A stretch of DNA of 64,000 bases from NCBI RefSeq assembly GCF_030770395.1, contig NZ_CP132480.1, positions 5,330,222 to 5,394,221 of the forward strand, written 5' to 3'. The position numbers and the translations under genes were made by a program. Below, piece by piece: positions 1-64,000 of the stretch. Numbering within the stretch: position 1 is the first letter of the stretch; every line of letters starts with the position of its first letter. The notes beneath the pieces were generated by a model. The model worked only from the letters and a program-made list of their open reading frames with translations. It ran no database searches and had not been told where the DNA came from. The DNA is from Telluria beijingensis. Lineage in GTDB: Bacteria > Pseudomonadota > Gammaproteobacteria > Burkholderiales > Burkholderiaceae_D.

Positions 1-431
1 CCGGCGGCGACGATCAGCGCGTCCTCGATCAAGCCGCTGCGGGTCTGGCCGATGCGCGCCATCGCCTGCTTGCGGCCGGCCAGCGTCAGGTAGGCCAGCG
101 GCACGGCGGTGGCGACGGCGGCCGCTGCGCCGGCCTTTTCGCGTCCATGGGGCGCCAGCGCCGCGCCGGCGATCCCCGCGCTCATCACCCGCGCCAGCAA
201 GCCCAGGAACACGGTGCGGTCCGGCGCGCTTTTCATCTTGTCGCCGAACAGCTCGCCGACGCCCATCGCCAGCGCGCCATATTTAAAAGTGGGACGGTCC
301 AGCAGGAACAGTTCGCCCGAGGTGCCGCGTCCGGCGAGGCGCGCGGTGGCGATGGTGGCCATGGGCGTCATCGAGCGCGCACTGGCGACGGCGCCGATCA
401 GGATGGAAGACAGCAGATTACGGATGGACAT
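1..431 (-). CDS. DUF4126 family membrane protein, 3' end outside window
   Basis: The minus strand is open from an ATG at 431 to the window edge, about 143 codons with no stop, so the C-terminus is missing. The protein begins MSIRNLLSSILIGAVASARS and continues with SMTPMATIATARL, the small-residue-rich start seen in DUF4126 membrane proteins. Hydrophobic stretches follow around residues 80-118. A purine-rich AGGAGCC lies about 9 bases upstream of the ATG and supports the start. Function is unknown for the family. No coupled neighbour is visible inside the window; the next gene to the right starts more than 1.4 kb away and is read in the same direction. Confidence 0.75.
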   Translation of the reverse strand, partial: MSIRNLLSSILIGAVASARSMTPMATIATARLAGRGTSGELFLLDRPTFKYGALAMGVGELFGDKMKSAPDRTVFLGLLARVMSAGIAGAALAPHGREKAGAAAAVATAVPLAYLTLAGRKQAMARIGQTRSGLIEDALIVAA

Positions 432-535
432 ATTGTTGGGCTCCTGGTGGGTTGGCGGCCCGCTTCCATGAGCGAGCCGGACCGGTTCAGGCTACCAAAG
501 CGCGCGATATATTGACGCACGACTCGACAATGGCA

Positions 536-1867
536 TCAGTCGGTGAGTGAGTCCACTGCCAGCGACGCCGTGTCGCTGCGCTCCAGGCGCTTGACCAGCA
601 GCTGGTCGATCCGGTAGTGGTCGACGTCGACCACCTCGAAGCGCATGCCCTCGTACTCGACGCTATCGGTCGGCTTGGGCACCTTGCGCAGCATGTACAT
701 CATGAAGCCGGCCGCCGTCTCGTAGCGTTCTTCCTCGGGCAGCGACTGCAGGTCGAGCACCCGCTTCATGTCGGCCACCGGCGTGCTGCCCTCGATCAGC
801 CACGAGCCGTCGTCGCGCTGCATGGTCTGCTGGTCGGCCTCCTGCGGGCTGCCCCAGCGGCCCATGACGGTCACCATGATGTCGCTCAGCGTGATGACGC
901 CGACCACAAAGGCATACTCGTTGATCACGATGGCGAAGGTTTCCTTGCTCGACCTGAAGCGGTCGAGCATCTCGGACAGCGTCAGCGTATCGGGGATGAT
1001 CAGCACCGTGCGGATCGTCGATTCGCTCAGCTGGAATTTCGACTGTTTGCCCAGCAGGCGCACCAGGATGTCGCGGGTATCGACGTAGCCGACCACGCGG
1101 TCGATCACGCCGTCGCAGACCGGGAACTTCGACAGCGAGTGATTGGCGATCTTCTGGCGGATGCTTTCCTCGGGTTCGCCCAGGTCGAAGAACACGACGT
1201 TCTCGCGGGTGGTCATGGTCGAGGTGACCGTGCGCGACTCCAGTTCGAACACGTTCTCGATGAAGTGCTGCTCCTGCTTCTGCAGCACGCCGGCCTGGGC
1301 GCCGGCCTCCACCACCGCCGAGATCTCGTCGAAGGTGATGCGGTCTTCGCGCGTCATGTCGACCCCGAACAGGCGGAACAGCATATTGGCGATCTTGTTC
1401 AGCGCCCACGAGAATGGCCTGAACAGGCGGATGACGAACAGCACCGGGCGGATCACGGCCATCGCCGTGGCCTCGGGCGCGATCATCGCCAGGCGCTTGG
1501 GCATCAGGTCCGAGAACAGCACGAACAGGGTCGTGACGAACACGAAGGACAGGGCGAAGGCCACGTTTTCGCGGCCCGGGCCGCTGTAGAACAGCGACAG
1601 CCAGTCCAGGAAGAACGGCCGCAAGGCGCCCTCGCCCAGGATGCCGCCGAGGATGGCGATGGCGTTCAGGCCGAGCTGCGAGGCGGCGAAGAAGTCGGCC
1701 GACTGGGCCTGCAGCGCCATCACCTTGCGGGCGCGCTCGTCGCCCGCCTCGGCCAGCAGTTTGAGCTTGATCTTGCGTGCGCCCGCGAGCGCGATCTCGG
1801 TGAGAGACAGGAAGCCGGCCGCCAGCACCAGGAGCGCCAGCACGGCCAGATGTTCGAACAGGTTCAT
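536..1867 (-). CDS. CNNM/CorC (HlyC) family transporter, YtfL-like
   Basis: The 443-residue protein has the CNNM plan. Residues 1-190 hold several hydrophobic segments and the family-typical ending RLFGVDMTREDRITFDEI. A CBS pair spans about 205-330 and a small CorC_HlyC domain about 345-430 (TPVADMKRVLDL, DSVEYEGMRFEV). Length and order match the YtfL/YoaE-type 'hemolysin' proteins, inner-membrane proteins implicated in magnesium/cobalt or polyamine homeostasis. The name hemolysin is historical and no haemolytic activity should be inferred. The start ATG at 1867 opens directly into the first membrane helix. The gene stands alone, with about 100 bases of non-coding DNA on its left side. Confidence 0.9.
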   Translation of the reverse strand: MNLFEHLAVLALLVLAAGFLSLTEIALAGARKIKLKLLAEAGDERARKVMALQAQSADFFAASQLGLNAIAILGGILGEGALRPFFLDWLSLFYSGPGRENVAFALSFVFVTTLFVLFSDLMPKRLAMIAPEATAMAVIRPVLFVIRLFRPFSWALNKIANMLFRLFGVDMTREDRITFDEISAVVEAGAQAGVLQKQEQHFIENVFELESRTVTSTMTTRENVVFFDLGEPEESIRQKIANHSLSKFPVCDGVIDRVVGYVDTRDILVRLLGKQSKFQLSESTIRTVLIIPDTLTLSEMLDRFRSSKETFAIVINEYAFVVGVITLSDIMVTVMGRWGSPQEADQQTMQRDDGSWLIEGSTPVADMKRVLDLQSLPEEERYETAAGFMMYMLRKVPKPTDSVEYEGMRFEVVDVDHYRIDQLLVKRLERSDTASLAVDSLTD

Positions 1868-1986
1868 GGGACACCCGGGATTATTCTTGGGTCATTCGAC
1901 CGGGAACGTTGACCGGCACACTGTCGCGCACCGGGAAACCTTGTCACTCTAGCATATCCGGCGCCGGCTTTGCGGCCGCCGGCACG

Positions 1987-2343
1987 TCAGCCGCCGGCGC
2001 GCTTCGGGTCGTGACCGAGCTTGCGCAGGGTCTCCATCACCAGTTCGCAATGGTCGCCCTGGATTTCGATCACGCCATTCTTGACCGTGCCGCCCGAACC
2101 GCAGGCAGTGCGCAACTGCTTGCCCAGCAGCGCCAGCGCGACCGGGTCGAGCGCGACGCCCTTGACCAGGGTGACGGTCTTGCCGCCGCGGCCCTTCGAC
2201 TGGCGCGACACCTTGACATTGCCGTCGCCCTTTGGAACCGCCTGCGCCGCACAGCCGCAGGCCGCCACCGGCTGGCGGCAATCGGGACACATGCGGCCAC
2301 CATCGGTCGAATAGACCAGGCCGCCGCTCGTACTACGTTTCAT
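1987..2343 (-). CDS. yciH: YciH/SUI1-family translation initiation factor
   Basis: A 118-residue protein of the SUI1 (eIF1-like) family. The N-terminal 35 residues carry CPDCRQPVAACGC, a small cysteine cluster that could bind zinc and is common in proteobacterial YciH. The SUI1 domain follows at about 40-118 with the typical KVSRQSKGRGGKTVTLVKG and QGDHCELVMETLRKLG. YciH is thought to influence start-codon fidelity on the 30S subunit. The gene overlaps the 3' end of the ribbon-helix-helix gene by 11 bases, so the two are probably translationally coupled. It is the last gene of the SPFH-RHH-YciH unit. Confidence 0.88.
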   Translation of the reverse strand: MKRSTSGGLVYSTDGGRMCPDCRQPVAACGCAAQAVPKGDGNVKVSRQSKGRGGKTVTLVKGVALDPVALALLGKQLRTACGSGGTVKNGVIEIQGDHCELVMETLRKLGHDPKRAGG

Positions 2344-2518
2344 CGTTACTGCCCTTCGATTCCTTGATCTTCACGCCGCGACGGGCCAGGCTTTCCTGCA
2401 GCAGGAACTCGATTTCCGCGTTCACGCTGCGCAGGTCGCGCGCGGCCAGGCGCTGCAGTTCTTCCCACAGCGCCGGGTCTATCCTCAGCGGAAACGCTTT
2501 TTTACCGGGGCTTGCCAT
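2333..2518 (-). CDS. Arc/ribbon-helix-helix DNA-binding protein
   Basis: A 61-residue protein. KAFPLRIDPALWEELQRLAA fits the beta-strand plus first helix of an Arc/MetJ ribbon-helix-helix domain, and SVNAEIEFLLQESLARRG fits the second helix. The tail (KIKESKGSNDET) is polar. Such proteins bind short palindromes as dimers. The gene starts 10 bases after the SPFH gene stops and overlaps yciH. The perfect palindrome at 3454-3469, inside the promoter of this unit, is an obvious candidate autoregulatory operator, though that link is inference. It could also be an orphan antitoxin, but no toxin-like partner is adjacent. Confidence 0.82.
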   Translation of the reverse strand: MASPGKKAFPLRIDPALWEELQRLAARDLRSVNAEIEFLLQESLARRGVKIKESKGSNDET

Positions 2519-2528
2519 GCTCGCCAGA

Positions 2529-3425
2529 CTAGTTGTACAGGGTGCCCGTGTTCACGATCGGCTGGGTTTCCTTGTCCGAGCAGAGCACCACGAGCAGGTT
2601 GCTGACCATCGCCGCCTTGCGTTCATCGTCCAGTTCGACGATGCCGCGCTCGGACAGGCCCTTCAGCGCCGTTTCCACCATGCTCACCGCGCCATGCACG
2701 ATCTTGGAACGGGCGCTGATGATCGCTTCCGCCTGCTGGCGCCGCAGCATGACTTGCGCAATCTCGGCGGCGTAGGCCAGGTGCGTCAGTTTAGCATCCA
2801 GCACTTCCACGCCCGCCGCCTCGAAGCGCGCCTGCAATTCGCGCCTGAGCGCGTCGGCCACCACGTCCATGCCGGCGCGCAGCGTGGTCTCGCCGTCGGG
2901 CAGGTCTTCGCCCTCGTCGTAGGCATATTGCGAGGCCAGGTGGCGCAGCGCGGCCTCGGCCTGGATCGCCACGTAGCGCTCGAAATCGTCGACCTCGAAC
3001 ACGGCCTGGGCGGTGTCGCGCACGCGCCAGACGACCGCCGCGCTGATCTCGACCGGGTTGCCGCGCTTGTCGTTGACCTTGAGCGTCGGCGCGTTGAAAT
3101 TGCGGGCGCGCAGCGACAGCCGGCGCTTGACGTAGAACGGCAGCGCCCAGCGCAGGCCTTCGCTGCGGTCGGTGCCGATGTACTTGCCGAACAGGGTCAG
3201 GATCGCGCTCTCGTTCGGCTGCAGCATGTAGAGCCCAGCCAGGCACAACGTGCCGAGCAGCGCCAGGAGCACGCCGCCGACCAGGAAGGCCAGGCCGTTC
3301 GGTCCGTCCGCCATCTTCTTGAACAGGTAGAGGGCGCCCAGCAGCAGGATGAAACCGCCACCGGCCGCCAGGTAGCCGTTCGCCGACGAAAACGCCGACT
3401 CGCGGCGCGTATGTGCTGCATGCAT
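2529..3425 (-). CDS. SPFH (band 7/stomatin-like) membrane protein
   Basis: A 298-residue protein. Two hydrophobic segments lie at about 18-37 and 47-68, followed by a band-7/SPFH domain ([40 protein letters not shown]) and a helical tail ([17 protein letters not shown]). SPFH proteins form membrane-anchored ring oligomers linked to protease control or membrane microdomains. No NfeD or FtsH partner lies beside it. Instead it is first in a unit with a ribbon-helix-helix regulator and YciH. The ATG at 3425 is followed closely by a second ATG, with AGGGGAG upstream. Transcription probably starts from the promoter at 3465-3493. Confidence 0.9.
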
Positions 3426-3453
3426 GGTGGACTCCCCTCAGGTAAGTTACATC

Positions 3454-3469
3454 AAAGTGATATCACTTT
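3454..3469. promoter_or_regulatory. 16-bp perfect palindrome, candidate operator
   Basis: AAAGTGATATCACTTT reads the same on both strands with no spacer. It overlaps the proposed -10 hexamer of the SPFH-RHH-yciH promoter, so a bound dimer would block RNA polymerase. The ribbon-helix-helix protein in the same unit is the natural candidate ligand. This pairing is inferred from position only. Confidence 0.7.
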
Positions 3470-3493
3470 AGGATCACCAAAGGTTCTTGTCAA
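3465..3493 (-). promoter_or_regulatory. sigma70 promoter of the SPFH-RHH-yciH unit
   Basis: Read leftward, a consensus -35 TTGACA (3493-3488) is followed after exactly 17 bases by TAAAGT (3470-3465) as -10. The SPFH start codon lies 40 bases downstream of the -10. The -10 sits inside the palindrome at 3454-3469. Confidence 0.7.
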
Positions 3494-3508
3494 GCAATTA
3501 GATGATGA

Positions 3509-4759
3509 TTATTGCAAGCGCACGGCGACGTCGAACAGCCAGGTGCGGCGGATCTCGACCACGTCGTACTGGCGCGCCAGCGCGGGAGGGAAAGGACCGA
3601 ACGGCGCCTGGCTCGCGATGATGCGGCGGATGCCGTCGTCGATCGCCGGGACGCCACTCGATTTCTCGAAGGTGACCTTTTCCACCGAGCCGTCGGCGCG
3701 CACCGCGATGGTCACGACCGGCTCGCCATGCGGCTGCTTTAGCGCCTCGCGCACCATGTCCAGGGTCTGGTTCAACTCGATCTTGCGGCCCATCGCCTGC
3801 GCATACTGGACCAGGTCTTGGTTGGAATCGGCGCGCCCGAACAGCCAGCCGCGCCGCAGGCCACTGACCGTGGGCTGGGGCGGGCCAGGTGGCGTACCGA
3901 CGCCTTCACGCGCGAGCTGCTGGCCGATCGCGCGCAGCCGCTCCTCGCGCGACGTCGGCGGCGCGGCCGGGACTGGAGCAGCCGGCGCCGCCTGCAGCGC
4001 CAGTCTTTCCCGCTCCTGCCGGGCCTGTTCCTGCCTGGCCTGTTCCTGCCTGGCCTGTTCCTGCCTGGCTTGCTCTTGCCTGGCCTGTTCCTGTCTTGCC
4101 TGCTCCTGCCTGGCCTGTTCCAGTTCCTGCCTGGCCTGCTCCTGTCGCGCAAGCTCCTGCCGCGCCGCTTCCTGGCGCTCCGCTTCCAGCCGGGATGCTT
4201 CCTCCTGCCGCGCCAGCGCGTCGCGCCTGGCCTGCTCTTCCCGTTCCGCTGCGAGTTGCGCCTGGCGCGCCTGTTCGCGCCGTTCGGCGGCGATACGATC
4301 CGCCTCCACGCGCAGGTTTTCTTCGCGCGCGGCCTGTTCGCGCGCCAGTGCGATCAATTCGCGCTCTTGCAAGCGGGCTGCATCGTCCGGTTCCTGCTTC
4401 GGTGCGGGAGGAGTCTCGGCCACGACGTCTTCCTTCGGCGCCTCGACCACGGCAGTCTTCATTGGTGCAGTGGCAGGCGGCAAGGGTTGCGGTGCTGGCG
4501 GCGGCGCCGGCTTCGGCAGCGGCCTGGCATGCGGTTCGGGCGCCGCAACGGCCGGCGCCGGCGGCTGCGCCAGCACCACCTGCAGATCGGCGGCAGCCAG
4601 CCGGCGTTCTTCCCACGGGAAGCGCAGGCCGGAAAGACCGAACACCTCGCCCTCGATCGGGACGCTCAGGAGCAGGACGTGCAGCAGCACCGACAGCACC
4701 AGTGCGATGCGCAAGCGCCAGGGCGCGGCTGGTGGTGTGTACTGCGTCGATGTGGCCAC
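3509..4759 (-). CDS. TolA/TonB-like envelope protein with QEQAR repeats
   Basis: About 416 residues from a GTG at 4759. The frame stays open further upstream, but that part lies inside mshN. A single membrane anchor comes first (RIALVLSVLLHVLLLSVP), then a Pro/Ala-rich stretch, a long charged alpha-helical region (about 120-270) that includes a five-residue QEQAR tandem repeat, and a C-terminal TonB-type domain (PVVTIAVRADGSVEKVTFEK, then a helix and RTWLFDVAV). This is the TolA/TonB plan: inner-membrane anchor, periplasm-spanning helix, C-terminal binding domain. No ExbB/ExbD or TolQ/TolR lies nearby. It is the last gene of the MSHA-type locus, 62 bases after mshN, which suggests a role in pilus assembly or secretin function. 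The exact start is uncertain because no clear ribosome site was found. Confidence 0.75.
   Translation of the reverse strand: MATSTQYTPPAAPWRLRIALVLSVLLHVLLLSVPIEGEVFGLSGLRFPWEERRLAAADLQVVLAQPPAPAVAAPEPHARPLPKPAPPPAPQPLPPATAPMKTAVVEAPKEDVVAETPPAPKQEPDDAARLQERELIALAREQAAREENLRVEADRIAAERREQARQAQLAAEREEQARRDALARQEEASRLEAERQEAARQELARQEQARQELEQARQEQARQEQARQEQARQEQARQEQARQEQARQERERLALQAAPAAPVPAAPPTSREERLRAIGQQLAREGVGTPPGPPQPTVSGLRRGWLFGRADSNQDLVQYAQAMGRKIELNQTLDMVREALKQPHGEPVVTIAVRADGSVEKVTFEKSSGVPAIDDGIRRIIASQAPFGPFPPALARQYDVVEIRRTWLFDVAVRLQ
4014..4119 (-). repeat. 15-bp tandem repeat encoding QEQAR units
   Basis: The unit cctggcctgttcctg (plus strand) recurs about seven times with one- or two-base changes, encoding successive QEQAR pentapeptides in the helical rod of the TolA/TonB-like protein. 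The near identity at DNA level points to recent expansion by slippage, and copy number may vary between strains. Confidence 0.85.
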
Positions 4760-4821
4760 GTGGTTTTGCAAAAGATGCCAGGGAAATAACGAACCCGGCG
4801 ATGCTATCACAACGGCCGTGC

Positions 4822-5844
4822 TCAGCGTCCGAGTTGCCTCAGCCTGCGCTCGACGAAGGCCGCCAGCTCGGGCGACAAGGTCGCGCTGGCCTGCGCCTGC
4901 CGGAACGCCGCCACCGCTTCGGCATCGCGCTTCTCGGCCTGCAGCGAGATGCCGAGGCCCATCCACCACACGCCATTGCCCGGATTGGCGCGCAGCGCCT
5001 CCTGGTAATGCCCGGCCGCCTCGCGATGACGCGCTTCGCGCTGCAGCACACCGGCCAGGAAGGCATGGTAGTCGCCATTGCCGGCCGCATGGGGCAAGGT
5101 GCGCGTCAAGGTCTCGAGCGCGGGACCGCCCTGCTCCAGCTGCAGGCGCGCCAGCAGCATCGCCAGCGACGGCTGGCGCGCATCGAGCGCCAGCGCCACC
5201 TGCAGCTGGCGCATCGCGTCATCCGTCCGCCCGGCCTCGATCAGCAGTCCCACCAGGGTCTGGCGCGAAGGTTCATGACGCGGGTCGAGCTTGAGCGCGG
5301 CCTGCAGGGTCGCGATGGCTTCGGTGACGCGGCCATCCTCGAGCACCAGCAGTGCGCGCCGGTAGGCGTTCTCGGTGCGCTGCGTCGCGGTCTCGGTGCG
5401 GCCGTCCGCGACCGCGGGCGCCGCCTGCTTGCGCGGCGCGGGCGCGACCCTGGCGGGTTCGCGCACCGCTTCCGTGCGTGGCGCCGGAGGGGCCGGTTCG
5501 GGTGCAGGCTGTGGCGCGGCGGGTGGCGGCGGCGGCGCGGGCGGCGCGACCTCGGCCACCGGAACCACTGTCGGCGACACGGGCGCCGGCGCCGGCGCCG
5601 GTACCGGTGCAGGTGCGGGTGCCGGCGCGGATGCGACCACCGGCGCCGGCGGCTCGCCTTTCATGCGCCAGCCGACCAGGCCGGCCACAGCGACCACCGC
5701 CAGGGCCCCGCCGGCCAAGGCGCCGCGCAGCCATGGGCGCGGATCGCGCGCCGGCGGCAGGCGCACGTCGGCGGGCAGCGGCGCGGCGCCTGGCTGGCCG
5801 GCGCGGGCGTCGAGGTCCTGCAGCATCTTGTTAATGAGGCTCAT
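4822..5844 (-). CDS. mshN: MSHA biogenesis protein MshN-like, TPR protein
   Basis: 340 residues, starting MSLINKMLQDLDARAG, the signature N-terminus of MshN/GspB-like proteins. One membrane helix lies at about 40-58 (LRGALAGGALAVVAVAGLVG), then a long Pro/Ala linker, then tetratricopeptide repeats from about 180 to the end (AYRRALLVLEDGRVTEAIATL, HYQEALRANPGNGVWWMGLG). The ATG at 5844 overlaps the MshM stop as ATGA, so the two are translationally coupled. In MSHA systems MshM (ATPase) and MshN are thought to act with the MshL secretin in outer-membrane channel assembly, as ExeA and ExeB do in type II secretion. Confidence 0.88.
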   Translation of the reverse strand: MSLINKMLQDLDARAGQPGAAPLPADVRLPPARDPRPWLRGALAGGALAVVAVAGLVGWRMKGEPPAPVVASAPAPAPAPVPAPAPAPVSPTVVPVAEVAPPAPPPPPAAPQPAPEPAPPAPRTEAVREPARVAPAPRKQAAPAVADGRTETATQRTENAYRRALLVLEDGRVTEAIATLQAALKLDPRHEPSRQTLVGLLIEAGRTDDAMRQLQVALALDARQPSLAMLLARLQLEQGGPALETLTRTLPHAAGNGDYHAFLAGVLQREARHREAAGHYQEALRANPGNGVWWMGLGISLQAEKRDAEAVAAFRQAQASATLSPELAAFVERRLRQLGR

Positions 5845-6731
5845 AGCGCGAACGCCCACGCCAGGCCGGCCGCCGCGGCGGCGACCACGGCGCCACCAGC
5901 GAGCCAGATGCGGATGGTGCGCGTGACACCGACCGTATCGCGCGCGGCGATCGCGACATGGCTGCCCACCACCTGCTGCTTGCCCTGGCCGTAGCTGAGC
6001 ATCAGCGCCTTGTGCGCCATGATGTTGACCAGCCGCGGCACGCCCCCGCTGGCCTTGTACAGGCTGCGGATGGCGGCGCCGGTGAACAGGCGCGCGCCGG
6101 TGAAGCCGGCCACGCGCAGCCGGTGCGCGACATAGAAATCGAGGTCGTCGCGGCTCAGCGGACCGAGATGGTAGTGAAACGTGATGCGCTGGGCGAGCTG
6201 GCGGATCGAATCGAGTTCGAGCTTGCGGTTCAATTCCGGCTGGCCGAACAGCACGATTTGAAGCAGCTTGCGCTTCTCGGTCTCGAGATTGGTCAGCAGG
6301 CGCAGCGCTTCCAGGCTCTCGACCGGGATCGCCTGCGCCTCGTCCAGGCACAACACCACCCGCTGCCCCGCGCGCGCCAGGTGCAGCAGGCGCAGGTTGA
6401 TCGCCTTGAGCAACTGGTGCTGGTCGACGTCGCGCTCGAGCGCGATCTCGAGTTCGTCGGCCAGCGCCAGCATCAGGGTGCGCGGCTCCAGGTAGGGATT
6501 CGGGATATAGGCGGTGACGAAGCCCTCGCCCAGGGTGGCCATGAACTTGCGGCACAATAGCGTCTTGCCGGTGCCGACCTCGCCGGTGATCTTGATGAAG
6601 CCTTCGCCGGCGCGCGCCGCCACCAGCAGGGTGTTCAGCGCTTCCTGCGAACGCGGGCTGCCGAAGAAGAAGCTGGTGTCGGGCGTGATCCCGAACGGCA
6701 GCTCGCGCAGGCCGAAGTGCGCCGCGTACAT
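5841..6731 (-). CDS. mshM: MshM/ExeA-like AAA ATPase
   Basis: A 296-residue AAA ATPase. The start MYAAHFGLRELPFGITPD is typical of ExeA/MshM. The Walker A motif GEVGTGKT is at residues 50-57 and Walker B VVLCLDEAQ at about 122-130. An arginine-rich sensor region follows (SGGVPRLVNIMAHKALMLSY), and one membrane helix closes the protein (IWLAGGAVVAAAAAGLAWAF). The family uses ATP to help assemble or place secretins through the peptidoglycan. It starts at the MshL stop with a one-base overlap and overlaps MshN by four bases, so mshLMN form one translational block. Confidence 0.9.
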   Translation of the reverse strand: MYAAHFGLRELPFGITPDTSFFFGSPRSQEALNTLLVAARAGEGFIKITGEVGTGKTLLCRKFMATLGEGFVTAYIPNPYLEPRTLMLALADELEIALERDVDQHQLLKAINLRLLHLARAGQRVVLCLDEAQAIPVESLEALRLLTNLETEKRKLLQIVLFGQPELNRKLELDSIRQLAQRITFHYHLGPLSRDDLDFYVAHRLRVAGFTGARLFTGAAIRSLYKASGGVPRLVNIMAHKALMLSYGQGKQQVVGSHVAIAARDTVGVTRTIRIWLAGGAVVAAAAAGLAWAFAL

Positions 6732-8515
6732 CAGTCACGCCCCCGGATACGCGGGTCGAGCTGTTCGATACGGCGGCCGGCGTCGAGCATGTCCTGGCTC
6801 CAGTCGCTCGCCCCTTCGACGATGGTGGGCTTGATCAGCACCACCAGCTCGCGCTTCTGGCTCACGCGGTTCTTGTTGCGGAACAGCTGGCCCAGCAGCG
6901 GGATCTTGTCGGCGCCGGGCAACTGGTCGGTGTCGCCGCTCGAGGCTTGCCGCATCAGGCCGCCGATCGCGACCACCTGGCCGTCGCGGCCGCGCACGAT
7001 GCTGTCCAGCTCCGAGGTGCTCGACGCCGCCAGCGGCAGGCGCAGGGTACCGCCCGACCCGAGGTCGACGTCCTTGTTGACGGTCGATACCTGGCTCACC
7101 GATGGGTGCACGTGCAGCAGGATGTTACCCTTGTCGTCGATCTGCGGCGTCACGTCCAGCACTACGCCCGAGAAAAAGGGCTGCACCGTCACGGTCGGGC
7201 TGACGATGGTGCTGTTGTTGGTGGTGTTGATGTTGTTGGTGATGCCGGTGACGAAGAATTCGTCGGTGCCGATCTTGAGCACGGCCTTCTGGTTGTTGAC
7301 CGCCGCGATGCGGGGGCTCGACAGCACGTGCACGCTGCCCTGCGATTCCAGGAAGGTGATCAGGGCCGCGAAATTATTGGTCTGGAAGGCGAAGCCGAAC
7401 AGCGAACCGGCCGCGCTGGCCGCGTTCGACAGCGAGAAGCCGGTGCTGGCCGCCAGGCCCTGGCCGTTGTTGATCACGGCCGGCTGGCCGCCGCCGTACG
7501 GCAGCGGCGCCAGGTTGGCGCCGGGCGAGATCATGCCGCCCGAGACGCGGTTGGCGGTGCCGCCGCGGAACGAGGCGAACGAGGCCCAGTTGATGCCGCT
7601 CTGGTAGCTGTCGCTCAGCTCCACCTCGAGGATCTTCGCTTCCAGGATCACCTGGCGGTCGACCGACAGCTGGGTCGCCTTCAGGTAGGCGTCGACGTTG
7701 CGCAGTTCGTCGGGCATCGCGCGGATCACCAGCACGCCGGACTGCGGGCTGACCACCACGCTGCGGCCGCCGTCGAGCGTGCCGACGATGGCGACGATCG
7801 ACTCCTTCAGGTCTTTCCAGAAGTCGTTGTCGGACAGGGTCTGGACGTCGGTGCTGTTGAGCTGGCGCTGGCCGTTCTGGCCAGTGCCGTCCTGGCCGTT
7901 CTGCCCATTCTGGCCGCCCTGGTTGCCGAAACCCTGGCCCCCGCCGTTGTTGCCGTTATTGTTGTTATTGTTGTTGCCGGCGTCCGCGACCGAGGTCGAG
8001 GACACGCGCGTGTTCGACATGCCGCGCCGGTGCGCGGTCAGGTAGTTTACCTGGAACATGCGGGTCTGCATGGTCAGCGGGCGGATGCTGATGCGCGCGC
8101 CGTCGATCCTGTAGTCGTAGCCGTACATGTCGCGCACCGCTTCGAGCGTCTCGACCAGGGTCACGTCCTTCAGGTTGGCGCTGATGGTGCCGCTCACGTC
8201 CGGGTGCACCAGCATATTGTAGCGGGTGCCGGCCACGATCGAGCGGAAGAACTGCTGCGCCGGCACGTTGTTGAAGGCGACGTTGAAGCGCTCCTCGAGC
8301 GCCGGCCGCGCCTTCGGCAACTGGCTGGCCAGGCTTGCCGCCGGCGGTAGCAGCGCATTGGCCACCGCGTCGTCGACCGCCGGCCGCGGGGCCGGCTGGG
8401 CATTGGCCTTCGCCATCTCCTGGCTGATGGCGTCATAGGTCGCGTTCGGCGGCGCGCTCTGGCAAGCGGCCAGCAGCAGCGCCAGCGCGCACGGGATGAA
8501 TACATGCTTGTTCAT
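6731..8515 (-). CDS. mshL: MSHA-type pilus secretin MshL
   Basis: 594 residues from the ATG at 8515, preceded by GGAAGG six bases upstream; another ATG 18 bases earlier overlaps the mshK stop. The N-terminus is a lipoprotein signal ending in LAAC, so the protein is probably lipidated and sent to the outer membrane. N-domains (FNNVPAQQFFRSIVAGTRYN, TLVETLEAVRDMYGYDYRI) precede an Asn/Gly/Gln-rich insertion at about 185-235. The C-terminal half is the secretin barrel domain (SVDRQVILEAKILEVELSD, VVAIGGLMRQ, VSQKRELVVLIKPTIV). It forms the outer-membrane channel of the pilus. The poly-Asn stretch is unusually pure (seven Asn codons in a row) and may be variable. Confidence 0.92.
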   Translation of the reverse strand: MNKHVFIPCALALLLAACQSAPPNATYDAISQEMAKANAQPAPRPAVDDAVANALLPPAASLASQLPKARPALEERFNVAFNNVPAQQFFRSIVAGTRYNMLVHPDVSGTISANLKDVTLVETLEAVRDMYGYDYRIDGARISIRPLTMQTRMFQVNYLTAHRRGMSNTRVSSTSVADAGNNNNNNNGNNGGGQGFGNQGGQNGQNGQDGTGQNGQRQLNSTDVQTLSDNDFWKDLKESIVAIVGTLDGGRSVVVSPQSGVLVIRAMPDELRNVDAYLKATQLSVDRQVILEAKILEVELSDSYQSGINWASFASFRGGTANRVSGGMISPGANLAPLPYGGGQPAVINNGQGLAASTGFSLSNAASAAGSLFGFAFQTNNFAALITFLESQGSVHVLSSPRIAAVNNQKAVLKIGTDEFFVTGITNNINTTNNSTIVSPTVTVQPFFSGVVLDVTPQIDDKGNILLHVHPSVSQVSTVNKDVDLGSGGTLRLPLAASSTSELDSIVRGRDGQVVAIGGLMRQASSGDTDQLPGADKIPLLGQLFRNKNRVSQKRELVVLIKPTIVEGASDWSQDMLDAGRRIEQLDPRIRGRD

Positions 8516-8529
8516 GGCGGCCTTCCGGG

Positions 8530-8892
8530 TCATTTGGCGGCCCGGGTCATGCCCGGCAGCGGCGCGTCCAGGCGCAGCACCTGGCGTTCGCCGCCGCGTA
8601 CCAGCACCACCTCGTCGGCCCCGACGCGCGCCACGCGCGCCCCCTTGAAAGTCTCACCCAGGCGCACCGTCTCGCCATCGATGACGGCGACGTGGCGGCC
8701 GCCCGCATGGCGCGCGATCAGCACCGATTGCAGGCGCGGGCCGTCGTCCACCGCGCCGGTGTCGAACGCGCCGCGCTCCATGCCGGCCGGCGGGCGGGTC
8801 GGGTCGGGCAGTGCCTGCGCGGATGCGGGCAAATGGGCCAGCGCCAGGCAGGCCAGCAGGGTGACACTCAGGTTCTTCACAGCTTCATCCAT
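8530..8892 (-). CDS. mshK: MSHA biogenesis protein MshK-like
   Basis: About 120 residues from an ATG at 8892. A GTG 12 bases later is an alternative start and would place the signal peptide (NLSVTLLACLALAHLPASAQ) at the very N-terminus. The mature part starts LPDPTRPPAG, a motif shared by MshK and PilP-like pilotin/alignment proteins, and has one small beta domain (VIDGETVRLGETFKGARVAR, DEVVLVRGGERQVLRL). It lies between MshJ and MshL, the expected MSHA position, and overlaps the 3' end of mshJ. Assignment rests mainly on this order and on the DPTRPP motif. Confidence 0.75.
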   Translation of the reverse strand: MDEAVKNLSVTLLACLALAHLPASAQALPDPTRPPAGMERGAFDTGAVDDGPRLQSVLIARHAGGRHVAVIDGETVRLGETFKGARVARVGADEVVLVRGGERQVLRLDAPLPGMTRAAK

Positions 8893-9551
8893 TGTCGGTC
8901 CAGGCTCAGGGTATGCAGGGTGAGCGTCAGGCGCGCGGCGGGATACTCCTCCACGTCGAGCTGGGCGCGGCCCCAGAACATCCGGGTCGGCATCGCATCG
9001 AGTGCGCTCATGTAGTCGACCATGTCGAGATAGTTGCCGCGCACCGTGACTTCGATGCCGTGGCGGTACAGCAAAGGCGCGGCGGCGGTGGCGGCCGGCG
9101 CGGCGGACGCCGCCGCCTCCGGTCCCGCCAGCGGTTCCACCGGCAGGGTGCGCATCGACACCAGCTTGAGGCGTCCATTGGCGCGCAGGATGCCGTCGAC
9201 CAGGGGCCCCATGCGCTCGGGCGGCACCAGGCCGTGCTGGATCGCCAGCAGCTGGTCGCCAAGCTGGCCCATCTCCTGGCGCAGTCCGTTCAGGCGGTTG
9301 CGCGCCTCGGCGTCGGGGTCGACATGGAACGCCTGCACGCGGCTGGCGATGGCCTCGTCGATGGCCGCCATCTCGGTGCGCTGCTGGGCGATCTGGCTGC
9401 GCAGCGCCTCCTGCTCCGCTTCCAGCGGCGCCAGCAGCAGCGCGTGGCCGGCGAAGGCCAGCAGCGCGCAGGCGGCCAGGCACACCATGGCGCGCTCGCG
9501 CAGCGACAGCGCGTCGATACGCGCGCGTAGTTGCAGGATGCGCTCTTTCAT
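8877..9551 (-). CDS. mshJ: MSHA biogenesis protein MshJ (PilO/GspM-like)
   Basis: A 224-residue single-pass protein. A short cytoplasmic helix (RARIDALSLRERA) leads into a membrane segment at about 22-44. A coiled coil (EAEQEALRSQIAQQRTEMAA) follows, then a periplasmic ferredoxin-like domain with GIEVTVRGNYLDMVDYMSAL, the typical PilO/GspM motif. It should form the inner-membrane alignment complex with the PilN-like protein and MshI. The ATG at 9551 overlaps the end of the PilN-like gene by four bases. Confidence 0.85.
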   Translation of the reverse strand: MKERILQLRARIDALSLRERAMVCLAACALLAFAGHALLLAPLEAEQEALRSQIAQQRTEMAAIDEAIASRVQAFHVDPDAEARNRLNGLRQEMGQLGDQLLAIQHGLVPPERMGPLVDGILRANGRLKLVSMRTLPVEPLAGPEAAASAAPAATAAAPLLYRHGIEVTVRGNYLDMVDYMSALDAMPTRMFWGRAQLDVEEYPAARLTLTLHTLSLDRQWMKL

Positions 9552-10195
9552 CGGCCCGGCTCCGCGGCCACCGATTGCAGGCTGAATTCGATATATGGCG
9601 CCGGGCGCGTGGCCAGCTTGCCCTCGGCGTCCTGCACCTGCAAGGGCGCGGCCTCGCCGATCTGCAGGCTGGCGAAGGTCTTACCCTGCATCAGCGGTTC
9701 GTGGGTCAGGCGGTTCAGGTAGCCCGGCACCATGGCCGGGTCGAGCGTACGGCCCTTGATGCCGATCTGCGCGCCGCCGGCGCCGACCGTGACGCCGGTC
9801 AGCCACAGGCCTTGCATGCCCTGGCGCGCCAGCGCCTTGAAATAGCCGGCGAAGCCGCTGGTGTCGCCCAGTTCGCCGCGCGACAGCGCGCCCGAGATGT
9901 GGCGCATGGCGGCCAGCTGGGCGTTGGCCTCGGCCAGCTGGGCAGCCAGCGCCGCGTCCTTCTGGCGCGGCACGAACTCGCGGTTGGCGCTCGCCAGGCG
10001 TGCCTGGCGCTGTTCGAGCTGGGCGGCGCCGCTGCCGGCCTGTTGCCGCAGTTCGGCGGTTTCCATGCGGCCCAGCACGGCCAGGATGGCGAGGCCGGCG
10101 ACCACTGCCCCCAGGGCCAGCGCGATGGTGGCGCTCGAGAGGATCTGTTTCTGCGGCTGGAAGGCCGGATTGAACAGGTTGATCTGCTGCTTCAT
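9548..10195 (-). CDS. PilN-like MSHA alignment protein
   Basis: 215 residues beginning MKQQINLFNPAFQPQKQILS, the N-terminal INL-F-P motif of PilN that binds PilM/MshI-type actin folds. One membrane helix lies at about 23-44, followed by a coiled coil (QAGSGAAQLEQRQARLASAN) and a periplasmic domain (GLWLTGVTVGAGGAQIGIKG). It overlaps mshI by four bases and mshJ by four bases. In MSHA loci this slot is often called mshI2. It should couple the cytoplasmic MshI to the periplasmic MshJ. Confidence 0.85.
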   Translation of the reverse strand: MKQQINLFNPAFQPQKQILSSATIALALGAVVAGLAILAVLGRMETAELRQQAGSGAAQLEQRQARLASANREFVPRQKDAALAAQLAEANAQLAAMRHISGALSRGELGDTSGFAGYFKALARQGMQGLWLTGVTVGAGGAQIGIKGRTLDPAMVPGYLNRLTHEPLMQGKTFASLQIGEAAPLQVQDAEGKLATRPAPYIEFSLQSVAAEPGR

Positions 10196-11124
10196 GCGCC
10201 CTCGCCTTCGCGCAGCGCGGCGCCGATCGCCAAAAAGAAACGCTGTTGCTGCGCCAGGTCCGCCAGCTCCGGCGTGCGCGACAGGTCGAACAGCGTGGCC
10301 AGGTCGAGCGTCTCGACCGGCGTGTACAGGTTGCTCGACAGGTACTCGTCCAGGCCGCTCACGGGCGATGGGCCCAGCACCAGCTTGGCGATGCTGATGA
10401 AGGAATACTGGCGCTCGAAATGGTCCAGCGAGCGCTGCAGCTCGAGGGTGATCTTGTCGAAGCTCTGGTGCTTGCGCTCGTGGTCCGGCTCGAGCAGCTG
10501 GGCCAGCGTGACGTCGAAGCGGCGCGACAGGTACAGCTCGCCGCGGTAGGACACCGTCAGCAGGCCGCCGTCGTCGCCGAACGACAACATGGCGACGCCG
10601 CGGCCCTCGGGTTCCAGCATGGCCGAGATATTGCGCTGGGCCATCTCCGGGATGTCGATCGCGTGCAGGTCGACCTTGGCGTCGAGGAACAGCTTCTGGC
10701 GCGGCTGGATCACGCCATTCTTTGCGGCGACCACGAACAGCGATTGCTGGGCGCGCGAGTTGGCGTCGAGCGGGATGTCGAGCACGTCGATGGTGGCTTC
10801 GAGCACCGGGAAATCGAGGATGTCCTTCAGGCGCCAGCGCACCGCCGTCTTCATTTCCTCACGCGGGACATTCGGGGCCTCGACGTTGAGGATCTGGTAT
10901 TCGCCGCCGGCCAGCAAGGCGGTACAGTGGCGCAGCGGCGCCTTGCATTCGCGCGCGGCCTTCTCGAGCGCCTCGACCCCGATCGATCCAGGCAGGAGTT
11001 GCGCCAGGCGCAACTGCGGCCGGGCGCCATCCTGGCGCTTGACGCTTGCCAGCGTCATGCCGTCACGGGCAAGCGCCACGGTCAGCCAGCCATCCCTTTT
11101 TTTTGCTTTCTTAAACAAACGCAT
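10192..11124 (-). CDS. mshI: MSHA biogenesis protein MshI (PilM-like)
   Basis: About 310 residues from the ATG at 11124 (MRLFKKAKKRDGWL); an in-frame start 63 bases upstream would put the -10 hexamer inside the gene. The fold is PilM-like actin ATPase: VALARDGMTLASVKRQDG, a central helix-rich insert (PREEMKTAVRWRLKDILDFP) and VAMLSFGDDGGLLTVSYRGE resembling a phosphate-binding loop. It acts on the cytoplasmic face and recruits the PilN-like protein. It opens the mshI-N operon, separated from the pilin gene by a terminator and with its own TATAAT. Confidence 0.87.
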   Translation of the reverse strand: MRLFKKAKKRDGWLTVALARDGMTLASVKRQDGARPQLRLAQLLPGSIGVEALEKAARECKAPLRHCTALLAGGEYQILNVEAPNVPREEMKTAVRWRLKDILDFPVLEATIDVLDIPLDANSRAQQSLFVVAAKNGVIQPRQKLFLDAKVDLHAIDIPEMAQRNISAMLEPEGRGVAMLSFGDDGGLLTVSYRGELYLSRRFDVTLAQLLEPDHERKHQSFDKITLELQRSLDHFERQYSFISIAKLVLGPSPVSGLDEYLSSNLYTPVETLDLATLFDLSRTPELADLAQQQRFFLAIGAALREGEGA

Positions 11125-11169
11125 GCAAGCCGTTTTGGTGATCGAACATTGTCGGGTCCTAAGGACTTG

Positions 11170-11175
11170 ATTATA
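11170..11175 (-). promoter_or_regulatory. -10 hexamer TATAAT upstream of mshI
   Basis: A perfect TATAAT on the minus strand lies 46 bases upstream of the mshI start. The -35 at 17 bases is poor (GATTCC). A TTGTGA at 21 bases is too distant, so an activator may be needed. It follows the pilin terminator and so probably drives mshI-N on its own. Confidence 0.5.
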
Positions 11176-11277
11176 GACAAGACCCACAGGCAGGAATCAC
11201 AAAAAGTCGCCGATTCGGTAAAAGTTGTTCATGGAGTGTGGCCTGGCGACACAGCGCCCAGCCCGTTCATAAACAAA

Positions 11278-11299
11278 GGGCGCTGCAAGCGCAGCGCCC
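11278..11299 (-). terminator. Rho-independent terminator after the pilin gene
   Basis: A perfect nine-pair stem GGGCGCTGC/GCAGCGCCC with a four-base loop is followed on the minus strand by TTTGTTT. It sits 20 bases after the pilin stop and separates the pilin transcript from mshI. This lets pilin be made in excess over the assembly proteins. Confidence 0.85.
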
Positions 11300-11318
11300 T
11301 TCATGCATCAGGCGAGAC

Positions 11319-11798
11319 TTATTCGCACTTGAGGTTGTTGGCGAGCGCGATCACCGGCGCGGCATCGGCGCTGGCTGGCTCGGTATAGGTCACGTGGCAG
11401 GTGGTTGCCAGGGCCGACGGCACGCTTTTCGGCGTGATCTTCAGCACGGTGCCTTCGTCGGCGATCGTGTAGTCGTCGGCGCCCAGTCCGGCGGCGGCGG
11501 CCAGTTGGGTGCTCGCGTTCGCGTAGCCGGTCGTTCCCATCGGGACGTTGATGCCGCCTTCCACCGTGAAGGCGCCATTCTGCGGATTCGGGTTGATCAG
11601 GGCGCGGCCATGCAGCATGGCCGAGGTCGACGACAGCGAACCCTTGACCGCGTTCAGGGTGGCGATGCGCGCATCGCCGCTCAGGCCGGAAAACTTCGGC
11701 AAGGCAGTCGCTGCCAGGATGCCCAGGATGACGATCACGACGATCAGTTCGATCAGGGTGAAACCACTCTGCGCTTTCTTGTTGAAACTGGTTTTCAT
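11319..11798 (-). CDS. Type IV (MSHA-like) major pilin
   Basis: 159 residues from the ATG at 11798, preceded by GGAGAAAG. The class III prepilin signal is a short basic leader MKTSFNKKAQSG cleaved before FTLIELIVVIVILGILAATA, with Glu at +5. The rest is a small globular domain ending with two cysteines (ATTCHVTYTEP and NNLKCE) that likely form the D-region disulfide. It lies between mshG and mshI and has its own terminator, as expected of the major subunit. No minor-pilin genes and no prepilin peptidase occur in the window, so processing must rely on a peptidase encoded elsewhere. Confidence 0.88.
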   Translation of the reverse strand: MKTSFNKKAQSGFTLIELIVVIVILGILAATALPKFSGLSGDARIATLNAVKGSLSSTSAMLHGRALINPNPQNGAFTVEGGINVPMGTTGYANASTQLAAAAGLGADDYTIADEGTVLKITPKSVPSALATTCHVTYTEPASADAAPVIALANNLKCE

Positions 11799-11997
11799 TC
11801 TTCTTTCTCCGTTACGATGATGGGGACGAGTGGCCGTCCTGCTGGGTGTTGCATTGCTGAATGATTCTACCGTGAGATTGTGCAATTTTGATGTCTTGGC
11901 GGCAAACGTATCGCTTTAAAGCAATCTTTCATTGATGAAATTTTAAGTTTGGTCATACGGATGCGTACTTTTCACAACACTGCCTGCCTGCCGCGCC

Positions 11998-13236
11998 TCA
12001 TTTCGTGTGCAGCGCCGCCTGTCCCAGGTCCCAGATCGGCAAGAAAATCCCCAGCGCCAGCACCAGCACCATTGCGCCCAGGAAGGAAATCAGGATCGGC
12101 TCGATCTGGCTCGACAGCGTCTTGAGTTCGTAGTCCACCTCGCGCTCGTACATCTGCGCGATCTCGTCCATCAAGTCGTCGATGGCGCCGGTCTCTTCGC
12201 CCACCGCGATCATCTGCAGCACGATCGGGGTAAACACATTGGCCGCGGTCGAGGTGCGCAGGATGCTGTCGCCGCGCTCGACGCCGTCGCGCATCTGCTC
12301 GATGCGCGAACTCAGGTAGGCATTGTCGGCGGTCTGCGATACCACGGTCAGCGCATGCACGATCGGCACGCCGCTGCGCAGCGATAGCGCGAAGCTGCGC
12401 GCGAAGCGCGCCATGGTGCCCTTGTGGAGGATCTTGCCGGCGATCGGCAGGCGCAGCTTGTAGCGATCCCAGGCCAGGCGCCCCTTCAGCGTGCGGGTCC
12501 AGGCACGAAAGCCGAACCAGCCGAGCAGCGCACTTCCCGCCAGCGCCGGCCACCAGGTGATGGTGAAGGCGGATGTCGCCAGCAGGATGCGCGTCATCAG
12601 CGGCAGCTCGGCGCCGAAGGACTTGAACACGGTGGCGAATTGCGGGATGACGAAGATGTTGACGACCACCATGGCGATGATCATCGCGACCACCACGAAG
12701 CCCGGATAGCGCAGCGCCGTCTTGACCCGCTCGCGCATGTCGCGGTCGAATTCCAGGTGGTCGAACAGGCGCAGGAACACTTCTTCCAGGCGGCCAGTCA
12801 TCTCGCCCACCTTCACCATCGACAGGTAGAACGGCGTGAAGCACTGCGGATGGCGCATCATCGCGGCCGATAGTTCACGGCCGGCGTCGAGCGACTCGCG
12901 CAAGTCCTTGATCACGCGCCCGAACGCCGGGCTGATGGCCGACTCCTGCAGCCCGGCCAGGCCGCGCATGATCGGCACGCCCGATTTCAGCAGCGTATAC
13001 AGCTGGCGGCTGAACAGTTGCACGTCCATCGAGGTCACCTTCTTCTCGAACAGGCGCTGGCGCCAACCGAGGCCGGTGCCGGTGCCGGTCGAGGCCTTGC
13101 TGGTGACGCTGATGTCGAGCGGCGTGACGCCGCTGCCCAGCAGCAGGTCGGCCACGGCCGCACTGTCGGCGCCTTCCAGCACGCCCTGCGTCAATTCGCC
13201 GCGTCCGTTGCGGCCCTTGTAGGCGAAATATGGCAT
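11998..13236 (-). CDS. mshG: MshG/GspF-family inner-membrane platform protein
   Basis: A 412-residue polytopic protein with two T2SSF domains. Domain 1 is at about 70-195 (QLFSRQLYTLLKSGVPIMRG) and domain 2 at about 275-400 (RFARSFALSLRSGVPIVHAL). Each has the family's G-P-I repeat, with membrane helices around 170, 220 and 380. The N-terminus YFAYKGRNGRGELTQGVLEG is typical for GspF/PilC/MshG. It forms the platform turned by the MshE ATPase. It starts 15 bases after mshE. Confidence 0.92.
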   Translation of the reverse strand: MPYFAYKGRNGRGELTQGVLEGADSAAVADLLLGSGVTPLDISVTSKASTGTGTGLGWRQRLFEKKVTSMDVQLFSRQLYTLLKSGVPIMRGLAGLQESAISPAFGRVIKDLRESLDAGRELSAAMMRHPQCFTPFYLSMVKVGEMTGRLEEVFLRLFDHLEFDRDMRERVKTALRYPGFVVVAMIIAMVVVNIFVIPQFATVFKSFGAELPLMTRILLATSAFTITWWPALAGSALLGWFGFRAWTRTLKGRLAWDRYKLRLPIAGKILHKGTMARFARSFALSLRSGVPIVHALTVVSQTADNAYLSSRIEQMRDGVERGDSILRTSTAANVFTPIVLQMIAVGEETGAIDDLMDEIAQMYEREVDYELKTLSSQIEPILISFLGAMVLVLALGIFLPIWDLGQAALHTK

Positions 13237-13251
13237 GGCTCAGTCCCGGTC

Positions 13252-14955
13252 TCAGTCGTCGGCCTGGTTACTGATCCGCATCGCCTCGGCGATCGTCGAG
13301 CGTCCCTGCACCGCCAGCGCCACGGCGTGGCGGCGCATGGTCGCGCCGCGCATCTCGGCCTGGGCCGCCTTGAGGAAGTGGCCGGGATCCGGATGGTTGA
13401 CGGCGTCGAGCACGGGCCGCGTCATCTCCAGCAGTTCATAGACGCCGGTGCGGCCGCGATAGCCGGTGCCGTTGCAGTGCGAGCAGCCCTTGCCGTGATG
13501 GAAGCGCGTGGTCGCGGCATGCTCGCCCAGTTCGGCGCGCAGCCAGTCGATTTCGTTGGCGGCCGGCTGGTAGTCCACCGTGCAGCTCTCGCAGATCACG
13601 CGCACCAGGCGCTGTGCCAGCACCGCCTGCAGCGAGCCGCTGACCATATAGCGCGGCACGCCCATGTCCATCAGGCGCAGCGGCGTGCTGGCGGCATCGT
13701 TGGTGTGCAGGGTCGACAGCACCAGGTGGCCCGTCATCGCGGCGCGCAGGCCGATGGAGGCGGTTTCCTGGTCGCGCATCTCGCCCACCAGCACGATGTC
13801 TGGGTCTTGCCGCAGCGCCGAGCGCAGCACGCGCGCGAAGGTCAGCTCGATCTTGTCGTTGACCTGCACCTGGTTGATGCCGGACAGCCGGTATTCGACC
13901 GGGTCCTCGACCGTGATCAGCTTCTTCTCGACCGAGTTCAGCTCGGACAGGGCGCTGTACAGGGTCGTGGTCTTGCCGCTGCCGGTGGGCCCGGTCACCA
14001 GCACCAGGCCGTTGGGGCGGGCGACGATAGCGCGGAAGCGCTCGACCAGGCGCGCCGGCATGCCGATCGCATCCAGCCGCAAATTGGCGCCGACCTGGTT
14101 CAGCAGACGCATGACGACCGATTCGCCGTACTGGGTCGGCATGGTCGAGATACGCACGTCGATGCGCTGGTTGCGCACCTTGACCGCGAAGCGGCCGTCC
14201 TGCGGCAGGCGCTTCTCGGAGATGTCGAGGTCGGCCATCAGCTTGAGGCGCAGCGCCAGCGGCGTGGCCACCTTGAGGTCGGCCTCGGTCTGCAGGTGCA
14301 GCACGCCGTCGATGCGGAAGCGGATCTGCAGCCGGCCGTCCTGCGGCTCGATGTGGATGTCCGAGGCGCGCACCTGGGCCGCGTCGTCGAATACCGACTG
14401 CAGCAGCTTGACGATCGGCGCTTCCTCGAGCCCCGGATTGGCGGCCAGCGCGCCGAAGTCGATCGAGGCGTCGCCCAGGTCGGCCTCGACCTCGCGCGCC
14501 AGGCCGGTGATCTCGCCGGTGCGGCGGTAGATGCGGTCGATCGCGCCCAGCACCTCGGTCTCGTTGACCACTGCCAGCTCGATGCCTTTCTTGAGCAGGC
14601 GCGCGATCTCGTCGTAGGCGAACAGGTCGGTCGGGTCGGAGACGCCGACCAGCATCGTCTCCCTGCGGTCTTCCAGCACCAGCGCGCGGAAGCGCCGCGC
14701 CGCCGTCTCGGGCAGCAGGCGCACCAGGTCGGCATTGATATTGTAGAACTTGAGGTTCAGGTAGGGGATATCGAGCTGGCGCGCCAGGGCGCCCGAGATC
14801 TGGTCTTCGGTGACGAAGCCGCTCTCGACGAACACGCGGCCCAGCTTGCGGCCGGTGCGCTTCTGGTCGGCCAGCGCCTGCTGAAGTTGTTCTTCGCTCA
14901 ACAGTTTCTGTTGCATCAGCACTTCGCCGAGCCGGACTTTCTCAGGCCTTGCCAT
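13252..14955 (-). CDS. mshE: MshE/GspE-family pilus extension ATPase
   Basis: 567 residues from the ATG at 14955, chosen because AAGGGG precedes it by four bases. The N-terminal MshEN region (RLGEVLMQQKLLSEEQLQQA and GRVFVESGFVTEDQISGAL) is the c-di-GMP-binding module of this family. The ATPase core has Walker A GPTGSGKTTT at about 321-330, Asp box LITVEDPVEYRL, Walker B DPDIVLVGEMRDQET, a His box (TLHTNDAAST) and a zinc-binding four-cysteine element (CESC, CSHCNGTG). It powers pilin extraction. It is the first gene of the leftward MSHA-type locus and lies divergent from a c-di-GMP-related kinase pair. Confidence 0.93.
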   Translation of the reverse strand: MARPEKVRLGEVLMQQKLLSEEQLQQALADQKRTGRKLGRVFVESGFVTEDQISGALARQLDIPYLNLKFYNINADLVRLLPETAARRFRALVLEDRRETMLVGVSDPTDLFAYDEIARLLKKGIELAVVNETEVLGAIDRIYRRTGEITGLAREVEADLGDASIDFGALAANPGLEEAPIVKLLQSVFDDAAQVRASDIHIEPQDGRLQIRFRIDGVLHLQTEADLKVATPLALRLKLMADLDISEKRLPQDGRFAVKVRNQRIDVRISTMPTQYGESVVMRLLNQVGANLRLDAIGMPARLVERFRAIVARPNGLVLVTGPTGSGKTTTLYSALSELNSVEKKLITVEDPVEYRLSGINQVQVNDKIELTFARVLRSALRQDPDIVLVGEMRDQETASIGLRAAMTGHLVLSTLHTNDAASTPLRLMDMGVPRYMVSGSLQAVLAQRLVRVICESCTVDYQPAANEIDWLRAELGEHAATTRFHHGKGCSHCNGTGYRGRTGVYELLEMTRPVLDAVNHPDPGHFLKAAQAEMRGATMRRHAVALAVQGRSTIAEAMRISNQADD

Positions 14956-15259
14956 ATTACCCCTTGGGTTATTTCTTGCAGCACAGATTCTAATGCCTAG
15001 AGGAACAATAGTGACTATCAGCATCATAGTGGAATGAAATTGTGTCTCGGTTTTGCCGCGCCAGCGCCACCAGCAGGTAACAATCGATCAACTACCAACC
15101 GTTTTTCGCCTTTCCATAAAGGCAAATATGGCTGTGATGTCATGTTGCGGGAGAAAGACGTTCGTCAGGCCGCATGCCGCGCGCCGCTATGCGACATGGA
15201 TGAGGACCGCTACCATGACGCCTGCCCCACGCTGCCCGTCTTTACACCAGGAGCCCATC
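14956..15259. other. Divergent intergenic region between mshE and the hybrid kinase
   Basis: About 300 bases that must hold both promoters. AT-rich blocks lie near 15000-15030 and 15100-15130. The only clear structure is a perfect six-pair inverted repeat GCCTTT/AAAGGC with a four-base loop at 15108-15123. No confident -35/-10 pair was found for either gene. Confidence 0.4.
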
Positions 15260-18200
15260 TTGCCGTTCGCCCGTCTGCCGCTGCCTTCGATCCGCGCCAA
15301 GCTGTATATCCTGGTGCTGGCGTGCGCGCTGCCGATCCTGCTCGGCTACATCGCCCTGGCGCGCGACGCCGCCGTGCGCGAGCGCGACCATGTCGCGCGC
15401 GACGCCCGCACCGTGGCCGAAGTGCTGGCGGCGGCGGTGGACCGCGACATCGAGAGCGGCGAGACAGCGGCCCGGGTGCTGGCCAATACGGCGATGATGG
15501 CGCGCGGCGACATGGCCGCCATCCACGAGGTGGCGCGCAGCCTGCTGCGGCCCGATTTCCCGGCCCAGGCTTTCGTTCTGAGCCTGCCGAACGGGATCCC
15601 GCTGATCAATACCCGCTATCCGCTCGGCGCGCCGCTGCCGCGCGCCGGCAACGAGGAAGACATCCGGCGCGTGGCCGAAACCGGCGACACCGTGGCCTCC
15701 GGCCTGCACCGGCTGGACAACGGCGACCAGTACGCGCTGTCGGTCGAGGTGCCGATCTGGCACGAGGGCGAGGTGCGCTTCGTGCTCTCGGTCCACCTGC
15801 GCCCGCGCCGCATGGCCGAACTGCTCGACAGCCAGCACCTGCCGGACGGCTGGATCGCCGCCATCCACGACCGCCGCCTGCTGACCGTGTCGCGCAGCGC
15901 CGACGCCGGCCAGCACCTGGGAGCGCCGATGGCGCCGGCGCTCGCCGCGGCGGTGGCGCGCGGCGGCCCCGGCATCGTCGAGCTGGCGCAGGCCAGCGGG
16001 CCGCCAACCTTCGCCGCCTTCGCGCGCTCGCCGGAACATGGCTGGGTGGTGACGATCCGCTTTCCGCACGACGCCGCCGGCGCGCTGCTCGGCCGCTCGA
16101 TGGCCAAGACCGTGGCCGTCATCGCCTGCCTGCTCGCGATCAGCCTGGCCCTGGCCTGGGCCCTGGGCGGCTCGATCGCGCGCGCCGTGCAGGGACTGGC
16201 AGGCCCCGCCGAGAACCTCGGGCGCGGTGCGCCGCTGGAGCTGCCGCCGTCGGACATCCGCGAGGTCGAGGCGGTGGCGCAGGCGCTGCGCCGGGTCGAC
16301 GCCGAGCTGCAGGAATACCGCCAGGGACTCGAGACCCTGGTGGCCGAGCGCACGCGGGAACTGGAGCGCTCCAAGGCGCAGCTGGAAACCGTGTACGCCG
16401 CGATTCCGGTCGGGCTGTGCTTCATGGACACCGAGCTGCGGATGGTCATGGTCAACGACTACCTGGCCGACATCAACGGCCGTCCCGCGCGCGCCCACGC
16501 CGGCCGCACGCTGCCCGAGCTGCTCGGGCCGGCCGGCGTGGAATTCGAGACCAACTACCGGCGCGTGATCGACAGCGGCCGGCCGCTGGTCGAGATCGAG
16601 GCCACCGGCGAGGTTCCTTCCGCGCCGGGGGTGATGCGCCACTGGATCTCGAGCTACTACCCGGTGCATGGACCCGACCACAAGCTGATGGGCGTGAACG
16701 CTGTCGTGCTCGACATCACCGAGCGCAAGCGCCAGCAGCAGCGCGAGCGCGACCACCAGGAGATGTTCCGCGCCCTGTTCGAGGCTGCCGGCGACGCCCA
16801 CCTGCTGCTGGCCTACGGCGCCAGCTTCGTCAGCGCCAACCAGGCCGCGGCCGACCTGTTCGGCTTTCGCGATCCGGCCGCCCTGCTCGACGAGTCGCCG
16901 GCCAGCCTGTCGCCGCTGCTGCAGCCCGACGGTCGCCCGAGCAACGAGGTGGCGCTCGAGCACATGCGGCGCACGCTCGACGAAGGCCGGCTGGCCTTCG
17001 AGTGGGTGCACCTGCGCGCCGACGGCAGCCCGTTCCACGCCGACGTGCTGCTGACCCGGGTCGACATCGGCGGGGTCGGCATGATGCAGGCGACGGTGCG
17101 CGACATCGGCGCCCGGGTCGCGGCCGAGGCGGCGCTGCGCGCAACAGGCGCCCAGCTCGAGGCGGCGCTGCGCCTGGCCGAGCAGGCCAGCCGCGCCAAG
17201 AGCGAATTCCTGGCCAATATGAGCCACGAGCTGCGCACGCCGATGAATGCCATCGTCGGCCTGGCGCGCCTGCTCGAAGAAGGCCAGCTGGGCCGCCGCG
17301 AGCGCGGCTACGTGGCGCGCATGCGCACCGCCGCCCGCTCGCTGCTGGGCATGCTGAGCGACCTGCTCGACTTCTCGCGCATCGAGGCCGGCCAGCTGAC
17401 CCTGGAACGCATTCCGCTGCGCATCGACGAGATCCTGGCCAGCGTCGCGGTGCTGAACGGGCCGGGCGCCTGGGCCAGGGGCGTGGAACTGGTGTTCGCG
17501 GTCGACCCGGCGCTGCCGCCGCTGCTGCGCGGCGACCCGGTAAGGCTCGAGCAGGTCTTGCTCAACCTGGTCGGCAACGCGGTCAAGTTCACCGAACGCG
17601 GCGAGATCGTGCTGTCGATCGGGCTGCGCGCGGCGGACGATGACACGGCGCGCCTGGCGTTCGAGGTGCGCGACACCGGGGTCGGCATCGCACCCGAGGT
17701 CCAGGCCGGGATCTTCGAAGTATTCTCGCAGGCCGACAGCTCCACGGTGCGCAAGTACGGCGGCGCCGGCCTGGGCCTGTCGATCGCGCGCCGCCTGGTG
17801 GAACTGGCCGGCGGCACGCTGGCGCTGGACAGCGCGCCCGGCGCCGGCGCCACTTTCCGCTTCGCGCTCGACTTCGCGGTGCTGGAACCGGCGCCCGCCG
17901 CGCCGCCTTTGGCACCCGACGCGCTGCGGGTGCTGGTGGCCGACGACAACGCCAGTGCGCGCGCCGCCCTGGCCGCAGCCTGCGCCGCCTTCGGCTGGCG
18001 CGTCGACACGGCGCCGGACGGCGGCGCCGCCCTGGCCGCCCTGGGCGACGCGCGCTACGACCTGGCCTTCGTCGACAGCGCCATGCCCGGCCTGGACGGC
18101 CTGGCGCTGATCGCGGCCGTGCGGGCGGCCGGCATGCACCTTCCCCGATTCTGCCTGCTGGCCCCCGACCCCGATACCGAGCGCTATGCCGAACTGGGCG

Positions 18201-19354
18201 ACGAAACGGGCGTGGCCGCGGTGCTGGGCAAGCCGGTCACCGGCGCCGGCCTGCGCGCGGCGGTGGCGCGCCTGCTGGGCGACGCCCGGGAAGCCGGCGC
18301 GGCGCCGGCCGCCGCGACGCTGGCCGGGGCGCTGGCCGGGATGCGCGTGCTGCTGGTCGAGGACAACGTCATCAACCAGGAGGTGGCCAGCTTCATCATG
18401 GCCCATGCCGGCGCGACGCTCGACATCGCCGCCAATGGCCGCGCCGCCGTCAGCATGCTGCAGGAGGACGCCGCCTACGACGTGGTGCTGATGGACTTGC
18501 AGATGCCGGTGATGAACGGCTTCGAGGCCACGGCCGCGATCCGCGCCGCCGGCTTGACCCTGCCGATCGTGGCCATGACCGCGAATGCGATGGACGAAGA
18601 CCGCCGGCGCTCGCTGGAAGCGGGCATGCAGGCCCACCTGGCCAAGCCGATCGACGTCGACGCGCTGGTGGCGACCCTGGCGCGGGTGACGCGGCGGCCG
18701 GCGCCCGCGGATGGCGCCGGGGCCAGGCCGGCGGCGGCGGCACTGCCGGCCGCGCTGCCGCACCTGCCCGGCATCGACCTCAAGTCCACCCTGCCCCGCT
18801 TCGCCGGCAGCGTCGAGCGCTTCTGCGCGCTGTTCGTGCGCTTCGCCGACGGCCAGGGCGCTACCGTCGCCGAACTGCGCGCCCACGTCGATGCGGGCGA
18901 CCGCACGGGCGCCGGCCAGCTGGCGCACCGGCTGCGCGGCGTCAGCGCCAACCTCGGCGCCGGCGCCGCTGCCGACGCCGCCGATGCGCTCGAACAGGCG
19001 CTGCGCACGGCCGACGACGGCACCGTGCGCCTGCGCCTGGCCGACCTGGCGCGGGAACTCGATGCGCTGGCCGCCAGCGCGCGCGAGCTGGCGCCGGCGC
19101 AGCCGGAGTCGTCCCCGGTCCTACCCCCGATGGATGACGGCGCCACGCTGCACGCCGCACTGGCGCAGCTGCTCCACTTACTACAGAATAACAATATGAA
19201 GGCCATCGCCGCCGAAGCCGCGCTGCGTCCGGCCCTGGCGGCGCAGGCCGGGCAGCAAGCCGCGGTGACGCTGGCCGACGCCATCGCCACCCTGCGCTTC
19301 GACGAGGCGGCGCGGCAGGTGGCGCGCCTCCTGGAGCGAAAGGAAACACCATGA
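15260..19354 (+). CDS. Hybrid sensor histidine kinase with two receiver domains and Hpt
   Basis: 1364 residues if the TTG at 15260 is the start: AGGAG lies six bases upstream and the first helix follows at once. An ATG at 15215 with GAGGA is the alternative. Order: membrane helix (about 10-30), periplasmic Cache-like sensor (to about 280), second helix (about 285-303), two PAS regions (about 375-630), HisKA with His656 in SHELRTPMN, HATPase (LLNLVGNAVKF, DTGVGI, GGAGLGLSI), receiver 1 (Asp939 in VDSAMPG), receiver 2 (Asp1079 in LMDLQMP) and a C-terminal Hpt with LAHRLRG (His1223). This is a BarA/TorS-like phosphorelay. The receiver-GGDEF gene overlaps by four bases (ATGA), so that protein is the probable output. 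Confidence 0.9.
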   Translation: MPFARLPLPSIRAKLYILVLACALPILLGYIALARDAAVRERDHVARDARTVAEVLAAAVDRDIESGETAARVLANTAMMARGDMAAIHEVARSLLRPDFPAQAFVLSLPNGIPLINTRYPLGAPLPRAGNEEDIRRVAETGDTVASGLHRLDNGDQYALSVEVPIWHEGEVRFVLSVHLRPRRMAELLDSQHLPDGWIAAIHDRRLLTVSRSADAGQHLGAPMAPALAAAVARGGPGIVELAQASGPPTFAAFARSPEHGWVVTIRFPHDAAGALLGRSMAKTVAVIACLLAISLALAWALGGSIARAVQGLAGPAENLGRGAPLELPPSDIREVEAVAQALRRVDAELQEYRQGLETLVAERTRELERSKAQLETVYAAIPVGLCFMDTELRMVMVNDYLADINGRPARAHAGRTLPELLGPAGVEFETNYRRVIDSGRPLVEIEATGEVPSAPGVMRHWISSYYPVHGPDHKLMGVNAVVLDITERKRQQQRERDHQEMFRALFEAAGDAHLLLAYGASFVSANQAAADLFGFRDPAALLDESPASLSPLLQPDGRPSNEVALEHMRRTLDEGRLAFEWVHLRADGSPFHADVLLTRVDIGGVGMMQATVRDIGARVAAEAALRATGAQLEAALRLAEQASRAKSEFLANMSHELRTPMNAIVGLARLLEEGQLGRRERGYVARMRTAARSLLGMLSDLLDFSRIEAGQLTLERIPLRIDEILASVAVLNGPGAWARGVELVFAVDPALPPLLRGDPVRLEQVLLNLVGNAVKFTERGEIVLSIGLRAADDDTARLAFEVRDTGVGIAPEVQAGIFEVFSQADSSTVRKYGGAGLGLSIARRLVELAGGTLALDSAPGAGATFRFALDFAVLEPAPAAPPLAPDALRVLVADDNASARAALAAACAAFGWRVDTAPDGGAALAALGDARYDLAFVDSAMPGLDGLALIAAVRAAGMHLPRFCLLAPDPDTERYAELGDETGVAAVLGKPVTGAGLRAAVARLLGDAREAGAAPAAATLAGALAGMRVLLVEDNVINQEVASFIMAHAGATLDIAANGRAAVSMLQEDAAYDVVLMDLQMPVMNGFEATAAIRAAGLTLPIVAMTANAMDEDRRRSLEAGMQAHLAKPIDVDALVATLARVTRRPAPADGAGARPAAAALPAALPHLPGIDLKSTLPRFAGSVERFCALFVRFADGQGATVAELRAHVDAGDRTGAGQLAHRLRGVSANLGAGAAADAADALEQALRTADDGTVRLRLADLARELDALAASARELAPAQPESSPVLPPMDDGATLHAALAQLLHLLQNNNMKAIAAEAALRPALAAQAGQQAAVTLADAIATLRFDEAARQVARLLERKETP

Positions 19355-20307
19355 GCTGGACCGAGATGGCCCTCAATGGCCGCATCCTGGTGGTCGACGA
19401 TGCAATGGAAAACGTCCAGATCCTGCACGCGGCGCTGCAGGACGAGCAGGAAGTGCTGTTCGCGCTCGATGGCGAACGCGCGCTGGAACTGGCGCGCAGC
19501 CAGCTTCCCGACCTGATCCTGGTCGACGCCATGATGCCTGGCATGGACGGCTATGCCGTGTGCGCGGCGCTGCGCGCGGCGCCCGAGACGCGCGACATCC
19601 CCGTCATCTTCGTCACCGCCCTCAAGACGCCGGAAGACGAGACCCGCGCGCTGGAAGCCGGCGCCGCCGACTTCATCAGCAAGCCGGTCAACGCGGCCGT
19701 GGTGCGCGCCCGCGTGCGCACCCAGCTGACCGTCAAGCGCCAGGCCGACGCGCTGCGCGCGCTGACCCTCACCGATCCGCTGACCGGCGTCGCCAACCGC
19801 CGCGCCTTCGACGAGCGCCTGGAAGCCGAATGGCGGCGCTGCGCGCGCGCCGGGTTGCCGGTGGCACTGGTCCTGGCCGACGTCGACCATTTCAAGGCCT
19901 ATAACGACCATTACGGCCACCAGGCCGGCGACGCCTGCCTGGTGCAGGTGGCGGCGGCGCTGCGGCGCGGCGCCGGCCGCACGCACGACCTGGTCACGCG
20001 CTACGGCGGCGAGGAATTCGCCATCTTGCTGCCCCAGCTCGACCTTCACGGCGCCGAGGGCGTGGCGCACCGCCTGGCCGACGAACTGGCCCGGCTCGGC
20101 ATCGCGCACGCGGCCTCGTCGACGGCGCCGCAACTGACCATGAGCATGGGACTGGCGAGCCTGGTGCCGGAGGATGGGCAAGGGTCCGACACGCTGGTGG
20201 CACGCGCCGACGCCCTGCTCTACCGGGCCAAGGCGGACGGACGCAACCGCTATCGGGTGGATGCGGCAGCCGGCGCGCCCACGCCAGGCCGCAAGGTTCA
20301 GGCGTAG
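19351..20307 (+). CDS. Response regulator diguanylate cyclase (REC-GGDEF)
   Basis: A 318-residue PleD/WspR-like protein. The receiver (about 10-125) has acidic pocket VVDD, phospho-acceptor Asp59 in LVDAMMPG and Lys in SKPVN. The GGDEF domain (about 145-305) has an intact active site GGEEF at 219-223 and an allosteric I-site RTHD exactly five residues before it. It should make c-di-GMP when phosphorylated and be product-inhibited. The start overlaps the kinase stop, which argues strongly for a phosphorelay pair. The divergent mshE product is of the c-di-GMP-binding MshE type, so pilus extension is a plausible local target. Confidence 0.93.
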   Translation: MSWTEMALNGRILVVDDAMENVQILHAALQDEQEVLFALDGERALELARSQLPDLILVDAMMPGMDGYAVCAALRAAPETRDIPVIFVTALKTPEDETRALEAGAADFISKPVNAAVVRARVRTQLTVKRQADALRALTLTDPLTGVANRRAFDERLEAEWRRCARAGLPVALVLADVDHFKAYNDHYGHQAGDACLVQVAAALRRGAGRTHDLVTRYGGEEFAILLPQLDLHGAEGVAHRLADELARLGIAHAASSTAPQLTMSMGLASLVPEDGQGSDTLVARADALLYRAKADGRNRYRVDAAAGAPTPGRKVQA

Positions 20308-20753
20308 CAGCGGATCAGGAACTCGGCCACGCACACGGGCTTGGCCGCGCCCTCGGCCTCGATCGTCACGTCCCAGGCGAATTGCCAGCCGCCGGCTACC
20401 GCCTCGGCGCCGCGCAGCAGCCAGCGGCCGCGCACCCGGCTGCCGGCCGGCAGCGGACTGGGAAAGCGCACCTTGTTCAGGCCATAGTTGACGCCCATGC
20501 GCATGCCTTCGATCGCGAGTGCGCTGGTGAGCATGGCCGGCAACAGCGACAAGGTGAGGAAGCCGTGCGCCACCGGCTGGCCGAACGGAGATTCGCGCCG
20601 GCAGCGCTCGGGATCGAGGTGGATCCACTGGCGGTCGTCGGTGGCCTCGGCGAAGGTGGCGATGCGGTCCTGCCCCACCGCGAACCAGTCGGAGACGGCG
20701 ACTTCGTGGCCCACCCGGGCGGGCAGCGCGTCGAGGGCGATCGTGGTGGCCAT
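20298..20753 (-). CDS. MaoC-family (R)-specific enoyl-CoA hydratase, second subunit
   Basis: 151 residues from an ATG at 20753 preceded by AAAGGAGA. A single hotdog domain carries the hydratase motif FAEATDDRQWIHLDPERC, with the expected Asp/His pair, followed by GQPVAHGFLTLSLLP. This is the NodN/MaoC type that hydrates trans-2-enoyl-CoA. The gene is last in a four-gene operon; its start codon overlaps the stop of the upstream MaoC gene by one base. Two adjacent small MaoC genes suggest a heteromer. The 3' end overlaps the convergent diguanylate cyclase gene by 10 bases. Confidence 0.88.
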   Translation of the reverse strand: MATTIALDALPARVGHEVAVSDWFAVGQDRIATFAEATDDRQWIHLDPERCRRESPFGQPVAHGFLTLSLLPAMLTSALAIEGMRMGVNYGLNKVRFPSPLPAGSRVRGRWLLRGAEAVAGGWQFAWDVTIEAEGAAKPVCVAEFLIRCYA

Positions 20754-21280
20754 CAGCTCTCCTTTGCGGGACGGCGCCCGTACATGCTCATGCCGTCGAC
20801 CGTGCACACGTCGAGGCCGTGCTGGTTGGTGGCGATCCAGGTCGACCAGACGACGCCGCGATCGGGTTTGGTGTTGGACGCCTTGACCTGGCGCGTGAGA
20901 TAGCGCACGCGCAGCGTGTCGCCGGCGCGCACCGGCTGCAGCCAGCGCACGCCGTCGAGGCCGGGCGAGCCCATGCCGGCCGAGGCGTTCAACAGGCCGT
21001 CGACCACCATCCGCATCATCATGCTGCAGGTATGCCAGCCGCTGGCGATGAGGCCGCCGTACAGCGAAGACCCGGCGGCGTCATGGTCGACGTGGAAGGA
21101 CTGGGGATCGAATTCACGGGCGAAGGCGAGGATCTCGGCCTCGGTGACGGTGCGCTCGCCCAGGTCGATCTGCTGGCCGGGGTGGAAATCCTCGAAATAC
21201 CAGCGCTTGCCGGGCTGCGCCTGGACATCCGCCTGCCCGGGCGCCTGCGCCGCCGCTCCCTTGTCTGGTCCTGCCGTCAT
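20753..21280 (-). CDS. MaoC-family dehydratase, first subunit
   Basis: 175 residues from the ATG at 21280, which overlaps the acyl-CoA dehydrogenase stop (ATGA). After a 25-residue polar leader comes a hotdog domain: WYFEDFHPGQQIDLGERTVT, then FAREFDPQSFHVDHDAAG with the Asp/His pair, then GLIASGWHTCSMMMRMVVDG. The leader is not a signal peptide. It is similar in plan to the next gene, and the two may pair as in the ChsH1/ChsH2 hydratase of actinobacterial steroid degradation, although sequence alone does not show this. Confidence 0.88.
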   Translation of the reverse strand: MTAGPDKGAAAQAPGQADVQAQPGKRWYFEDFHPGQQIDLGERTVTEAEILAFAREFDPQSFHVDHDAAGSSLYGGLIASGWHTCSMMMRMVVDGLLNASAGMGSPGLDGVRWLQPVRAGDTLRVRYLTRQVKASNTKPDRGVVWSTWIATNQHGLDVCTVDGMSMYGRRPAKES

Positions 21281-22491
21281 GCAGCCTCCGTGAATCCCGG
21301 CTGCGCCATGAAGCGCTCCAGGTGGTGATCCATATCGCCCAGCGTCAATTCGATCGTCGCCAGGCGCTTGAAATAGTGCGCGGCCGGCAGCTCGTCGGTC
21401 ACGCCCATGCCGCCGTGCAGCTGGATGGCGCCCTGGCCGATCGCGCGCGCGGCCAGGCCCACGCGGTACTTGGCGGCAGACACGGCGCGCCGGCGCGCAG
21501 CGACATCGGCATCGGCGTCGCTGCCCATGCCGCCTTCGCTGCCCTCGCGACCTTCGCCACCTTCGCCACCCGCGCCGCCGCGCGCACGCGCCAGCGCCAG
21601 CGCCGCCAGCAAGGCCATCGACCGCGCCTGCTCCAGGTGGATCGCCATATCGGCCATCCGGTGCTGCAGGGCCTGGAACTTGCCGATCGGCGCGCCGAAC
21701 TGCTGGCGCGTCTTGAGGTAGTCGAGCGTCGCATCGAACAGCGCCTGCATCGCCCCCAGCGCCTCGGCGCACAGCAGGCCGGCGCCAACGTCGAGCGCCG
21801 CATCGAGGATGGCGCCGCCTTCACCCGCCCGCCCGACCAGGGCCCCGGCATCGACCATCACGCCGTCGAGTGTCACGTCGGCCGCGCGCAGCCCGTCGAG
21901 CATGCGGTAGCCGGTGATGCGCAGGCCGGCGCTGTCGCGCGGCACCGCGAACAGGCTCACGCCGTCCATGCCCTGGCCGCCGCCCCCGTCGCGGGCCGAC
22001 ACCACCAGCACGTCGGCTTCGGCGCCATGCACGACTACCCGCTTGTCGCCATGCAGGCGATAGCCGCCCTCGGTGGCCTCGGCGCGGGTGGCGATGTCGA
22101 AGGCGTCGTGGCGCGACTGGCGCTCGCCGAGCGCGCAAGCGAGTTTGAGGTCGCCCGCCGCCACCCGTTCGAGCAGCGCGCCATGCCCGCCGCCCAGGCG
22201 CAGGAATTCGGCCCCCAGCACCGTCGCCACATACGGTTCGACCACCAGTCCACGGCCGAGTTCCTGCATCACGGCGAACATGGCGACGGCGTCGCCGCCG
22301 AAGCCGCCGTGTTCCTCGGGCACCGGCAGCGCCGTCAGGCCCAGTTCGGCCATGGTGGCCCAGGCCGCGGCCGAGACCCCGGCCTCGCCGTGGACGATCG
22401 CGCGCCTTGCCTCCGGGCCGTAGTCGCGCCCGATCCAGCGCCGGATGGCATCGGCCAGTTGCTGCTGTTCCTGGTTCAGTTCGAAGTGCAT
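21277..22491 (-). CDS. Acyl-CoA dehydrogenase, small-subunit type (PimD-like)
   Basis: 404 residues with the acyl-CoA dehydrogenase plan: N-terminal helical domain (QQQLADAIRRWIGRDYGPEA), middle beta domain (YRLHGDKRVVVHGAEADVLV) and C-terminal helical domain (YLKTRQQFGAPIGKFQALQH, LHGGMGVTDELPAAHYFKRL). Odd: a Gly/Glu/Ala-rich insertion of about 25 residues (GEGGEGREGSEGG) sits in the C-terminal domain and is encoded by near-repeats at about 21535-21585. It is likely a surface loop. It follows the other dehydrogenase by seven bases. The pair resembles two-subunit dehydrogenases such as PimC/PimD or ChsE1/ChsE2; the substrate cannot be read from sequence. Confidence 0.88.
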   Translation of the reverse strand: MHFELNQEQQQLADAIRRWIGRDYGPEARRAIVHGEAGVSAAAWATMAELGLTALPVPEEHGGFGGDAVAMFAVMQELGRGLVVEPYVATVLGAEFLRLGGGHGALLERVAAGDLKLACALGERQSRHDAFDIATRAEATEGGYRLHGDKRVVVHGAEADVLVVSARDGGGGQGMDGVSLFAVPRDSAGLRITGYRMLDGLRAADVTLDGVMVDAGALVGRAGEGGAILDAALDVGAGLLCAEALGAMQALFDATLDYLKTRQQFGAPIGKFQALQHRMADMAIHLEQARSMALLAALALARARGGAGGEGGEGREGSEGGMGSDADADVAARRRAVSAAKYRVGLAARAIGQGAIQLHGGMGVTDELPAAHYFKRLATIELTLGDMDHHLERFMAQPGFTEAA

Positions 22492-22498
22492 GCCGTCC

Positions 22499-23701
22499 TC
22501 ACAGTCCCAGCATCATCTGGGCGATGATATTGCGTTGGATTTCGTTCGATCCGCCATAGATCGACGTCTTGCGGTAGTTGAAGTAATAGCTTGCGAGCGG
22601 CGCCGCATCGTCGTCGCCCGCCAGCGCGTGTTGGCGCGCGCCATCGAGGTAGGCCGGATCGAAGGGCAGCGCCTGCGGACCGGCCGCGTCGAGCATCAAT
22701 TCGGTGAGCGCCTGCTGGATCTCGGTGCCCTTGATCTTGAGCATCGAAGCCTCGGGGCCGGGCGCGGCCTCGCCCCGCGCCAGCACCCGCAGCACCGTCA
22801 TCTCGAGGGCCATCAGTTCGATCTCGAGCGCCGCCACCTTCGCGCCGAACAGCGGATCGTCGAGCAGCGGCCGGCCGCGCTTGCGTTCGCGCAGCGCCAG
22901 CCGCTTGACGAAGGCCAGTTCGCGCTTTGAGCGGCCAACGGCGGCGATGCCGGTGCGCTCGTGGCCAAGGAGGTACTTGGCATAGGTCCAGCCGCGGTTT
23001 TCCTGGCCCACCAGATTGGCGGCCGGCACCCGCACGTCGTCGAAGAAGACTTCATTGACTTCATGCTCTTCGTCGAGCATCGCGATCGGGCGCACCGTGA
23101 CGCCGGGGCTGCGCATGTCGATCAGCAGGAAGGAAATGCCCTCCTGCTTGCGCACGCCGGGGTCGGTGCGCACCAGGCAGAAGATCATGTCGGCATGCTG
23201 GGCCAGCGTCGTCCAGGTCTTCTGGCCGTTGACGATATAGTGCTCGCCGTCGGCGTCGGTCGCGCGGCGGGCGCTGGTCTTGAGCGAGGCCAGGTCAGAA
23301 CCGGCGCCAGGTTCGGAATAGCCCTGGCACCACCAGTCCTCGCAGGCCAGGATGCGCGGCAGGTAGTATTCCTTTTGCTGCTGGCTGCCGAAGGCCATGA
23401 TCACGGGCGCCACCATATTGACGCCGAACGGCAGCACCTGCGGCGCGCCCGCCAGCGCGCATTCTTCGTCGAAGATGTGGCGCTGCACCGGCGTCCAGCC
23501 GGGGCCGCCGTACTCGACCGGCCAGCCGGGCGCGGCCCAGCCCTGGGCGGCCAGGATGCGGTGCCAGCGGACGTAGTCGTCGCGCTGCAGGCGCAGATGC
23601 TGGCGGACCTTGTGCTGGAGTTCAGGCGGGAGCGTCGAAGCGAGGAAGGCGCGAACCTGGTCGCGGAAGGCCAGGTCGGCGTCGGAGTAAAGCAGGTCCA
23701 T
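22499..23701 (-). CDS. Acyl-CoA dehydrogenase, large-subunit type (PimC-like)
   Basis: 400 residues; the start ATG at 23701 has AAGGAG upstream. Family motifs are CQGYSEPGAGSDLASLKTSA (substrate and FAD contact), YIVNGQKTWTTLAQHADMIF, FDDVRVPAANLVGQENRGW and the terminal YGGSNEIQRNIIAQMMLGL, which contacts FAD. It is the promoter-proximal gene of the operon with the small dehydrogenase and two MaoC hydratases. Together these would carry out the first two steps of a beta-oxidation cycle on an unusual acyl-CoA (long dicarboxylic, branched or ring-bearing). No thiolase or CoA ligase gene is present in the window. Confidence 0.9.
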   Translation of the reverse strand: MDLLYSDADLAFRDQVRAFLASTLPPELQHKVRQHLRLQRDDYVRWHRILAAQGWAAPGWPVEYGGPGWTPVQRHIFDEECALAGAPQVLPFGVNMVAPVIMAFGSQQQKEYYLPRILACEDWWCQGYSEPGAGSDLASLKTSARRATDADGEHYIVNGQKTWTTLAQHADMIFCLVRTDPGVRKQEGISFLLIDMRSPGVTVRPIAMLDEEHEVNEVFFDDVRVPAANLVGQENRGWTYAKYLLGHERTGIAAVGRSKRELAFVKRLALRERKRGRPLLDDPLFGAKVAALEIELMALEMTVLRVLARGEAAPGPEASMLKIKGTEIQQALTELMLDAAGPQALPFDPAYLDGARQHALAGDDDAAPLASYYFNYRKTSIYGGSNEIQRNIIAQMMLGL

Positions 23702-23824
23702 GCGGTCTCCTTGTTATCGTCGTCATGAATAGCACGATCGTTCACAAGGATTGTACCCGAATCGGCCGCACCGCCAATGGTCGGCGGCGCGGTGCCGCAC
23801 CCGGCGTGGCCGGGCGCGCGGCGC

Positions 23825-24586
23825 TTATTGCTTGCCGTTGCGGCGGCGCGAGAAGGCGCCGGCGCCCATCAGGCCTGCCAGCATCAGCGCGATCGTGCCC
23901 GGTTCCGGCACCGCGTTGATTTCGTCGGGCAGCGCACCGACTTCGTCCTGCACCGGCAGCTGGAAGATCGGCTCGTCGCCCGGACCCGGCACGATGACTT
24001 CGCCGCCGCCGGCATCGCTGCCCGAACCTGGGGCGGCCGGGCCGCTGCCATTGCCGCCGCCGGCGTTGCCGCTGCCTGGCGTGGTGGTGCCGGTGCCTGG
24101 GGCGGCATTGCCGCCACCCGGGGCCGCGCCACTGCCGCCGCCGCCACCGCCGCTGGCAGGCGCTTCGCCCGCAGGCGCGCCCGGCGCCGTGGCATTGCCG
24201 CCGCCGGTCTGGCCAGGCACGATCTTGACGCCGTCGCCATCGTTGATGACCGAGACCGAATTGCCATAGCGGGCGGCCAGCAGGCCGTTGCCGGCGCTCA
24301 GCACATAATCTGCGTCGATACCTTGCTGGACGAACAGCTTCTGGGCATCGGCCGACGACAGGCTGGCGCTGGCCTTGCCGATCAGCGCGCTCGACAGGTC
24401 GCCGTTGGCGCTGTGCGCGATGCCGCCGACCAGGCTGACATCGTTGCCCAGCACGCCGGACCCGATCACACTGCTGCCATTACCGGCAGTCCATCCATTC
24501 TGGAAGCCGGTCGTGGATACGACGTCCGCCTGGGCGGCGCCGGCGCTTGCCAAAAGCCCTGCAACAACGAGGTGGCGAATTGACAT
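23825..24586 (-). CDS. PEP-CTERM sorted extracellular protein
   Basis: 253 residues. A signal peptide (LVVAGLLASAGAAQA) comes first and the C-terminus carries the PEP-CTERM sorting tag: VPEPGTIALMLAGLMGAGAF then RRRNGK. EpsH/exosortase-type enzymes process such tags in exopolysaccharide-producing Gram-negatives. Between them is a Ser/Ala-rich domain (SSVIGSGVLGNDVSLVGG) and a very Gly/Ala/Pro-rich linker (about 125-200). No exosortase gene occurs in the window. The function of the central domain is not recognised. The protein is probably a surface or biofilm-matrix component. Confidence 0.85.
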   Translation of the reverse strand: MSIRHLVVAGLLASAGAAQADVVSTTGFQNGWTAGNGSSVIGSGVLGNDVSLVGGIAHSANGDLSSALIGKASASLSSADAQKLFVQQGIDADYVLSAGNGLLAARYGNSVSVINDGDGVKIVPGQTGGGNATAPGAPAGEAPASGGGGGGSGAAPGGGNAAPGTGTTTPGSGNAGGGNGSGPAAPGSGSDAGGGEVIVPGPGDEPIFQLPVQDEVGALPDEINAVPEPGTIALMLAGLMGAGAFSRRRNGKQ

Positions 24587-24862
24587 GAGGATAACTCCTA
24601 AGGAAAGTAAAGATTATTGTTTTTACAACCACGGACTCATCCTACCACAAAGCAAAAACCTTAGATTTTGGCCAACATCAAACCGTGCATGCGTAATTAC
24701 TGCTGAGTATTAGCCTATAGATATCACCGTTTCATCATTTCTGGCATATTTATTTCACGCCACTCGAAGAGGATGGAATAGAGACTTTTGAAAGAGGCAC
24801 GGGGATTCAGGGATCAACCTGACAACTTTGCCAGTGTCCGTTTTCGTGAGGTCTCGCGTATG
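24587..24862. other. AT-rich intergenic region upstream of the PEP-CTERM gene
   Basis: About 275 bases, clearly lower in GC than the rest of the window, between the PEP-CTERM start and the terminator of the prc gene. It must hold the leftward PEP-CTERM promoter. Several TATA-like runs occur (24640-24780) but no convincing hexamer pair, and no sigma54-type -24/-12 element was found. Confidence 0.4.
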
Positions 24863-24892
24863 AAAAAAGGCCGCACCATCGCTGGTGCGGCC
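24863..24892 (-). terminator. Rho-independent terminator of prc
   Basis: A perfect ten-pair stem GGCCGCACCA/TGGTGCGGCC with a four-base loop. On the minus strand it ends in six T residues (24868-24863). It lies 50 bases after the prc stop. Confidence 0.9.
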
Positions 24893-24941
24893 TCTCGTCT
24901 CAAGGTGCGGACCGTTGCCGCACCCTGCCAGTCACTTGCCT

Positions 24942-27248
24942 TTATTTGCCGGCGACACCCGTCATGTACGGCATCACGCGCGACGCCATCCGGGTATCGG
25001 TCTTGAGCATGCCGACCTCGTCCGCCAGGATGTTCGCCGCCTCTTGCAGCATCACATCCTTGGCATCCTTGGCCGCCTTCTCGGCCGCCAGTTCTGCCTG
25101 AAGATCGCGCTCGTCGCCCTGCAGTCCATCGTCCTGGCGCGGGGTGCCGCGCAGGGCCACCACCGCCGTCTCCTTCTTGGTCGGATCCGGCTCTGCCGAG
25201 CGCTTCTCCAGACTGCCAGGACCGCTCGCCTGCTCGTCTGGCGTCAGCGACGTGCCTGCCAGACGCGCTTCACGCATCTTGGAACGCGCATCCTGGGCAT
25301 CGCGCTCCTTGCGGCGCACGGTTTCGTTCAGCGAGATCACGTTTTCCTTGCGCAGCTTGCGGACTTCATTGATGTCTTCTTGCAGGAACTGGAAGTCCTT
25401 GTCGCCGGCAATGCGTGCCTCATGGCGCTGTTGCAACGGCGCGACCAGCTCCTTCAGGTCGCCCAGCGGCATGTACTGCGCCGGCTTGATCGCCACCCAC
25501 GGCAGCGCATTGTCATACGACGATTCGCCGAAGGTATCCAGGTCGGTCAGCACCGGCAGCTTGATGTCGGGCGTCACGCCGCGCAGCTGGGTGGTGCCGC
25601 CATTGATGCGGAAGAACTGGGCGATGGTCATCTTGAGTTCGCCGTAGCGCATTTTTTCGTTCGGCGCAAAGCGGTCGAGGTCGATCAGGGTCTGGACCGT
25701 GCCCTTGCCGAAACTCGGCTCGCCGATCACCAGGCCGCGGCCATAATCCTGGATCGCCGCCGCGAAGATCTCGGACGCCGACGCCGAACCGCGGTTGATC
25801 AGGACGCCCATCGGACCGTCCCAGGCCAGGCCCGGCTTGGTATCGCTTTCCACTTCGACCCGGCCTTCGGCGGTGCGCTGCATCACGACCGGGCCCTTGT
25901 CGATGAACAGGCCGGTGAGTTCGACGGCCTCGGTCAGCGAGCCGCCACCATTATTGCGCAAGTCGATCAAGACATTGTCGACCTTCTCTTTCTTGAGTTC
26001 GACCAGGATGCGCTCGACGTCGCGGGTTGCGCTGCGGAAATCGCGGTCGCCCTTGCGGCGCGCTTCGAAGTCCTGATAGAAGGTCGGCAGCGCGATCACA
26101 CCGATGCGGCGCTCGACGCCGCCTTCGTTGACCTTGATGATCGACTTCTTGGCGGCCTGCTCTTCCATGCTGATCTTGTGGCGCACCATCGTCACCGTGA
26201 CGTGCTTGGCGTCGACGCCGCCGGCGCCCGGGATCACGTCGAGGCGCACGGTCGAGCCTTTCTCGCCGCGCACCAGCGCCACTACGTCGTCCAGGCGCCA
26301 GCCGAGCACGTCCACGAACGGTTTGTCGCCCTGGGCCACGCCGACGATGCGGTCGCCCACCTTCAGCTTGCCCGACTTGTCGGCCGGGCTGCCGGGCACG
26401 ATTTCGCGGATGATGGTGTAGTCGTCGCGCGACTGCAGCACGCAGCCGATGCCTTCGAGCGACAGGCGCATGGCGATGTCGAAGTTGTCGGCCGAGCGCG
26501 GGCCGAGGTAGTTGGTGTGAGGCTCGATCGCGGTGGCATAGGCGTTCATGAACATCTGGAACACGTCCTCGTTGTTCAGCTTGCGGATGCGATTGACGTA
26601 GTTGTCGTAGCGTTTATCGAGCGTCTCGCGGATCGATTTGTCGTCCTTGCCGGCCAGCTTGAGGCGCAGCCAGTCATTCTTGACGCGCTTGCGCCACAGG
26701 TCGCGGATTTCGTCTTCATCCTTGGCCCAGGCCGCCTTCTCGCGGTCCAGCTCCATGGTTTCTTCGGTAGTGAAGTCGAAGGTGGTCTTGAGCAGGCCGC
26801 GCGCATAGGCCATGCGTTCGGCGAAGCGCTTCTGGTACAGGTTGTAGATGGCGAACGGCGCGGTCAGGTCTTCGTTGTTGATGGCGTCGTCCATCTTGGT
26901 GCGCAGGCCGGCGAAATGGTCGAGGTCGGCTTGTACGAAGTACAGCTTCTCGCCGTCGAGGCCATCGAAATAATTGTCGAAGATCTTGACCGACATCGCA
27001 TCGTCGAGCGGGGTCGGGCTGTAGTGATAGCGGCCCAGCACGCGCGAGGCCCACAGGGCGGCCTGGGTCTGGGCGGCGATCGGCTTCATCTCGAGCGAGC
27101 CGGGCGCCGGCGCGGCCTTTTTGGCAGAATCGGCGGACTTGGCGGGCGCCGGCGGCGTTGCGATGGCAGCCGATTTCTCGGGCTGCGCGGTCACCACATG
27201 GGCCGACATGGCAAATGCCAGGGCGGCGATGAGCACGTGCTTCTTCAT
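24942..27248 (-). CDS. prc: Tail-specific (C-terminal processing) protease Prc
   Basis: 768 residues from the ATG at 27248, preceded by CGGAGAA and followed by signal peptide HVLIAALAFAMSAHVVTAQ. The long N-terminal helical domain is typical of Prc/Tsp (DNYFDGLDGEKLYFVQADLD, NRIRKLNNEDVFQMFMNAYA). A PDZ domain follows (IVPGSPADKSGKLKVGDRIV), then the S41 core with SASASEIFAAA and FGKGTVQT holding the Ser-Lys dyad, then a C-terminal DUF3340-like region. Prc acts in the periplasm, trims or degrades proteins with exposed apolar C-termini and, in E. coli, controls the MepS hydrolase. Length and order are normal, with its own terminator. Confidence 0.93.
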   Translation of the reverse strand: MKKHVLIAALAFAMSAHVVTAQPEKSAAIATPPAPAKSADSAKKAAPAPGSLEMKPIAAQTQAALWASRVLGRYHYSPTPLDDAMSVKIFDNYFDGLDGEKLYFVQADLDHFAGLRTKMDDAINNEDLTAPFAIYNLYQKRFAERMAYARGLLKTTFDFTTEETMELDREKAAWAKDEDEIRDLWRKRVKNDWLRLKLAGKDDKSIRETLDKRYDNYVNRIRKLNNEDVFQMFMNAYATAIEPHTNYLGPRSADNFDIAMRLSLEGIGCVLQSRDDYTIIREIVPGSPADKSGKLKVGDRIVGVAQGDKPFVDVLGWRLDDVVALVRGEKGSTVRLDVIPGAGGVDAKHVTVTMVRHKISMEEQAAKKSIIKVNEGGVERRIGVIALPTFYQDFEARRKGDRDFRSATRDVERILVELKKEKVDNVLIDLRNNGGGSLTEAVELTGLFIDKGPVVMQRTAEGRVEVESDTKPGLAWDGPMGVLINRGSASASEIFAAAIQDYGRGLVIGEPSFGKGTVQTLIDLDRFAPNEKMRYGELKMTIAQFFRINGGTTQLRGVTPDIKLPVLTDLDTFGESSYDNALPWVAIKPAQYMPLGDLKELVAPLQQRHEARIAGDKDFQFLQEDINEVRKLRKENVISLNETVRRKERDAQDARSKMREARLAGTSLTPDEQASGPGSLEKRSAEPDPTKKETAVVALRGTPRQDDGLQGDERDLQAELAAEKAAKDAKDVMLQEAANILADEVGMLKTDTRMASRVMPYMTGVAGK

Positions 27249-27432
27249 TCTGCGATTCTCCGAACGGGATTCCTTGCGGACTGCGGCATGACCAAGGATC
27301 GTTAAGCCAGCCATACCGCGCTTTGCGGTCCATTCTACAGGATAGAACCACCCGCCAGAGGCAGCTTGTCCCGTTTGAAGCGCCGGATTCGCCCGGAATT
27401 AAGCGTGTCGTAAGCGATTTTTGGACAAGTAT

Positions 27433-28011
27433 TTATGCCTTGATAAGAGCCAGCGCCGCATCTTCGAAATACCAGCCGGCCGCGGCCAGCGCCAGCAGCG
27501 GCGCCCACGGCCAGGAGCGGGCCGCCAGCTTCCAGTCGACCGGCGATGGCCAGAACGACAGGAATTGGGGCGCCAGGAAGAACATGATGGCCAGGTCGAC
27601 CGGCTCGAAGGTCCAGCCGCCGCGGGTGCGCCACCAGGCCACGCCGAGCGGCACCAGCAGCACCAGCAGCGGCGCCAGCGCGGCCGGGGCCGCGTTATAC
27701 CAGCGCAGGTTGGCGAAGGTGACCGAGCCAAGCTCCCAATTATGGCCGCCTTTCGGTCGCTTGATGCGGCGCGGAAACACACTCATGCCGATGGGCTCGG
27801 CATTGGTCAGCAGGCCGACCGAGAAATGGGCCAGTTCGTGGCACAGGGTGCCTGCCGCGGTGAACACGAAGAAGACGGGATGGGCGCTGGAGGCGATCCA
27901 CAGCAGTACGGCCAGCGCCGCCGACGGGATCAGATAAAGAAAGATGTCGAGCGCGGGCACGGCCGCGCCGCAGGCCGCGACAGGAAGCCAGGCGCCGCAG
28001 CCGAAGCTCAT
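27433..28011 (-). CDS. Membrane protein with HELAH zinc-protease motif (M50-like)
   Basis: 192 residues from the ATG at 28011, seven bases after the thymidine kinase stop; the frame is open further upstream but only inside tdk. About five hydrophobic segments are visible. TAAGTLCHELAHFSVGL carries an HExxH metal-binding site inside a membrane helix, as in M50 site-2-type proteases. LRWYNAAPAALAPLLVLL, with an Asn in a helix, may supply a further ligand. No PDZ domain. Probably a small intramembrane metalloprotease; its substrate is unknown. Coupling to tdk looks incidental but puts both on one transcript. Confidence 0.65.
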   Translation of the reverse strand: MSFGCGAWLPVAACGAAVPALDIFLYLIPSAALAVLLWIASSAHPVFFVFTAAGTLCHELAHFSVGLLTNAEPIGMSVFPRRIKRPKGGHNWELGSVTFANLRWYNAAPAALAPLLVLLVPLGVAWWRTRGGWTFEPVDLAIMFFLAPQFLSFWPSPVDWKLAARSWPWAPLLALAAAGWYFEDAALALIKA

Positions 28012-28018
28012 GGCGGAT

Positions 28019-28570
28019 TCAGGCCGAGTAGAAGCAGCGGCCGCAAGCCTGGCGGTAGCTCTCGTTACCGCCGATACTGACCTGCTCACCTTCGCGGATG
28101 CGCCGGCCCTGTTCGTCGACGCGGATATTCATGGTCGCCTTCTTGCCGCAGGTGCAAATATTCTTGATTTCCTCGATGTCGTCGGCCAGCGCCAACAGGT
28201 AGGCCGAGCCGGGGAAAGGTTCGCCCCGAAAATCGCTGCGCAAGCCATAGCAGATCACCGGCACGCCGCGCACCTGGGCCAGCTGGTGCAGCTGGCTCAC
28301 CTGGGCGCTGGTAAGAAATTGCGATTCGTCCACCAGCAGGCAGGCCACGCCCGATACTTGTTCGAGGAAATTGGTGTCGGCATCGAAGACTTCGGCGCTG
28401 CGCTGGGCGCCCAGGCGCGAGGTGATCAGGCCAACGCCGTAGCGGTTGTCGATGGCCGCCGTGTAGAGCTTGACCTGCTGGCCCTGCTCTTCGTAGTTAT
28501 GGGCGACCTGCAGCAGGGCGGTCGATTTGCCGGCGTTCATCGCCGAGTACCTGAAATAGAGTTTGGCCAC
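28019..28570 (-). CDS. tdk: Thymidine kinase, type II
   Basis: A 183-residue thymidine kinase of the bacterial TdK type. The P-loop is SAMNAGKSTALLQ at residues 9-21. The family Asp motif is LLVDESQFL. The lasso/zinc region has cysteines in ICTCGKKATM and ACGRCFYSA. It phosphorylates thymidine and deoxyuridine in nucleoside salvage. Complete and of normal length. A TATAAT on the minus strand at 28616-28611, about 40 bases upstream, is the likely -10. Confidence 0.95.
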   Translation of the reverse strand: MAKLYFRYSAMNAGKSTALLQVAHNYEEQGQQVKLYTAAIDNRYGVGLITSRLGAQRSAEVFDADTNFLEQVSGVACLLVDESQFLTSAQVSQLHQLAQVRGVPVICYGLRSDFRGEPFPGSAYLLALADDIEEIKNICTCGKKATMNIRVDEQGRRIREGEQVSIGGNESYRQACGRCFYSA

Positions 28571-28690
28571 TGCCCTGTCCTGCCTTGCTATCCTTTGATG
28601 CGAAGCTGCGATTATAGCAAGCGGGCAATAGCCGCGGCCAGTGTCAAGACCACTCCCGCAGCACCGCGGTCACCCGCGCAGCGTGGTGGA

Positions 28691-29242
28691 TCAGCTGGAA
28701 ATCGGCTGCGCCGGATTGCCCGCGACCTGGGCGCCGGGCGCCACGTCATGGGTCACCACGCTGCCGGCGCCGACGATGGCGTCGTCGCCGATCGTCACAC
28801 CCGCCAGAATGATGGCGCCGCCACCGATCCAGACATTGCGCCCGATGGTGACTGGCCGCCCGGATTCGAAGCCGGCGCGGCGCAGCGCCGGGTCGCGCGG
28901 GTGGTCGGCTGTATAGATGTGCACGCCCGGGCCGATGCGGCAATCGTCGCCGATGACGATCGGCGCCACGTCGAGGAAGACGCAGTCGAAATTGACGAAA
29001 ACGCGCGCGCCCAGCGTGATGTGCCAGCCGTAGTCGCAGTGGAAAGGCGGACGCACGGTCGCGCCCTGCCCCGCGCGCGCAATCCGTTCGCCCAGCAGGG
29101 CTTGCCAGCTGGCCGGATCGCCCAACGCCGCGTTGTAGCGCGCCAGCCAGGTCGCCGTCGCGTTCTGCTCGGCGCGCAACTCGGGATCGCTGGCGTGGTA
29201 CGGCATGCCGGCCAACATCTTTTGCTTTTCGCTCAGTTCCAC
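28691..29242 (-). CDS. maa: Maltose/galactoside O-acetyltransferase (Maa/LacA-like)
   Basis: 183 residues from a GTG at 29242, with AAAGGA four bases upstream; the ATG eight codons later would remove the conserved VELSEKQKMLAGMPYHAS. The N-terminal helical Mac domain is followed by a left-handed beta-helix of hexapeptide repeats (ITLGARVFVNFDCVFLD, VTIGRNVWIGGGAIILAGV, IGDDAIVGAGSVVTHDV). The catalytic His lies in TADHPRDP. It transfers acetyl from acetyl-CoA to sugars such as maltose and glucose. Length matches E. coli Maa. Stands alone on the minus strand. Confidence 0.88.
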   Translation of the reverse strand: MELSEKQKMLAGMPYHASDPELRAEQNATATWLARYNAALGDPASWQALLGERIARAGQGATVRPPFHCDYGWHITLGARVFVNFDCVFLDVAPIVIGDDCRIGPGVHIYTADHPRDPALRRAGFESGRPVTIGRNVWIGGGAIILAGVTIGDDAIVGAGSVVTHDVAPGAQVAGNPAQPISS

Positions 29243-29270
29243 GCAGTCCTTTCGACGGTCGACGCTAGAC

Positions 29271-31511
29271 CTACTGGCCCGGATGGTATTTGCGTTCCAG
29301 ATTGCGCTCGATATCTTCCTTGTAGAACAGCACGTCCTTGAACTCGCCGCGCGCATACATCGCGGCCTGGTCGGTGAAGTGCGGCGAGCGCGGATCGCCG
29401 CTCTGGCCGCCGGCCAGGATGCTCTTGGCCTTGATGCGCGGACCGAACTCGACCGCCGCCACGAAGCTGTTGCCCCGATCGCCATAGATGCGCTTGGTCT
29501 TTTGCTTGGCCGACATGCCAAACGAGGCCAGCGAACCCCAGTTGGCCGAAGCAAACGCCACCGGCAGGCTCGGCTTGCTGTCGTCATACTGCGCGTCGAG
29601 GTCGCCGGAGAGGCGCTGGAAGCGGTTGATCTCGCCCCACGGCGTGCGCCAGTTGCCGAAATCGGCCTGCAGCCGATTCGATGCGCGCGCCAGCGCATCG
29701 AGCCGGTCGGCCGGGCTCAAGCGAGTAGAGATATAGTCGACCGCCGGGATGCTTTCCGCGCGCGCACGCGCGCCGTGCTCCGCTACCATTTCTTGCCCCC
29801 AATACACCGCCAGCGAAGTCGGTACCGAATCGATCGCATAGCGCAGGTTCCAGTCGCGCAGCACGGCGACCTGCTCGGCCAGCCCCTCCTTGCGCGGGTC
29901 GCTCTCGTGCAGGGCGCCGTGGTCGGCGACGAGAGCCGGCACCAGCGGCTCGAAGGCGGCCAGGCGCGTATCGTAGGACGCCGCGATGAGGCCGTCGATA
30001 TCGAGCCCTTTCGCGTCCTTGAACACGCGCTCGGCATTGCGGCCGCGCGCGTTCTCGGGCAGCGACCACATATAGGCGGGGTAGTTGGCGCATTTGGGGC
30101 TGCTGCCGGCGCCGGCCGCATTACAAGGCCAGTTATTGGTATTGGAGATGTAGCCGCTCGCCGGGTTCAGCAAGGTGATCGTTTCCTTGATCTCGTGCAG
30201 ACCCTGCCACTCGGTGGCCGGATTGCTGCCATCCACCGGCTTGGTCCAGTCGAAACGCGGATCGCGCTTAGGGATGAAATTGCCGTGGAAGTAGGCGATA
30301 TTGCCCTGGGCATCGGCATACACCGTGTTGTTCGAAGAATTGGTGCGCAGTTCCATCGCCTTGTAGAAAGCGTTGTAGTCGCGTGCCTTGGTCCGGGTAT
30401 AGGACTGGGTCAGCGCATTGAGCGGATCGTCCATCATCTTGACCGACACCCATTTATCGCCCTCCTGGCGCACGACCGGGCCGTGGTGGGTGAAGTAGGC
30501 GGTGACGGTGCGGCTGGCCATCCTTCCATTCGGCATCTTGTACGGCAGGTTGATCTGCGCGGTGCGCATCCGGCCTTCGTGCTTGCCATACTTGTAGAAG
30601 AACTCGCCGTCGCGCTCGACCACGGTCTCGAGGTATTCGTCGATCACGTCGCCGCCGCCCGAGGTGTGCATCCAGCCCAGCTTGTCGTTGAATCCCTGGT
30701 AGATGAAGAACTGGCCCCAGGTCACGGCGCCATAGGCATTCAAGCCTTCTTCGCTGACCATGTGCACTTCCGGCCGGAAATAGAATGAGGTATGCGGGTT
30801 GATCATCAACAGCGCATGGCCGTTGGCCGAGCGCCTGGGGGCGATGGCGAAGCCGTTCGAGCCGCGCGGCTCCGGATCGAAGCCCCTGGCGTCCAGCTGG
30901 GCGACCACGGGACGCTTGCCGTAGAAGCGTTCCAGGTCCTTCAGGTCGATCGACTCGATGTCGCCGCCGATGCTGCCCTCGCTGAACGTCAGGGCCATCC
31001 ATGGCTCGAAGCGGGTCAGCAGCTTCGGCTTCACCTCGGGGTGCGTATGCAGGTAATAGTTGAGGCCATCGGCGAAGGCGTTCATCAAATTCTTCAGCCA
31101 GGCCGGGCTGGCGGCATACTTGGCCTGCATATCGTCCGGCCGGATGTACATCTTCATGCGCAGGTCGCGCCAGATCTCTTTCTCGCCCTCGACCTCGGCC
31201 AGCCGTCCCATCGCATTGATGTAGTTGAGCTCGATGCGATTGAAATCGTCCTCGGCCTGGGCATACAGCATGCCGAACACGGTGTCGGCATCGGTCTGTC
31301 CATAGATGTGCGGGATGCCCCATTTGTCGCGCAGGATCGTCACCCGCTGGGCGCTCGCCTTCCAGCGCGCGACGTCGGCGGCGCTGAAGGCCTGCGCGGC
31401 AGGCGCGGCATTGACCGGCGCTTTTGCTTGCGCGACGGCGAGCGTCGGTGCGGCTGTCGCGCCCACGAGGGCGCCGAGCAGGACGGGCGTGAGCAAGCGT
31501 GGCAGGGGCAT
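29271..31511 (-). CDS. Penicillin-acylase family N-terminal nucleophile hydrolase
   Basis: 746 residues with signal peptide (LLGALVGATAAPTLAVAQA). Residues 50-200 form the alpha chain (VTILRDKWGIPHIYGQTDAD is the family start). The autoprocessing site is RGSNGFAIAP with the nucleophile Ser218. The beta chain then carries SFYFRPEVHMV and SNTNNWPCN. The family includes penicillin G acylases, cephalosporin acylases and acyl-homoserine-lactone acylases such as PvdQ and QuiP, acting in the periplasm on side-chain amides. Which amide this one cleaves cannot be told. It starts 21 bases after the ParB-like gene stops, so the two are probably co-transcribed. Confidence 0.88.
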   Translation of the reverse strand: MPLPRLLTPVLLGALVGATAAPTLAVAQAKAPVNAAPAAQAFSAADVARWKASAQRVTILRDKWGIPHIYGQTDADTVFGMLYAQAEDDFNRIELNYINAMGRLAEVEGEKEIWRDLRMKMYIRPDDMQAKYAASPAWLKNLMNAFADGLNYYLHTHPEVKPKLLTRFEPWMALTFSEGSIGGDIESIDLKDLERFYGKRPVVAQLDARGFDPEPRGSNGFAIAPRRSANGHALLMINPHTSFYFRPEVHMVSEEGLNAYGAVTWGQFFIYQGFNDKLGWMHTSGGGDVIDEYLETVVERDGEFFYKYGKHEGRMRTAQINLPYKMPNGRMASRTVTAYFTHHGPVVRQEGDKWVSVKMMDDPLNALTQSYTRTKARDYNAFYKAMELRTNSSNNTVYADAQGNIAYFHGNFIPKRDPRFDWTKPVDGSNPATEWQGLHEIKETITLLNPASGYISNTNNWPCNAAGAGSSPKCANYPAYMWSLPENARGRNAERVFKDAKGLDIDGLIAASYDTRLAAFEPLVPALVADHGALHESDPRKEGLAEQVAVLRDWNLRYAIDSVPTSLAVYWGQEMVAEHGARARAESIPAVDYISTRLSPADRLDALARASNRLQADFGNWRTPWGEINRFQRLSGDLDAQYDDSKPSLPVAFASANWGSLASFGMSAKQKTKRIYGDRGNSFVAAVEFGPRIKAKSILAGGQSGDPRSPHFTDQAAMYARGEFKDVLFYKEDIERNLERKYHPGQ

Positions 31512-31532
31512 CGGGTGTTCCTTCAGGTCGGG

Positions 31533-32324
31533 TTATTCGTCGTCCAGGCCGGCATTGGCCAGGCGCTGCTTGAGCCGCTGGTTATCGTTGAGCAAGGTCG
31601 CCATACGGTCTTTCAATGCCGCCACTTCCTTGCGCAGAGCAGCCAGCTCGTCTTCCGGGTCGAGCTCGACCTTTTCCTTGCGCGGACGGGCAGCCTGTTT
31701 CTGCTCGCGCACCTGGCGCGCTGCCTGCTGCAATTCCTTGCGGCCACCGGCGACGGCGGCGATCTGCTGCTCTTCGGGCAGCTGCGCCACGTTGGCGGCG
31801 GCATTGATCGAGATGGCGCCAATACGCACCGCCTCGCGCAGCTGCGGCGTGGCGGCCTTCTGGATGCGTTCGATCTGGCTGATGGTATTGCTCGAGACGC
31901 GGGCGGCGCGCGCCACGTCTTCGCGCGTGCTCCAGGGCGGCGAGCCGTCGTCGGCTGGCGCGTTCTTGTCGCCCTCTTCCTGCGGCGGCAGTTCGGCCAC
32001 GCGCGCGGCGACCAGTTCCTTCTTGCGCAGGGCGAGCACGCCGCGCTGGAAATCCGATACGCTGCGGCGCGCCAGGTGGTTGTCGATCATCCACAGCATG
32101 ACGTCCTCGAGCGAGGCGAAGTTGTTGTTGTGGACGGTGCGGAAGGGAATGCCGTGCTTCTGGCAAATCTCGTAGCGGTTATGGCCGTCGATCAGCGTAT
32201 CGCGCCACAGGACCAGCGCGTCGCGGCAGCCTTCGGCCAGCAGGCTGCGCTCCAGGGCGGCGTATTCGATATCGGTGAGCGGGTCGACGAAGGACCGCAG
32301 TTCGTCGTTGATCGTGATGTTCAA
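31533..32324 (-). CDS. Orphan ParB-like protein (ParB/Spo0J N-terminal domain)
   Basis: 263 residues. The N-terminal ParB-like domain (DPLTDIEYAALERSLLAEGC, LWRDTLIDGHNRYEIC) has the IDGHNR motif equivalent to the ParB GxxRxxA/CTP-binding region. A helix-turn-helix area follows (STREDVARAARVSSNTISQI), then a C-terminal coiled coil (DELAALRKEVAALKDRMATL). No ParA lies beside it, so it is not a standard partition system. More likely it is a stand-alone DNA-binding or nuclease-type ParB homologue that regulates the neighbouring acylase or acts elsewhere. The charged linker (about 190-225) is unusually rich in Gln/Arg/Lys. Confidence 0.8.
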   Translation of the reverse strand: MNITINDELRSFVDPLTDIEYAALERSLLAEGCRDALVLWRDTLIDGHNRYEICQKHGIPFRTVHNNNFASLEDVMLWMIDNHLARRSVSDFQRGVLALRKKELVAARVAELPPQEEGDKNAPADDGSPPWSTREDVARAARVSSNTISQIERIQKAATPQLREAVRIGAISINAAANVAQLPEEQQIAAVAGGRKELQQAARQVREQKQAARPRKEKVELDPEDELAALRKEVAALKDRMATLLNDNQRLKQRLANAGLDDE

Positions 32325-32510
32325 TTCTTGTCCTTGCTAGTCTTGCTTGCGGGCGCCGGTGGGTGCGCGTCGGATGGCATGCTACACCATCCTGCCGAGT
32401 GTTCCAAAGATGCAAGTGTTAGCTGGGGACTGGAGCGCGGGCATTCATGCCGCCGGACGTGCTTATCAGGAGGATAAAGTTGCCGAACTGCTCCGATTCG
32501 AGCACGCTTG

Positions 32511-32519
32511 TGCTAGAAT
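32511..32519 (+). promoter_or_regulatory. Extended -10 promoter element of tRNA-Leu
   Basis: TGCTAGAAT is an extended -10 (TGn plus TAGAAT) ending 10 bases before the tRNA 5' end, the usual spacing for stable-RNA promoters. The -35 at 17 bases (ctccga) is poor, and a TTGCCG further up is too distant. Confidence 0.55.
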
Positions 32520-32529
32520 CTCCGGCGTT

Positions 32530-32616
32530 GCCCGGATGGTGAAACTGGTAGACACCGCAGACTTAAAATCTGCTGCCAGAAATGGCGTGCCGGTTCGATT
32601 CCGGCTCCGGGCACCA
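32530..32616 (+). tRNA. tRNA-Leu (anticodon TAA)
   Basis: An 87-base gene with a seven-pair acceptor stem GCCCGGA/TCCGGGC, discriminator A and an encoded CCA. The D arm contains TGGTGAAACTGGTAGACA, the anticodon arm CAGACTTAAAATCTG reads UUA codons, and a long class II variable arm (TGCCAGAAATGGCGT) identifies leucine. The T arm has GGTTCGATTCC. All stems pair. No other tRNA follows. Confidence 0.97.
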
Positions 32617-32846
32617 GTGGTTTTGCGAATTTGGGCAAGTGAATTGTCTCAAGTAGCGCCATCAAAGCCACTGATCTGCATGCCATTCATTCAGCCTGCG
32701 TCGTAGGTTAGACACCTGTACCGCCCACGCGTTTAATCGCACACGCGATATCACAGCGCATGCCACGGCTGGACGGCAAAAACCCTTCCCGAGCAGCGCC
32801 CATCATACGGGATGGCGTCGGCGTCAATAAGTTTCCCCTCCCCCCC

Positions 32847-32941
32847 AAAAAAAGGCCGTTGCCACACGAAGTAGGCAACGGCCAAGTCCTCGGCAGAGCC
32901 GAGATGGAGACACAAGAGAACCGACCACGTCGTCGCCGGTA
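32847..32941 (-). ncRNA. Candidate small RNA ending in a strong minus-strand terminator
   Basis: A perfect ten-pair stem GGCCGTTGCC/GGCAACGGCC with a ten-base loop (32854-32883) is followed on the minus strand by seven T residues, a strong Rho-independent terminator. No minus-strand gene lies upstream of it. Just before the terminator a second perfect hairpin CTCGGC/GCCGAG with a three-base loop occurs (32889-32903). A plausible promoter is TTGTGA (32977-32972), 18 bases, TACTAG (32953-32948). Together these outline a transcript of about 95 bases with two stem-loops. A 77-codon frame crossing the terminator is rejected as a gene. This is inference; no known RNA family was recognised. Confidence 0.4.
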
Positions 32942-32983
32942 ATGACACTAGTATGCGGCCGTCCCATGCAGTCACAAGGCCCA

Positions 32984-33208
32984 AAAGGGGTAATTGTTAC
33001 CGCGTCCTTGCGTCAGAGTAGTCGTACGCAGTCAAGACAACCCCTGTCCTCGCCGTTTCTGTTTTTTTTTCCTTTTTTGATTCACATCAACCACGTTCCT
33101 GACACACGGCAAATCCGGGAATAAAGTCGACTTCGGATGATCGAAGTGGATAAGGCTCATCCCGCCCATCCGCACGCGTCCACTTTTACCGAAAAGAAAG
33201 GAACGAGC
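32984..33208 (+). promoter_or_regulatory. Upstream regulatory region of the universal stress gene
   Basis: A lower-GC stretch with a nine-T run at 33062-33070 and a perfect FNR-type box at 33077-33090. If the box is used at -41.5, transcription starts near 33125, just downstream of GGGAATAAAG. That leaves a leader of about 85 bases before the ATG at 33209. Confidence 0.5.
33077..33090 (+). promoter_or_regulatory. FNR/Anr/Dnr-type binding site
   Basis: TTGATTCACATCAA matches the consensus TTGAT-N4-ATCAA at all ten defined positions. It lies about 120 bases upstream of the universal stress protein ATG and is the only gene-proximal match I noticed in the window. It predicts oxygen-limitation control of the stress gene and the phaC gene behind it. 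Confidence 0.75.
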
Positions 33209-34057
33209 ATGTACAAGACCATCGTGGTTCATGTCGACGGCAGTCCCGAACAAGAAGCCCGCCTGCGCGCCGGCGCGCTGCTGGCCAATGCCTTCGACGC
33301 CCACCTCGTCGGCAGCGCCGCCACCGGCATTTCCTGGTTCGACTATTCGCTGCTGGTCGGCTCGATGGGCGCGCCGATGATGCCCGAGGCCGACTTCAAT
33401 GGCGTGCGCGAGGCGGTCGCGGCGCGCCTGGACGAATTCGGCACTGCAGTCCAGCGCCAGGGCGTGAACAGCTACGAGACCCGCATGCTCGAGGACGATG
33501 CGCGCTATGCCCTGCTGCTCGAATCGCGCTACGCCGACCTGGTGATCGTCAGCCGCGACGCCGAGCCCATCGCCGTGCCCGGCATCCCGGCCCAGGCGCG
33601 CGGCTTGCCCGAGTACATCGCGCTGCACGGCGCGCGGCCGGTGCTGGTGGTGCCGCCCGGCTGGCAGGGCAAGGTCCTGCCCGGCACCGCCGTCGTCGGC
33701 TGGGATGGCAGCATGCAGGCCATCCGTGCGATTTCCGCCGCGCTGCCCCTGCTGCGCCAGGCCGATGCCGTCAAGCTCGCGCTGGTCAATCCCGGGGCAA
33801 TGGCCGAGATGCATGGCGAAGAACCGGGCGCCGACATGGCGCTGCACCTGGCGCGCCACGGGGTCCGGGTCGACGTCGTCGTCGAGACCACGCGCGCCAG
33901 CACTGGCGAAGCGCTGCTCAAGGTGGCGGGCGAGCATGGCGCCGGCCTGCTGGTGACAGGCGCTTTCGGCCATAGCCGCTACCGCGAGTTCGTGCTCGGC
34001 GGCGTCACCCGCGCGCTGCTGGCCGGCAGCGCCACGCCGCTGCTCATCGCACACTGA
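33209..34057 (+). CDS. Tandem-domain universal stress protein (UspA family)
   Basis: 282 residues from the ATG at 33209, chosen for AAAGGAA seven bases upstream. Two Usp domains in tandem: YKTIVVHVDGSPEQEARLRA at residue 2 and GTAVVGWDGSMQAIRAISAA at about 158. The second has the ATP-binding-like end LVTGAFGHSRYREFVLGGVT (G-x2-G-x9-G). The first domain lacks that signature and may not bind nucleotide. Such proteins are made in stasis and oxygen limitation. The upstream FNR-type box and the phaC gene 40 bases downstream suggest a low-oxygen operon. Confidence 0.9.
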   Translation: MYKTIVVHVDGSPEQEARLRAGALLANAFDAHLVGSAATGISWFDYSLLVGSMGAPMMPEADFNGVREAVAARLDEFGTAVQRQGVNSYETRMLEDDARYALLLESRYADLVIVSRDAEPIAVPGIPAQARGLPEYIALHGARPVLVVPPGWQGKVLPGTAVVGWDGSMQAIRAISAALPLLRQADAVKLALVNPGAMAEMHGEEPGADMALHLARHGVRVDVVVETTRASTGEALLKVAGEHGAGLLVTGAFGHSRYREFVLGGVTRALLAGSATPLLIAH

Positions 34058-34096
34058 GCGCACCCATCGAACCCATCCTTACGGCGGATATCCGAC

Positions 34097-35881
34097 ATGG
34101 CCCCCGACACCCGCCCCGACGCCGCCGGCAGCACCCGCCGCCTGGAAGGCAGCGCATGGCTCGGCGGCACCCACCGCCATGCCCGCGTCGCCGGCGGCGG
34201 CCAGGTCCATGCCGACCTGATACTGTGGGCCTGGCTCGGGCGCATCACCGGCAACCTGTCGCCGGCGGCGCTCGGCATGGCCTGGTTCGACTGGGCCTGC
34301 CACCTCATGATGTCGCCCGACAAGCAGCACGAACTGGCGACCGACGCCGGCCTCGGCTGGCAGCGCTGGCTGCAGTACATTTCCACGCCGGCCAGCGATG
34401 CGGCCGATCCGGTGCGGCCGCTGGCCCAGGACAAGCGCTTCAGCGACCCGGCCTGGGATGCCTGGCCCTGGCACCAGCTCAGCCAGGGTTTCCTGCTGAG
34501 CCAGCAATGGTGGCATCGCGCCACCTCCACCGTGCGCGGGGTCGCGCCGCACCATGCCGACGTCGTCACCTTCGTCGCGCGCCAGATGCTCGATTGCGTG
34601 GCGCCGTCCAACTTCGTGACCACCAACCCCGTCGTGCAGCGGGCGGTGCTGGCCAGCGGCGGCATGAACCTGGCCAATGGCGCCATGCGCGCCTTGCGTG
34701 ACGTGCAGGGGCCGCTGGTCGGCCAGCCGCGCACGGTCAGCTATCGGCCGGGCCACGAGGTCGCCATCACGCCCGGCAAAGTGGTGATGCAGAACCGGCT
34801 GGTCGAGTTGCTGCGCTACGATCCGGTCGGGCCCACCGTGCACGAGGTGCCGCTGCTGATCGTGCCGGCCTGGATCATGAAGTTCTACATCCTCGACCTG
34901 TCGCCGCAAAATTCCCTGGTGCGCTACCTGGTGGAGCGCGGCCACACCGTCTATATGGTGTCCTGGAAGAACCCGCAGGCCGAAGACCGCGACCTCACGA
35001 TGGACGACTACCGCCAGCTGGGCATCCATGCCGCGCTCGACGCCATCGTGGCCCAGACCGGCGCCAGCAAGGTCAATGCGGCCGGCTATTGCCTGGGCGG
35101 CACCCTGCTCGCGATTGCCGCCGCCGCGATGGCGCGCGACCACGACCGGCGCCTGGCCAGCATCTCGCTGCTGGCGGCCCAGGTCGACTTTACCGAACCG
35201 GGCGAGCTGTCGCTGTTCATCGACGACAGCCAGGTCAGCTTCCTGGAGGCGGCCATGTGGCAGCAGGGCTATCTCGACACGCGCCAGATGGCCGGCGCCT
35301 TCCAGCTCTTGCGCTCCAACGACCTGATCTGGTCGCGGCGCCTGCGCCACTACCTGCTCGACCTGCCCGAGCAAGAGACCGACCTGATGTCGTGGAATGC
35401 CGACGCCACCCGCATGCCCTACCGCATGCATTCCGAATACCTGCACCGCCTGTTCCTGCGTAACAGCCTGGCCAGCTCGCGCTACCTGGCCGGGGGCCGG
35501 CCGGTCTCGCTGAGCGATATCGATGTGCCGATCTGCGCGGTGGGCACGCTCACCGACCATGTCGCGCCGTGGCGTTCGGTGTACAAGATCATTCCGCTGA
35601 CCGATACCGAGATCACCTTCATCCTCACCAGCGGCGGCCACAATGCGGGCGTGGTCGCGCCGCCGGGCAGCGCCAACCGCAGCTATCAGGTGGCCGTGCA
35701 CGGCCACGACGATCCGTATGTCGATCCGGACCGCTGGCTGGCGCGCGTGCCCCAGGTGGAAGGCAGCTGGTGGCCGGCCTGGGACCAATGGCTGGCGCGC
35801 CATGCTGGCAAGCACGTACCGCCACCGGCGCCGATTCCGGGCGCGGCCCCGGCGCCGGGCGATTACGTCCTTCAGCAATAG
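34097..35881 (+). CDS. phaC: Poly(3-hydroxyalkanoate) polymerase, PhaC-like
   Basis: 594 residues. The N-terminal PhaC_N region (SPAALGMAWFDWACHLMMSP, LDCVAPSNFVTTNP) leads into an alpha/beta-hydrolase core with lipase-like box GYCLGG and nucleophile Cys332. Further motifs are PLLIVPAWIMKFYILDLSP, TDHVAPW (Asp of the triad) and SGGHNAG (His). WSRRLRHYLL and the Trp-rich tail (GSWWPAWDQWL) are typical of class I enzymes. It polymerises (R)-3-hydroxyacyl-CoA into storage granules. No phaA, phaB, phaR or phasin gene is adjacent, so this is likely a second PhaC outside the main pha operon, linked here to a stress protein. Confidence 0.92.
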   Translation: MAPDTRPDAAGSTRRLEGSAWLGGTHRHARVAGGGQVHADLILWAWLGRITGNLSPAALGMAWFDWACHLMMSPDKQHELATDAGLGWQRWLQYISTPASDAADPVRPLAQDKRFSDPAWDAWPWHQLSQGFLLSQQWWHRATSTVRGVAPHHADVVTFVARQMLDCVAPSNFVTTNPVVQRAVLASGGMNLANGAMRALRDVQGPLVGQPRTVSYRPGHEVAITPGKVVMQNRLVELLRYDPVGPTVHEVPLLIVPAWIMKFYILDLSPQNSLVRYLVERGHTVYMVSWKNPQAEDRDLTMDDYRQLGIHAALDAIVAQTGASKVNAAGYCLGGTLLAIAAAAMARDHDRRLASISLLAAQVDFTEPGELSLFIDDSQVSFLEAAMWQQGYLDTRQMAGAFQLLRSNDLIWSRRLRHYLLDLPEQETDLMSWNADATRMPYRMHSEYLHRLFLRNSLASSRYLAGGRPVSLSDIDVPICAVGTLTDHVAPWRSVYKIIPLTDTEITFILTSGGHNAGVVAPPGSANRSYQVAVHGHDDPYVDPDRWLARVPQVEGSWWPAWDQWLARHAGKHVPPPAPIPGAAPAPGDYVLQQ

Positions 35882-36135
35882 CTGGCCCAACTCCTTCGAC
35901 GCAGGCTGGCTTTACCCGCGCCGTCGCCCTGCGCTCACACGGCGCGAACGCCGCCTGCGCGCGCCCAGTACTTACGCCCATCCACAAACTTCAGGTTTCA
36001 AGGGAACGCGGCATTCCCGGCACCTGACTTAGAATCATTTTGACAATCCCGCAAGTCCTTCCGCACCCGCCGGCGCCGCAGTATTGACGCCGTGCATGGG
36101 CGTGGACAACGTACCCAAGTAAAGGAAGCCACAGC

Positions 36136-36786
36136 ATGGACCCACTCAGCGACGTCAAGCTTACCCGGCGCGACATGTTGATCGCCGGCGCCCTCACGGT
36201 CTCGACCGCGGCGGTACCGGGCGCGAGCGCGCAGCAGGCCGCACCCACGGTCGCCAACGCCACTCCGGAGCCGGTCACCGCCGGCGTCACCTTCACCGTC
36301 AACGGCAAGCAGGTGACCCTGCAGCTCGACACCCGCACCAGCCTGCTCGACGCCCTGCGCGAGCACCTGCACCTGACCGGCTCCAAGAAAGGCTGCGACC
36401 AGGGCCAGTGCGGCGCCTGCACCGTCATCATGGATGGCCGCCGCATCAATTCCTGCCTGTCGCTGGCCGTGATGCACGAAGGCGCCGAGATTACCACTAT
36501 CGAAGGCCTCGGCACGCCGGAAAAATTGCACCCGATGCAGGCCGCCTTCATCAAGCATGACGGCTACCAGTGCGGCTACTGTACCCCCGGGCAGATCTGT
36601 GCCAGCGTGTCCGTGATCGAGGAAATCCGCCAGGGCATCCCGAGCCACGTGACCGCCGACCTGAACGCCAGGCCATTGCTGTCCGTCGAAGAAATCCGCG
36701 AACGCATGAGCGGCAATATCTGTCGATGTGGCGCCTACTCGAATATCGTCGATGCGATCGCCGAAGTGGGAGGGGTCAAGGCATGA
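36136..36786 (+). CDS. paoA: Aldehyde dehydrogenase iron-sulfur subunit PaoA (YagT-like)
   Basis: 216 residues. A twin-arginine signal [20 protein letters not shown] sends the folded complex to the periplasm. The plant-type 2Fe-2S domain has [14 protein letters not shown], and the second 2Fe-2S domain has [16 protein letters not shown] and NICRCGAY. The molybdo-flavoenzyme oxidises aromatic aldehydes to acids. The start follows AAAGGAAG by nine bases. It overlaps paoB by four bases (ATGA). Only this subunit carries an export signal, consistent with co-export of the assembled enzyme. Confidence 0.93.
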
Positions 36787-37748
36787 AGGCATTCACCTAT
36801 CAACGCGCCAGCTCGCCGGCCCAGGCCGCCCAGCTCGTGGCCCGCACGCCGAACGCCCGCTTCATCGCCGGCGGCACCAACCTGCTCGACCTGATGAAGC
36901 TCGAGATCGAGACCCCGACCACCCTGGTCGACGTCAACGGCCTGGGCTTCGACAAGATCGAAGCCACGCAGGATGGCGGCCTGCGCGTCGGCGCCCTGGT
37001 GCGCAACACCGACCTGGCGGCCGATGCGCGCGTGCGCAAGGATTACGCCGTGCTGTCACGCGCCCTGCTGGCCGGCGCCTCGACCCAGTTGCGCAACAAG
37101 GCGACCACGTCCGGCAACCTGCTGCAGCGCACCCGCTGCCCCTACTTCTATGACACGGCGCAGAAGTGCAACAAGCGCCAGCCGGGCAGCGGCTGCGCCG
37201 CGATCGGTGGCTTCACCCGCCACCACGCCGTGGTCGGCGCCAGCGAGGCCTGCATCGCCACCCATCCGAGCGATATGGCCGTCGCCATGCGCCTGCTCGA
37301 CGCCGAAGTCGAAACCGTCAAGGCAGACGGCAGCATGCGCAGCATCCCGATCGCCGACTTCCACCGCCTGCCCGGCAATACGCCGCACATCGAGACCGTG
37401 CTCGAACCGGGAGAGCTGATCCTGTCCGTCAAGCTGCCGAAGCCGCTGGGCGGCGTGCACGCCTACCGCAAGGTGCGCGACCGCGCCTCATATGCTTTTG
37501 CACTAGTGTCGGTCGCCACCGTCATCCTGCCCGACGGCAGCGGCCGGGTAGCGGTCGGCGGCGTGGCCCACAAGCCGTGGCGGGTCGAAGAGGCCGAGCG
37601 CCAGATGACGCAGGGCGCCAGGGCGGTGCATGACCGCCTGATGGCCGGCGCCCGCACCACCGACGACAATGCCTTCAAGGTGGCCCTGGTGCAGCGCACC
37701 CTGGCCGAGGCATTGGCCAACTCCTCGAGCGCAGCGAAGAAAGGCTGA
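36783..37748 (+). CDS. paoB: Aldehyde dehydrogenase FAD-binding subunit PaoB (YagS-like)
   Basis: 321 residues of the CO-dehydrogenase flavoprotein fold: [20 protein letters not shown] binds FAD and [20 protein letters not shown] follows. The cysteines in [25 protein letters not shown] and [13 protein letters not shown] match the extra 4Fe-4S cluster found in PaoB-type subunits but not in ordinary xanthine dehydrogenases. The C-terminal CO_deh_flav_C domain begins near [16 protein letters not shown]. It passes electrons from the molybdenum site via Fe-S clusters to FAD. Confidence 0.93.
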
Positions 37749-37752
37749 TCCC

Positions 37753-39960
37753 ATGAAATTCACTACCGCAGCCACCACCAATCCCATCGACCGCCAGCGT
37801 TATGTGGGCCAGCCGCTCGACCGCATCGACGGACCGCTCAAGTGCACCGGCACCGCGCCCTACGCCTACGAACACCATCGCGAAGTGCCCAACGCCGCCC
37901 ACGGCTTCGTGGTCGGATCCGGCATCGCCAAGGGCCGCATCGCCGCGGTCGAGATCGAGGCCGCGCGCCGCGCGCCGGGCGTGCTGGCCGTGATCACGGC
38001 CGCCAATGCCGGCAAGCTGGCCAAGGGCGACATGAACGTCGCCCACCTGCTGGCCGGCCCGAACATCGAGCACTACCACCAGGCCGTCGCCCTGGTCGTC
38101 GCCGAGACCTTCGAGCAGGCCCGCGCCGCCTCTCACCTGGTGCGCGTCAAGTACGTCGAGGAGAAAGGCCGCTTCGACCTGGCCGCCGAAAAGGACAAGG
38201 CGGTCAAGCCGACCTGGGAATCCGACCCGCCGGACTCGAAAGCCGGCAACTTCCAGCGCGGCTTCGACACCGCGCCGGTGAAACTCGACGCCACCTACAC
38301 CACCCCGGACCAGTCGCACGCGATGATGGAGCCGCATGCCACCACCGCCACCTGGGAGGGCGACAAGCTGACGGTCTGGACCTCGAACCAGATGGTCGAA
38401 TGGTGCGTCAAGGACCTGTCGAAGACGCTCGGCATCCCGAAGGACAAGGTGCGCGTGATCTCGCCCTATGTCGGCGGCGGCTTCGGCTCCAAGCTGTTCC
38501 TGCGCGCCGACGCTCTGCTCGCCTCCCTCGGCGCACGCGCCGCCAAGCGCCCGGTCAAGGTGGCTCTTCACCGCCACCTGATTTTCAATAACACCACCCA
38601 CCGTCCGGCCACCATCCAGCGCATCCGCATCGGCGCCGGCCGCGACGGCCGCATCGCCGCCATCGGCCACGAGTCCTGGAACGGCAACCTGCCCAAGGGC
38701 AGCTCCGAGGTCGCGACCCAGCAGACCCGCCTGCTGTACGCCGGCGCCGACCGCATGACCACGACCCGCGTCGCCATGCTCGACCTGCCGGAAGGGAATG
38801 CGATGCGCGCGCCGGGCGAAGCGCCGGGCATGATGGCGCTCGAGGTGGCGATCGACGAGATGGCCGAGAAGCTGAACATCGACCCGGTCCAGTTCCGCAT
38901 CCTGAACGACACCAAGGTCGATCCCGAGAAGCCGATCCGTCCGTTCTCGGAGCGCCGCTTCATCGAATGCATGCGCATGGGCGCCGAGAAATTCGGCTGG
39001 AACAAGCGCAATCCGAAGCCTGGCCAGACCCGCGACGGCCGCTGGCTGGTCGGCTACGGCGTGGCCTCGGCCTTCCGCAACAGCCCGGTGATGAAGTCCG
39101 CCGCGCGGGTCAGGCTCACCGGCGACGGCAAAGTCGTCGTCGAAACCGACATGACCGATATCGGCACCGGCAGCTACACCATCATCGGCCAGACCGCGGC
39201 CGAGATGCTGGGCGTGCCGCTCGACCGGGTCGAGGTGCGCCTCGGCGACTCCAGCTTCCCGACCTCCGCCGGTTCCGGCGGCCAGTGGGGCGCCAACAGC
39301 TCGACCTCGGGCGTGTACGCCGCCTGCGCCAAACTGCGCGAGCAGGTCGCCGCCAAGCTGGGCGTCAAGGAAAGCGAGGCCGAATTCGTCGACGGCAAGG
39401 TGCGTGCGGCAGGCCGCGACCTGCCGCTGGCCCAGGCGGCCAGCGGCGGCGAACTGGTGGCCGAGGACACGATCGAATTCAGCGGTGGCCTGGACAAGAA
39501 GAACCAGCTGTCGACCTTCGGCGCCCACTTCGTCGAAGTGGCGGTCGATCCGGTCACCGCCGAAGTGCGGGTGCGGCGCATGCTGGCGGTGTGCGCGGCC
39601 GGGCGCATCCTGAACCCGAAGCAGGCGCGCAGCCAGGTGATCGGGGCCATGACGATGGGCGTCGGCGCCGCCCTGATGGAACACCTGGTGGTCGACAAGC
39701 GGCTCGGCTTCTTCGCCAACCACGACCTCGCCACCTACGAGGTGCCGGTGCATGCCGATATCCTGCACCAGGAAGTCGTCTTCTTGAAGGAAGAAGACGA
39801 GCTGTCCTCGCCGATGAAGGCCAAGGGCGTCGGCGAACTCGGTATCTGTGGGGTCGGCGCCGCGGTGGCCAATGCGATCTACAACGCCACCGGGGTGCGC
39901 GTACGCGACTATCCGATCACGCTCGACAAGCTGATCGAGAAGATGCCGCTGCCGACCTGA
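37753..39960 (+). CDS. paoC: Aldehyde dehydrogenase molybdopterin subunit PaoC (YagR-like)
   Basis: 735 residues starting at 37753, four bases after the paoB stop. Xanthine-oxidase a/b fold: PLDRIDGPLKCTGTAPYAYE, then YVGGGFGSKLFLRADALLAS (molybdopterin contact), MRAPGEAPGMMALEVAIDEM and AGSGGQWGANSSTSGVY. The catalytic base is Glu695 in GVGELGICGVG. No export signal of its own. The MCD-insertion chaperone PaoD/XdhC, which follows paoC in E. coli, is absent here; the next gene is on the opposite strand. Maturation must use a chaperone encoded elsewhere. Confidence 0.94.
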   Translation: MKFTTAATTNPIDRQRYVGQPLDRIDGPLKCTGTAPYAYEHHREVPNAAHGFVVGSGIAKGRIAAVEIEAARRAPGVLAVITAANAGKLAKGDMNVAHLLAGPNIEHYHQAVALVVAETFEQARAASHLVRVKYVEEKGRFDLAAEKDKAVKPTWESDPPDSKAGNFQRGFDTAPVKLDATYTTPDQSHAMMEPHATTATWEGDKLTVWTSNQMVEWCVKDLSKTLGIPKDKVRVISPYVGGGFGSKLFLRADALLASLGARAAKRPVKVALHRHLIFNNTTHRPATIQRIRIGAGRDGRIAAIGHESWNGNLPKGSSEVATQQTRLLYAGADRMTTTRVAMLDLPEGNAMRAPGEAPGMMALEVAIDEMAEKLNIDPVQFRILNDTKVDPEKPIRPFSERRFIECMRMGAEKFGWNKRNPKPGQTRDGRWLVGYGVASAFRNSPVMKSAARVRLTGDGKVVVETDMTDIGTGSYTIIGQTAAEMLGVPLDRVEVRLGDSSFPTSAGSGGQWGANSSTSGVYAACAKLREQVAAKLGVKESEAEFVDGKVRAAGRDLPLAQAASGGELVAEDTIEFSGGLDKKNQLSTFGAHFVEVAVDPVTAEVRVRRMLAVCAAGRILNPKQARSQVIGAMTMGVGAALMEHLVVDKRLGFFANHDLATYEVPVHADILHQEVVFLKEEDELSSPMKAKGVGELGICGVGAAVANAIYNATGVRVRDYPITLDKLIEKMPLPT

Positions 39961-39964
39961 CGCG

Positions 39965-40969
39965 TCAGGCGGCGTCCGGCGCGTCGCCGTCGGCCACTAC
40001 CCGATTGCGGCCGCCGCGCTTGGCCGCGTACAAGGCCTTGTCGGCGGCCTCGATCAAGGCCTCCGGTGCGTTCAGGCGCTCGCGCTCGAAAGCCGCCACG
40101 CCGATGCTGAGCGTGACCTGCGGATGGTGGGCGGCGGGCGCCTGGGCCAGCCCCAGGCCGGCGACGTGGGCGCGGATGCGGTCCGCCAATACCCGTGCCT
40201 GCTCGAGCTTGGTGTCGGGCAGCACGGCGGCGAATTCTTCGCCGCCGTAGCGCGCCGCCAGGTCGGCCGGCCGCTTGAGCATGGCCGCCAGTTCCTGCGC
40301 CACCATGGTCAGGCAGCTGTCGCCCTGCTGGTGGCCGAAGTGGTCGTTATAGGCCTTGAACGAATCGATGTCTATCAGCAGCAGCGCCAGCGCGCCGCTG
40401 CCACGCTGTGCGCGCCGCAGTTCGCGCTCGAGGGCGACATCGAAATGGCGCCGGTTGGCGATGCCGGTCAGGCCATCGATATAGGAGCGTGCGCGCAGCG
40501 ATTCGGCATGTTCCAGCAGGCGCCGTTCGCGCACCGCCGTGCCGCTGACGTCGCGGATCTCGACCAGGCAGAAGCGCCGGCCGTCCTCGTCGAAGGGCGT
40601 GACCGCGATCGCCTGGTCGATCAATACGCCATCGAAACTGCCTGGCTCGCGCAGCGGGAACGGTGTCCGGTCGCCGGACGAGGCGACGTGCCCGGTGGCC
40701 GTGCCTTCCAGCAGCGCCGCCAGGATCGCGGCCTCGACCCGCGAAGCGCGCAGGCCGGGGAAGACGTCGGTCAATGCCTGGCCCAGCACCCGCGCTGCGC
40801 CGCGGCCAGAGCGCGGCACCAGCCAGCCATTCCAGACGACGATGCGGCTATCCTGGTCGAGCACGATCAGGCCGCAATCGACGAGGTTGAGCACCCGCGC
40901 CGGCAAGCTGCCTGGGGTTTCTGGTTTGCTTGGATTCACGGATCGGTAAAAGTTGAATATAGGAAACAA
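39965..40969 (-). CDS. PAS-GGDEF diguanylate cyclase
   Basis: Up to 334 residues; the start is uncertain (TTG at 40969, or GTG at 40939 giving VNPSKPETPG), as neither has a good ribosome site. A PAS domain (about 25-145: LNLVDCGLIVLDQDSRIVVW) precedes a GGDEF domain (about 165-325) with SYIDGLTGIANRRHFDVALE, intact active site GGEEF and I-site RPAD five residues before it. An active, product-inhibited c-di-GMP synthase is expected. No membrane segment. It ends four bases from paoC on the opposite strand, so the genes converge. It is the second cyclase in this window. Confidence 0.9.
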   Translation of the reverse strand: MFPIFNFYRSVNPSKPETPGSLPARVLNLVDCGLIVLDQDSRIVVWNGWLVPRSGRGAARVLGQALTDVFPGLRASRVEAAILAALLEGTATGHVASSGDRTPFPLREPGSFDGVLIDQAIAVTPFDEDGRRFCLVEIRDVSGTAVRERRLLEHAESLRARSYIDGLTGIANRRHFDVALERELRRAQRGSGALALLLIDIDSFKAYNDHFGHQQGDSCLTMVAQELAAMLKRPADLAARYGGEEFAAVLPDTKLEQARVLADRIRAHVAGLGLAQAPAAHHPQVTLSIGVAAFERERLNAPEALIEAADKALYAAKRGGRNRVVADGDAPDAA

Positions 40970-41037
40970 TTCAAATCATACCGGAAATTCCAGGACTTGC
41001 GGAAGCGACAAGATAGTCGCCGGCCGCGACGGCGGAC

Positions 41038-41247
41038 TCAGGCCGGCGAATCGAGCATATGCCAGGCCATCGCCACGCACACGATGGCCACGAAGAACAG
41101 CAGGCCGAACACGAAGATGCGCATCGAATTGGCCAGGCCCGTCACGGCCCGGTTGGCGCTGTCATTGAGCTTGCCGCGCCGGCGCGCCCCGTTCAGCAGC
41201 ATCGAGATGAAAATGAACAGGGTCGCGCAGATCAGTACCAGTTTCAT
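41038..41247 (-). CDS. Small two-helix membrane protein, function unknown
   Basis: 69 residues with two hydrophobic segments (LVLICATLFIFISMLL and MRIFVFGLLFFVAIVCVAMA) joined by a basic loop (NGARRRGKLNDSANRA). It starts three bases after the next gene's stop, so the two form a small operon. No family recognised. Confidence 0.6.
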   Translation of the reverse strand: MKLVLICATLFIFISMLLNGARRRGKLNDSANRAVTGLANSMRIFVFGLLFFVAIVCVAMAWHMLDSPA

Positions 41248-41250
41248 GGT

Positions 41251-41655
41251 TCAGGTGCGCACCGCCACCAGCACCAGGGCGACCACCGCCAGCAGCGCCG
41301 ACAGGCCGGCCGTCACGCCGAGCCAGGTGATTTTCTGGCGCTGCACGTCGATCTTGGCGATCAGTTGCGCGTTCTGGTCGGCCAGGTTGGCGATCAGCTC
41401 GGAGGCCGAGCGCATCTGGTTGCGCAGGTCGGTGAGCTCCGCATCGTTCTGCTCGGCGCGGGCGATCAGCAGGCCGATGATATCGTCTTCCTGGGCGGCC
41501 ATCTCGGGCGTGAGCCCGGTCGCGGGGTCCACCGCGCCCGATTTGCGATTGACCGTGTCCCACAAACGGCGCGCGCCGGTCGCCACCTGGGGCGCGGCGC
41601 TGATCACGTCGCTCCATGGGACGGTCTTCAATACGGTCCACCAACCTGCTGCCAT
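41251..41655 (-). CDS. Tail-anchored coiled-coil protein, function unknown
   Basis: 134 residues. Amphipathic N-terminus (AAGWWTVLKTVPWSDVISAA), then PEMAAQEDDIIGLLIARAEQ and a coiled coil (AELTDLRNQMRSASELIANL), and a C-terminal membrane helix (WLGVTAGLSALLAVVALVLV) that leaves only a few residues after it. Probably anchored in the inner membrane with the bulk in the cytoplasm. It is paired with the small membrane protein downstream. The start at 41655 has AGGAGCAGGT close upstream. Not recognised. Confidence 0.6.
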   Translation of the reverse strand: MAAGWWTVLKTVPWSDVISAAPQVATGARRLWDTVNRKSGAVDPATGLTPEMAAQEDDIIGLLIARAEQNDAELTDLRNQMRSASELIANLADQNAQLIAKIDVQRQKITWLGVTAGLSALLAVVALVLVAVRT

Positions 41656-41775
41656 ACCTGCTCCTTGTCAATCATATTATCCGGAGCATACCATCGCGCG
41701 ACGGCGCGGCCAAACGCCGCACGCCGTGGCGCGTGGCGCGTGCTGCCCGGTGACGGCTTGCGCTACCATCGGATC

Positions 41776-42456
41776 ATGTGTGGACGATTCGACCAGAGCC
41801 AGACGGCTCGCAACTATGCCAACGCGATCGGCTGGCTAGACGCCGTGTACGACAGCGAGTCCGATCCGGCCTATAACGTGCCGCCCGGCACCTACCGGCC
41901 CGTGCTGCACATCCAGGACGGCGAGCGGCGGGTCGACGATGTGTACTGGAGCTATCAGGCGCGATGGGCCAAGGGCAAGGTGCCGGTGACGATCAATGCC
42001 CGCCTGGACAAGCTCACCAACCGCTACTGGCGCGGCCTGCTCAAGTCGGGTCGCGCGCTGGTGCCGGCCGAGGGCTGGTATGAATGGACGGGCGAGAAAG
42101 GCCACAAGCAGCCCTGGCATATCCACCGTAAGGACCGCGCGCCGCTGTTCATGCTGGCGCTGGCCAACTTCGGGACGTTTACCGAGAACCGCGCCGAGGC
42201 CGGTTTCGTGCTGGTGACCGACGATGCCACGGGCGGCATGCTCGACGTCCACGACCGGCGGCCGGTGGTGCTGGACGCGCGCGATGCCGAGACCTGGCTC
42301 GACCCGGCGCTGTCGAGCGAAGAGGCGCTGGCATTCGCCCGCCGCGCCGCCCTGCCCTCGGATGCTTTCGAATGGCATGCGGTCAGCACGCTCGTCAACC
42401 GGGCCGGGCTGGGTGGGGCCGAGGTGACGCAGCCGGTCGATCTCGATGGTCAATAA
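41776..42456 (+). CDS. yedK: YedK/HMCES-type abasic-site DNA-protein crosslinker (SRAP)
   Basis: 226 residues starting MCGRFDQSQ; after removal of Met1, Cys2 is the residue that crosslinks to abasic sites in single-stranded DNA. Other SRAP active-site elements are present: Asn in TINARLDKL, Glu in VPAEGWYEW and His in LDVHDRRPVVL. FWRG-type DNA contact region: LTNRYWRGLLKSGRALV. It protects abasic sites at replication forks and is often SOS-linked. No LexA box was seen upstream. The ATG at 41776 is fixed by the absolute need for Cys2. Confidence 0.92.
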   Translation: MCGRFDQSQTARNYANAIGWLDAVYDSESDPAYNVPPGTYRPVLHIQDGERRVDDVYWSYQARWAKGKVPVTINARLDKLTNRYWRGLLKSGRALVPAEGWYEWTGEKGHKQPWHIHRKDRAPLFMLALANFGTFTENRAEAGFVLVTDDATGGMLDVHDRRPVVLDARDAETWLDPALSSEEALAFARRAALPSDAFEWHAVSTLVNRAGLGGAEVTQPVDLDGQ

Positions 42457-42525
42457 AGGCGCCCCGGAGGCGCGCGCATCCGGGGCGTTCAGGCTGGCGG
42501 CGCTGCCGCCGGCATCAAGGACCGA

Positions 42526-43914
42526 TCAACGCTGGTAGGCGCCCAGGTCGATGCTGCTGCCACGCGCCTTGCCGTCGATATCGACTTTCGGCGCATAGGT
42601 CGAAAGGCCGCGGCCGACTGCCGGCGAGCTTGCCGTCAGCTTGTAGTCCGGCGTTGCCGCGGCACGCGAGTAGCCGGCGAACAGCGGTTCCGAGCTGATG
42701 GTGCCGGTATGGGTCAGGCCATTGCGCAGCTGGAAGTTATAGGTCGTGTTCTTGGTGACCAGGTTGTTTTTGTAGGTGTTGCCCTTGCCGGTCGTACCTT
42801 GTTCCGAGATGCCGTACTTGTTGTCGTACACGATGTTGTTGTGCACGTGAACATTGTTGGCGCCCGCCTTCGTGAAGTAGAAGTCGCCACCGCCCACGAT
42901 GATGCCGAACACCGACGAGCTCACCGTATTGTTGACGATCTGGACGTCGGTCGCGTCATGCCACAGGTGAATCGCAGCCGAGCCGACGCGGTAGACGATA
43001 TTGTTCTTGATGTTGCCCGAAGTGCTGTGATAGATGCCCTGGACATAGGTGCAGCCGGCCGGGCCGATATCGTGCACGACGTTGCCGATCACATCGCCTT
43101 TCACGCCCTTGTAGTAGCTGTCCACGCCGATCGCCGAACCGCCGGCGCTATTGCACGGAATGGTGGTCGCCATATGGTGGACGCGGTTGCCTTCGATGAC
43201 ATTGTACGAACCGCCGGTATAGATGCCGTGGACCCACTTGGTGCCGCTGCCGAGCTTGCTGCCGTCGACGTCGAAGCCGATGATGCTGACGTAGTTGCCG
43301 CGGTTGTCCCAGGCGCTGTTATTGGTCGAGTTGGCCGGCGGGACGATCTTCGCACCCCACTTGGTGGTCGAGACCCAGTAGATGCGGCTGCTTGCGGTGC
43401 CGTTGGCGGTCGTCTTGAAGCCGCCGGCATAGGTGCCCGGTGCAACGAACACGGTGGTGCCGGCCTTGGTGACGGCCTTGGCGGCGCGCGCCAGGGTCTT
43501 GAACGGTGCGGCCTTGGTGCCGGCTGCGGTGTCGGAACCGGTCGGCGAGACGTAGAAGTTGTTCGGGGTGGCCGGGACCATGCTCGGGCCGGCGACAGGA
43601 CCTGGATTACGCTTGGCGTATTCGGGGCTGCTCTTGATCTGCGCTTCGACGTTTGCCAGGCTGTAGCCACGATTCACCGCCTGGGTCCAGTACTGCAGGC
43701 CGCCCGCATCCGGTTCGCGACCGAGCAGGGTCAGGTACAGCTGGCGCACTTGTTCCTGGGCCGAGGCGGTCGCGCTGGCGACCGCGGCAGGCGCCGCGCT
43801 GTGCGGGGCCGTGGCGGCCTGGGCCGATGCGGTGGCGGCGAGCATGAGGACTGCTGCGGCGGCGCCGGTCAGGTTGGTGCGGAAGTTCGAGGCGATCATG
43901 GTGCTGCTCTTCAT
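42526..43914 (-). CDS. Secreted parallel beta-helix protein with DUF4214 (paralogue 1)
   Basis: 462 residues from the ATG at 43914, with AGAAGGAAA upstream. Signal peptide (GAAAAVLMLAATASAQA), then a DUF4214-type helical segment at about 55-105 (VRQLYLTLLGREPDAGGLQY), then a right-handed beta-helix (NNFYVSPTGSDTAAGTKAAP, IEGNRVHHMATTIPCNSAGG, VQIVNNTVSSSVFGIIVGGG) with polysaccharide-lyase-like turns and the end DLGAYQR. The beta-helix part is almost identical to the next gene to the right. The DUF4214 segment is unique to this copy. Likely a surface or secreted polysaccharide-binding or -cleaving protein. No catalytic residues can be assigned. Confidence 0.82.
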   Translation of the reverse strand: MKSSTMIASNFRTNLTGAAAAVLMLAATASAQAATAPHSAAPAAVASATASAQEQVRQLYLTLLGREPDAGGLQYWTQAVNRGYSLANVEAQIKSSPEYAKRNPGPVAGPSMVPATPNNFYVSPTGSDTAAGTKAAPFKTLARAAKAVTKAGTTVFVAPGTYAGGFKTTANGTASSRIYWVSTTKWGAKIVPPANSTNNSAWDNRGNYVSIIGFDVDGSKLGSGTKWVHGIYTGGSYNVIEGNRVHHMATTIPCNSAGGSAIGVDSYYKGVKGDVIGNVVHDIGPAGCTYVQGIYHSTSGNIKNNIVYRVGSAAIHLWHDATDVQIVNNTVSSSVFGIIVGGGDFYFTKAGANNVHVHNNIVYDNKYGISEQGTTGKGNTYKNNLVTKNTTYNFQLRNGLTHTGTISSEPLFAGYSRAAATPDYKLTASSPAVGRGLSTYAPKVDIDGKARGSSIDLGAYQR

Positions 43915-44154
43915 CTGAGGTTTCCTTCTAATCCGGTAAATATCCGGGCAATGGAGGGGCCACGCGCAGGGCGCGGCGGTCCACGCGGGGGCGTGGGCTG
44001 CTCCTGATGTGTAGAAGCGAACGGGGCGCGTGCGCCCGTCCACGAGAATCGCCAGCTGGCGCTGGCGTAGGTGACGCCGGATGAAGCTGGCCGGGGCTGG
44101 CTTCGGTCCGGGTCGATGCTGCTGGGGTGCTGCTGGGGTGCTGCCAGGTGCTGC

Positions 44155-45309
44155 TTAGCGCTGGTAGGCGCCGAGGTCGATGGCGGCGCCGCGCGCCTTG
44201 CCGTCGATGTCGACCGTCGGCGCGTAGGTTGCCAGGCCGCGGCCGACTGCCGGCGAGCTCGCCGTCAGCTTGTAGTCGGGCAGCGCTGCAGTGCGCGAGT
44301 AGCCGGCGAACAGCGGTTCCGAGCTGATGGTGCCGGTATGGGTCAGGCCGTTACGCAGCTGGAAGTTATAGGTCGTGTTCTTGGTGACCAGGTTGTTCTT
44401 ATAGGTGTTGCCCTTGCCGGTCGTGCCCTGCTCCGAGATGCCGTACTTGTTGTCGTACACGATGTTGTTGTGCACGTGAACATTGTTGGCGCCGGCCTTC
44501 GTGAAGTAGAAGTCGCCGCCGCCCACGATGATGCCGAACACCGACGAGCTCACCGTGTTGTTGACGATCTGGACGTCAGTCGCGTCATGCCACAGGTGGA
44601 TCGCAGCCGAACCGACGCGGTACACGATATTGTTCTTGATGGTGCCCGAGGTGCTGTGATAAATGCCCTGGACATAGGTGCAGCCGGCCGGGCCGATATC
44701 GTTGACCACGTTGCCGATCACGTCGCCTTTCACGCCCTTGTAGTAGCTGTCCACGCCGATCGCCGAGCCGCCGGCGCTGTTGCACGGAATGGTGGTCGCC
44801 ATATGGTGCACGTGGTTGCCTTCGATGACGTTGTACGAACCGCCGGTATAGATGCCGTGGACCCACTTGGTGCCGCTGCCGAGTTTGCTGCCGTCGATGT
44901 CGAAGCCGATGATGCTGACATAGTTGCCGCGGTTGTCCCAGGCGGTGTTATTGGTCGAGTTGGCCGGCGGGACGATCTTGGCGCCCCACTTGGTGGTCGA
45001 GACCCAGTAGATGCGGCTGCTTGCGGTGCCGCTGGCCGTAGTCTTGAAGCCGCCGGCATACGTGCCTGGTGCAACGAAGACGGTGGTGCCGGCCTTGGTC
45101 GCGGCCTTGGCGGCGCGGGCCAGGGTCTTGAATGGCGCTGCCTTGGTGCCGGCGGCGGTGTCGGAACCGGTCGGCGAGACGTAGAAATTGTTCGAGGTGG
45201 TCGGGATCGTGGCGGCGTTGGCCGACATGGCGGCGGCCAGCAGAGCGACGGCGCCGGCAGCGCGGGTGACGTTGGAACGGATCGAAGCGGAGGTAGCGAA
45301 AGCGTGCAT
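44155..45309 (-). CDS. Secreted parallel beta-helix protein (paralogue 2)
   Basis: 384 residues with signal peptide (AAGAVALLAAAMSANA) and a full beta-helix domain from residue 38. From NNFYVSPTGSD onward it differs from paralogue 1 only at scattered positions (for example RVHHM versus HVHHM, VVHDI versus VVNDI), so the duplication is recent or maintained by conversion. It lacks the DUF4214 insert. The upstream region (45320-45390) is shared with the lipoprotein gene at 46977-47465 but not with the other two paralogues, so copies are probably expressed under different conditions. Confidence 0.82.
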   Translation of the reverse strand: MHAFATSASIRSNVTRAAGAVALLAAAMSANAATIPTTSNNFYVSPTGSDTAAGTKAAPFKTLARAAKAATKAGTTVFVAPGTYAGGFKTTASGTASSRIYWVSTTKWGAKIVPPANSTNNTAWDNRGNYVSIIGFDIDGSKLGSGTKWVHGIYTGGSYNVIEGNHVHHMATTIPCNSAGGSAIGVDSYYKGVKGDVIGNVVNDIGPAGCTYVQGIYHSTSGTIKNNIVYRVGSAAIHLWHDATDVQIVNNTVSSSVFGIIVGGGDFYFTKAGANNVHVHNNIVYDNKYGISEQGTTGKGNTYKNNLVTKNTTYNFQLRNGLTHTGTISSEPLFAGYSRTAALPDYKLTASSPAVGRGLATYAPTVDIDGKARGAAIDLGAYQR

Positions 45310-45319
45310 GAATGTGTCT

Positions 45320-45390
45320 TACCCTAATTAAACAATGTAACCCTTTGAGCGCTGGAAACTTCCTAAGTTCAACTTTTTTTGAGAAATTTT
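45320..45390 (-). promoter_or_regulatory. Conserved upstream element shared with the lipoprotein gene
   Basis: On the plus strand it contains ttaaacaatgta, tttga, ggaaacttcctaagttcaa and gagaaat in the same order and near-equal spacing as 47477-47550. In both places it starts 11-12 bases upstream of the start codon. GGAA-GT-TTCC within it is an inverted repeat. It probably holds the promoter plus an operator. The remainder of the 309-base gap (to 45618) is AT-rich to 45440 and then GC-rich, with nothing else recognised. Confidence 0.6.
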
Positions 45391-45618
45391 TTCTGCGGGC
45401 ACTAAATTTTTTGGGGCAATGTTTCTATGGAAATTGAATACTCAGCAGTTCGGCATCCGGAAAAAGCGGGCGTGAGGCAGGAAAATCGATTGGGAGGATG
45501 CGGCGCGCCACACCATCGGCGCGTGCGGCGGCACGCGCGAGAGGTGGAAGGTGGAAGATGGAAAGTGAGAGGTTGACCAGAGGCCACGGGCCATGGCGGC
45601 CCGGGCGAAAAAAACCGA

Positions 45619-46773
45619 TCAGAACTGGTTGGCGCCGATATCGATGCTGGCGCCGCGCGCTTCGCCTTCGATATCGTTGGCGGGCGCATACGTCGCCAGG
45701 CCGCGGCCGATCGCCGGCGAGCTTGCAGACAGTGCGAAGCGGGCGATACCCGTGGCGCGCGCCGTGGCGGCGAACAGCGGCGCCGAGCCGACGGTCGCGC
45801 TATGGCTCAAGCCATTACTCAGCTGGAAGTCGACAACCGTGTTCCCGTTGACCAGGTTGTTCTTGTAAGTATTGCCACGGCCCGTCGTACCCTGCTCCGA
45901 AATGCCGTACTGGTTGTCGACCACGATATTGTTGTGCACCTGGACGTCGTCGGCCCCGGCGCTGGTGAAATAGAAGTCGCCGCCGCCCACGATGATGCCG
46001 AACATCGACGACGCCACCGTATTGTTGACGATCTGGACGTCGCGCGCGTCGTGCCACAGATGAATCGCGGTCGACGCGATGCCGTAGACGACATTGTTCT
46101 TGACGGTGCCCGAGGTGCTCATATAGATGCCCTGAACATGGGTGCAGCCGGTCGGGCCGATATCGTGCACCAGGTTGCCGAGCACGGCGCCCTGGACGCC
46201 GCGGTAATAGCTGTCCACGCCGATCCCCGAGCCGCCGCCGCCGTTGCAGCCGATGGTGGTGGCAACATCGTGCACATGGTTGCCCTCGATCACGCTGAAG
46301 GAACCGCCCGTATAGATGCCATGGGTCCATGTGGCGCCGCTGGCGGGTGCGCTGCCATCGACGTCGAAACCGATGATGCTGACGTAGTCGCCGCGGTTGT
46401 CCCAGGCGCTGTTACTGCTGGAGCGCGCCGGCGGCACGATCCTGGCGCCCCACTTGGTGGTCGAGATCCAGTAGATGCGCTCGCTTGCCGTGCCGCTGGC
46501 CGTGGTCTGGACACCGCCGGCATAAGTGCCCGGGGCAACCCAGACCGTGGTGCCGGCCCTGGTCGCGGCCTGGGCGGCGCGCGCCAGGGTCTGGAACGGC
46601 GCGTCCTGCGTGCCGGCAGCCGTGTCGGCCCCGCTCGGCGACACATAGAAATTGTAGGGGGTAGCCGGCGGCGCGGCTTGCGCCGCCAGGGTGGCGCCCA
46701 ACAGGGCTGCGGTGCTGGCCGCGCGTGCCAGTCGGGTGTGGACGGTCGACGTCCGGGTGAACGAAGTTGTCAT
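45619..46773 (-). CDS. Secreted parallel beta-helix protein (paralogue 3, diverged)
   Basis: 384 residues from the ATG at 46773; the frame is open upstream but without signal-peptide character. Signal peptide (ASTAALLGATLAAQA) followed by the same beta-helix as the two genes to its left (YNFYVSPSGADTAAGTQDAP, IEGNHVHDVATTIGCNGGGG, VQIVNNTVASSMFGIIVGGG), ending DIGANQF. It is clearly more diverged than paralogues 1 and 2 are from each other, so it marks the older duplication. All three read leftward, with gaps of 240 and 309 bases, so each probably has its own promoter. Confidence 0.82.
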   Translation of the reverse strand: MTTSFTRTSTVHTRLARAASTAALLGATLAAQAAPPATPYNFYVSPSGADTAAGTQDAPFQTLARAAQAATRAGTTVWVAPGTYAGGVQTTASGTASERIYWISTTKWGARIVPPARSSSNSAWDNRGDYVSIIGFDVDGSAPASGATWTHGIYTGGSFSVIEGNHVHDVATTIGCNGGGGSGIGVDSYYRGVQGAVLGNLVHDIGPTGCTHVQGIYMSTSGTVKNNVVYGIASTAIHLWHDARDVQIVNNTVASSMFGIIVGGGDFYFTSAGADDVQVHNNIVVDNQYGISEQGTTGRGNTYKNNLVNGNTVVDFQLSNGLSHSATVGSAPLFAATARATGIARFALSASSPAIGRGLATYAPANDIEGEARGASIDIGANQF

Positions 46774-46976
46774 GATGTGATTCCCAGGTCTGGCCTGGCG
46801 CTCGCCAGGCATTTGCGAGAGACAACATGTCCCCAGCGCGCTGCATCGAGCGCGACGGTCCACGGGCGTGGTCTCGCGGGTTGTGACAGGAGACGGCTCA
46901 TGCAGCGCCGTGGATCAGTACCGGCGCCCGGTGACGCGCCTGCCGTGGCAGGCACAGGGATGGTGAAGCGTGGTTC

Positions 46977-47465
46977 CTACGCGGCAGGTGGCTGGGTGGC
47001 TTGCTGGCCGTCGGCGCTGGATGCCGCCGTCGTGCCCTGGATGGCGGCATCGGATGACGGTGCCGCGGAGTTGGCCTGATAACCGTTGAGATTGAATTCG
47101 TTCGTTGCCGGCGCGGGGCCGGCAGCGGTCGGATCGGCCGGCACGGCATTGGCGATGCCGGGGTCGGCGGGCAGGACCGCAGGCGCCGGCGCTTCCTGCG
47201 CGGCCGCATCGGCGGCCACCTGGGCCGTCGCTTCGGGCGCCGTTTCCTGGACGACTGCGTTTGGCGTGGCGGCATTGGCGCCCGCCACACCCGTGGTCCC
47301 GGCGCCCGATTCCTCCATGATGTCGCCGGCCGTCACGCCAGCCAGCGACTGCTGGCCGCCGGTCTCGTCGACAGCACCGCCACAGGCGGTGAGCAGGATG
47401 GCGGCGCTGCAGCACAGCGCAGCCTTGACACGGAGTGATAAAGCGAAGGTCACGGTTTTGTTCAT
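46977..47465 (-). CDS. Ala/Pro-rich lipoprotein, function unknown
   Basis: 162 residues. A lipoprotein signal (AALCCSAAILLTACGG) gives acylated Cys after LTA. The mature part is low-complexity (Ala, Pro, Thr, Gln, Gly) with no recognisable domain and no aromatic core, so it is probably unstructured at the outer membrane. It shares its upstream element (47477-47550) with beta-helix paralogue 2, suggesting co-regulation. Third-position GC is slightly less extreme than its neighbours. Not recognised. Confidence 0.65.
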   Translation of the reverse strand: MNKTVTFALSLRVKAALCCSAAILLTACGGAVDETGGQQSLAGVTAGDIMEESGAGTTGVAGANAATPNAVVQETAPEATAQVAADAAAQEAPAPAVLPADPGIANAVPADPTAAGPAPATNEFNLNGYQANSAAPSSDAAIQGTTAASSADGQQATQPPAA

Positions 47466-47476
47466 CGAAAGTTCCT

Positions 47477-47550
47477 TACCTCAGTTAAACAATGTACCCG
47501 TTTGACTGAGGGAAACTTCCTAAGTTCAAATCATTTCGAGAAATATTTAC
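47477..47550 (-). promoter_or_regulatory. Conserved upstream element (second copy)
   Basis: The second copy of the element at 45320-45390: ttaaacaatgta, tttga, ggaaacttcctaagttcaa and gagaaat in the same order. Starts 12 bases from the lipoprotein ATG. The flanking coding regions are unrelated, so the match is not part of a gene duplication. Confidence 0.6.
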
Positions 47551-47685
47551 GCGCCATATCAGAACTCCAAACGATTTTCCCTCATGGAACTCGAACGCCA
47601 ACATGATCTAGATCGAACTGCGAATGAAACAAAACGTCGCGCTCGGCAGTCTTATCCCTCGGCTACTTAACGCGAGGTGATTTCA

Positions 47686-48057
47686 ATGGGCGAATACATG
47701 CAAATCCGGGGCATGCTGCAAGATGGCGAAGAATATGCCGGTCTCATCTTGGGCAAGGACGAACCCGACTACCACCTGGTGCTCTTGCCAGGCGACTCAG
47801 CCGACGTCAGTTGGCCTACTGCCGTCGAATGGGCCAGTGGCCATGGCGGCGCGCTGCCGACGCGGCGCGAACTGGCCCTGCTGTTCGCGAACCTGCGCGA
47901 ATCGTTCGAGCGCAACTGGTACTGGTCGAGCGAGCCGCACGCCACCCGCGTGCAGCTGGTCTGGGGCCAGAATTTCGCGAGCGGCATCCAGACCATCTAT
48001 GGCCGGCCATATCGCGGGCATGCGCGCGCGATACGGCGGATCAGTACGGCGGCCTGA
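47686..48057 (+). CDS. DUF1566-like small protein
   Basis: 123 residues from the ATG at 47686, chosen for GAGGTGA five bases upstream. MQIRGMLQDGEEYAGLILG is followed by a DUF1566/Lcl-like domain: WPTAVEWASGHGGALPTRRE, SFERNWYWSSEPHATRVQLV and QNFASGIQTIYGRPYRGHAR. Such domains occur in phage-derived and secreted proteins. No signal peptide here, so it may be a phage remnant or cytoplasmic protein. No phage genes lie nearby. Function unknown. Confidence 0.65.
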   Translation: MGEYMQIRGMLQDGEEYAGLILGKDEPDYHLVLLPGDSADVSWPTAVEWASGHGGALPTRRELALLFANLRESFERNWYWSSEPHATRVQLVWGQNFASGIQTIYGRPYRGHARAIRRISTAA

Positions 48058-48120
48058 ACGAGCGCAACGGGGCGCGATTGGGCGCGGCGCTCCAGGGCGC
48101 CGGCGCGCCGGCGCGACCGC

Positions 48121-49563
48121 TCAGGGCTTCGGCACGCTCGACCGGCCGATCTCCTGCTCCATATTGGCCAGATACCAGGCGGTCGCCGTCATCAGAGCCA
48201 CGTGGCGGCGCAGGATGTCGGGATCGACCTTGTCCAGGGTGTCGGCCGGCGTGTGGTGGTAGTTGAAATAACTCGAGGTGTCGACCACCGGCGCGAAGCT
48301 CGGCACGCCCGCGCGCTCCAGGCCGGCCAGGTCGCCGGTCGCCAGCACGTCCTGGCGCTGGAACACATTGGCGCCGATCGGCTGCAGTGCCGCCTGCAAG
48401 GGTGCGAACAGCTTGACCGACTGTGGCATGACGCTGGCGCGCAGGCCGAATGGACGGCCGACGCCGTTATCGCTTTCGATGGCGCCAAAGTGCTTGCCTG
48501 CGTTCGCCTGTTCGGCGGCAAGGTAGGTACTCGCCCCGCGCTGGCCGTTCTCTTCGTTCATCCAGGCGATGAAGCGGATGGTGCGGCGGGGGCGGTAGTC
48601 GAGCTTCTTGAGCACGTCGAACACGGCCATCGCGCTGGCGACGGCCGCGGCATCGTCATGCGCGCCCGGCGACAGGTCCCAGCTATCGAGGTGGCCCGAG
48701 ACGATCACGATCTCGTCCGGCTTGTCGGTGCCCGGCAGGTCGGCGATCACATTGAAGCTGTCGGCGTCCGGAAGGTTTTGCGGGGTCAGCACCAGCTTCA
48801 TGCTCAGCGGGCCGCGCCTGGCCAGGCGCGCCATCAGCATCGAGTCCTCCGCCGTCACGGCCGCGGCGGGAATGCGCGCGCCATCGACCAGGCCCGACGA
48901 GCCCGTATGTGGCAGGCGATAGGCCGCGCCGCCCACCGACCGCACCAGCGCGCCGACCGCGCCGAGTTCGGCCGCCATGCGCGGGCCGTTGCGGCGGTAG
49001 GCCGAACCCTGTCCATAGGCGTGGCCGGCCAGGCCGCGGTCGGCCATGTGCTGGTCGAAGGCCACGTCGAACAGCACGATCTTGCCTTTCACTTCCGCGG
49101 CGCGCGTCTTGAGCTCGTCGAAACTTTTCAATACCAGCACCGGCGCCACCAGGCCCTCGGCCGGGGTCGCGCCCGAACCGCCCAGCGCGGCCAGCACCAC
49201 GCGCTGGGTCACGCCCTGCGGGCGGCCGGTGTAGTCGACCAGCTCGCCGGTCTCGATGCCGCGCACCCAGTGCGGCACTTTCACCGGCTGCAAGGTCACC
49301 CTGGCGCCGAGCTTGCGCATGGCCTCCGCCACCTGGGTCACCGCCGCCGCCGCGCCCGGCGAACCGGACAGGCGCGGCCCGATCAGGTCGGTCATGTCTT
49401 CGGTGCGTTGCCAGGCGTAATCGCTGCTCATCGCCGTATCGCGGATCTTGGCGAGCGCGGCGGGGTCGTTGCCGGGGCTGGCGGCCAGGGCCGGAATGGC
49501 CAGCAGCGCGGCGGCGATGACGCCCATGGCGGGCAGATGGCGGAGACGGAGGCTGGGTTTCAT
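48121..49563 (-). CDS. Secreted M28-family metallopeptidase (aminopeptidase-like)
   Basis: 480 residues from the ATG at 49563, with signal peptide (MGVIAAALLAIPALA). A protease-associated-like insert (about 120-240) precedes the M28 zinc-peptidase core. Metal ligands and base are visible as SGHLDSWD, GAHDDAAAV, NEENGQRG, IESDNGVG and YHHTPADT, so the di-zinc centre is intact. It resembles carboxypeptidase Q-like/plasma glutamate carboxypeptidase-type enzymes. It should act in the periplasm or outside on peptides. Free-standing on the minus strand. Confidence 0.9.
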   Translation of the reverse strand: MKPSLRLRHLPAMGVIAAALLAIPALAASPGNDPAALAKIRDTAMSSDYAWQRTEDMTDLIGPRLSGSPGAAAAVTQVAEAMRKLGARVTLQPVKVPHWVRGIETGELVDYTGRPQGVTQRVVLAALGGSGATPAEGLVAPVLVLKSFDELKTRAAEVKGKIVLFDVAFDQHMADRGLAGHAYGQGSAYRRNGPRMAAELGAVGALVRSVGGAAYRLPHTGSSGLVDGARIPAAAVTAEDSMLMARLARRGPLSMKLVLTPQNLPDADSFNVIADLPGTDKPDEIVIVSGHLDSWDLSPGAHDDAAAVASAMAVFDVLKKLDYRPRRTIRFIAWMNEENGQRGASTYLAAEQANAGKHFGAIESDNGVGRPFGLRASVMPQSVKLFAPLQAALQPIGANVFQRQDVLATGDLAGLERAGVPSFAPVVDTSSYFNYHHTPADTLDKVDPDILRRHVALMTATAWYLANMEQEIGRSSVPKP

Positions 49564-49669
49564 GCAAAGAATCCTTGCTAATTCGAAAGGATTCAAACAA
49601 TAGCGCATCCAGCACTATTTCGCCCTGTTTTCTTGCCGTAAGTACACCTCACATGCGACCACGACCAGC

Positions 49670-50806
49670 TCAGGCCGGCACCAGCCGCACCAGCGTGATT
49701 TCGGAAGGCGCGCCGAAGCGCTTCGGCGGTCCCCAGTAGCCGGTGCCGCGGCTGGTATACACCCACATATCGCGCACCCGGTTCAGGCCGGCGACGAAGG
49801 GCTGCTGCAGCGGCACGAACAGGTTCCACGGGAAGAATTGGCCGCCGTGCGTATGGCCCGACAATTGAAGGTCGAAGCCGGCGGCGGCGGCCTCTGGTGC
49901 GCTGCGCGGCTGGTGGGCCAGCAAGACCCGCGCCGCGGCGTCCGGCGGCGCGCCATGGGCCGCGCGCTGCGGATCGCTCTTGTGCTCGGGGTGGAAATGG
50001 TGGGCGGTGAAGTCGGCGACGCCGGCGATGACGAGGGCGGCGTCGCCGCGCCGGCGCACCACGTGTTCGTTCATCAGCACCGTCAGGCCCAGGCGCCGCA
50101 CCTCGGCAATCCACTCCAGTGCGCCGGAATAGTATTCGTGGTTGCCGGTGACAAAGAACACCCCATCGTTCGCCTTCAGGCGCGCCAGCGGTTCGGTATG
50201 CATGGCCAGACGCTGCACGCTGCCGTCGACCAGGTCGCCGGTGATCGCGATGGCGTCCGCGCCCAGCGCATTGACCTTGTTGACGATGGCGTTCAAGTAG
50301 GGCCGCTTGATGGTGGGGCCGACGTGGATGTCCGAGATCTGGACGATGGCATAGCCGTCGAGGGCGGCCGGCAGGCCGCGGATCGGCACGTCGACCCGCA
50401 CCACCCGCGCCACCCGGCGCGCGTTGACGTAGCCGACCACCGTCACCGCCAGCGCCACGAGGGGAACGGCGAGCGCGCTGGCGTGGACCAGCGCGGGCGA
50501 CAGCGCGCCGAAGGGCAGCAGCGCCAACAGGATCAGGTCGCGCAGCAGGGTCGCGACCAGCAGCGACGAGAACAGGCCCATCGACAGCAGGCCCAGCCAG
50601 CCGACAAGGCCCGACCAGCGCCGCCGCCGCAGGGAAGACGACATCAGACCAACCGGCACCAGCGCGCCCAGGACGACCAGTGCGACAGTGCCGGCGAGAT
50701 TGCCGGCCAGGCCCAGCCCCAGGTCGGGCAGCAGGCGCAGGCCGATATAGACCAGCAACAAGGCCAGCAGGGACAGGACGACGACGAAGCTACGGCTCGG
50801 GCGCAT
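49670..50806 (-). CDS. Membrane metallophosphoesterase, YkuE/YaeI-like
   Basis: 378 residues from the ATG at 50806; a start 57 bases further up is possible. Four membrane segments in the first 150 residues (FVVVLSLLALLLVYIGLRLL to LAVPLVALAVTVVGYVNARR) are followed by a calcineurin-like phosphoesterase domain with all metal motifs: VQISDIHVG, ITGDLVDG, VTGNHEYY, AHQPR and LSGHTHGGQ. The YkuE type hydrolyses lipid phosphates (UDP-diacylglucosamine in YaeI-like enzymes). The active site probably faces the periplasm or inner leaflet. Stands alone. Confidence 0.9.
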   Translation of the reverse strand: MRPSRSFVVVLSLLALLLVYIGLRLLPDLGLGLAGNLAGTVALVVLGALVPVGLMSSSLRRRRWSGLVGWLGLLSMGLFSSLLVATLLRDLILLALLPFGALSPALVHASALAVPLVALAVTVVGYVNARRVARVVRVDVPIRGLPAALDGYAIVQISDIHVGPTIKRPYLNAIVNKVNALGADAIAITGDLVDGSVQRLAMHTEPLARLKANDGVFFVTGNHEYYSGALEWIAEVRRLGLTVLMNEHVVRRRGDAALVIAGVADFTAHHFHPEHKSDPQRAAHGAPPDAAARVLLAHQPRSAPEAAAAGFDLQLSGHTHGGQFFPWNLFVPLQQPFVAGLNRVRDMWVYTSRGTGYWGPPKRFGAPSEITLVRLVPA

Positions 50807-51001
50807 GGCAAGGGTGCGGTGACAGTGGTCGTGCCTAGATGGGGCGTCCGTCGCCGCTTGCAAGGCGGAATGTTACCGGCTGAGATGCAGTTGTAAAAAA
50901 CTGTATTAACGGATGGAACAATTCGGGCCCGGGAATATAGTACGTCCATACCCGGTGTCGCAGTCATCATCCCGATCTCCGCCAGGGTAAAAGGAAAGAC
51001 C

Positions 51002-51487
51002 ATGTTGAAATCGACAACCCTTGGTGCTGTGCTGCTGGCCGCTGTCGCGGTATCGCCGGCGGCAATGGCCGGTGATCGTGGTACCAACACAGCCGTCGGC
51101 GCGGTGCTCGGCGCCGTCGTCGGCCACACCGTCGGCGGTACCGGCGGCGCCGTCGCCGGCGGCGTGATCGGCGCGGCAGTGGGCAACTCCATCAGCACCC
51201 GCGACGACCGCCGTCATTACGGCCACCACGGCGGCTACTACCAGTCGCAACCGGTGTACGTGCAGCCGCGCCCCGTGTACGTGGAGCCGCGTCCGGTCTA
51301 CGTGCAGCCGCGCCCGGTCTACGTGGAATCGCGTCCGGTGTACGTCCAGCCACGCCCGGTGTACGTGCAACCGCGCCCGGTCTATGTCGAGCAGCGCGGA
51401 CGCGGCTGGGACCGGCATGATCGCCATGACCGGCACGACCGCCACGATCGCTGGGATCGCGACGACCGCCGCGGCTACTACCGCTAA
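51002..51487 (+). CDS. Glycine-zipper protein with PVYVxxR and DRH repeats
   Basis: 161 residues. Signal peptide (TLGAVLLAAVAVSPAAMA), then a glycine-zipper 2TM segment (AVGAVLGAVVGHTVGGTGGA, AGGVIGAAVGN) typical of outer-membrane-associated proteins. Seven copies of PVYV-x-x-R follow, and the tail is a His/Asp/Arg repeat (DRHDRHDRHDRHD). The His-rich tail might bind metal. The start has AAAGGAAAG seven bases upstream. A terminator follows at 51512. Function unknown; related proteins are stress-induced envelope proteins. Confidence 0.78.
   Translation: MLKSTTLGAVLLAAVAVSPAAMAGDRGTNTAVGAVLGAVVGHTVGGTGGAVAGGVIGAAVGNSISTRDDRRHYGHHGGYYQSQPVYVQPRPVYVEPRPVYVQPRPVYVESRPVYVQPRPVYVQPRPVYVEQRGRGWDRHDRHDRHDRHDRWDRDDRRGYYR
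51251..51397 (+). repeat. 21-bp tandem repeat, seven PVYVxxR units
   Basis: Seven successive 21-base units, each coding Pro-Val-Tyr-Val-x-x-Arg, where x-x is QP, EP, ES or EQ. Units differ by a few synonymous changes. Exact periodicity with no indels points to expansion by unequal exchange. Confidence 0.9.
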
Positions 51488-51511
51488 GGTCCAGCCACCG
51501 CCAGGCCAACA

Positions 51512-51534
51512 AGCCGCGCACCGCGCGGCTTTTT
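51512..51534 (+). terminator. Rho-independent terminator after the glycine-zipper gene
   Basis: A perfect eight-pair stem AGCCGCGC/GCGCGGCT with a three-base loop, followed by TTTTC. It isolates the kinase cluster that starts at 51592 from the upstream gene, so the cluster needs its own promoter in the 57-base gap. Confidence 0.88.
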
Positions 51535-51591
51535 CATTGGCCCTCCGCTAGTCCCCCGCATCGGCGCCGTGCGCCAGGATCGGGGGACACC

Positions 51592-52554
51592 ATGTACGAA
51601 GCAGGCACCGTCGTTTCGCTGGCCGGCGGCCAGTATCGCTTGCGCGAGGCCTTGGCCAGTTCGGCCTATGGCGTCGTCTGGCGCGCCGACAGCCTGCACG
51701 CCACCGGCAGCGTCGCCCTCAAGCTGGTCAACCTGGAACAGATGGCGCGCGCGCCATCCGGCCTGCGCGCGCGCTGGCTGGCCTGCGCAGCCACCGAGAT
51801 CGCCTTCCTGCGCGGCCTGGCGCCGTGGGACGGGCGCCACATCGTGCGCCTGCTCGACAGCGGCGAGCATGCCGGCATGCCGGCCATGGCGCTTGAACTG
51901 CTCGACGGCGACCTGGCCGCCTGGCTGCAGCGCGAAGCGGCGCATGGCCGCGCCCTCGCACCTGACCGCGCGCTGGCCTGGGTCGGCCAGGTCAACCAGG
52001 CGCTGGCCAAGGTCCATGCCAACGGCTGGCGCTATCTCGACCTCAAGCCCGGCAACCTCCTGCTCGACGGGGCGAGCGACAGCGTCAAGCTGGCCGATTT
52101 CGGCACCAACCGCCGCCTCGACGACCTGCGCGCCCACACCTACGCCGGCACCGCCAACTGGCAGGCGCCGGAACAGTTCTTCCCCGACGCCGGCGGCTAC
52201 GCCACCGAGGCCCGCACCGACTACTTCGCCCTCGGCGGCCTGCTCTACTACCTGGTGTGCGGCCGCCTGCTGCGCTACAGCAGCGCCTGCGGCCAGGCCT
52301 GGCAGGCGCACGGGCGCGACGCCGCGGCCAGCCTGCTGGCCGAACGCCATGGCCGTCCCGCCGTGCTGCAGGCCGACGAAGCGGCGCTGTTCGCCGGCCG
52401 CCTGGGTGCCGGCGCCGCGGCCGGCCTGGCGCTGTTGCGCGCCCTGCTGGCCGAACGCCCCGCCGAGCGCCCGCGCCACGCGCTCGACATCAGCCGCGGC
52501 CTGGCGGACACGCTTGCCGCCATGCAGGCCGCGCCGCTACGGAGCGCCGCATGA
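51592..52554 (+). CDS. Ser/Thr protein kinase (Hanks type)
   Basis: 320 residues. GGGGGA precedes the ATG by four bases. Kinase subdomains are readable: nucleotide loop ALASSAYGVVWRA (lacks the first Gly), VALKLVNLEQ (ATP-anchoring Lys), Glu of helix C in CAATEIAFLR, catalytic loop RYLDLKPGNLLLD with catalytic Asp (HRD is replaced by YLD), metal-binding DFGTN, APE motif WQAPEQF and the late helices. No membrane segment and no PASTA repeats, so it is cytosolic. The stop overlaps the SEDS gene start (ATGA). A PP2C phosphatase lies 8 kb on, and FHA-type proteins are in between, giving writer, reader and eraser. Confidence 0.9.
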   Translation: MYEAGTVVSLAGGQYRLREALASSAYGVVWRADSLHATGSVALKLVNLEQMARAPSGLRARWLACAATEIAFLRGLAPWDGRHIVRLLDSGEHAGMPAMALELLDGDLAAWLQREAAHGRALAPDRALAWVGQVNQALAKVHANGWRYLDLKPGNLLLDGASDSVKLADFGTNRRLDDLRAHTYAGTANWQAPEQFFPDAGGYATEARTDYFALGGLLYYLVCGRLLRYSSACGQAWQAHGRDAAASLLAERHGRPAVLQADEAALFAGRLGAGAAAGLALLRALLAERPAERPRHALDISRGLADTLAAMQAAPLRSAA

Positions 52555-54887
52555 AGATGCAGCGCCCATCCCTCGGCAGTTCCCTCGCCTGGTCCCTGCT
52601 GGCGCTGCTGTGCGCCGTGCAGCTGCTGGCCCTGGCCAGGGCGCCGGCCGCCTGGACCCCGGCCAGCATCGCCGTGACCCTGGCACCCGGCGAGGCGATC
52701 GTGCTGGGCCGCCAGGAACTGGGCGCCCCGCGCGCCGCCGCGCGCCAGCTGGTGCTGCGGCGCGCGCTCGATGGCCGCTGGCTGCTGCGGAACTTCGAGC
52801 CGCGGCAGCCGCTGGTGCTGCGCCGTGGCGAAGCGCGCGAGCGCAGCAGCGAGCTGCCGCTCGCTGCCGGCCAGCGCATCCAGGCCGGGGCCCTGCGCTT
52901 GCAGGTGGTGGCGGCCGAAGCCGGCCGGGTCACCCTGCACGACGGCGAACAGACCTGGACCTACGACGGCGCCACCGTGCTGCGCGACGGCGAGCCGCAG
53001 CCGGCCTGCCCCGACACGCCGCTATCGGCGCGCGCGGTTGCAGCCTGGAACCGCTGGCTGCCGCAGGCGCTCAGCCTGGCCCGTCCGGTGGGCCTGGGTG
53101 GCCTGCTCTACTGCGGCAACCGCATCGCCGCCGGCGCGCTCGAAGCGGGCGACGCCACCCTGCTGCGCCAGGCCGATGGCCGCATCGCCCTGGCGGCGCG
53201 CGGCGCCCAGCCGGTGCTGGTCGCGAGCGGCGCAGCCTGGCAGGACGCCGCCCGGCGCGAACTGCCGCTGGCCGGCGTGGACGCCTTCGCCGTCGGCCGC
53301 ACCCTGTTCACCCTGGCCGACGACGGCGCCACCCTGCGCCTGACGCCGTCGCGCCAGGTCGCGCTGGCTGCCGCACCTTCCAGGCTGCTGCCCGCCGCGG
53401 TGAGCTGGCGCTGGGAACGGCGCGACCACTTTTCACTGCCCGCCCCACCGCCGCTGGCCTGGGCCGCGGCGCTCGCCGTGTTGCTGGCAGCCCTGGCGCT
53501 ACTGGCGCCGCAGCTGCGCCAGCGCCAGGACCGCGTTCGTCCACTTGCGGCGGCGCTGCTGGCCGCCACCGCCATGCTGCTGCTGGTAAGCCAGCGCAGC
53601 GCCGGCGCGCCGGGCGCCGCCGTCTCGCTGCTGCTGGGATGGGCCGCGCTGTGGCTGGCCATGCTCTACCCGCGCCGCGCGGCGCTGCTGCCCTCCAGCG
53701 CCGTGCTGCTGCTCGGCGCCGGCCTGCTGGTGCAGCTCGAGATGGGACTGGGGGCGGGCGACACCGCCTGGCTGCGCCACTTCCAGAACACCACCGCGCT
53801 GCTGGGTCTCGGCCTGCCGGGCGCCCTGCTGCTGCTGTCCTGCTTCGCCCGCGGCGCCGTGTCGCGCCCGGTCACCGAGCGGGTGCTGCTGGTCTTCGCC
53901 GGGCTGGCACTGGGCGGCCTGCTGCTGCAGGTCTGCTTCGGCAGCGAGACCGGCGTGTTCGACATCCAGCCCTTCGAGTTCGCCAAGTTCGCGCTGGCCG
54001 CGCTCAGCGCGCACTGCCTCGCGCTGGCCGCCGGCGGCGCTGGATACGAGCGGCGCGACTGGCGCTTCTGGCTGCACATGGCGGCGCCGGTGCTGCTGTT
54101 TATGTTCCTGCTGGCGGCGGCGCTGGTGCGGGTCGACGATTATTCGCCGCTGGTATTGCTGCTGGTGTGGAGCGGCGCGATGCTGCTGGCCTGGTGCGCC
54201 AGCCGCGGACGGCGCGCGGCGCTGGCCTCGATCGCCGTCGCCGCCTGCCTGCTGGCGGCCGGCGGCGCGGCAATGCGCGCCGGCGGCGACCTGCTGGGCG
54301 CCTTCGGCTTCTATCCCGAGCGCTTCCAGGTCTGGAGCGAACCCACCATCCACCCGCACACCGGCCAGCAGATGCTGCAAGGCAGCCGCGCCATCGTCCA
54401 GGGCGGCTGGTTCGGCGCGGACGGGCTGCTCGGCATGGCGACCTTGGGCGGCGCGGCCGGCGAGGCACTCGCGATCCCCGCCATCCAGGACGACTTCGCG
54501 CCGTCCTTCCTGCTGCACCGCCACGGCCTGGCCGCGGGGCTGGCCCTGTGGACCCTGCAGGCGCTGTTCCTGGCGGCCCTGCTGCGCGCCGCCGCCGGGG
54601 CCTGGCATGGCGCCCAGGGCGCCCGGGACTTCCGGCGCGCCTGGATCGGCCGCTTCCAGTGCTTCGCCCTGTGCGGCGGCGCGGCCTTCGTCGCCGGCCA
54701 CCTGCTGCTGTCGTGGGGCACCAACCTGGCGATGTTCCCGATCATGGGCCAGCCCATGAGCTTCCTGTCGGCGGGCGGTTCGCACCTGCTGTTTTTCATC
54801 TGCCCCCTGCTAGCGTTCGGCATGGCGAGCAACCAGTTCAACGAGGAGAATCCATCATGCCGGTCTATGTCCAACACGAAGTCCTAG
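52551..54887 (+). CDS. FtsW/RodA/SpoVE (SEDS)-type protein with FHA-like N-terminal region
   Basis: 778 residues. After a first membrane helix (SLAWSLLALLCAVQLLALA), residues 40-140 look like an FHA-type beta sandwich (AIVLGRQELGAP, ALDGRWLLRNFEPRQPLVLR, GQRIQAGALRLQVV), with a second beta-rich stretch to about 280. From about 300 to the end there are ten or so membrane helices with SEDS features: VDDYSPLVLLLVWSG (place of the catalytic Asp), AIQDDFAPSFLLHRHGLAAG and the family end PIMGQPMSFLSAGG. SEDS proteins polymerise glycan strands of peptidoglycan with a class B PBP; no PBP gene is adjacent. Coupled to the kinase by a four-base overlap. Confidence 0.82.
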   Translation: MKMQRPSLGSSLAWSLLALLCAVQLLALARAPAAWTPASIAVTLAPGEAIVLGRQELGAPRAAARQLVLRRALDGRWLLRNFEPRQPLVLRRGEARERSSELPLAAGQRIQAGALRLQVVAAEAGRVTLHDGEQTWTYDGATVLRDGEPQPACPDTPLSARAVAAWNRWLPQALSLARPVGLGGLLYCGNRIAAGALEAGDATLLRQADGRIALAARGAQPVLVASGAAWQDAARRELPLAGVDAFAVGRTLFTLADDGATLRLTPSRQVALAAAPSRLLPAAVSWRWERRDHFSLPAPPPLAWAAALAVLLAALALLAPQLRQRQDRVRPLAAALLAATAMLLLVSQRSAGAPGAAVSLLLGWAALWLAMLYPRRAALLPSSAVLLLGAGLLVQLEMGLGAGDTAWLRHFQNTTALLGLGLPGALLLLSCFARGAVSRPVTERVLLVFAGLALGGLLLQVCFGSETGVFDIQPFEFAKFALAALSAHCLALAAGGAGYERRDWRFWLHMAAPVLLFMFLLAAALVRVDDYSPLVLLLVWSGAMLLAWCASRGRRAALASIAVAACLLAAGGAAMRAGGDLLGAFGFYPERFQVWSEPTIHPHTGQQMLQGSRAIVQGGWFGADGLLGMATLGGAAGEALAIPAIQDDFAPSFLLHRHGLAAGLALWTLQALFLAALLRAAAGAWHGAQGARDFRRAWIGRFQCFALCGGAAFVAGHLLLSWGTNLAMFPIMGQPMSFLSAGGSHLLFFICPLLAFGMASNQFNEENPSCRSMSNTKS

Positions 54888-56422
54888 GCAAGGTCCAGGA
54901 CGTGTTCAATGCCGACGCCCTGTGGCAGGCGCCTGGCCTGGCGCTGTTCGCGCGCCGTCCGCTGCTGCGCGACCTGCTCGAGCGCTCGCCGCGCGAGCAG
55001 CGCGGGCGCGCCGCCACGCGCTGCTTCTCGCACGTGACCCTGGTGCTGCCGCAGGACGAGGTCGACGACGACCGCCACCTGACCCGCGGCGCCCGGGTGC
55101 GCGACCTGGCGCAGTCGCTGGCCGCGCTGCACCAGAAGGATTTCGGCGACCTGCTCGGCGGCGACGAAGTGCGCTACCACGTGCTGGGCAGCGACGGCAT
55201 CGCCCCGGGCGAGGTGCAGGTCAAGTTCGGCCACGCCGTCTACCTGCCGGCGCCGGGCGAGCAAGTGCAGTACACCGTGACTGCTTCGCGCGACAGCGCG
55301 ATCTGGCAGCCGGTGTGCGCGATCTATCCGAACCAGCGCCTGACCCTCGTCGGCCAGGACGCGGCCAGCGCCACCTTCGCCGTGCCCGGCTGGCCGTTCG
55401 GCGCGGACGGCGGCCTGCTGCTGGTGAACGACGGTCCGGACGCGCCGCTGGAACTGCAAGTGCGTCCCAAGGACAGTTTCGAGTGCCGCTTTGACGCCGC
55501 CAACGGTTACTACGTCTTGCGCGGCAAGGGCGCCAGCGCCCAGCGCCTGCTGCTCAAGATCGCCCGCGCCCATGCCGGCGTCCGCCCGCAGCCGGCGCCA
55601 GTCGCCACGCCGAGCGCGCCGCCGCAGCGCAGCCCCGCCGTGTGGAAGGCCCGCACGCCCAGCGCCACCCCGCCAGCGGCCGACCTGACCGCGATGCCCG
55701 TGGCCACCCCCGCGCCGGTGCCGAAGGCCGCAACCCCGGTGGCCGAGCTGGATGCCACCTACGCCCCGGTGGCGCGCCACCGCATCGCGCTGGCCGCGCT
55801 GGCCCTGCCGCGCCTGAGCCGCTACCGCGAGACCGGCGCCCAGGCGATGGAAGTCGGCCTCGATGCCCAGCTGATGCCGAGCGCGCCGGGCAAGGATAAC
55901 CTGATCCGCTTCGCGGTCGACGAGGCCGACGAACTGCATGCGATCACCTCCGCCGGCCGCCAGCGCATCGCCGTGCCGTCGCAGTTTTCCCCGCTCGATA
56001 ACGCCAGCATCCGCCTGCTGGCGGTGCAGCAGCAACTGGCCGAGCGCTATAGCGCGCTGCTGGTGCTGCCAAAGGGGCCGTCGCAGCCGGCGGCGGCCGG
56101 CACCCGCCTGACCTTCGGGCGCGGCATGCCGGCGCTGGGTGCGCTGCGCGTGCTCGACACGCCGCAATTCGTGCGCCACGGGGACGGCGCGCCGGCCGCC
56201 AGCGCCGACCGCCTCGGCCTGTCGCGCAATGCCTTCAGTTGGGAAGCGTCGAGCGACGGCCTGCGCGTGGCGCGCCTGTCGCCGACCCAGGCGCTGTACC
56301 ACCTGGACGAGCACCTCGCCCTGGTGGCCCAGGTCGAGACCGCGACCCAGGAGCAGCCCTACCTGATCCCGCCGGGTCATCACCTGGTGGCCGGCCACTA
56401 CGTGCTGCGCTTCGACGCCTGA
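54857..56422 (+). CDS. FHA-like two-part protein of the kinase cluster, function unknown
   Basis: 521 residues, starting inside the 3' end of the SEDS gene (31-base overlap; GAGGAGAA upstream of the ATG). The N-terminal part (about 1-230) has a beta-rich fold not recognised. A Pro/Ala/Thr linker (about 238-300) joins it to a C-terminal part. Its last 100 residues read like an FHA domain: TRLTFGRGMPALGALRVLD, LGLSRNAFSWEASSDGLRVA, and a final HHLVAGHYVLRF. It is plausibly a phosphothreonine reader for the neighbouring kinase, by analogy with FhaA next to RodA in actinobacteria. No membrane segment. Confidence 0.7.
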   Translation: MPVYVQHEVLGKVQDVFNADALWQAPGLALFARRPLLRDLLERSPREQRGRAATRCFSHVTLVLPQDEVDDDRHLTRGARVRDLAQSLAALHQKDFGDLLGGDEVRYHVLGSDGIAPGEVQVKFGHAVYLPAPGEQVQYTVTASRDSAIWQPVCAIYPNQRLTLVGQDAASATFAVPGWPFGADGGLLLVNDGPDAPLELQVRPKDSFECRFDAANGYYVLRGKGASAQRLLLKIARAHAGVRPQPAPVATPSAPPQRSPAVWKARTPSATPPAADLTAMPVATPAPVPKAATPVAELDATYAPVARHRIALAALALPRLSRYRETGAQAMEVGLDAQLMPSAPGKDNLIRFAVDEADELHAITSAGRQRIAVPSQFSPLDNASIRLLAVQQQLAERYSALLVLPKGPSQPAAAGTRLTFGRGMPALGALRVLDTPQFVRHGDGAPAASADRLGLSRNAFSWEASSDGLRVARLSPTQALYHLDEHLALVAQVETATQEQPYLIPPGHHLVAGHYVLRFDA

Positions 56423-56429
56423 GCCGCCG

Positions 56430-56903
56430 ATGGTTTCCATGACCCACGTGGCCGCCTTTGGCGCCGCCCTGGTGCTGACCCTGTGCGCCTGCGCCTGGCT
56501 CACGCCGCGCGCCTGGTGGCGGCGCCCGACCGCGCGCACGCTGGGTGTGCTCGGACTCGGCACGGCGGCCGGCGGGACCTTGCTGCTGGCCCTGTTCGGC
56601 AGCCCGGCCGCGCACCCGGTCGTCGGCCCGCAACCGGTCCTCGCCGCGCAGGCGCCGATGGATTCCGGCGCCGACGTGCCGGTGGCGGGCGCGCGCTACC
56701 GCACGCACGATGCGCTCAACCTGCGGGTGGCGGGCGGGGTCGGCGCCGAACGCCTGCTGGTGGTGCCTGCGGGCGCGCGGGTCGAGGCGACCGGCCGCCG
56801 CGACGGCGACTGGTGGCAGGTACGGGCAACAGTCGACGGCCAGGCGGTCGAAGGCTGGGCCAGCAGCCTGTGGCTGCGGCGGGCGGACGAAGGCCGCGGT
56901 TAG
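56430..56903 (+). CDS. Membrane-anchored bacterial SH3-domain protein
   Basis: 157 residues, seven bases after the FHA-like gene. Two membrane helices in the first 65 residues (AAFGAALVLTLCACAWLTP and LGVLGLGTAAGGTLLLALFG) put the C-terminus back on the starting side. An SH3_3 domain follows: ALNLRVAGGVGAERLLVVPA, GRRDGDWWQVRATVDGQAVE, GWASSLWLR. Bacterial SH3 domains often bind peptidoglycan peptides, which suits a SEDS-linked cluster if the domain is periplasmic. The 3' end overlaps the convergent gene by four bases. Confidence 0.8.
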   Translation: MVSMTHVAAFGAALVLTLCACAWLTPRAWWRRPTARTLGVLGLGTAAGGTLLLALFGSPAAHPVVGPQPVLAAQAPMDSGADVPVAGARYRTHDALNLRVAGGVGAERLLVVPAGARVEATGRRDGDWWQVRATVDGQAVEGWASSLWLRRADEGRG

Positions 56904-57625
56904 TCGCGGGCGGTGCGCCAGACCTGCCGTTTGGGCGGCGTTTCGTGCTTCGGACACGTGGTGAAGCGCTGCTTGCCGTGCATCTCGATCATCTCGATGC
57001 CGGTCGTCGGCGCCCGCTCGGTGATGCAGTAGGTGCCCCTGCCGGTGATGACCCGGGAACGGCGCGCGCCGTCGCCGGTATTGTTCACCAGTTCCTCGAC
57101 CTTCGGCGCTTCGAACAGGCCGGGCGCCGCCATGGCGCGGGCATGTTCCATCCCTTCGCGCATGCGGATCTGCGGGCTGTCCGGCGGCGCGACGATCAGG
57201 GGTTTATTCTCTTTGCGCAGCGCGCGGTCGATGTCGCCGACGCTGCGCCGTGCGTTCGCCAGGATCTCGGCGGCGCTGGGCGCGGCGACTGGCGGCGCGG
57301 CGGCCGCTGCGTCGTCCACCATTAGCGCGGGAACGGGGTCGGCCCGGACCGCAGGCACTGCCGCAGCCTGGGGCCGGGCCGCTCGCGCCGGTTCGGCCGG
57401 CGCCGTCTCGACGCGCGGCGCCGGCGTAGAAGCAGGCGCCGGGGCGGGTAGCGACAGCCACAGCATCGCCTCGTCGCTGCCTTCATCCGTGCGCGGCGGC
57501 AGCTTGCCAGACAGTTGCCAGGCCACGATCAGGGCCAGGTGGACGCCCAATGTAACGGCGACGCCGGTGAAGCGGTCATGGCGGGCGCCGAACGCCGGCG
57601 GGAGCGATTGAGAGATGCTGGACAT
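56900..57625 (-). CDS. Single-pass Pro/Ala-rich membrane protein, function unknown
   Basis: 241 residues. A membrane helix at about 20-40 (FTGVAVTLGVHLALIVAWQL) has the 'G-V-H' form seen in TonB-like proteins. A Pro/Ala linker follows, then a C-terminal region with SAAEILANARRSVGDIDRAL and a two-cysteine end (GRGTYCITERAPTTG, TTCPKHETPP). No TonB_C domain can be recognised. It lies convergent to the kinase cluster and upstream of nothing on the minus strand inside 3 kb. Not recognised. Confidence 0.6.
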   Translation of the reverse strand: MSSISQSLPPAFGARHDRFTGVAVTLGVHLALIVAWQLSGKLPPRTDEGSDEAMLWLSLPAPAPASTPAPRVETAPAEPARAARPQAAAVPAVRADPVPALMVDDAAAAAPPVAAPSAAEILANARRSVGDIDRALRKENKPLIVAPPDSPQIRMREGMEHARAMAAPGLFEAPKVEELVNNTGDGARRSRVITGRGTYCITERAPTTGIEMIEMHGKQRFTTCPKHETPPKRQVWRTARD

Positions 57626-57670
57626 GGACCAGCAGTATAGCGAGCCAGCCGGGATGCACGCTCACCAATT

Positions 57671-58390
57671 CTAACCACCAACGATCGCGCGCACCGTCGC
57701 CATGTGCGTGGGGACGGACATGACCTCGAGCAGCAGTTCGCGCAAGCCATCCCAGACGATCTGCACGCCGAGGCACAGCAGGATGAAGGCGGTCAGGCGC
57801 AGGAAGACCGCCGTTCCGGCTTCGCCGATGAAACGCAGGAAGTGTTCGCCGTAGCGGAACGCGAGATACAGCAGCACGCCGATGACGGCCAGCGCCACCA
57901 GTGCGCCGCCCATGCGCGCCAGCGAGATCACGATCTGCGCGTCGTGCAGGGCGACGCCCACCGTGATGGCGACCGCGATCGAGGCCGGACCGCAGCTGAT
58001 CGGAAAGGTCAGCGGATAGAAGGCCTGGCGCTGGGCATGGTCGGGCGTGAAGGCCTCGGCCAGCGCCGCCCGGCTGTCCGGCGTGCTCGGCGTCGCCCCG
58101 AGCAGGCGCCACGCCACGGACGCGAGGATCAGGCCGCCGCCGACGCGGACGATGGGCAGCGAGATGCCAAAGAAGTCCAGTACATACGAACCGATGAGCA
58201 TCGAGCCCGTCATCAGCCAGAACATATTGCGCGCGATGCGGCGCGCCAGCAGCGTGCGGGTCGCGGGCGAGGCGCCTTCGGTCATGCTCAGGAAGATCGG
58301 CGCCGTGGCGGCCGGATTCAGGATCGGCAGCATGGTCACCAGTACGAACAAAAAACTCCTGGCCACGGCCAGTATCAACTCGAGGGTCAT
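57671..58390 (-). CDS. MarC-family membrane protein
   Basis: 239 residues from the ATG at 58390 (MTLELILAVARSFLFVLVTM); a longer start 30 bases up is possible. Six membrane helices and family motifs: LPILNPAATAPIFLSMTEGA, FPLTFPISCGPASIAVAITV-like element (YPLTFPISCGPASIAVAITV), and LTAFILLCLGVQIVWDGLRE. MarC proteins are inner-membrane proteins of unresolved transport role; they are not part of the mar multidrug regulon function. Located in the block that splits the kinase-phosphatase cluster. Confidence 0.9.
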   Translation of the reverse strand: MTLELILAVARSFLFVLVTMLPILNPAATAPIFLSMTEGASPATRTLLARRIARNMFWLMTGSMLIGSYVLDFFGISLPIVRVGGGLILASVAWRLLGATPSTPDSRAALAEAFTPDHAQRQAFYPLTFPISCGPASIAVAITVGVALHDAQIVISLARMGGALVALAVIGVLLYLAFRYGEHFLRFIGEAGTAVFLRLTAFILLCLGVQIVWDGLRELLLEVMSVPTHMATVRAIVGG

Positions 58391-58474
58391 GGAAATGTAG
58401 GATGGGTCGTCGCCCCACACTCTACATGACGCGCGGCGGTCGCTAACGCACGGCTGGATGCGACCGTTCGACAG

Positions 58475-58867
58475 TCAGGTCCAATGCCATGCCTGGTCGT
58501 CGAATCCGATATTGAATGGCGTCAGGACGGCATTCCGGCCCGCCAGCGGCAAGGCGGTGTTGGTCGGATCGAACAGGACCGCGATCTCGATGCGGCGCCC
58601 CTCGACCATGACGGCGACTTTCTTCAAGAAGAGCAACGACATAACCATGCCGCCTGCCGTACCGACTGCCCGGGGAGTTGCCCGGCTCAGGTCCAGCCCG
58701 GCGGCCGTCGCGGCAAGTGCGGGAAGCTGCAAATAGTCGGCTCCCGTATCGACCAGGCATTTGTGGGTAACCGTATTCTGGTATCCGGGACTACCGACCA
58801 GCCTGACGTCGGCATACGGCCGGTTGCCCACGAATGCGGCGCTGCGTGCGAACCAATGGCTGCTCAC
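58475..58867 (-). CDS. Retropepsin-like aspartic protease
   Basis: 130 residues from a GTG at 58867 that overlaps the upstream stop (GTGA). The clan AA signature CLVDTGADYLQLP holds the catalytic Asp. VGTAGGMVMSLLFLKKVAVM is the flap region and VLFDPTNTALPLAGRNAVLT resembles the hydrophobic-hydrophobic-Gly element after it. One domain only, so activity would need a dimer, as in retroviral proteases. No signal peptide. It is last in a three-gene unit with a 65-residue protein and a trypco2-type protein. Substrate unknown. Confidence 0.78.
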   Translation of the reverse strand: MSSHWFARSAAFVGNRPYADVRLVGSPGYQNTVTHKCLVDTGADYLQLPALAATAAGLDLSRATPRAVGTAGGMVMSLLFLKKVAVMVEGRRIEIAVLFDPTNTALPLAGRNAVLTPFNIGFDDQAWHWT

Positions 58868-59061
58868 TGCAGTATTCCTGTCGGCAGATAGGCGATCGTG
58901 ATGCTGCTGAGCGGGATCTGTTGCCTGACCAGGTAAGCGACCAGGTCGTCGTAGCGCTGGCTTTCTCCAACCAGCCGCTGCGCATCGACGGCGACCCACA
59001 AGTCGCGCGGAACGTTCTGTAGATGGTTGTCGATCCAGATCGAGCCTGCATGTACTGACAT
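58864..59061 (-). CDS. 65-residue protein between trypco2 and retropepsin genes
   Basis: 65 residues from the ATG at 59061, chosen for GGAGG five bases upstream. Contains SIWIDNHLQNVPRDLWVAVD and LVAYLVRQQIPLSSITIAYL; globular with no membrane helix. Stop overlaps the protease start. Not recognised. Position suggests an adaptor or a substrate of the protease. Confidence 0.6.
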   Translation of the reverse strand: MSVHAGSIWIDNHLQNVPRDLWVAVDAQRLVGESQRYDDLVAYLVRQQIPLSSITIAYLPTGILQ

Positions 59062-59106
59062 TCCAGCCTCCGAGGAAAATGCGGTGGCCGCTGCTATCCG
59101 CCGCAA

Positions 59107-59457
59107 CTACTCACTGTTGTTCGCGGATGAACGCGCCTTCTTGCCGGACTGGCGCACGATCGCAGGCGCAGGCGGAGGAAGATCCAGCACCGTCTGGCTC
59201 GCCTGCATGGCCTGCCCCGGAATCGCCTTGTACTTGACCCTGATCGTGTTTGCCTGCTCGCGCTTGGCCGCCGCGCCGAATTCCATGACCCATACCTTCA
59301 GGCCGGCGCTACCGCTGGCCTCGACCTTCACCGCGAATTCGACTTCGCATTCCTCGAACTGCATGACGGGAGCGCCACGCTGTCGCGCCGCACGATCGGC
59401 TTCTTGCAGTTGCGTCGAGATGTGCTGTAGCACATCCGCCAGTTCGAACCGCGCCAT
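59107..59457 (-). CDS. Trypco2-domain protein
   Basis: 116 residues; GGAGG lies five bases upstream of the ATG. The domain order matches the trypsin-co-occurring type 2 domain: a helix LADVLQHISTQLQEADRAAR, then strands VMQFEECEVEFAVKVEAS, LKVWVMEFGAAAKREQ and NTIRVKYKAIPGQA. Trypco domains have been described as adaptors in NTP-dependent bacterial conflict systems, usually beside trypsin-like proteases. Here the protease downstream is a retropepsin type instead. Family assignment is by remembered pattern, not a profile search. Confidence 0.6.
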   Translation of the reverse strand: MARFELADVLQHISTQLQEADRAARQRGAPVMQFEECEVEFAVKVEASGSAGLKVWVMEFGAAAKREQANTIRVKYKAIPGQAMQASQTVLDLPPPAPAIVRQSGKKARSSANNSE

Positions 59458-59603
59458 GCTGCCTCCATACGAGAAGAGTGACCGTTAGCACTGCATCAGC
59501 ACCAATATACGCTTTGTAATTGCCGCTGCAATCATCTCTTCTGCCAGTTGTGGCTTTTTGAAAAACATTCTCCGCGTGATGACGCGGCCGCATCGAACGA
59601 TAT

Positions 59604-60089
59604 TCAACCGGCGTCGCCATCCGCCCATCCCAGCCGCATGGGATTGAAGTACAGTCCCTTCGCGCACTGCATCGGCCCGACCCGCACGAAGCCGAAACGC
59701 TCGTACACCGGCACCGCATGGTTCGACGCATTGACCGTGAAGTTGCCGTCGCCGCCACGCACGATGGCCGTCGCCCTCGCCACGTTCCACAGCTTGCGCG
59801 CCAATCCCCGTCCATGCCAGCGCTTGCCGACGAACAGGTGGAACAAATGGCTGTTGTCGCGGATCGCGATAAACCCCGCCAGTTGGCCGTCGTCGAGCGC
59901 CACGTGATACACATGGCCCAGCGCCAGGAATGTGCGCACGCCCATCTGGTCGTTCTCGGCCAGGAAGGTCGCGGCGCCTTCGGGCGTCGATTCATGCACG
60001 ATGAACTCGAGCGCCAGTTCGCGCAGCAGGGCCGCGATGGCCGGGGCCAGCATAGGGATATCGGTATCGACCAGCGGTCGGATGTCCAT
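59604..60089 (-). CDS. GNAT-family N-acetyltransferase
   Basis: 161 residues from the ATG at 60089. GNAT fold: MDIRPLVDTDIPMLAPAIAA, strand GHVYHVALDDGQLAGFIAIR, then acetyl-CoA loop LFVGKRWHGRGLARKLWNVA (Q/R-x-x-G-x-G/A) and C-terminal NASNHAVPVYERFGFVRVGP. Probably acetylates a small molecule or protein N-terminus; substrate unknown. Upstream of the trypco2 gene by 146 bases and in the same direction, but with room for a separate promoter. Confidence 0.88.
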   Translation of the reverse strand: MDIRPLVDTDIPMLAPAIAALLRELALEFIVHESTPEGAATFLAENDQMGVRTFLALGHVYHVALDDGQLAGFIAIRDNSHLFHLFVGKRWHGRGLARKLWNVARATAIVRGGDGNFTVNASNHAVPVYERFGFVRVGPMQCAKGLYFNPMRLGWADGDAG

Positions 60090-60197
60090 GAAACGGATTG
60101 AAACTGTTGCGTGGAACGTAAACATAGCACAGCGTTGATTTGCCATAAGGCAATTTTCTTGACGACCGAGCCGGACCCACCCTACCATGGTCCGACC

Positions 60198-60624
60198 GTG
60201 CCGAAAGCGATCCTGCCGCGTGTCTTCCATCCTGCCGCCGGCGCCGCCCCCAGGCTCCGCATCCCCCTGACCCAGCCGCTGCGCCATGCCCGCTACCGCC
60301 GCATCTGGCTCGCCAACCTGGTCTCCAATCTCGGTACCTGGATACAGACCTTCGCTGCGGTCTGGCTGGTGGCCTCCCTGTCGCAATCGGCTTCGATCGC
60401 CGCGCTGGTCCAGACCGCGACCTATGCGCCAGTCTTCCTGTTCGCGCTGCTGACCGGCGTGCTGGCCGACGCCGTGCACCGGCCCAAGTTCCTGTGCCGG
60501 CAGCGTGTTCTGGGGCCTGGTGGCCGATGCCTGGGGCGTGCGCGCCGCCCTGGCGGTGGCCGGCGCCTGCGTGGTGCTCAATGCGCTGGCGCTAATGGGC
60601 GGTAACCGGAAAAATCCCATCTGA
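60198..60624 (+). pseudogene. MFS transporter remnant with large internal deletion
   Basis: From a GTG at 60198 the frame codes the N-terminus of an MFS (EntS/MFS_3-like) exporter: PLRHARYRRIWLANLVSNLG, TWIQTFAAVWLVASLSQSAS, FLFALLTGVLADAVHRPKFL. At about 60497 the reading frame breaks. From 60499 another frame codes the end of the same kind of protein: GSVFWGLVADAWGVRAALAV then AGACVVLNALALMG. About 270-300 central residues are missing. So this is a deleted, inactive gene of about 140 codons. It lies at the edge of the block that interrupts the kinase-phosphatase cluster. Confidence 0.75.
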
Positions 60625-60686
60625 TCGGCACATTGCCAACGTTGAAAGAGGTGTAGAGTATCGGCATCGTCCCGCTCATATTGCCA

Positions 60687-61667
60687 ATGCCAGTCACCCT
60701 CGCCGATTTCCGCTTCGCCCCCTGTTTCGACGTGGCGGTCGCCAGCCGCATCGGCTGCGGCCCCGCCACGCGCGCCGAAAACCAGGACAACTTCGTCGTC
60801 ATCGACTTCGATGGCCGCGCCTGCCGGCTGCAAGACCAGCGAGCGCTCTGCCTGACCGTCGATGGCTGGCCGGCCGGGCATGGCCGGCTGGCGGTGCTGG
60901 ACGGCATGGGCGGCCACGGCCATGGGCGCGAGGCGGCCGAAGCGCTGGCGGCGGCCCTGCTCGCCATGCCGCCCTGCGCCACGCCGGAAGAACTGGGCGA
61001 GCGGCTGGACGCCATCCACGCCGGCCTGCAGGCGCGCTTCGCCGTCGAGGGCGAAAGCACGGCGCGCCCCGGCACCACGCTGACCCTGCTCGAGCTGCGG
61101 GCCGGCGGCGCGCCGCTGCTGTACCACGTCGGCGACTCGCGGCTGTACGAACTCGATGCCATGCGCGCCACGCCGCTCAGCGTCGATCACGTGCCGGCCA
61201 CCGTCGCCGCCCTCGCCGGCCGCCTCGACGAAGCGGGCTGGTGGCGCCAGGTGCACGGGCGCCACGCGCCGCAGATCGCCCAGGCCGTCATTCTCGGCAA
61301 TGCCTTCGCCGACCCGGCGCGCCTGTCCGACCCGCTGTTCGCCCTGACGCCGAACAACCTGCCGTGCTGGCTGGGCCACCTGGCGGACCGCCGCGCGCTG
61401 TCGCTGCGGCCCGGCGCGGCCTATCTGCTGGCCACCGACGGCTTCTGGTCCTGCACCCAGCCGGACGGTTTCGTCGCCGGCTGGCCGGCGCTGCTGCACG
61501 ACGGCCCGGACGCGGCGACCCTGGTCGAACGCCTGTTCGGCCTGCTGGAAAACGATCCGCCGGCCGGCCTGCAGCCCGATAACCTGACCGCACTGGTCGT
61601 GCGTCCGCTCGCCCGCCACGCGGACGAAACCGCGCTGCCGGTGGAAGCGGACCATACCGTCATTTAG
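60687..61667 (+). CDS. PP2C-type Ser/Thr protein phosphatase
   Basis: 326 residues from the ATG at 60687. PPM motifs in order: RAENQDNFVVIDFDG, LAVLDGMGGHGHGREAAEAL (metal-binding Asp-Gly), RPGTTLTLLELRAGG, LYHVGDSRLYEL, LATDGFWSC and DNLTALVVRPL. All expected metal Asp residues are present, so it should be an active Mn/Mg phosphatase. Cytosolic. It is the natural eraser for the Ser/Thr kinase at 51592 and is followed by an FHA-domain gene, as PstP and FhaB lie together in actinobacteria. Confidence 0.92.
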   Translation: MPVTLADFRFAPCFDVAVASRIGCGPATRAENQDNFVVIDFDGRACRLQDQRALCLTVDGWPAGHGRLAVLDGMGGHGHGREAAEALAAALLAMPPCATPEELGERLDAIHAGLQARFAVEGESTARPGTTLTLLELRAGGAPLLYHVGDSRLYELDAMRATPLSVDHVPATVAALAGRLDEAGWWRQVHGRHAPQIAQAVILGNAFADPARLSDPLFALTPNNLPCWLGHLADRRALSLRPGAAYLLATDGFWSCTQPDGFVAGWPALLHDGPDAATLVERLFGLLENDPPAGLQPDNLTALVVRPLARHADETALPVEADHTVI

Positions 61668-61684
61668 CGAAGAGGAGAACCGGC

Positions 61685-61878
61685 ATGCCAACAGCGACGG
61701 CAACGAGCGAGGCGGACACCACGATGGCGGTCGACGACTTTATGGCGCAACTCTCCCATCCCCGCTGACATGGCATGGGGCGAACCGGGCCTCGTTCGAG
61801 GTGCGCGGCATGGACGAATTGCGCGCCCGCACCCCGGCCCTGCGCGCCATCCTGGCCCAGTGGATTCCCCACGTCTGA
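61685..61878 (+). pseudogene. Small frameshifted gene after the phosphatase, family unknown
   Basis: An ATG at 61685 with a strong ribosome site (GAGGAG) starts MPTATATSEADTTMAVDDF and stops after 27 codons at 61768. In the -1 frame the sequence runs on from PLTWHGANRASFEVRGMDEL through RARTPALRAILAQWIPHV to a stop at 61878, with good coding character. A single missing or extra base near 61760 would join them into a protein of about 64 residues. Either a recent frameshift, a sequencing error or slippage at CATCCCC. The family is not recognised. Confidence 0.4.
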
Positions 61879-62027
61879 CATGCCACGGTGGCAGTTGCAA
61901 GTTCCTTCCGGGTTGATGCTTTTAGAAAATAATGTTGTTAATCAACGAACTTGGTGCGCCGTACGGTTCAAAAACAGCGTAAGCTAGCAATGTTTATTCC
62001 GACCATTATTTAACTTGCCGTTCTGAC

Positions 62028-63569
62028 ATGAACCGCTGCCGCAATCCCGCGCATCCGCACTGCACCGTCTGGGTCTTGCCCGGCGATGCCATGTGTGCGC
62101 ACGGGCATGCCCAGCCCGCCGATGAAGCGGTGGCCGCGCCAGCGCCCGTGATGGCGTCGGCGGTGGCCGGGCTGCCGTCGAGCTTCGACGCCATCACCGC
62201 CCTGCGCAGCCGGCGCAACACCGAAATCAGACCGGTCGCGACCGATCGCGTGGTCCACCTGCAACGTCCCCAGCTGCACATCAGCGGTTTCGATCCGCGC
62301 GCGGCCGGCGGCCGCCAGGCGATCCGGCTCGAGCTGCGCGGCATGCCGATGGATTGCGCGCCCGAGGTGCGCATGCTGGTGCGCTCGGCGCTGCGCCTGC
62401 ACGGCGGAGAAAGCTATGGTTTCCAGCGCACCTCGCGCGGCGACTGGCGGCCGCTGTTCCTCGAATTTTCCTCGCGCGGCCTGGAACATGGCCAGTACCG
62501 GATCGAGATCGAGCTGCACAGCCGCCATCCGCAGGCGCCCGACGCGAGCCGCACCTGGACCTGCTCGCCGGTAATCCTGGTGCCGCGCCAGGACGCCAGC
62601 CTGGGCGAGATCCACCAGACCTTCCTCGCCACCCACAAGAACGTGCGGGTGACGGCGGACGACGCCGGCATCGCCCGGGTGAATGCGCCGGGCGGCGGAC
62701 GGATCGACATCGACGTCACGGCGCGCAACGCCTCGATCGCCCAGCTCAACCTGGACGGCGGCGGCAGCGGCAAGATCGACCTCGGCATGTCGACCATCGC
62801 GTGGGACGAAGACCTGATCGAGATCGACCTGCCGGCCCCGGCCGCCCACCCCTGCCCGGCCACCGGCGCCTGCCTGGTGCATGCCGAGGCCGATTCCGCC
62901 ACCCAGCGCCACGTGCGCCTGTTCGCGCTCGACGAGTGCGTGCTGGGCCGCTTCGAACCCATCGCACCCGAGGCCGAGCTGCTGCTGGCCCACCACGGCG
63001 AAGCCGGCATGGAGTACGGCGGCCTGACGCGGCGCCTGTCGGGCCGGCACGCCGTCATCCGGCGCAGCCGCCATGGCTTCGAGATCGAGGACGTGTCACG
63101 CTACGGCCTGCTGCTGGACGGCGTCTGGCCCGGCAAGCACATGCCGGTGCAGCTGCGGCTGGGCATGCGGATCGATCTGACGGCCAGCATCAAGGGCATC
63201 GTCACGCTCGAGGTGACGGCCCTGATGGCGCACGCCGTGGTGCTGCACCGGTTGGACGCCGGCGCGCGCGCCGAATGCTTCTACCTGATGGCGCCGGACT
63301 GCCTGCCAGCACCGTCGAAGGCGGCCGGCATGCCGCGCGCCGCCACGCTGCCGCTGCTGTTCCACCGCGATGGCGGCTTCTGGCAAGTCGACCGCGCCAG
63401 CGGACGCGAGACGCCGCTGGCGCCGGAGTCGGGCCTGGACCGCCTGCCGCAAACTGGCCTGGGCATCGCCGCGCGCTTCGTGGCGCAAGCCTATCCGGAG
63501 GCGCACGGCGGCCCCCGCGGCAGCGACGAGCGCCGCAGCTTCTTGCCGTCCCCCGCCTTCAGCGCCTGA
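62028..63569 (+). CDS. Zinc-ribbon and FHA-domain protein
   Basis: 513 residues. The N-terminus MNRCRNPAHPHCTVWVLPG with C-AHGH after it looks like a short zinc ribbon (Cys/His ligands near 4, 12, 23, 25-27). The middle (about 80-190) is a beta-rich domain not recognised, then a stretch with repeated strands (RIDIDVTARNASIAQLNLDG) that may be a small beta-solenoid. A clear FHA domain lies at about 300-385: ECVLGRFEPI, RRLSGRHAVIRRSRHGFEIE, DVSRYGLLLDG. The C-terminal part (to 513) is unassigned. FHA domains bind phosphothreonine, so this should read the output of the cluster's kinase. Confidence 0.82.
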   Translation: MNRCRNPAHPHCTVWVLPGDAMCAHGHAQPADEAVAAPAPVMASAVAGLPSSFDAITALRSRRNTEIRPVATDRVVHLQRPQLHISGFDPRAAGGRQAIRLELRGMPMDCAPEVRMLVRSALRLHGGESYGFQRTSRGDWRPLFLEFSSRGLEHGQYRIEIELHSRHPQAPDASRTWTCSPVILVPRQDASLGEIHQTFLATHKNVRVTADDAGIARVNAPGGGRIDIDVTARNASIAQLNLDGGGSGKIDLGMSTIAWDEDLIEIDLPAPAAHPCPATGACLVHAEADSATQRHVRLFALDECVLGRFEPIAPEAELLLAHHGEAGMEYGGLTRRLSGRHAVIRRSRHGFEIEDVSRYGLLLDGVWPGKHMPVQLRLGMRIDLTASIKGIVTLEVTALMAHAVVLHRLDAGARAECFYLMAPDCLPAPSKAAGMPRAATLPLLFHRDGGFWQVDRASGRETPLAPESGLDRLPQTGLGIAARFVAQAYPEAHGGPRGSDERRSFLPSPAFSA

Positions 63570-63571
63570 CT

Positions 63572-63682
63572 TCAGCCGTGAGGCGGAACCAGCACCAGGA
63601 AGACCAGCGCCGCGCCGGCCAGTAAAGCGGCTTGCAGGGCGAACACGATTGCCGGCGCCCGCAGATGTTCAGGAATTTTCAT
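63572..63682 (-). CDS. 36-residue single-helix membrane peptide
   Basis: MKIPEHLRAPAIVFALQAAL is followed by LAGAALVFLVLVPPHG and a stop, with GAGAGGTGA upstream of the ATG at 63682. One membrane helix with short ends. The stop lies three bases from the FHA gene end on the other strand. No family recognised; small hydrophobic peptides of this type can be regulators of membrane complexes. Confidence 0.55.
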   Translation of the reverse strand: MKIPEHLRAPAIVFALQAALLAGAALVFLVLVPPHG

Positions 63683-63760
63683 GGCATCACCTCTCGCATG
63701 CACGAAGCCCACGTGGGTGACGACAGCTTACGCCTGAATCAGCTGCCTTGCGCGCTGATT

Positions 63761-63916
63761 CCGTTAAATTAAGCGTACCCACTACGTCGTTCCCGCGAAG
63801 GCGGGAACCCAAGTTCCGCTAACGTCATCGAAACGCTCGCAGAATTAGGTTCCCGCCTTCGCGGGAAGTCGTTACCTCCAGTGGAGGTGACGACGATTTT
63901 TACGCTAACTTAACGG
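63761..63916. repeat. REPIN/MITE-like inverted repeat pair
   Basis: Two small palindromes in inverted orientation: GTTCCCGC-GAAG-GCGGGAAC at 63789-63808 and TTCCCGC-CTTC-GCGGGAA at 63850-63867. The loop of one is the complement of the other. The outer ends also pair (CCGTTAAATTAAGCGT at 63761 with ACGCTAACTTAACGG at 63902). The whole 156 bases can fold into one long hairpin. This is the layout of a REP doublet (REPIN), mobilised by RAYT transposases; no such gene is in the window. Confidence 0.75.
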
Positions 63917-63939
63917 CATTACGCCGTGCGCGCGCCGAT

Positions 63940-64000
63940 TCAGTCGTGGCGCCAGGCGGCCGGCAGCGGCGGCAGCGGGATGCGCTCGGTTTCTCCCGGC
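63940..64000 (-). CDS. 3' end of a gene continuing past the window
   Basis: The minus strand is open from the window edge to a TGA at 63942-63940 and codes PGETERIPLPPLPAAWRHD. The ending is plausible coding sequence (GC-rich third positions, no stops), but 20 codons are too few to name the gene. It ends 24 bases from the repeat pair. Confidence 0.5.
   Translation of the reverse strand, partial: PGETERIPLPPLPAAWRHD

Follow-up and report, generated by a model that had tools for sequence, protein, structure and literature searches.

A conserved and apparently undescribed kinase-SEDS-FHA-SH3-PP2C-FHA gene cluster in Massilia-type bacteria

In the window, that is, the whole 64,000-nucleotide stretch of Telluria beijingensis DNA analysed here, six genes make up a cluster that is conserved in Massilia-type bacteria and apparently undescribed: genes for a Ser/Thr kinase (KIN), a divergent SEDS protein, an FHA-type protein (T3), an SH3 protein, a PP2C phosphatase and a zinc-ribbon FHA protein. 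All six proteins were confirmed within positions 51592..63569 (Table 1), and a literature search found no published description of a kinase-SEDS-T3-SH3-PP2C-FHA cluster. Judging from sequence, we give about an even chance to the reading that the first four genes encode a dedicated accessory envelope-glycan synthase under the control of Ser/Thr phosphorylation.

Table 1. Positions of the cluster features and their surroundings in the window.
Feature	Position	Strand	Evidence or remarks
Glycine-zipper-like protein (by eye)	51002..51487	+	Left border of the four-gene block
KIN, soluble Hanks-type Ser/Thr kinase, 320 aa	51592..52554	+	Pfam Pkinase 4.1e-27
Divergent SEDS protein, 778 aa	52551..54887	+	Pfam FTSW_RODA_SPOVE (PF01098) 7.5e-15, residues 468-750
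Twin FHA-fold region, SEDS residues about 31-300	52641..53450	+	Predicted periplasmic; profile comparison and topology
Asp648 of the SEDS protein	codon 54492..54494	+	Aligned with Asp of own RodA TDF motif (ECL4); D in 40/40
T3, cytosolic FHA-type protein, 521 aa	54857..56422	+	FHA-like C-terminus by profile
Thr301 of T3, linker motif DATYAP	codon 55757..55759	+	TxxP in 46/47; predicted phospho-switch
SH3 protein, two TM-like segments (7-25, 38-56)	56430..56903	+	Pfam SH3_3 1.4e-7
Variable opposite-strand interval, outside the system	56900..61703	-	56900-57625 unassigned, MarC, aspartyl protease-like, Trypco2, GNAT-like (by eye)
PP2C phosphatase	60681..61667	+	NCBIfam Stp1 2.1e-8; conserved metal-site motifs
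Thr317 of PP2C, C-terminal tail DETALP	codon 61629-61631	+	Conserved acidic-T-x-x-P site
FHA protein, 513 aa, Cys/His-rich N-terminus and C-terminal FHA domain	62028..63569	+	Pfam FHA 1.3e-4; hhalign 96.3% (positive control); 17 aligned sequences

The six genes occurred in one order and on one strand in 42 of the 51 relatives laid out, and another genome (G070) added the full array once its two stretches were joined. Chance association is excluded because the cluster is conserved across 21 fetched loci and the 51 genomes; the neighbourhood survey thus bears out the betaproteobacterial cluster proposed in the initial annotation. Among the 294 family genomes examined, SEDS and T3 were both present in 66 of the 70 having either. 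The first four plus-strand genes had been described as overlapping or nearly touching, which agrees with the overlaps of 4 bp (kinase/SEDS) and 31 bp (SEDS/T3) and the gap of 7 bp (T3/SH3); the overlaps imply that the kinase, SEDS and T3 genes are probably co-expressed. T3 was rare in the phylum and class samples (2/398, both in genus g1, and 3/369, respectively), in which scoring was limited to a maximum of 3 to 5 candidates per genome, so that distant forms may be missed.

The claim of a single six-gene system held for the synteny only, as the cluster consists of two modules, the kinase-SEDS-T3-SH3 block and a separable PP2C-FHA unit. In six block-less relatives, the left neighbour of the block directly adjoins the PP2C gene, which marks the block as separable. 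PP2C was not found locally in 3 of the 51 block-bearing genomes, and the FHA protein, with matches in 113 of the 294 family genomes, occurred without T3 and SEDS in 44. A second kinase with an FGE-sulfatase domain and then a zinc-ribbon protein follow the FHA gene. One genome (G182) retained kinase-T3-SH3-PP2C-FHA with the SEDS gene deleted to a C-terminal remnant, and another (G001) retained kinase-T3-SH3 without a SEDS protein of the cluster type. These two genomes, together with the 44 carrying the FHA protein without T3 and SEDS, would fit a general signalling hub made up of kinase-T3-SH3 and PP2C-FHA-second kinase-zinc ribbon, with SEDS as an optional client or as a membrane sensor working through its FHA-fold domain rather than by catalysis. 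We regard such a hub as unlikely, since SEDS was kept in 49 of the 51 genomes, its catalytic Asp is invariant, and its N-terminal domain is less conserved (40–80% against the protein of the window) than the whole protein (48–86%). Moreover, a Competibacteraceae-type genome (L069) has adjacent SEDS and T3 genes (32 and 28% identity, respectively) and no KIN match within 20 kb at this locus, the only one of its type seen whole, KIN being the sole kinase sought.

The kinase and phosphatase assignments proved sound. Across 20 aligned sequences KIN has the catalytic Lys and Asp, DFG and APE expected of a Hanks-type kinase; its catalytic loop, YLDLKPGN, is of the non-RD type (HRD reads YLD), and DFG and GTANWQAPE are kept. 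No TM-like segment was seen in KIN by hydropathy, and a Pfam search gave no PASTA match. The PP2C protein, annotated as having all motifs, matched Pfam at just 0.0021, under the curated cut-off, and its metal-binding Asp motifs (ENQDN, DGMGGHG, GDSRLY, DGFW and DNLTA) are kept in 17 aligned sequences. When seven families were scanned for conserved acidic-TxxP sites, only T301 of T3 and T317 of PP2C were found.

The membrane protein is a genuine match to FTSW_RODA_SPOVE, scoring 55.2 bits against a curated cut-off of 26.4, and all 40 SEDS family members matched this profile. Its predicted topology comprises an N-terminal TM segment, two FHA-fold domains, three more TM segments and a 10-TM SEDS core, and the comparison with the genome's own RodA/FtsW gave an hhalign probability of 97.1% (E 6.3e-11). 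Besides Asp648, residues Q473, P474, R591 and G743 are kept in 40/40 members, and E476 and K479 in 37/40. The canonical SEDS Trp of PL2/ECL2 (in the RRW of both RodA and FtsW from this genome; Trp102 in E. coli RodA) falls on Gly464 in 40/40 when the alignment is extended without gaps, and at the aromatic position of S-Y/F-G-G (741) 33 of the 40 have Ala and 7 have Ser; Trp occurs elsewhere in the loop, at 463 in 6/40 and at 469 in 17/40. The E. coli FtsW variants W138A and Y379A fail to complement (PMC8765783). A further PF01098 match in the genome, the fourth, lies at 5.42 Mb and is marginal (27.9 bits as protein).

Rather than a peptidoglycan polymerase, the SEDS-like protein may be a GT-C enzyme whose substrate is a different undecaprenyl-linked glycan, whether capsule, O-antigen-like or exopolysaccharide, with the phospho-module controlling that glycan. 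This is consistent with Trp and the aromatic residue not being at their canonical places and with the position of the protein in a separate clade far from FtsW and RodA, at ~6 changes per column versus ~2.3 between FtsW and RodA, a distance to which a long-branch warning applies. It is also consistent with the genome's two PBP_dimer proteins for three SEDS proteins (PBP_dimer was found at 1.06 and 3.81 Mb only, with no third class B PBP found in the genome), and with the structural relationship of SEDS proteins to the O-antigen ligase WaaL (PMC10449877). We nevertheless consider this alternative rather unlikely, because the profile match is to SEDS, the catalytic Asp and QP-E-K are kept, and the conserved neighbours, of which the named cluster genes alone were mapped, included no recognised glycan-export gene.

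The SEDS N-terminus is best described, from profile comparison and hydropathy, on which the T3 fold assignment is likewise based, as two tandem FHA-fold domains predicted to be periplasmic. The FHA profile comprised 23 sequences, drawn from 31 loci (L030, L031 and L089-L117) passing a crude motif filter. With the zinc-ribbon FHA protein as a positive control and six controls below 1% (T3 N-terminus, PP2C, kinase, SEDS core and two other FHA-protein pieces), SEDS residues 31-150 matched the profile at 90.7% (E 1.2e-6), and the second repeat, residues 150-300, at just 33.8%; the internal repeat itself scored 93.3% (E 2.6e-7), and Cys153 and Cys188 are invariant. The first repeat was weak in an earlier comparison (0.5% against a single T6SS FHA and 3.5% against a 17-sequence zinc-ribbon FHA alignment), and Pfam FHA matched only 1 of 40 single SEDS sequences (E 0.058). 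The initial annotation was therefore right about the FHA-like part as a fold; a phospho-reader role does not follow, because a domain predicted to be periplasmic would not read cytosolic phosphothreonine. Weak Yop-YscD_cpl matches in 2 of the 40 SEDS members (best E 0.0091) recall the YscD-type FHA fold of T3SS inner-membrane proteins, a family that Pfam describes as a cytoplasmic domain, whereas the SEDS region is predicted to be periplasmic.

T3 consists of an N-terminal domain, a Pro-rich linker and a C-terminal FHA-like domain, in which GR and GLSR are invariant. Its proposed FHA-like nature was upheld despite the absence of any Pfam match, the C-terminus matching the 23-sequence profile at 75.8% (E 2.3e-5), compared with 21.5% (single T6SS FHA) and 1.1% (17-sequence alignment) in the earlier weak comparison. 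Pfam FHA matched none of the 47 single T3 sequences, and a putative resemblance of the T3 N-terminus to the FhaA N-terminal domain had no Pfam match behind it in any of them; the canonical FHA His is missing in 25/47. Neither the T3 profile nor the FHA protein matched anything in PDB sequence searches. For the remaining two proteins, the SH3 and FHA assignments agree with the Pfam matches in Table 1, and the bacterial SH3 domain is predicted to be periplasmic, judged by eye from the basic loop that links the two TM-like segments.

In the synthase reading, SEDS would be a membrane enzyme with its catalytic site and twin FHA-fold domain on the periplasmic side, and T3 its cytosolic adaptor. The kinase would phosphorylate T3 at Thr301, which lies in the acidic-T-x-x-P motif of the linker, and Thr317 in the tail of PP2C would probably be a further target; binding of pT-x-x-P by a cytosolic FHA domain, either that of T3 or that of the zinc-ribbon protein, would alter the engagement of SEDS by T3, PP2C would reset the switch, and the SH3 protein may anchor the complex to the cell wall or sense the wall. 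The analysis establishes the genes present, their synteny and co-occurrence, the domain folds at profile level, and the conservation of motifs and catalytic residues; from these we infer all of the biochemistry, which way the regulation runs, and the substrate, which would be lipid II or a comparable glycan linked to undecaprenyl. SEDS-T3 co-occurrence, the ordered array, the gene overlaps, the L069 adjacency, the kept Asp648 and other conserved SEDS residues, T301/T317 and the kinase and PP2C motifs argue for the synthase; the T3 units without cluster-type SEDS, L069 without a KIN match, the replaced or moved SEDS residues, the FHA protein without the block, the missing His of T3 and the genomes in which PP2C was not found locally argue against it. 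A bolder and doubtful extension is that the protein represents a third class of SEDS glycosyltransferases, one that would work with no class B PBP, in which the periplasmic twin FHA-fold would replace the PBP pedestal on ECL4 and the cytosolic kinase/PP2C pair would act via the pT-x-x-P switch of T3, giving a phosphorylation-gated polymerase evolved independently of actinobacterial PknB-RodA.

Kinase, SEDS and FHA proteins are likewise encoded together in the actinobacterial pknA/pknB-pbpA-rodA cluster, which also has a phosphatase gene. The Massilia-type cluster differs in having no PASTA/transmembrane kinase and no class B PBP gene, in a SEDS protein that belongs to another clade and carries a pair of FHA folds, in a T3 N-terminus matching no Pfam family, and in the added SH3 protein and nearby FGE-sulfatase kinase. 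For the actinobacterial cluster, PMC3989709 places a Ser/Thr kinase, a SEDS protein and two FHA genes together. With canonical RodA-PBP2 and FtsW-FtsI, the cluster SEDS shares the core, the Asp at ECL4 and the QP-E-K and GGS motifs, but it has four extra TM segments and the predicted periplasmic twin FHA-fold, lacks Trp and the aromatic residue at their canonical places, and has no cognate bPBP found. The T6SS PpkA/PppA/Fha pathway is likewise a Gram-negative combination of a kinase with PP2C and FHA proteins, whereas the Massilia-type cluster has a SEDS protein and no T6SS gene was found nearby.

The genome carries three TssK genes (4.27, 4.42 and 4.67 Mb), which would allow a displaced T6SS threonine-phosphorylation pathway with SEDS as an accidental neighbour. 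This is highly improbable, as the cluster lies at least 0.7 Mb from every TssK gene, Fha, PP2C and kinase genes belonging to T6SS-1 itself lie close to it, and SEDS is so widely kept. When all 168 open frames >120 aa in the six frames of 54 kb around T6SS-1 were compared with 97 cluster records, two matched any of them, both through kinase stretches. A T6SS-linked pathway was rejected on these grounds, in line with the initial annotation, which had noted no T6SS core gene in the window.

If the synthase reading is true, a dedicated envelope-glycan enzyme is coupled to Ser/Thr phosphorylation in a Gram-negative lineage, as it is in Actinobacteria, though the architecture differs. A SEDS protein without an evident PBP partner, and with key residues replaced or moved, would offer a natural test of the requirements for SEDS catalysis and activation, and T301 and T317 are two single-residue predictions that make the putative switch directly testable.

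The window covers positions 5330222-5394221 of a 6.0-Mb genome assembled as a single contig. KIN, SEDS, T3 and SH3 form a block whose genes overlap or lie at most 7 bp apart, and which is ended by a variable interval of opposite-strand genes; PP2C and then the Cys/His-rich FHA protein lie beyond it, likewise on the plus strand. Past the window, a second Hanks-type kinase, with an FGE-sulfatase domain in the same protein and a SHOCT-like start by eye, is followed on the same (other) strand by a zinc-ribbon protein (band-7 match weak, 0.011) and by three proteins that lack a clear family. This FGE-sulfatase kinase was found downstream of the cluster in 37 of 51 mapped relatives, the others being not all in reach, and it also adjoins the FHA protein in genomes lacking the SEDS block. 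Within the variable interval, a small trypsin-co-occurring (Trypco2) protein is encoded close to an aspartyl-protease-like one. Elsewhere in the window, three adjacent paralogues with a common NFYVSP-G-DTAAGT core, beta-helix-like by eye, are a tandem duplication; frames resembling them by eye occur upstream of the cluster in genome G182 (locus L188). About 40 kb downstream of the cluster, the gene of a VgrG-type protein precedes that of a lipase-like protein, and the two may be a T6SS effector pair.

Features of the cluster, its surroundings and compared loci (window positions unless a fetched locus, L, is named)
Feature	Locus	Position	Strand	Remark
Paralogue trio	window	42526-46863	minus	505, 384, 414 aa
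KIN, soluble Hanks-type kinase	window	51592-52554	plus	
SEDS, divergent FtsW/RodA-type protein	window	52551-54887	plus	778 aa
T3, cytosolic FHA-type protein	window	54857-56422	plus	521 aa
SH3-domain protein	window	56430-56903	plus	
Aspartyl-protease-like protein	window	58475-58999		
Trypco2 protein	window	59107-59457	minus	
PP2C phosphatase	window	60681-61667		
FHA protein	window	62028-63569		Cys/His-rich N-terminus, C-terminal FHA
FGE-sulfatase kinase	L026	14211-16478	other	Just past window; Pkinase 1.6e-33, FGE-sulfatase 1.6e-58
VgrG-type and lipase-like proteins	L028	10941-15502		
Joint T3/SH3 frame, Massilia timonae	L007	12307-14580		758 aa
KIN-T3 gap, G182	L143	4801-4883		83 bases
T6SS-1 PP2C and kinase pair	L190	205-2560		

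A genome-collection search returned 21 loci, from Massilia, Telluria and Pseudoduganella and from one Oxalobacteraceae strain with no genus given. SEDS was followed by T3 and SH3 in all 21, and KIN lay upstream of SEDS in all 19 whose sequence extends that far. In Massilia timonae, our own ORF script placed T3 and SH3 within a single open frame, either a fusion or a frameshift. Among 294 family genomes, T3 and the SEDS N-terminal domain were each found in 68 and together in 66; T3 occurred without the domain in G001 and G182, and the domain without T3 in G222 (a draft genome) and G103, whose match (E 8e-4) is perhaps due to chance. The FHA protein was matched in 113 (all 68 with T3, G222, and 44 with neither T3 nor SEDS), including G087, one of the 44, where the match (E 1.1e-4) is confined to the FHA domain and may be unrelated to the cluster protein. 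Gene order was mapped in 51 of the 67 T3 genomes besides the window's own, the remaining 16 not being included. The six genes, proposed as a cluster in the initial annotation, are kept together: KIN, SEDS, T3, SH3, PP2C and FHA follow one order on one strand in 42 of the 51, and all six are present in G070 once two stretches are combined. The stretch or contig stops short of the KIN position in G120, G011 and G201, and PP2C was not seen locally in the mapped stretches of G210, G219 and G106. The G001 locus has KIN-T3-SH3 only, and G182 lacks SEDS but keeps the other cluster genes. Between the end of the G182 KIN match, which is shortened (888 bases versus 320 residues), and T3, one frame resembles the last SEDS residues, which reads like a deletion with a remnant.

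The genes do not behave as a single unit, however. We mapped 14 stretches around FHA proteins without an adjoining block, from 13 of the 44 genomes without T3 and SEDS and from G001. M28 peptidase and glycine-zipper genes, as in the window, were present in seven, six of which had the order M28, glycine-zipper, PP2C, FHA; PP2C was not found in the seventh (L166). In the window, the glycine-zipper gene directly precedes KIN. KIN-SEDS-T3-SH3 is therefore a self-contained block that was either acquired or lost at the glycine-zipper site, so that the proposed single six-gene system holds as synteny, but its first four genes are separable from PP2C-FHA. The other seven stretches (L161-L164, L167, L170 and L171) have the FHA protein without these landmarks, five of them with zinc-ribbon and kinase/FGE genes.

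The assignment of the membrane protein to the SEDS family was confirmed, its core aligning with the genome's own RodA/FtsW (hhalign 97.1%, E 6.3e-11). Asp648 aligned with the Asp of the RodA TDF motif; the catalytic residue is Asp262 in E. coli RodA (excerpt of PMC10449877) and its FtsW equivalent is D297 (excerpt of PMC8765783). Q473, P474, R591, D648, G743 and S744 are invariant in 40 of 40 sequences, and E476 and K479 occur in 37. The Trp of the canonical RRW motif is replaced by Gly464 in all 40; this position was read by extending the hhalign alignment, which starts two residues further on, without gaps. In S-Y/F-G-G, the aromatic residue (Tyr in the genome's RodA, Phe in its FtsW) gives way to Ala in 33 and Ser in seven. 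These substitutions count against an ordinary SEDS protein; because a Trp lies nearby in part of the family (position 463 in 6/40, 469 in 17/40), the loop may be rearranged instead of stripped. In a quick tree, 10 canonical proteins (of 12 candidates, the two failing the motif filter being left out) and the 40 cluster proteins fell on opposite sides of one branch with full SH-aLRT support and ~6 changes per column; the tree carries a warning of meeting long branches. PF01098 counts were three in G280, G235 and G361 (two of the four G361 matches being in the same frame), two in G182, G001, G279, G123 and G241, and two in G492, where the contig is broken at the SEDS-T3 pair. The window's genome yielded just two PBP_dimer proteins, and thus no third class B PBP (bPBP) partner for SEDS is evident.

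The initial annotation also gave SEDS an FHA-like part of its own. Residues 31-150 and 150-300 are mutual repeats (93.3%, E 2.6e-7), and this idea stands for the first, which matched the FHA profile (90.7%); the second did so weakly (33.8%). Hydropathy gave a TM at 11-29, segments at ~302, ~329 and ~355, and then ten that can be matched to a SEDS core layout, those at ~475 and ~702 falling below the stricter threshold and that at ~415 below the averaged one. Counting back from a core that is N-in, as in SEDS topology, the FHA-fold pair is predicted to be periplasmic, in agreement with charge bias and two invariant cysteines (153 and 188).

T3 gave no meaningful Pfam match in any of 47 members; the FHA profile does match its C-terminus (75.8%), in support of its earlier description as FHA-like, with GR and GLSR motifs in all 47 and the SRxH His in 22. 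Thr301, in a variable linker, is one of the two T3 threonines whose conservation across the family reaches 85% or more; it lies within TxxP in 46 of 47 sequences, and 45 have an acidic residue at -1 to -3. The linker motif is echoed at the PP2C C-terminus by DETALP (Thr317), an acidic-TxxP site in 15 of 17 sequences, L023 and L024 having no tail. These were the sole conserved acidic-TxxP sites among seven scanned families (T3, SEDS, KIN, PP2C, FHA, SH3 and, with seven sequences, the FGE kinase). FHA domains commonly select the pThr+3 residue, which makes both sites candidate FHA ligands.

Beyond the family, T3 was found in two genomes of the class-level sample, G361 and G492; in the phylum sample it occurred in 2 of 398 genomes, both from the window's own genus. 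SEDS (32%) and T3 (28%) are a two-gene pair in G361 (L069), with no KIN match within 20 kb; in G492 (L071) the contig starts just ahead of T3. A database protein bearing the name of Candidatus Contendobacter has the same sequence as the L069 SEDS. Among the 102 SEDS relatives listed, named ones are mostly from Competibacteraceae metagenome bins ('FtsW/RodA/SpoVE family cell cycle protein'); a few carry odd labels (Phycisphaerales, Synechococcaceae), and Oxalobacteraceae close the list. Of 114 relatives of the L069 T3, one is labelled FHA and the rest are hypothetical or unlabelled.

In Actinobacteria, pknA, pknB, rodA, pbpA and two FHA genes are grouped (excerpt of PMC3989709). The present cluster is alike on paper but is not a member, having neither a PASTA kinase nor a bPBP gene. 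No such cluster outside Actinobacteria appeared in the titles and abstracts searched, a coverage leaving out most subscription papers and preprints. A T6SS pathway was rejected: the genome's three TssK genes lie at least 0.7 Mb from the cluster, and only 2 of 168 frames of the T6SS-1 region, which has TssG, IcmF, VgrG-like and T6SS-Fha genes by Pfam, matched 97 cluster records. Both were kinase-type; the initial annotation had seen no T6SS core gene in the window. Since a PP2C and kinase pair also lies within the T6SS-1 region itself, that region need not depend on the phosphatase and kinase of the cluster.

Three main facts speak against a phosphorylation switch acting on SEDS: two genomes have kept the phospho-genes but not this SEDS, the Competibacteraceae-type SEDS-T3 pair is without a linked KIN, and canonical SEDS residues are absent or moved. 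From the observed anatomy and conservation of the cluster, we infer phosphorylation, binding and catalysis as follows: T3 would act as the substrate of a kinase/PP2C switch, which would control the membrane enzyme SEDS, and the SH3 protein would sit towards the wall.
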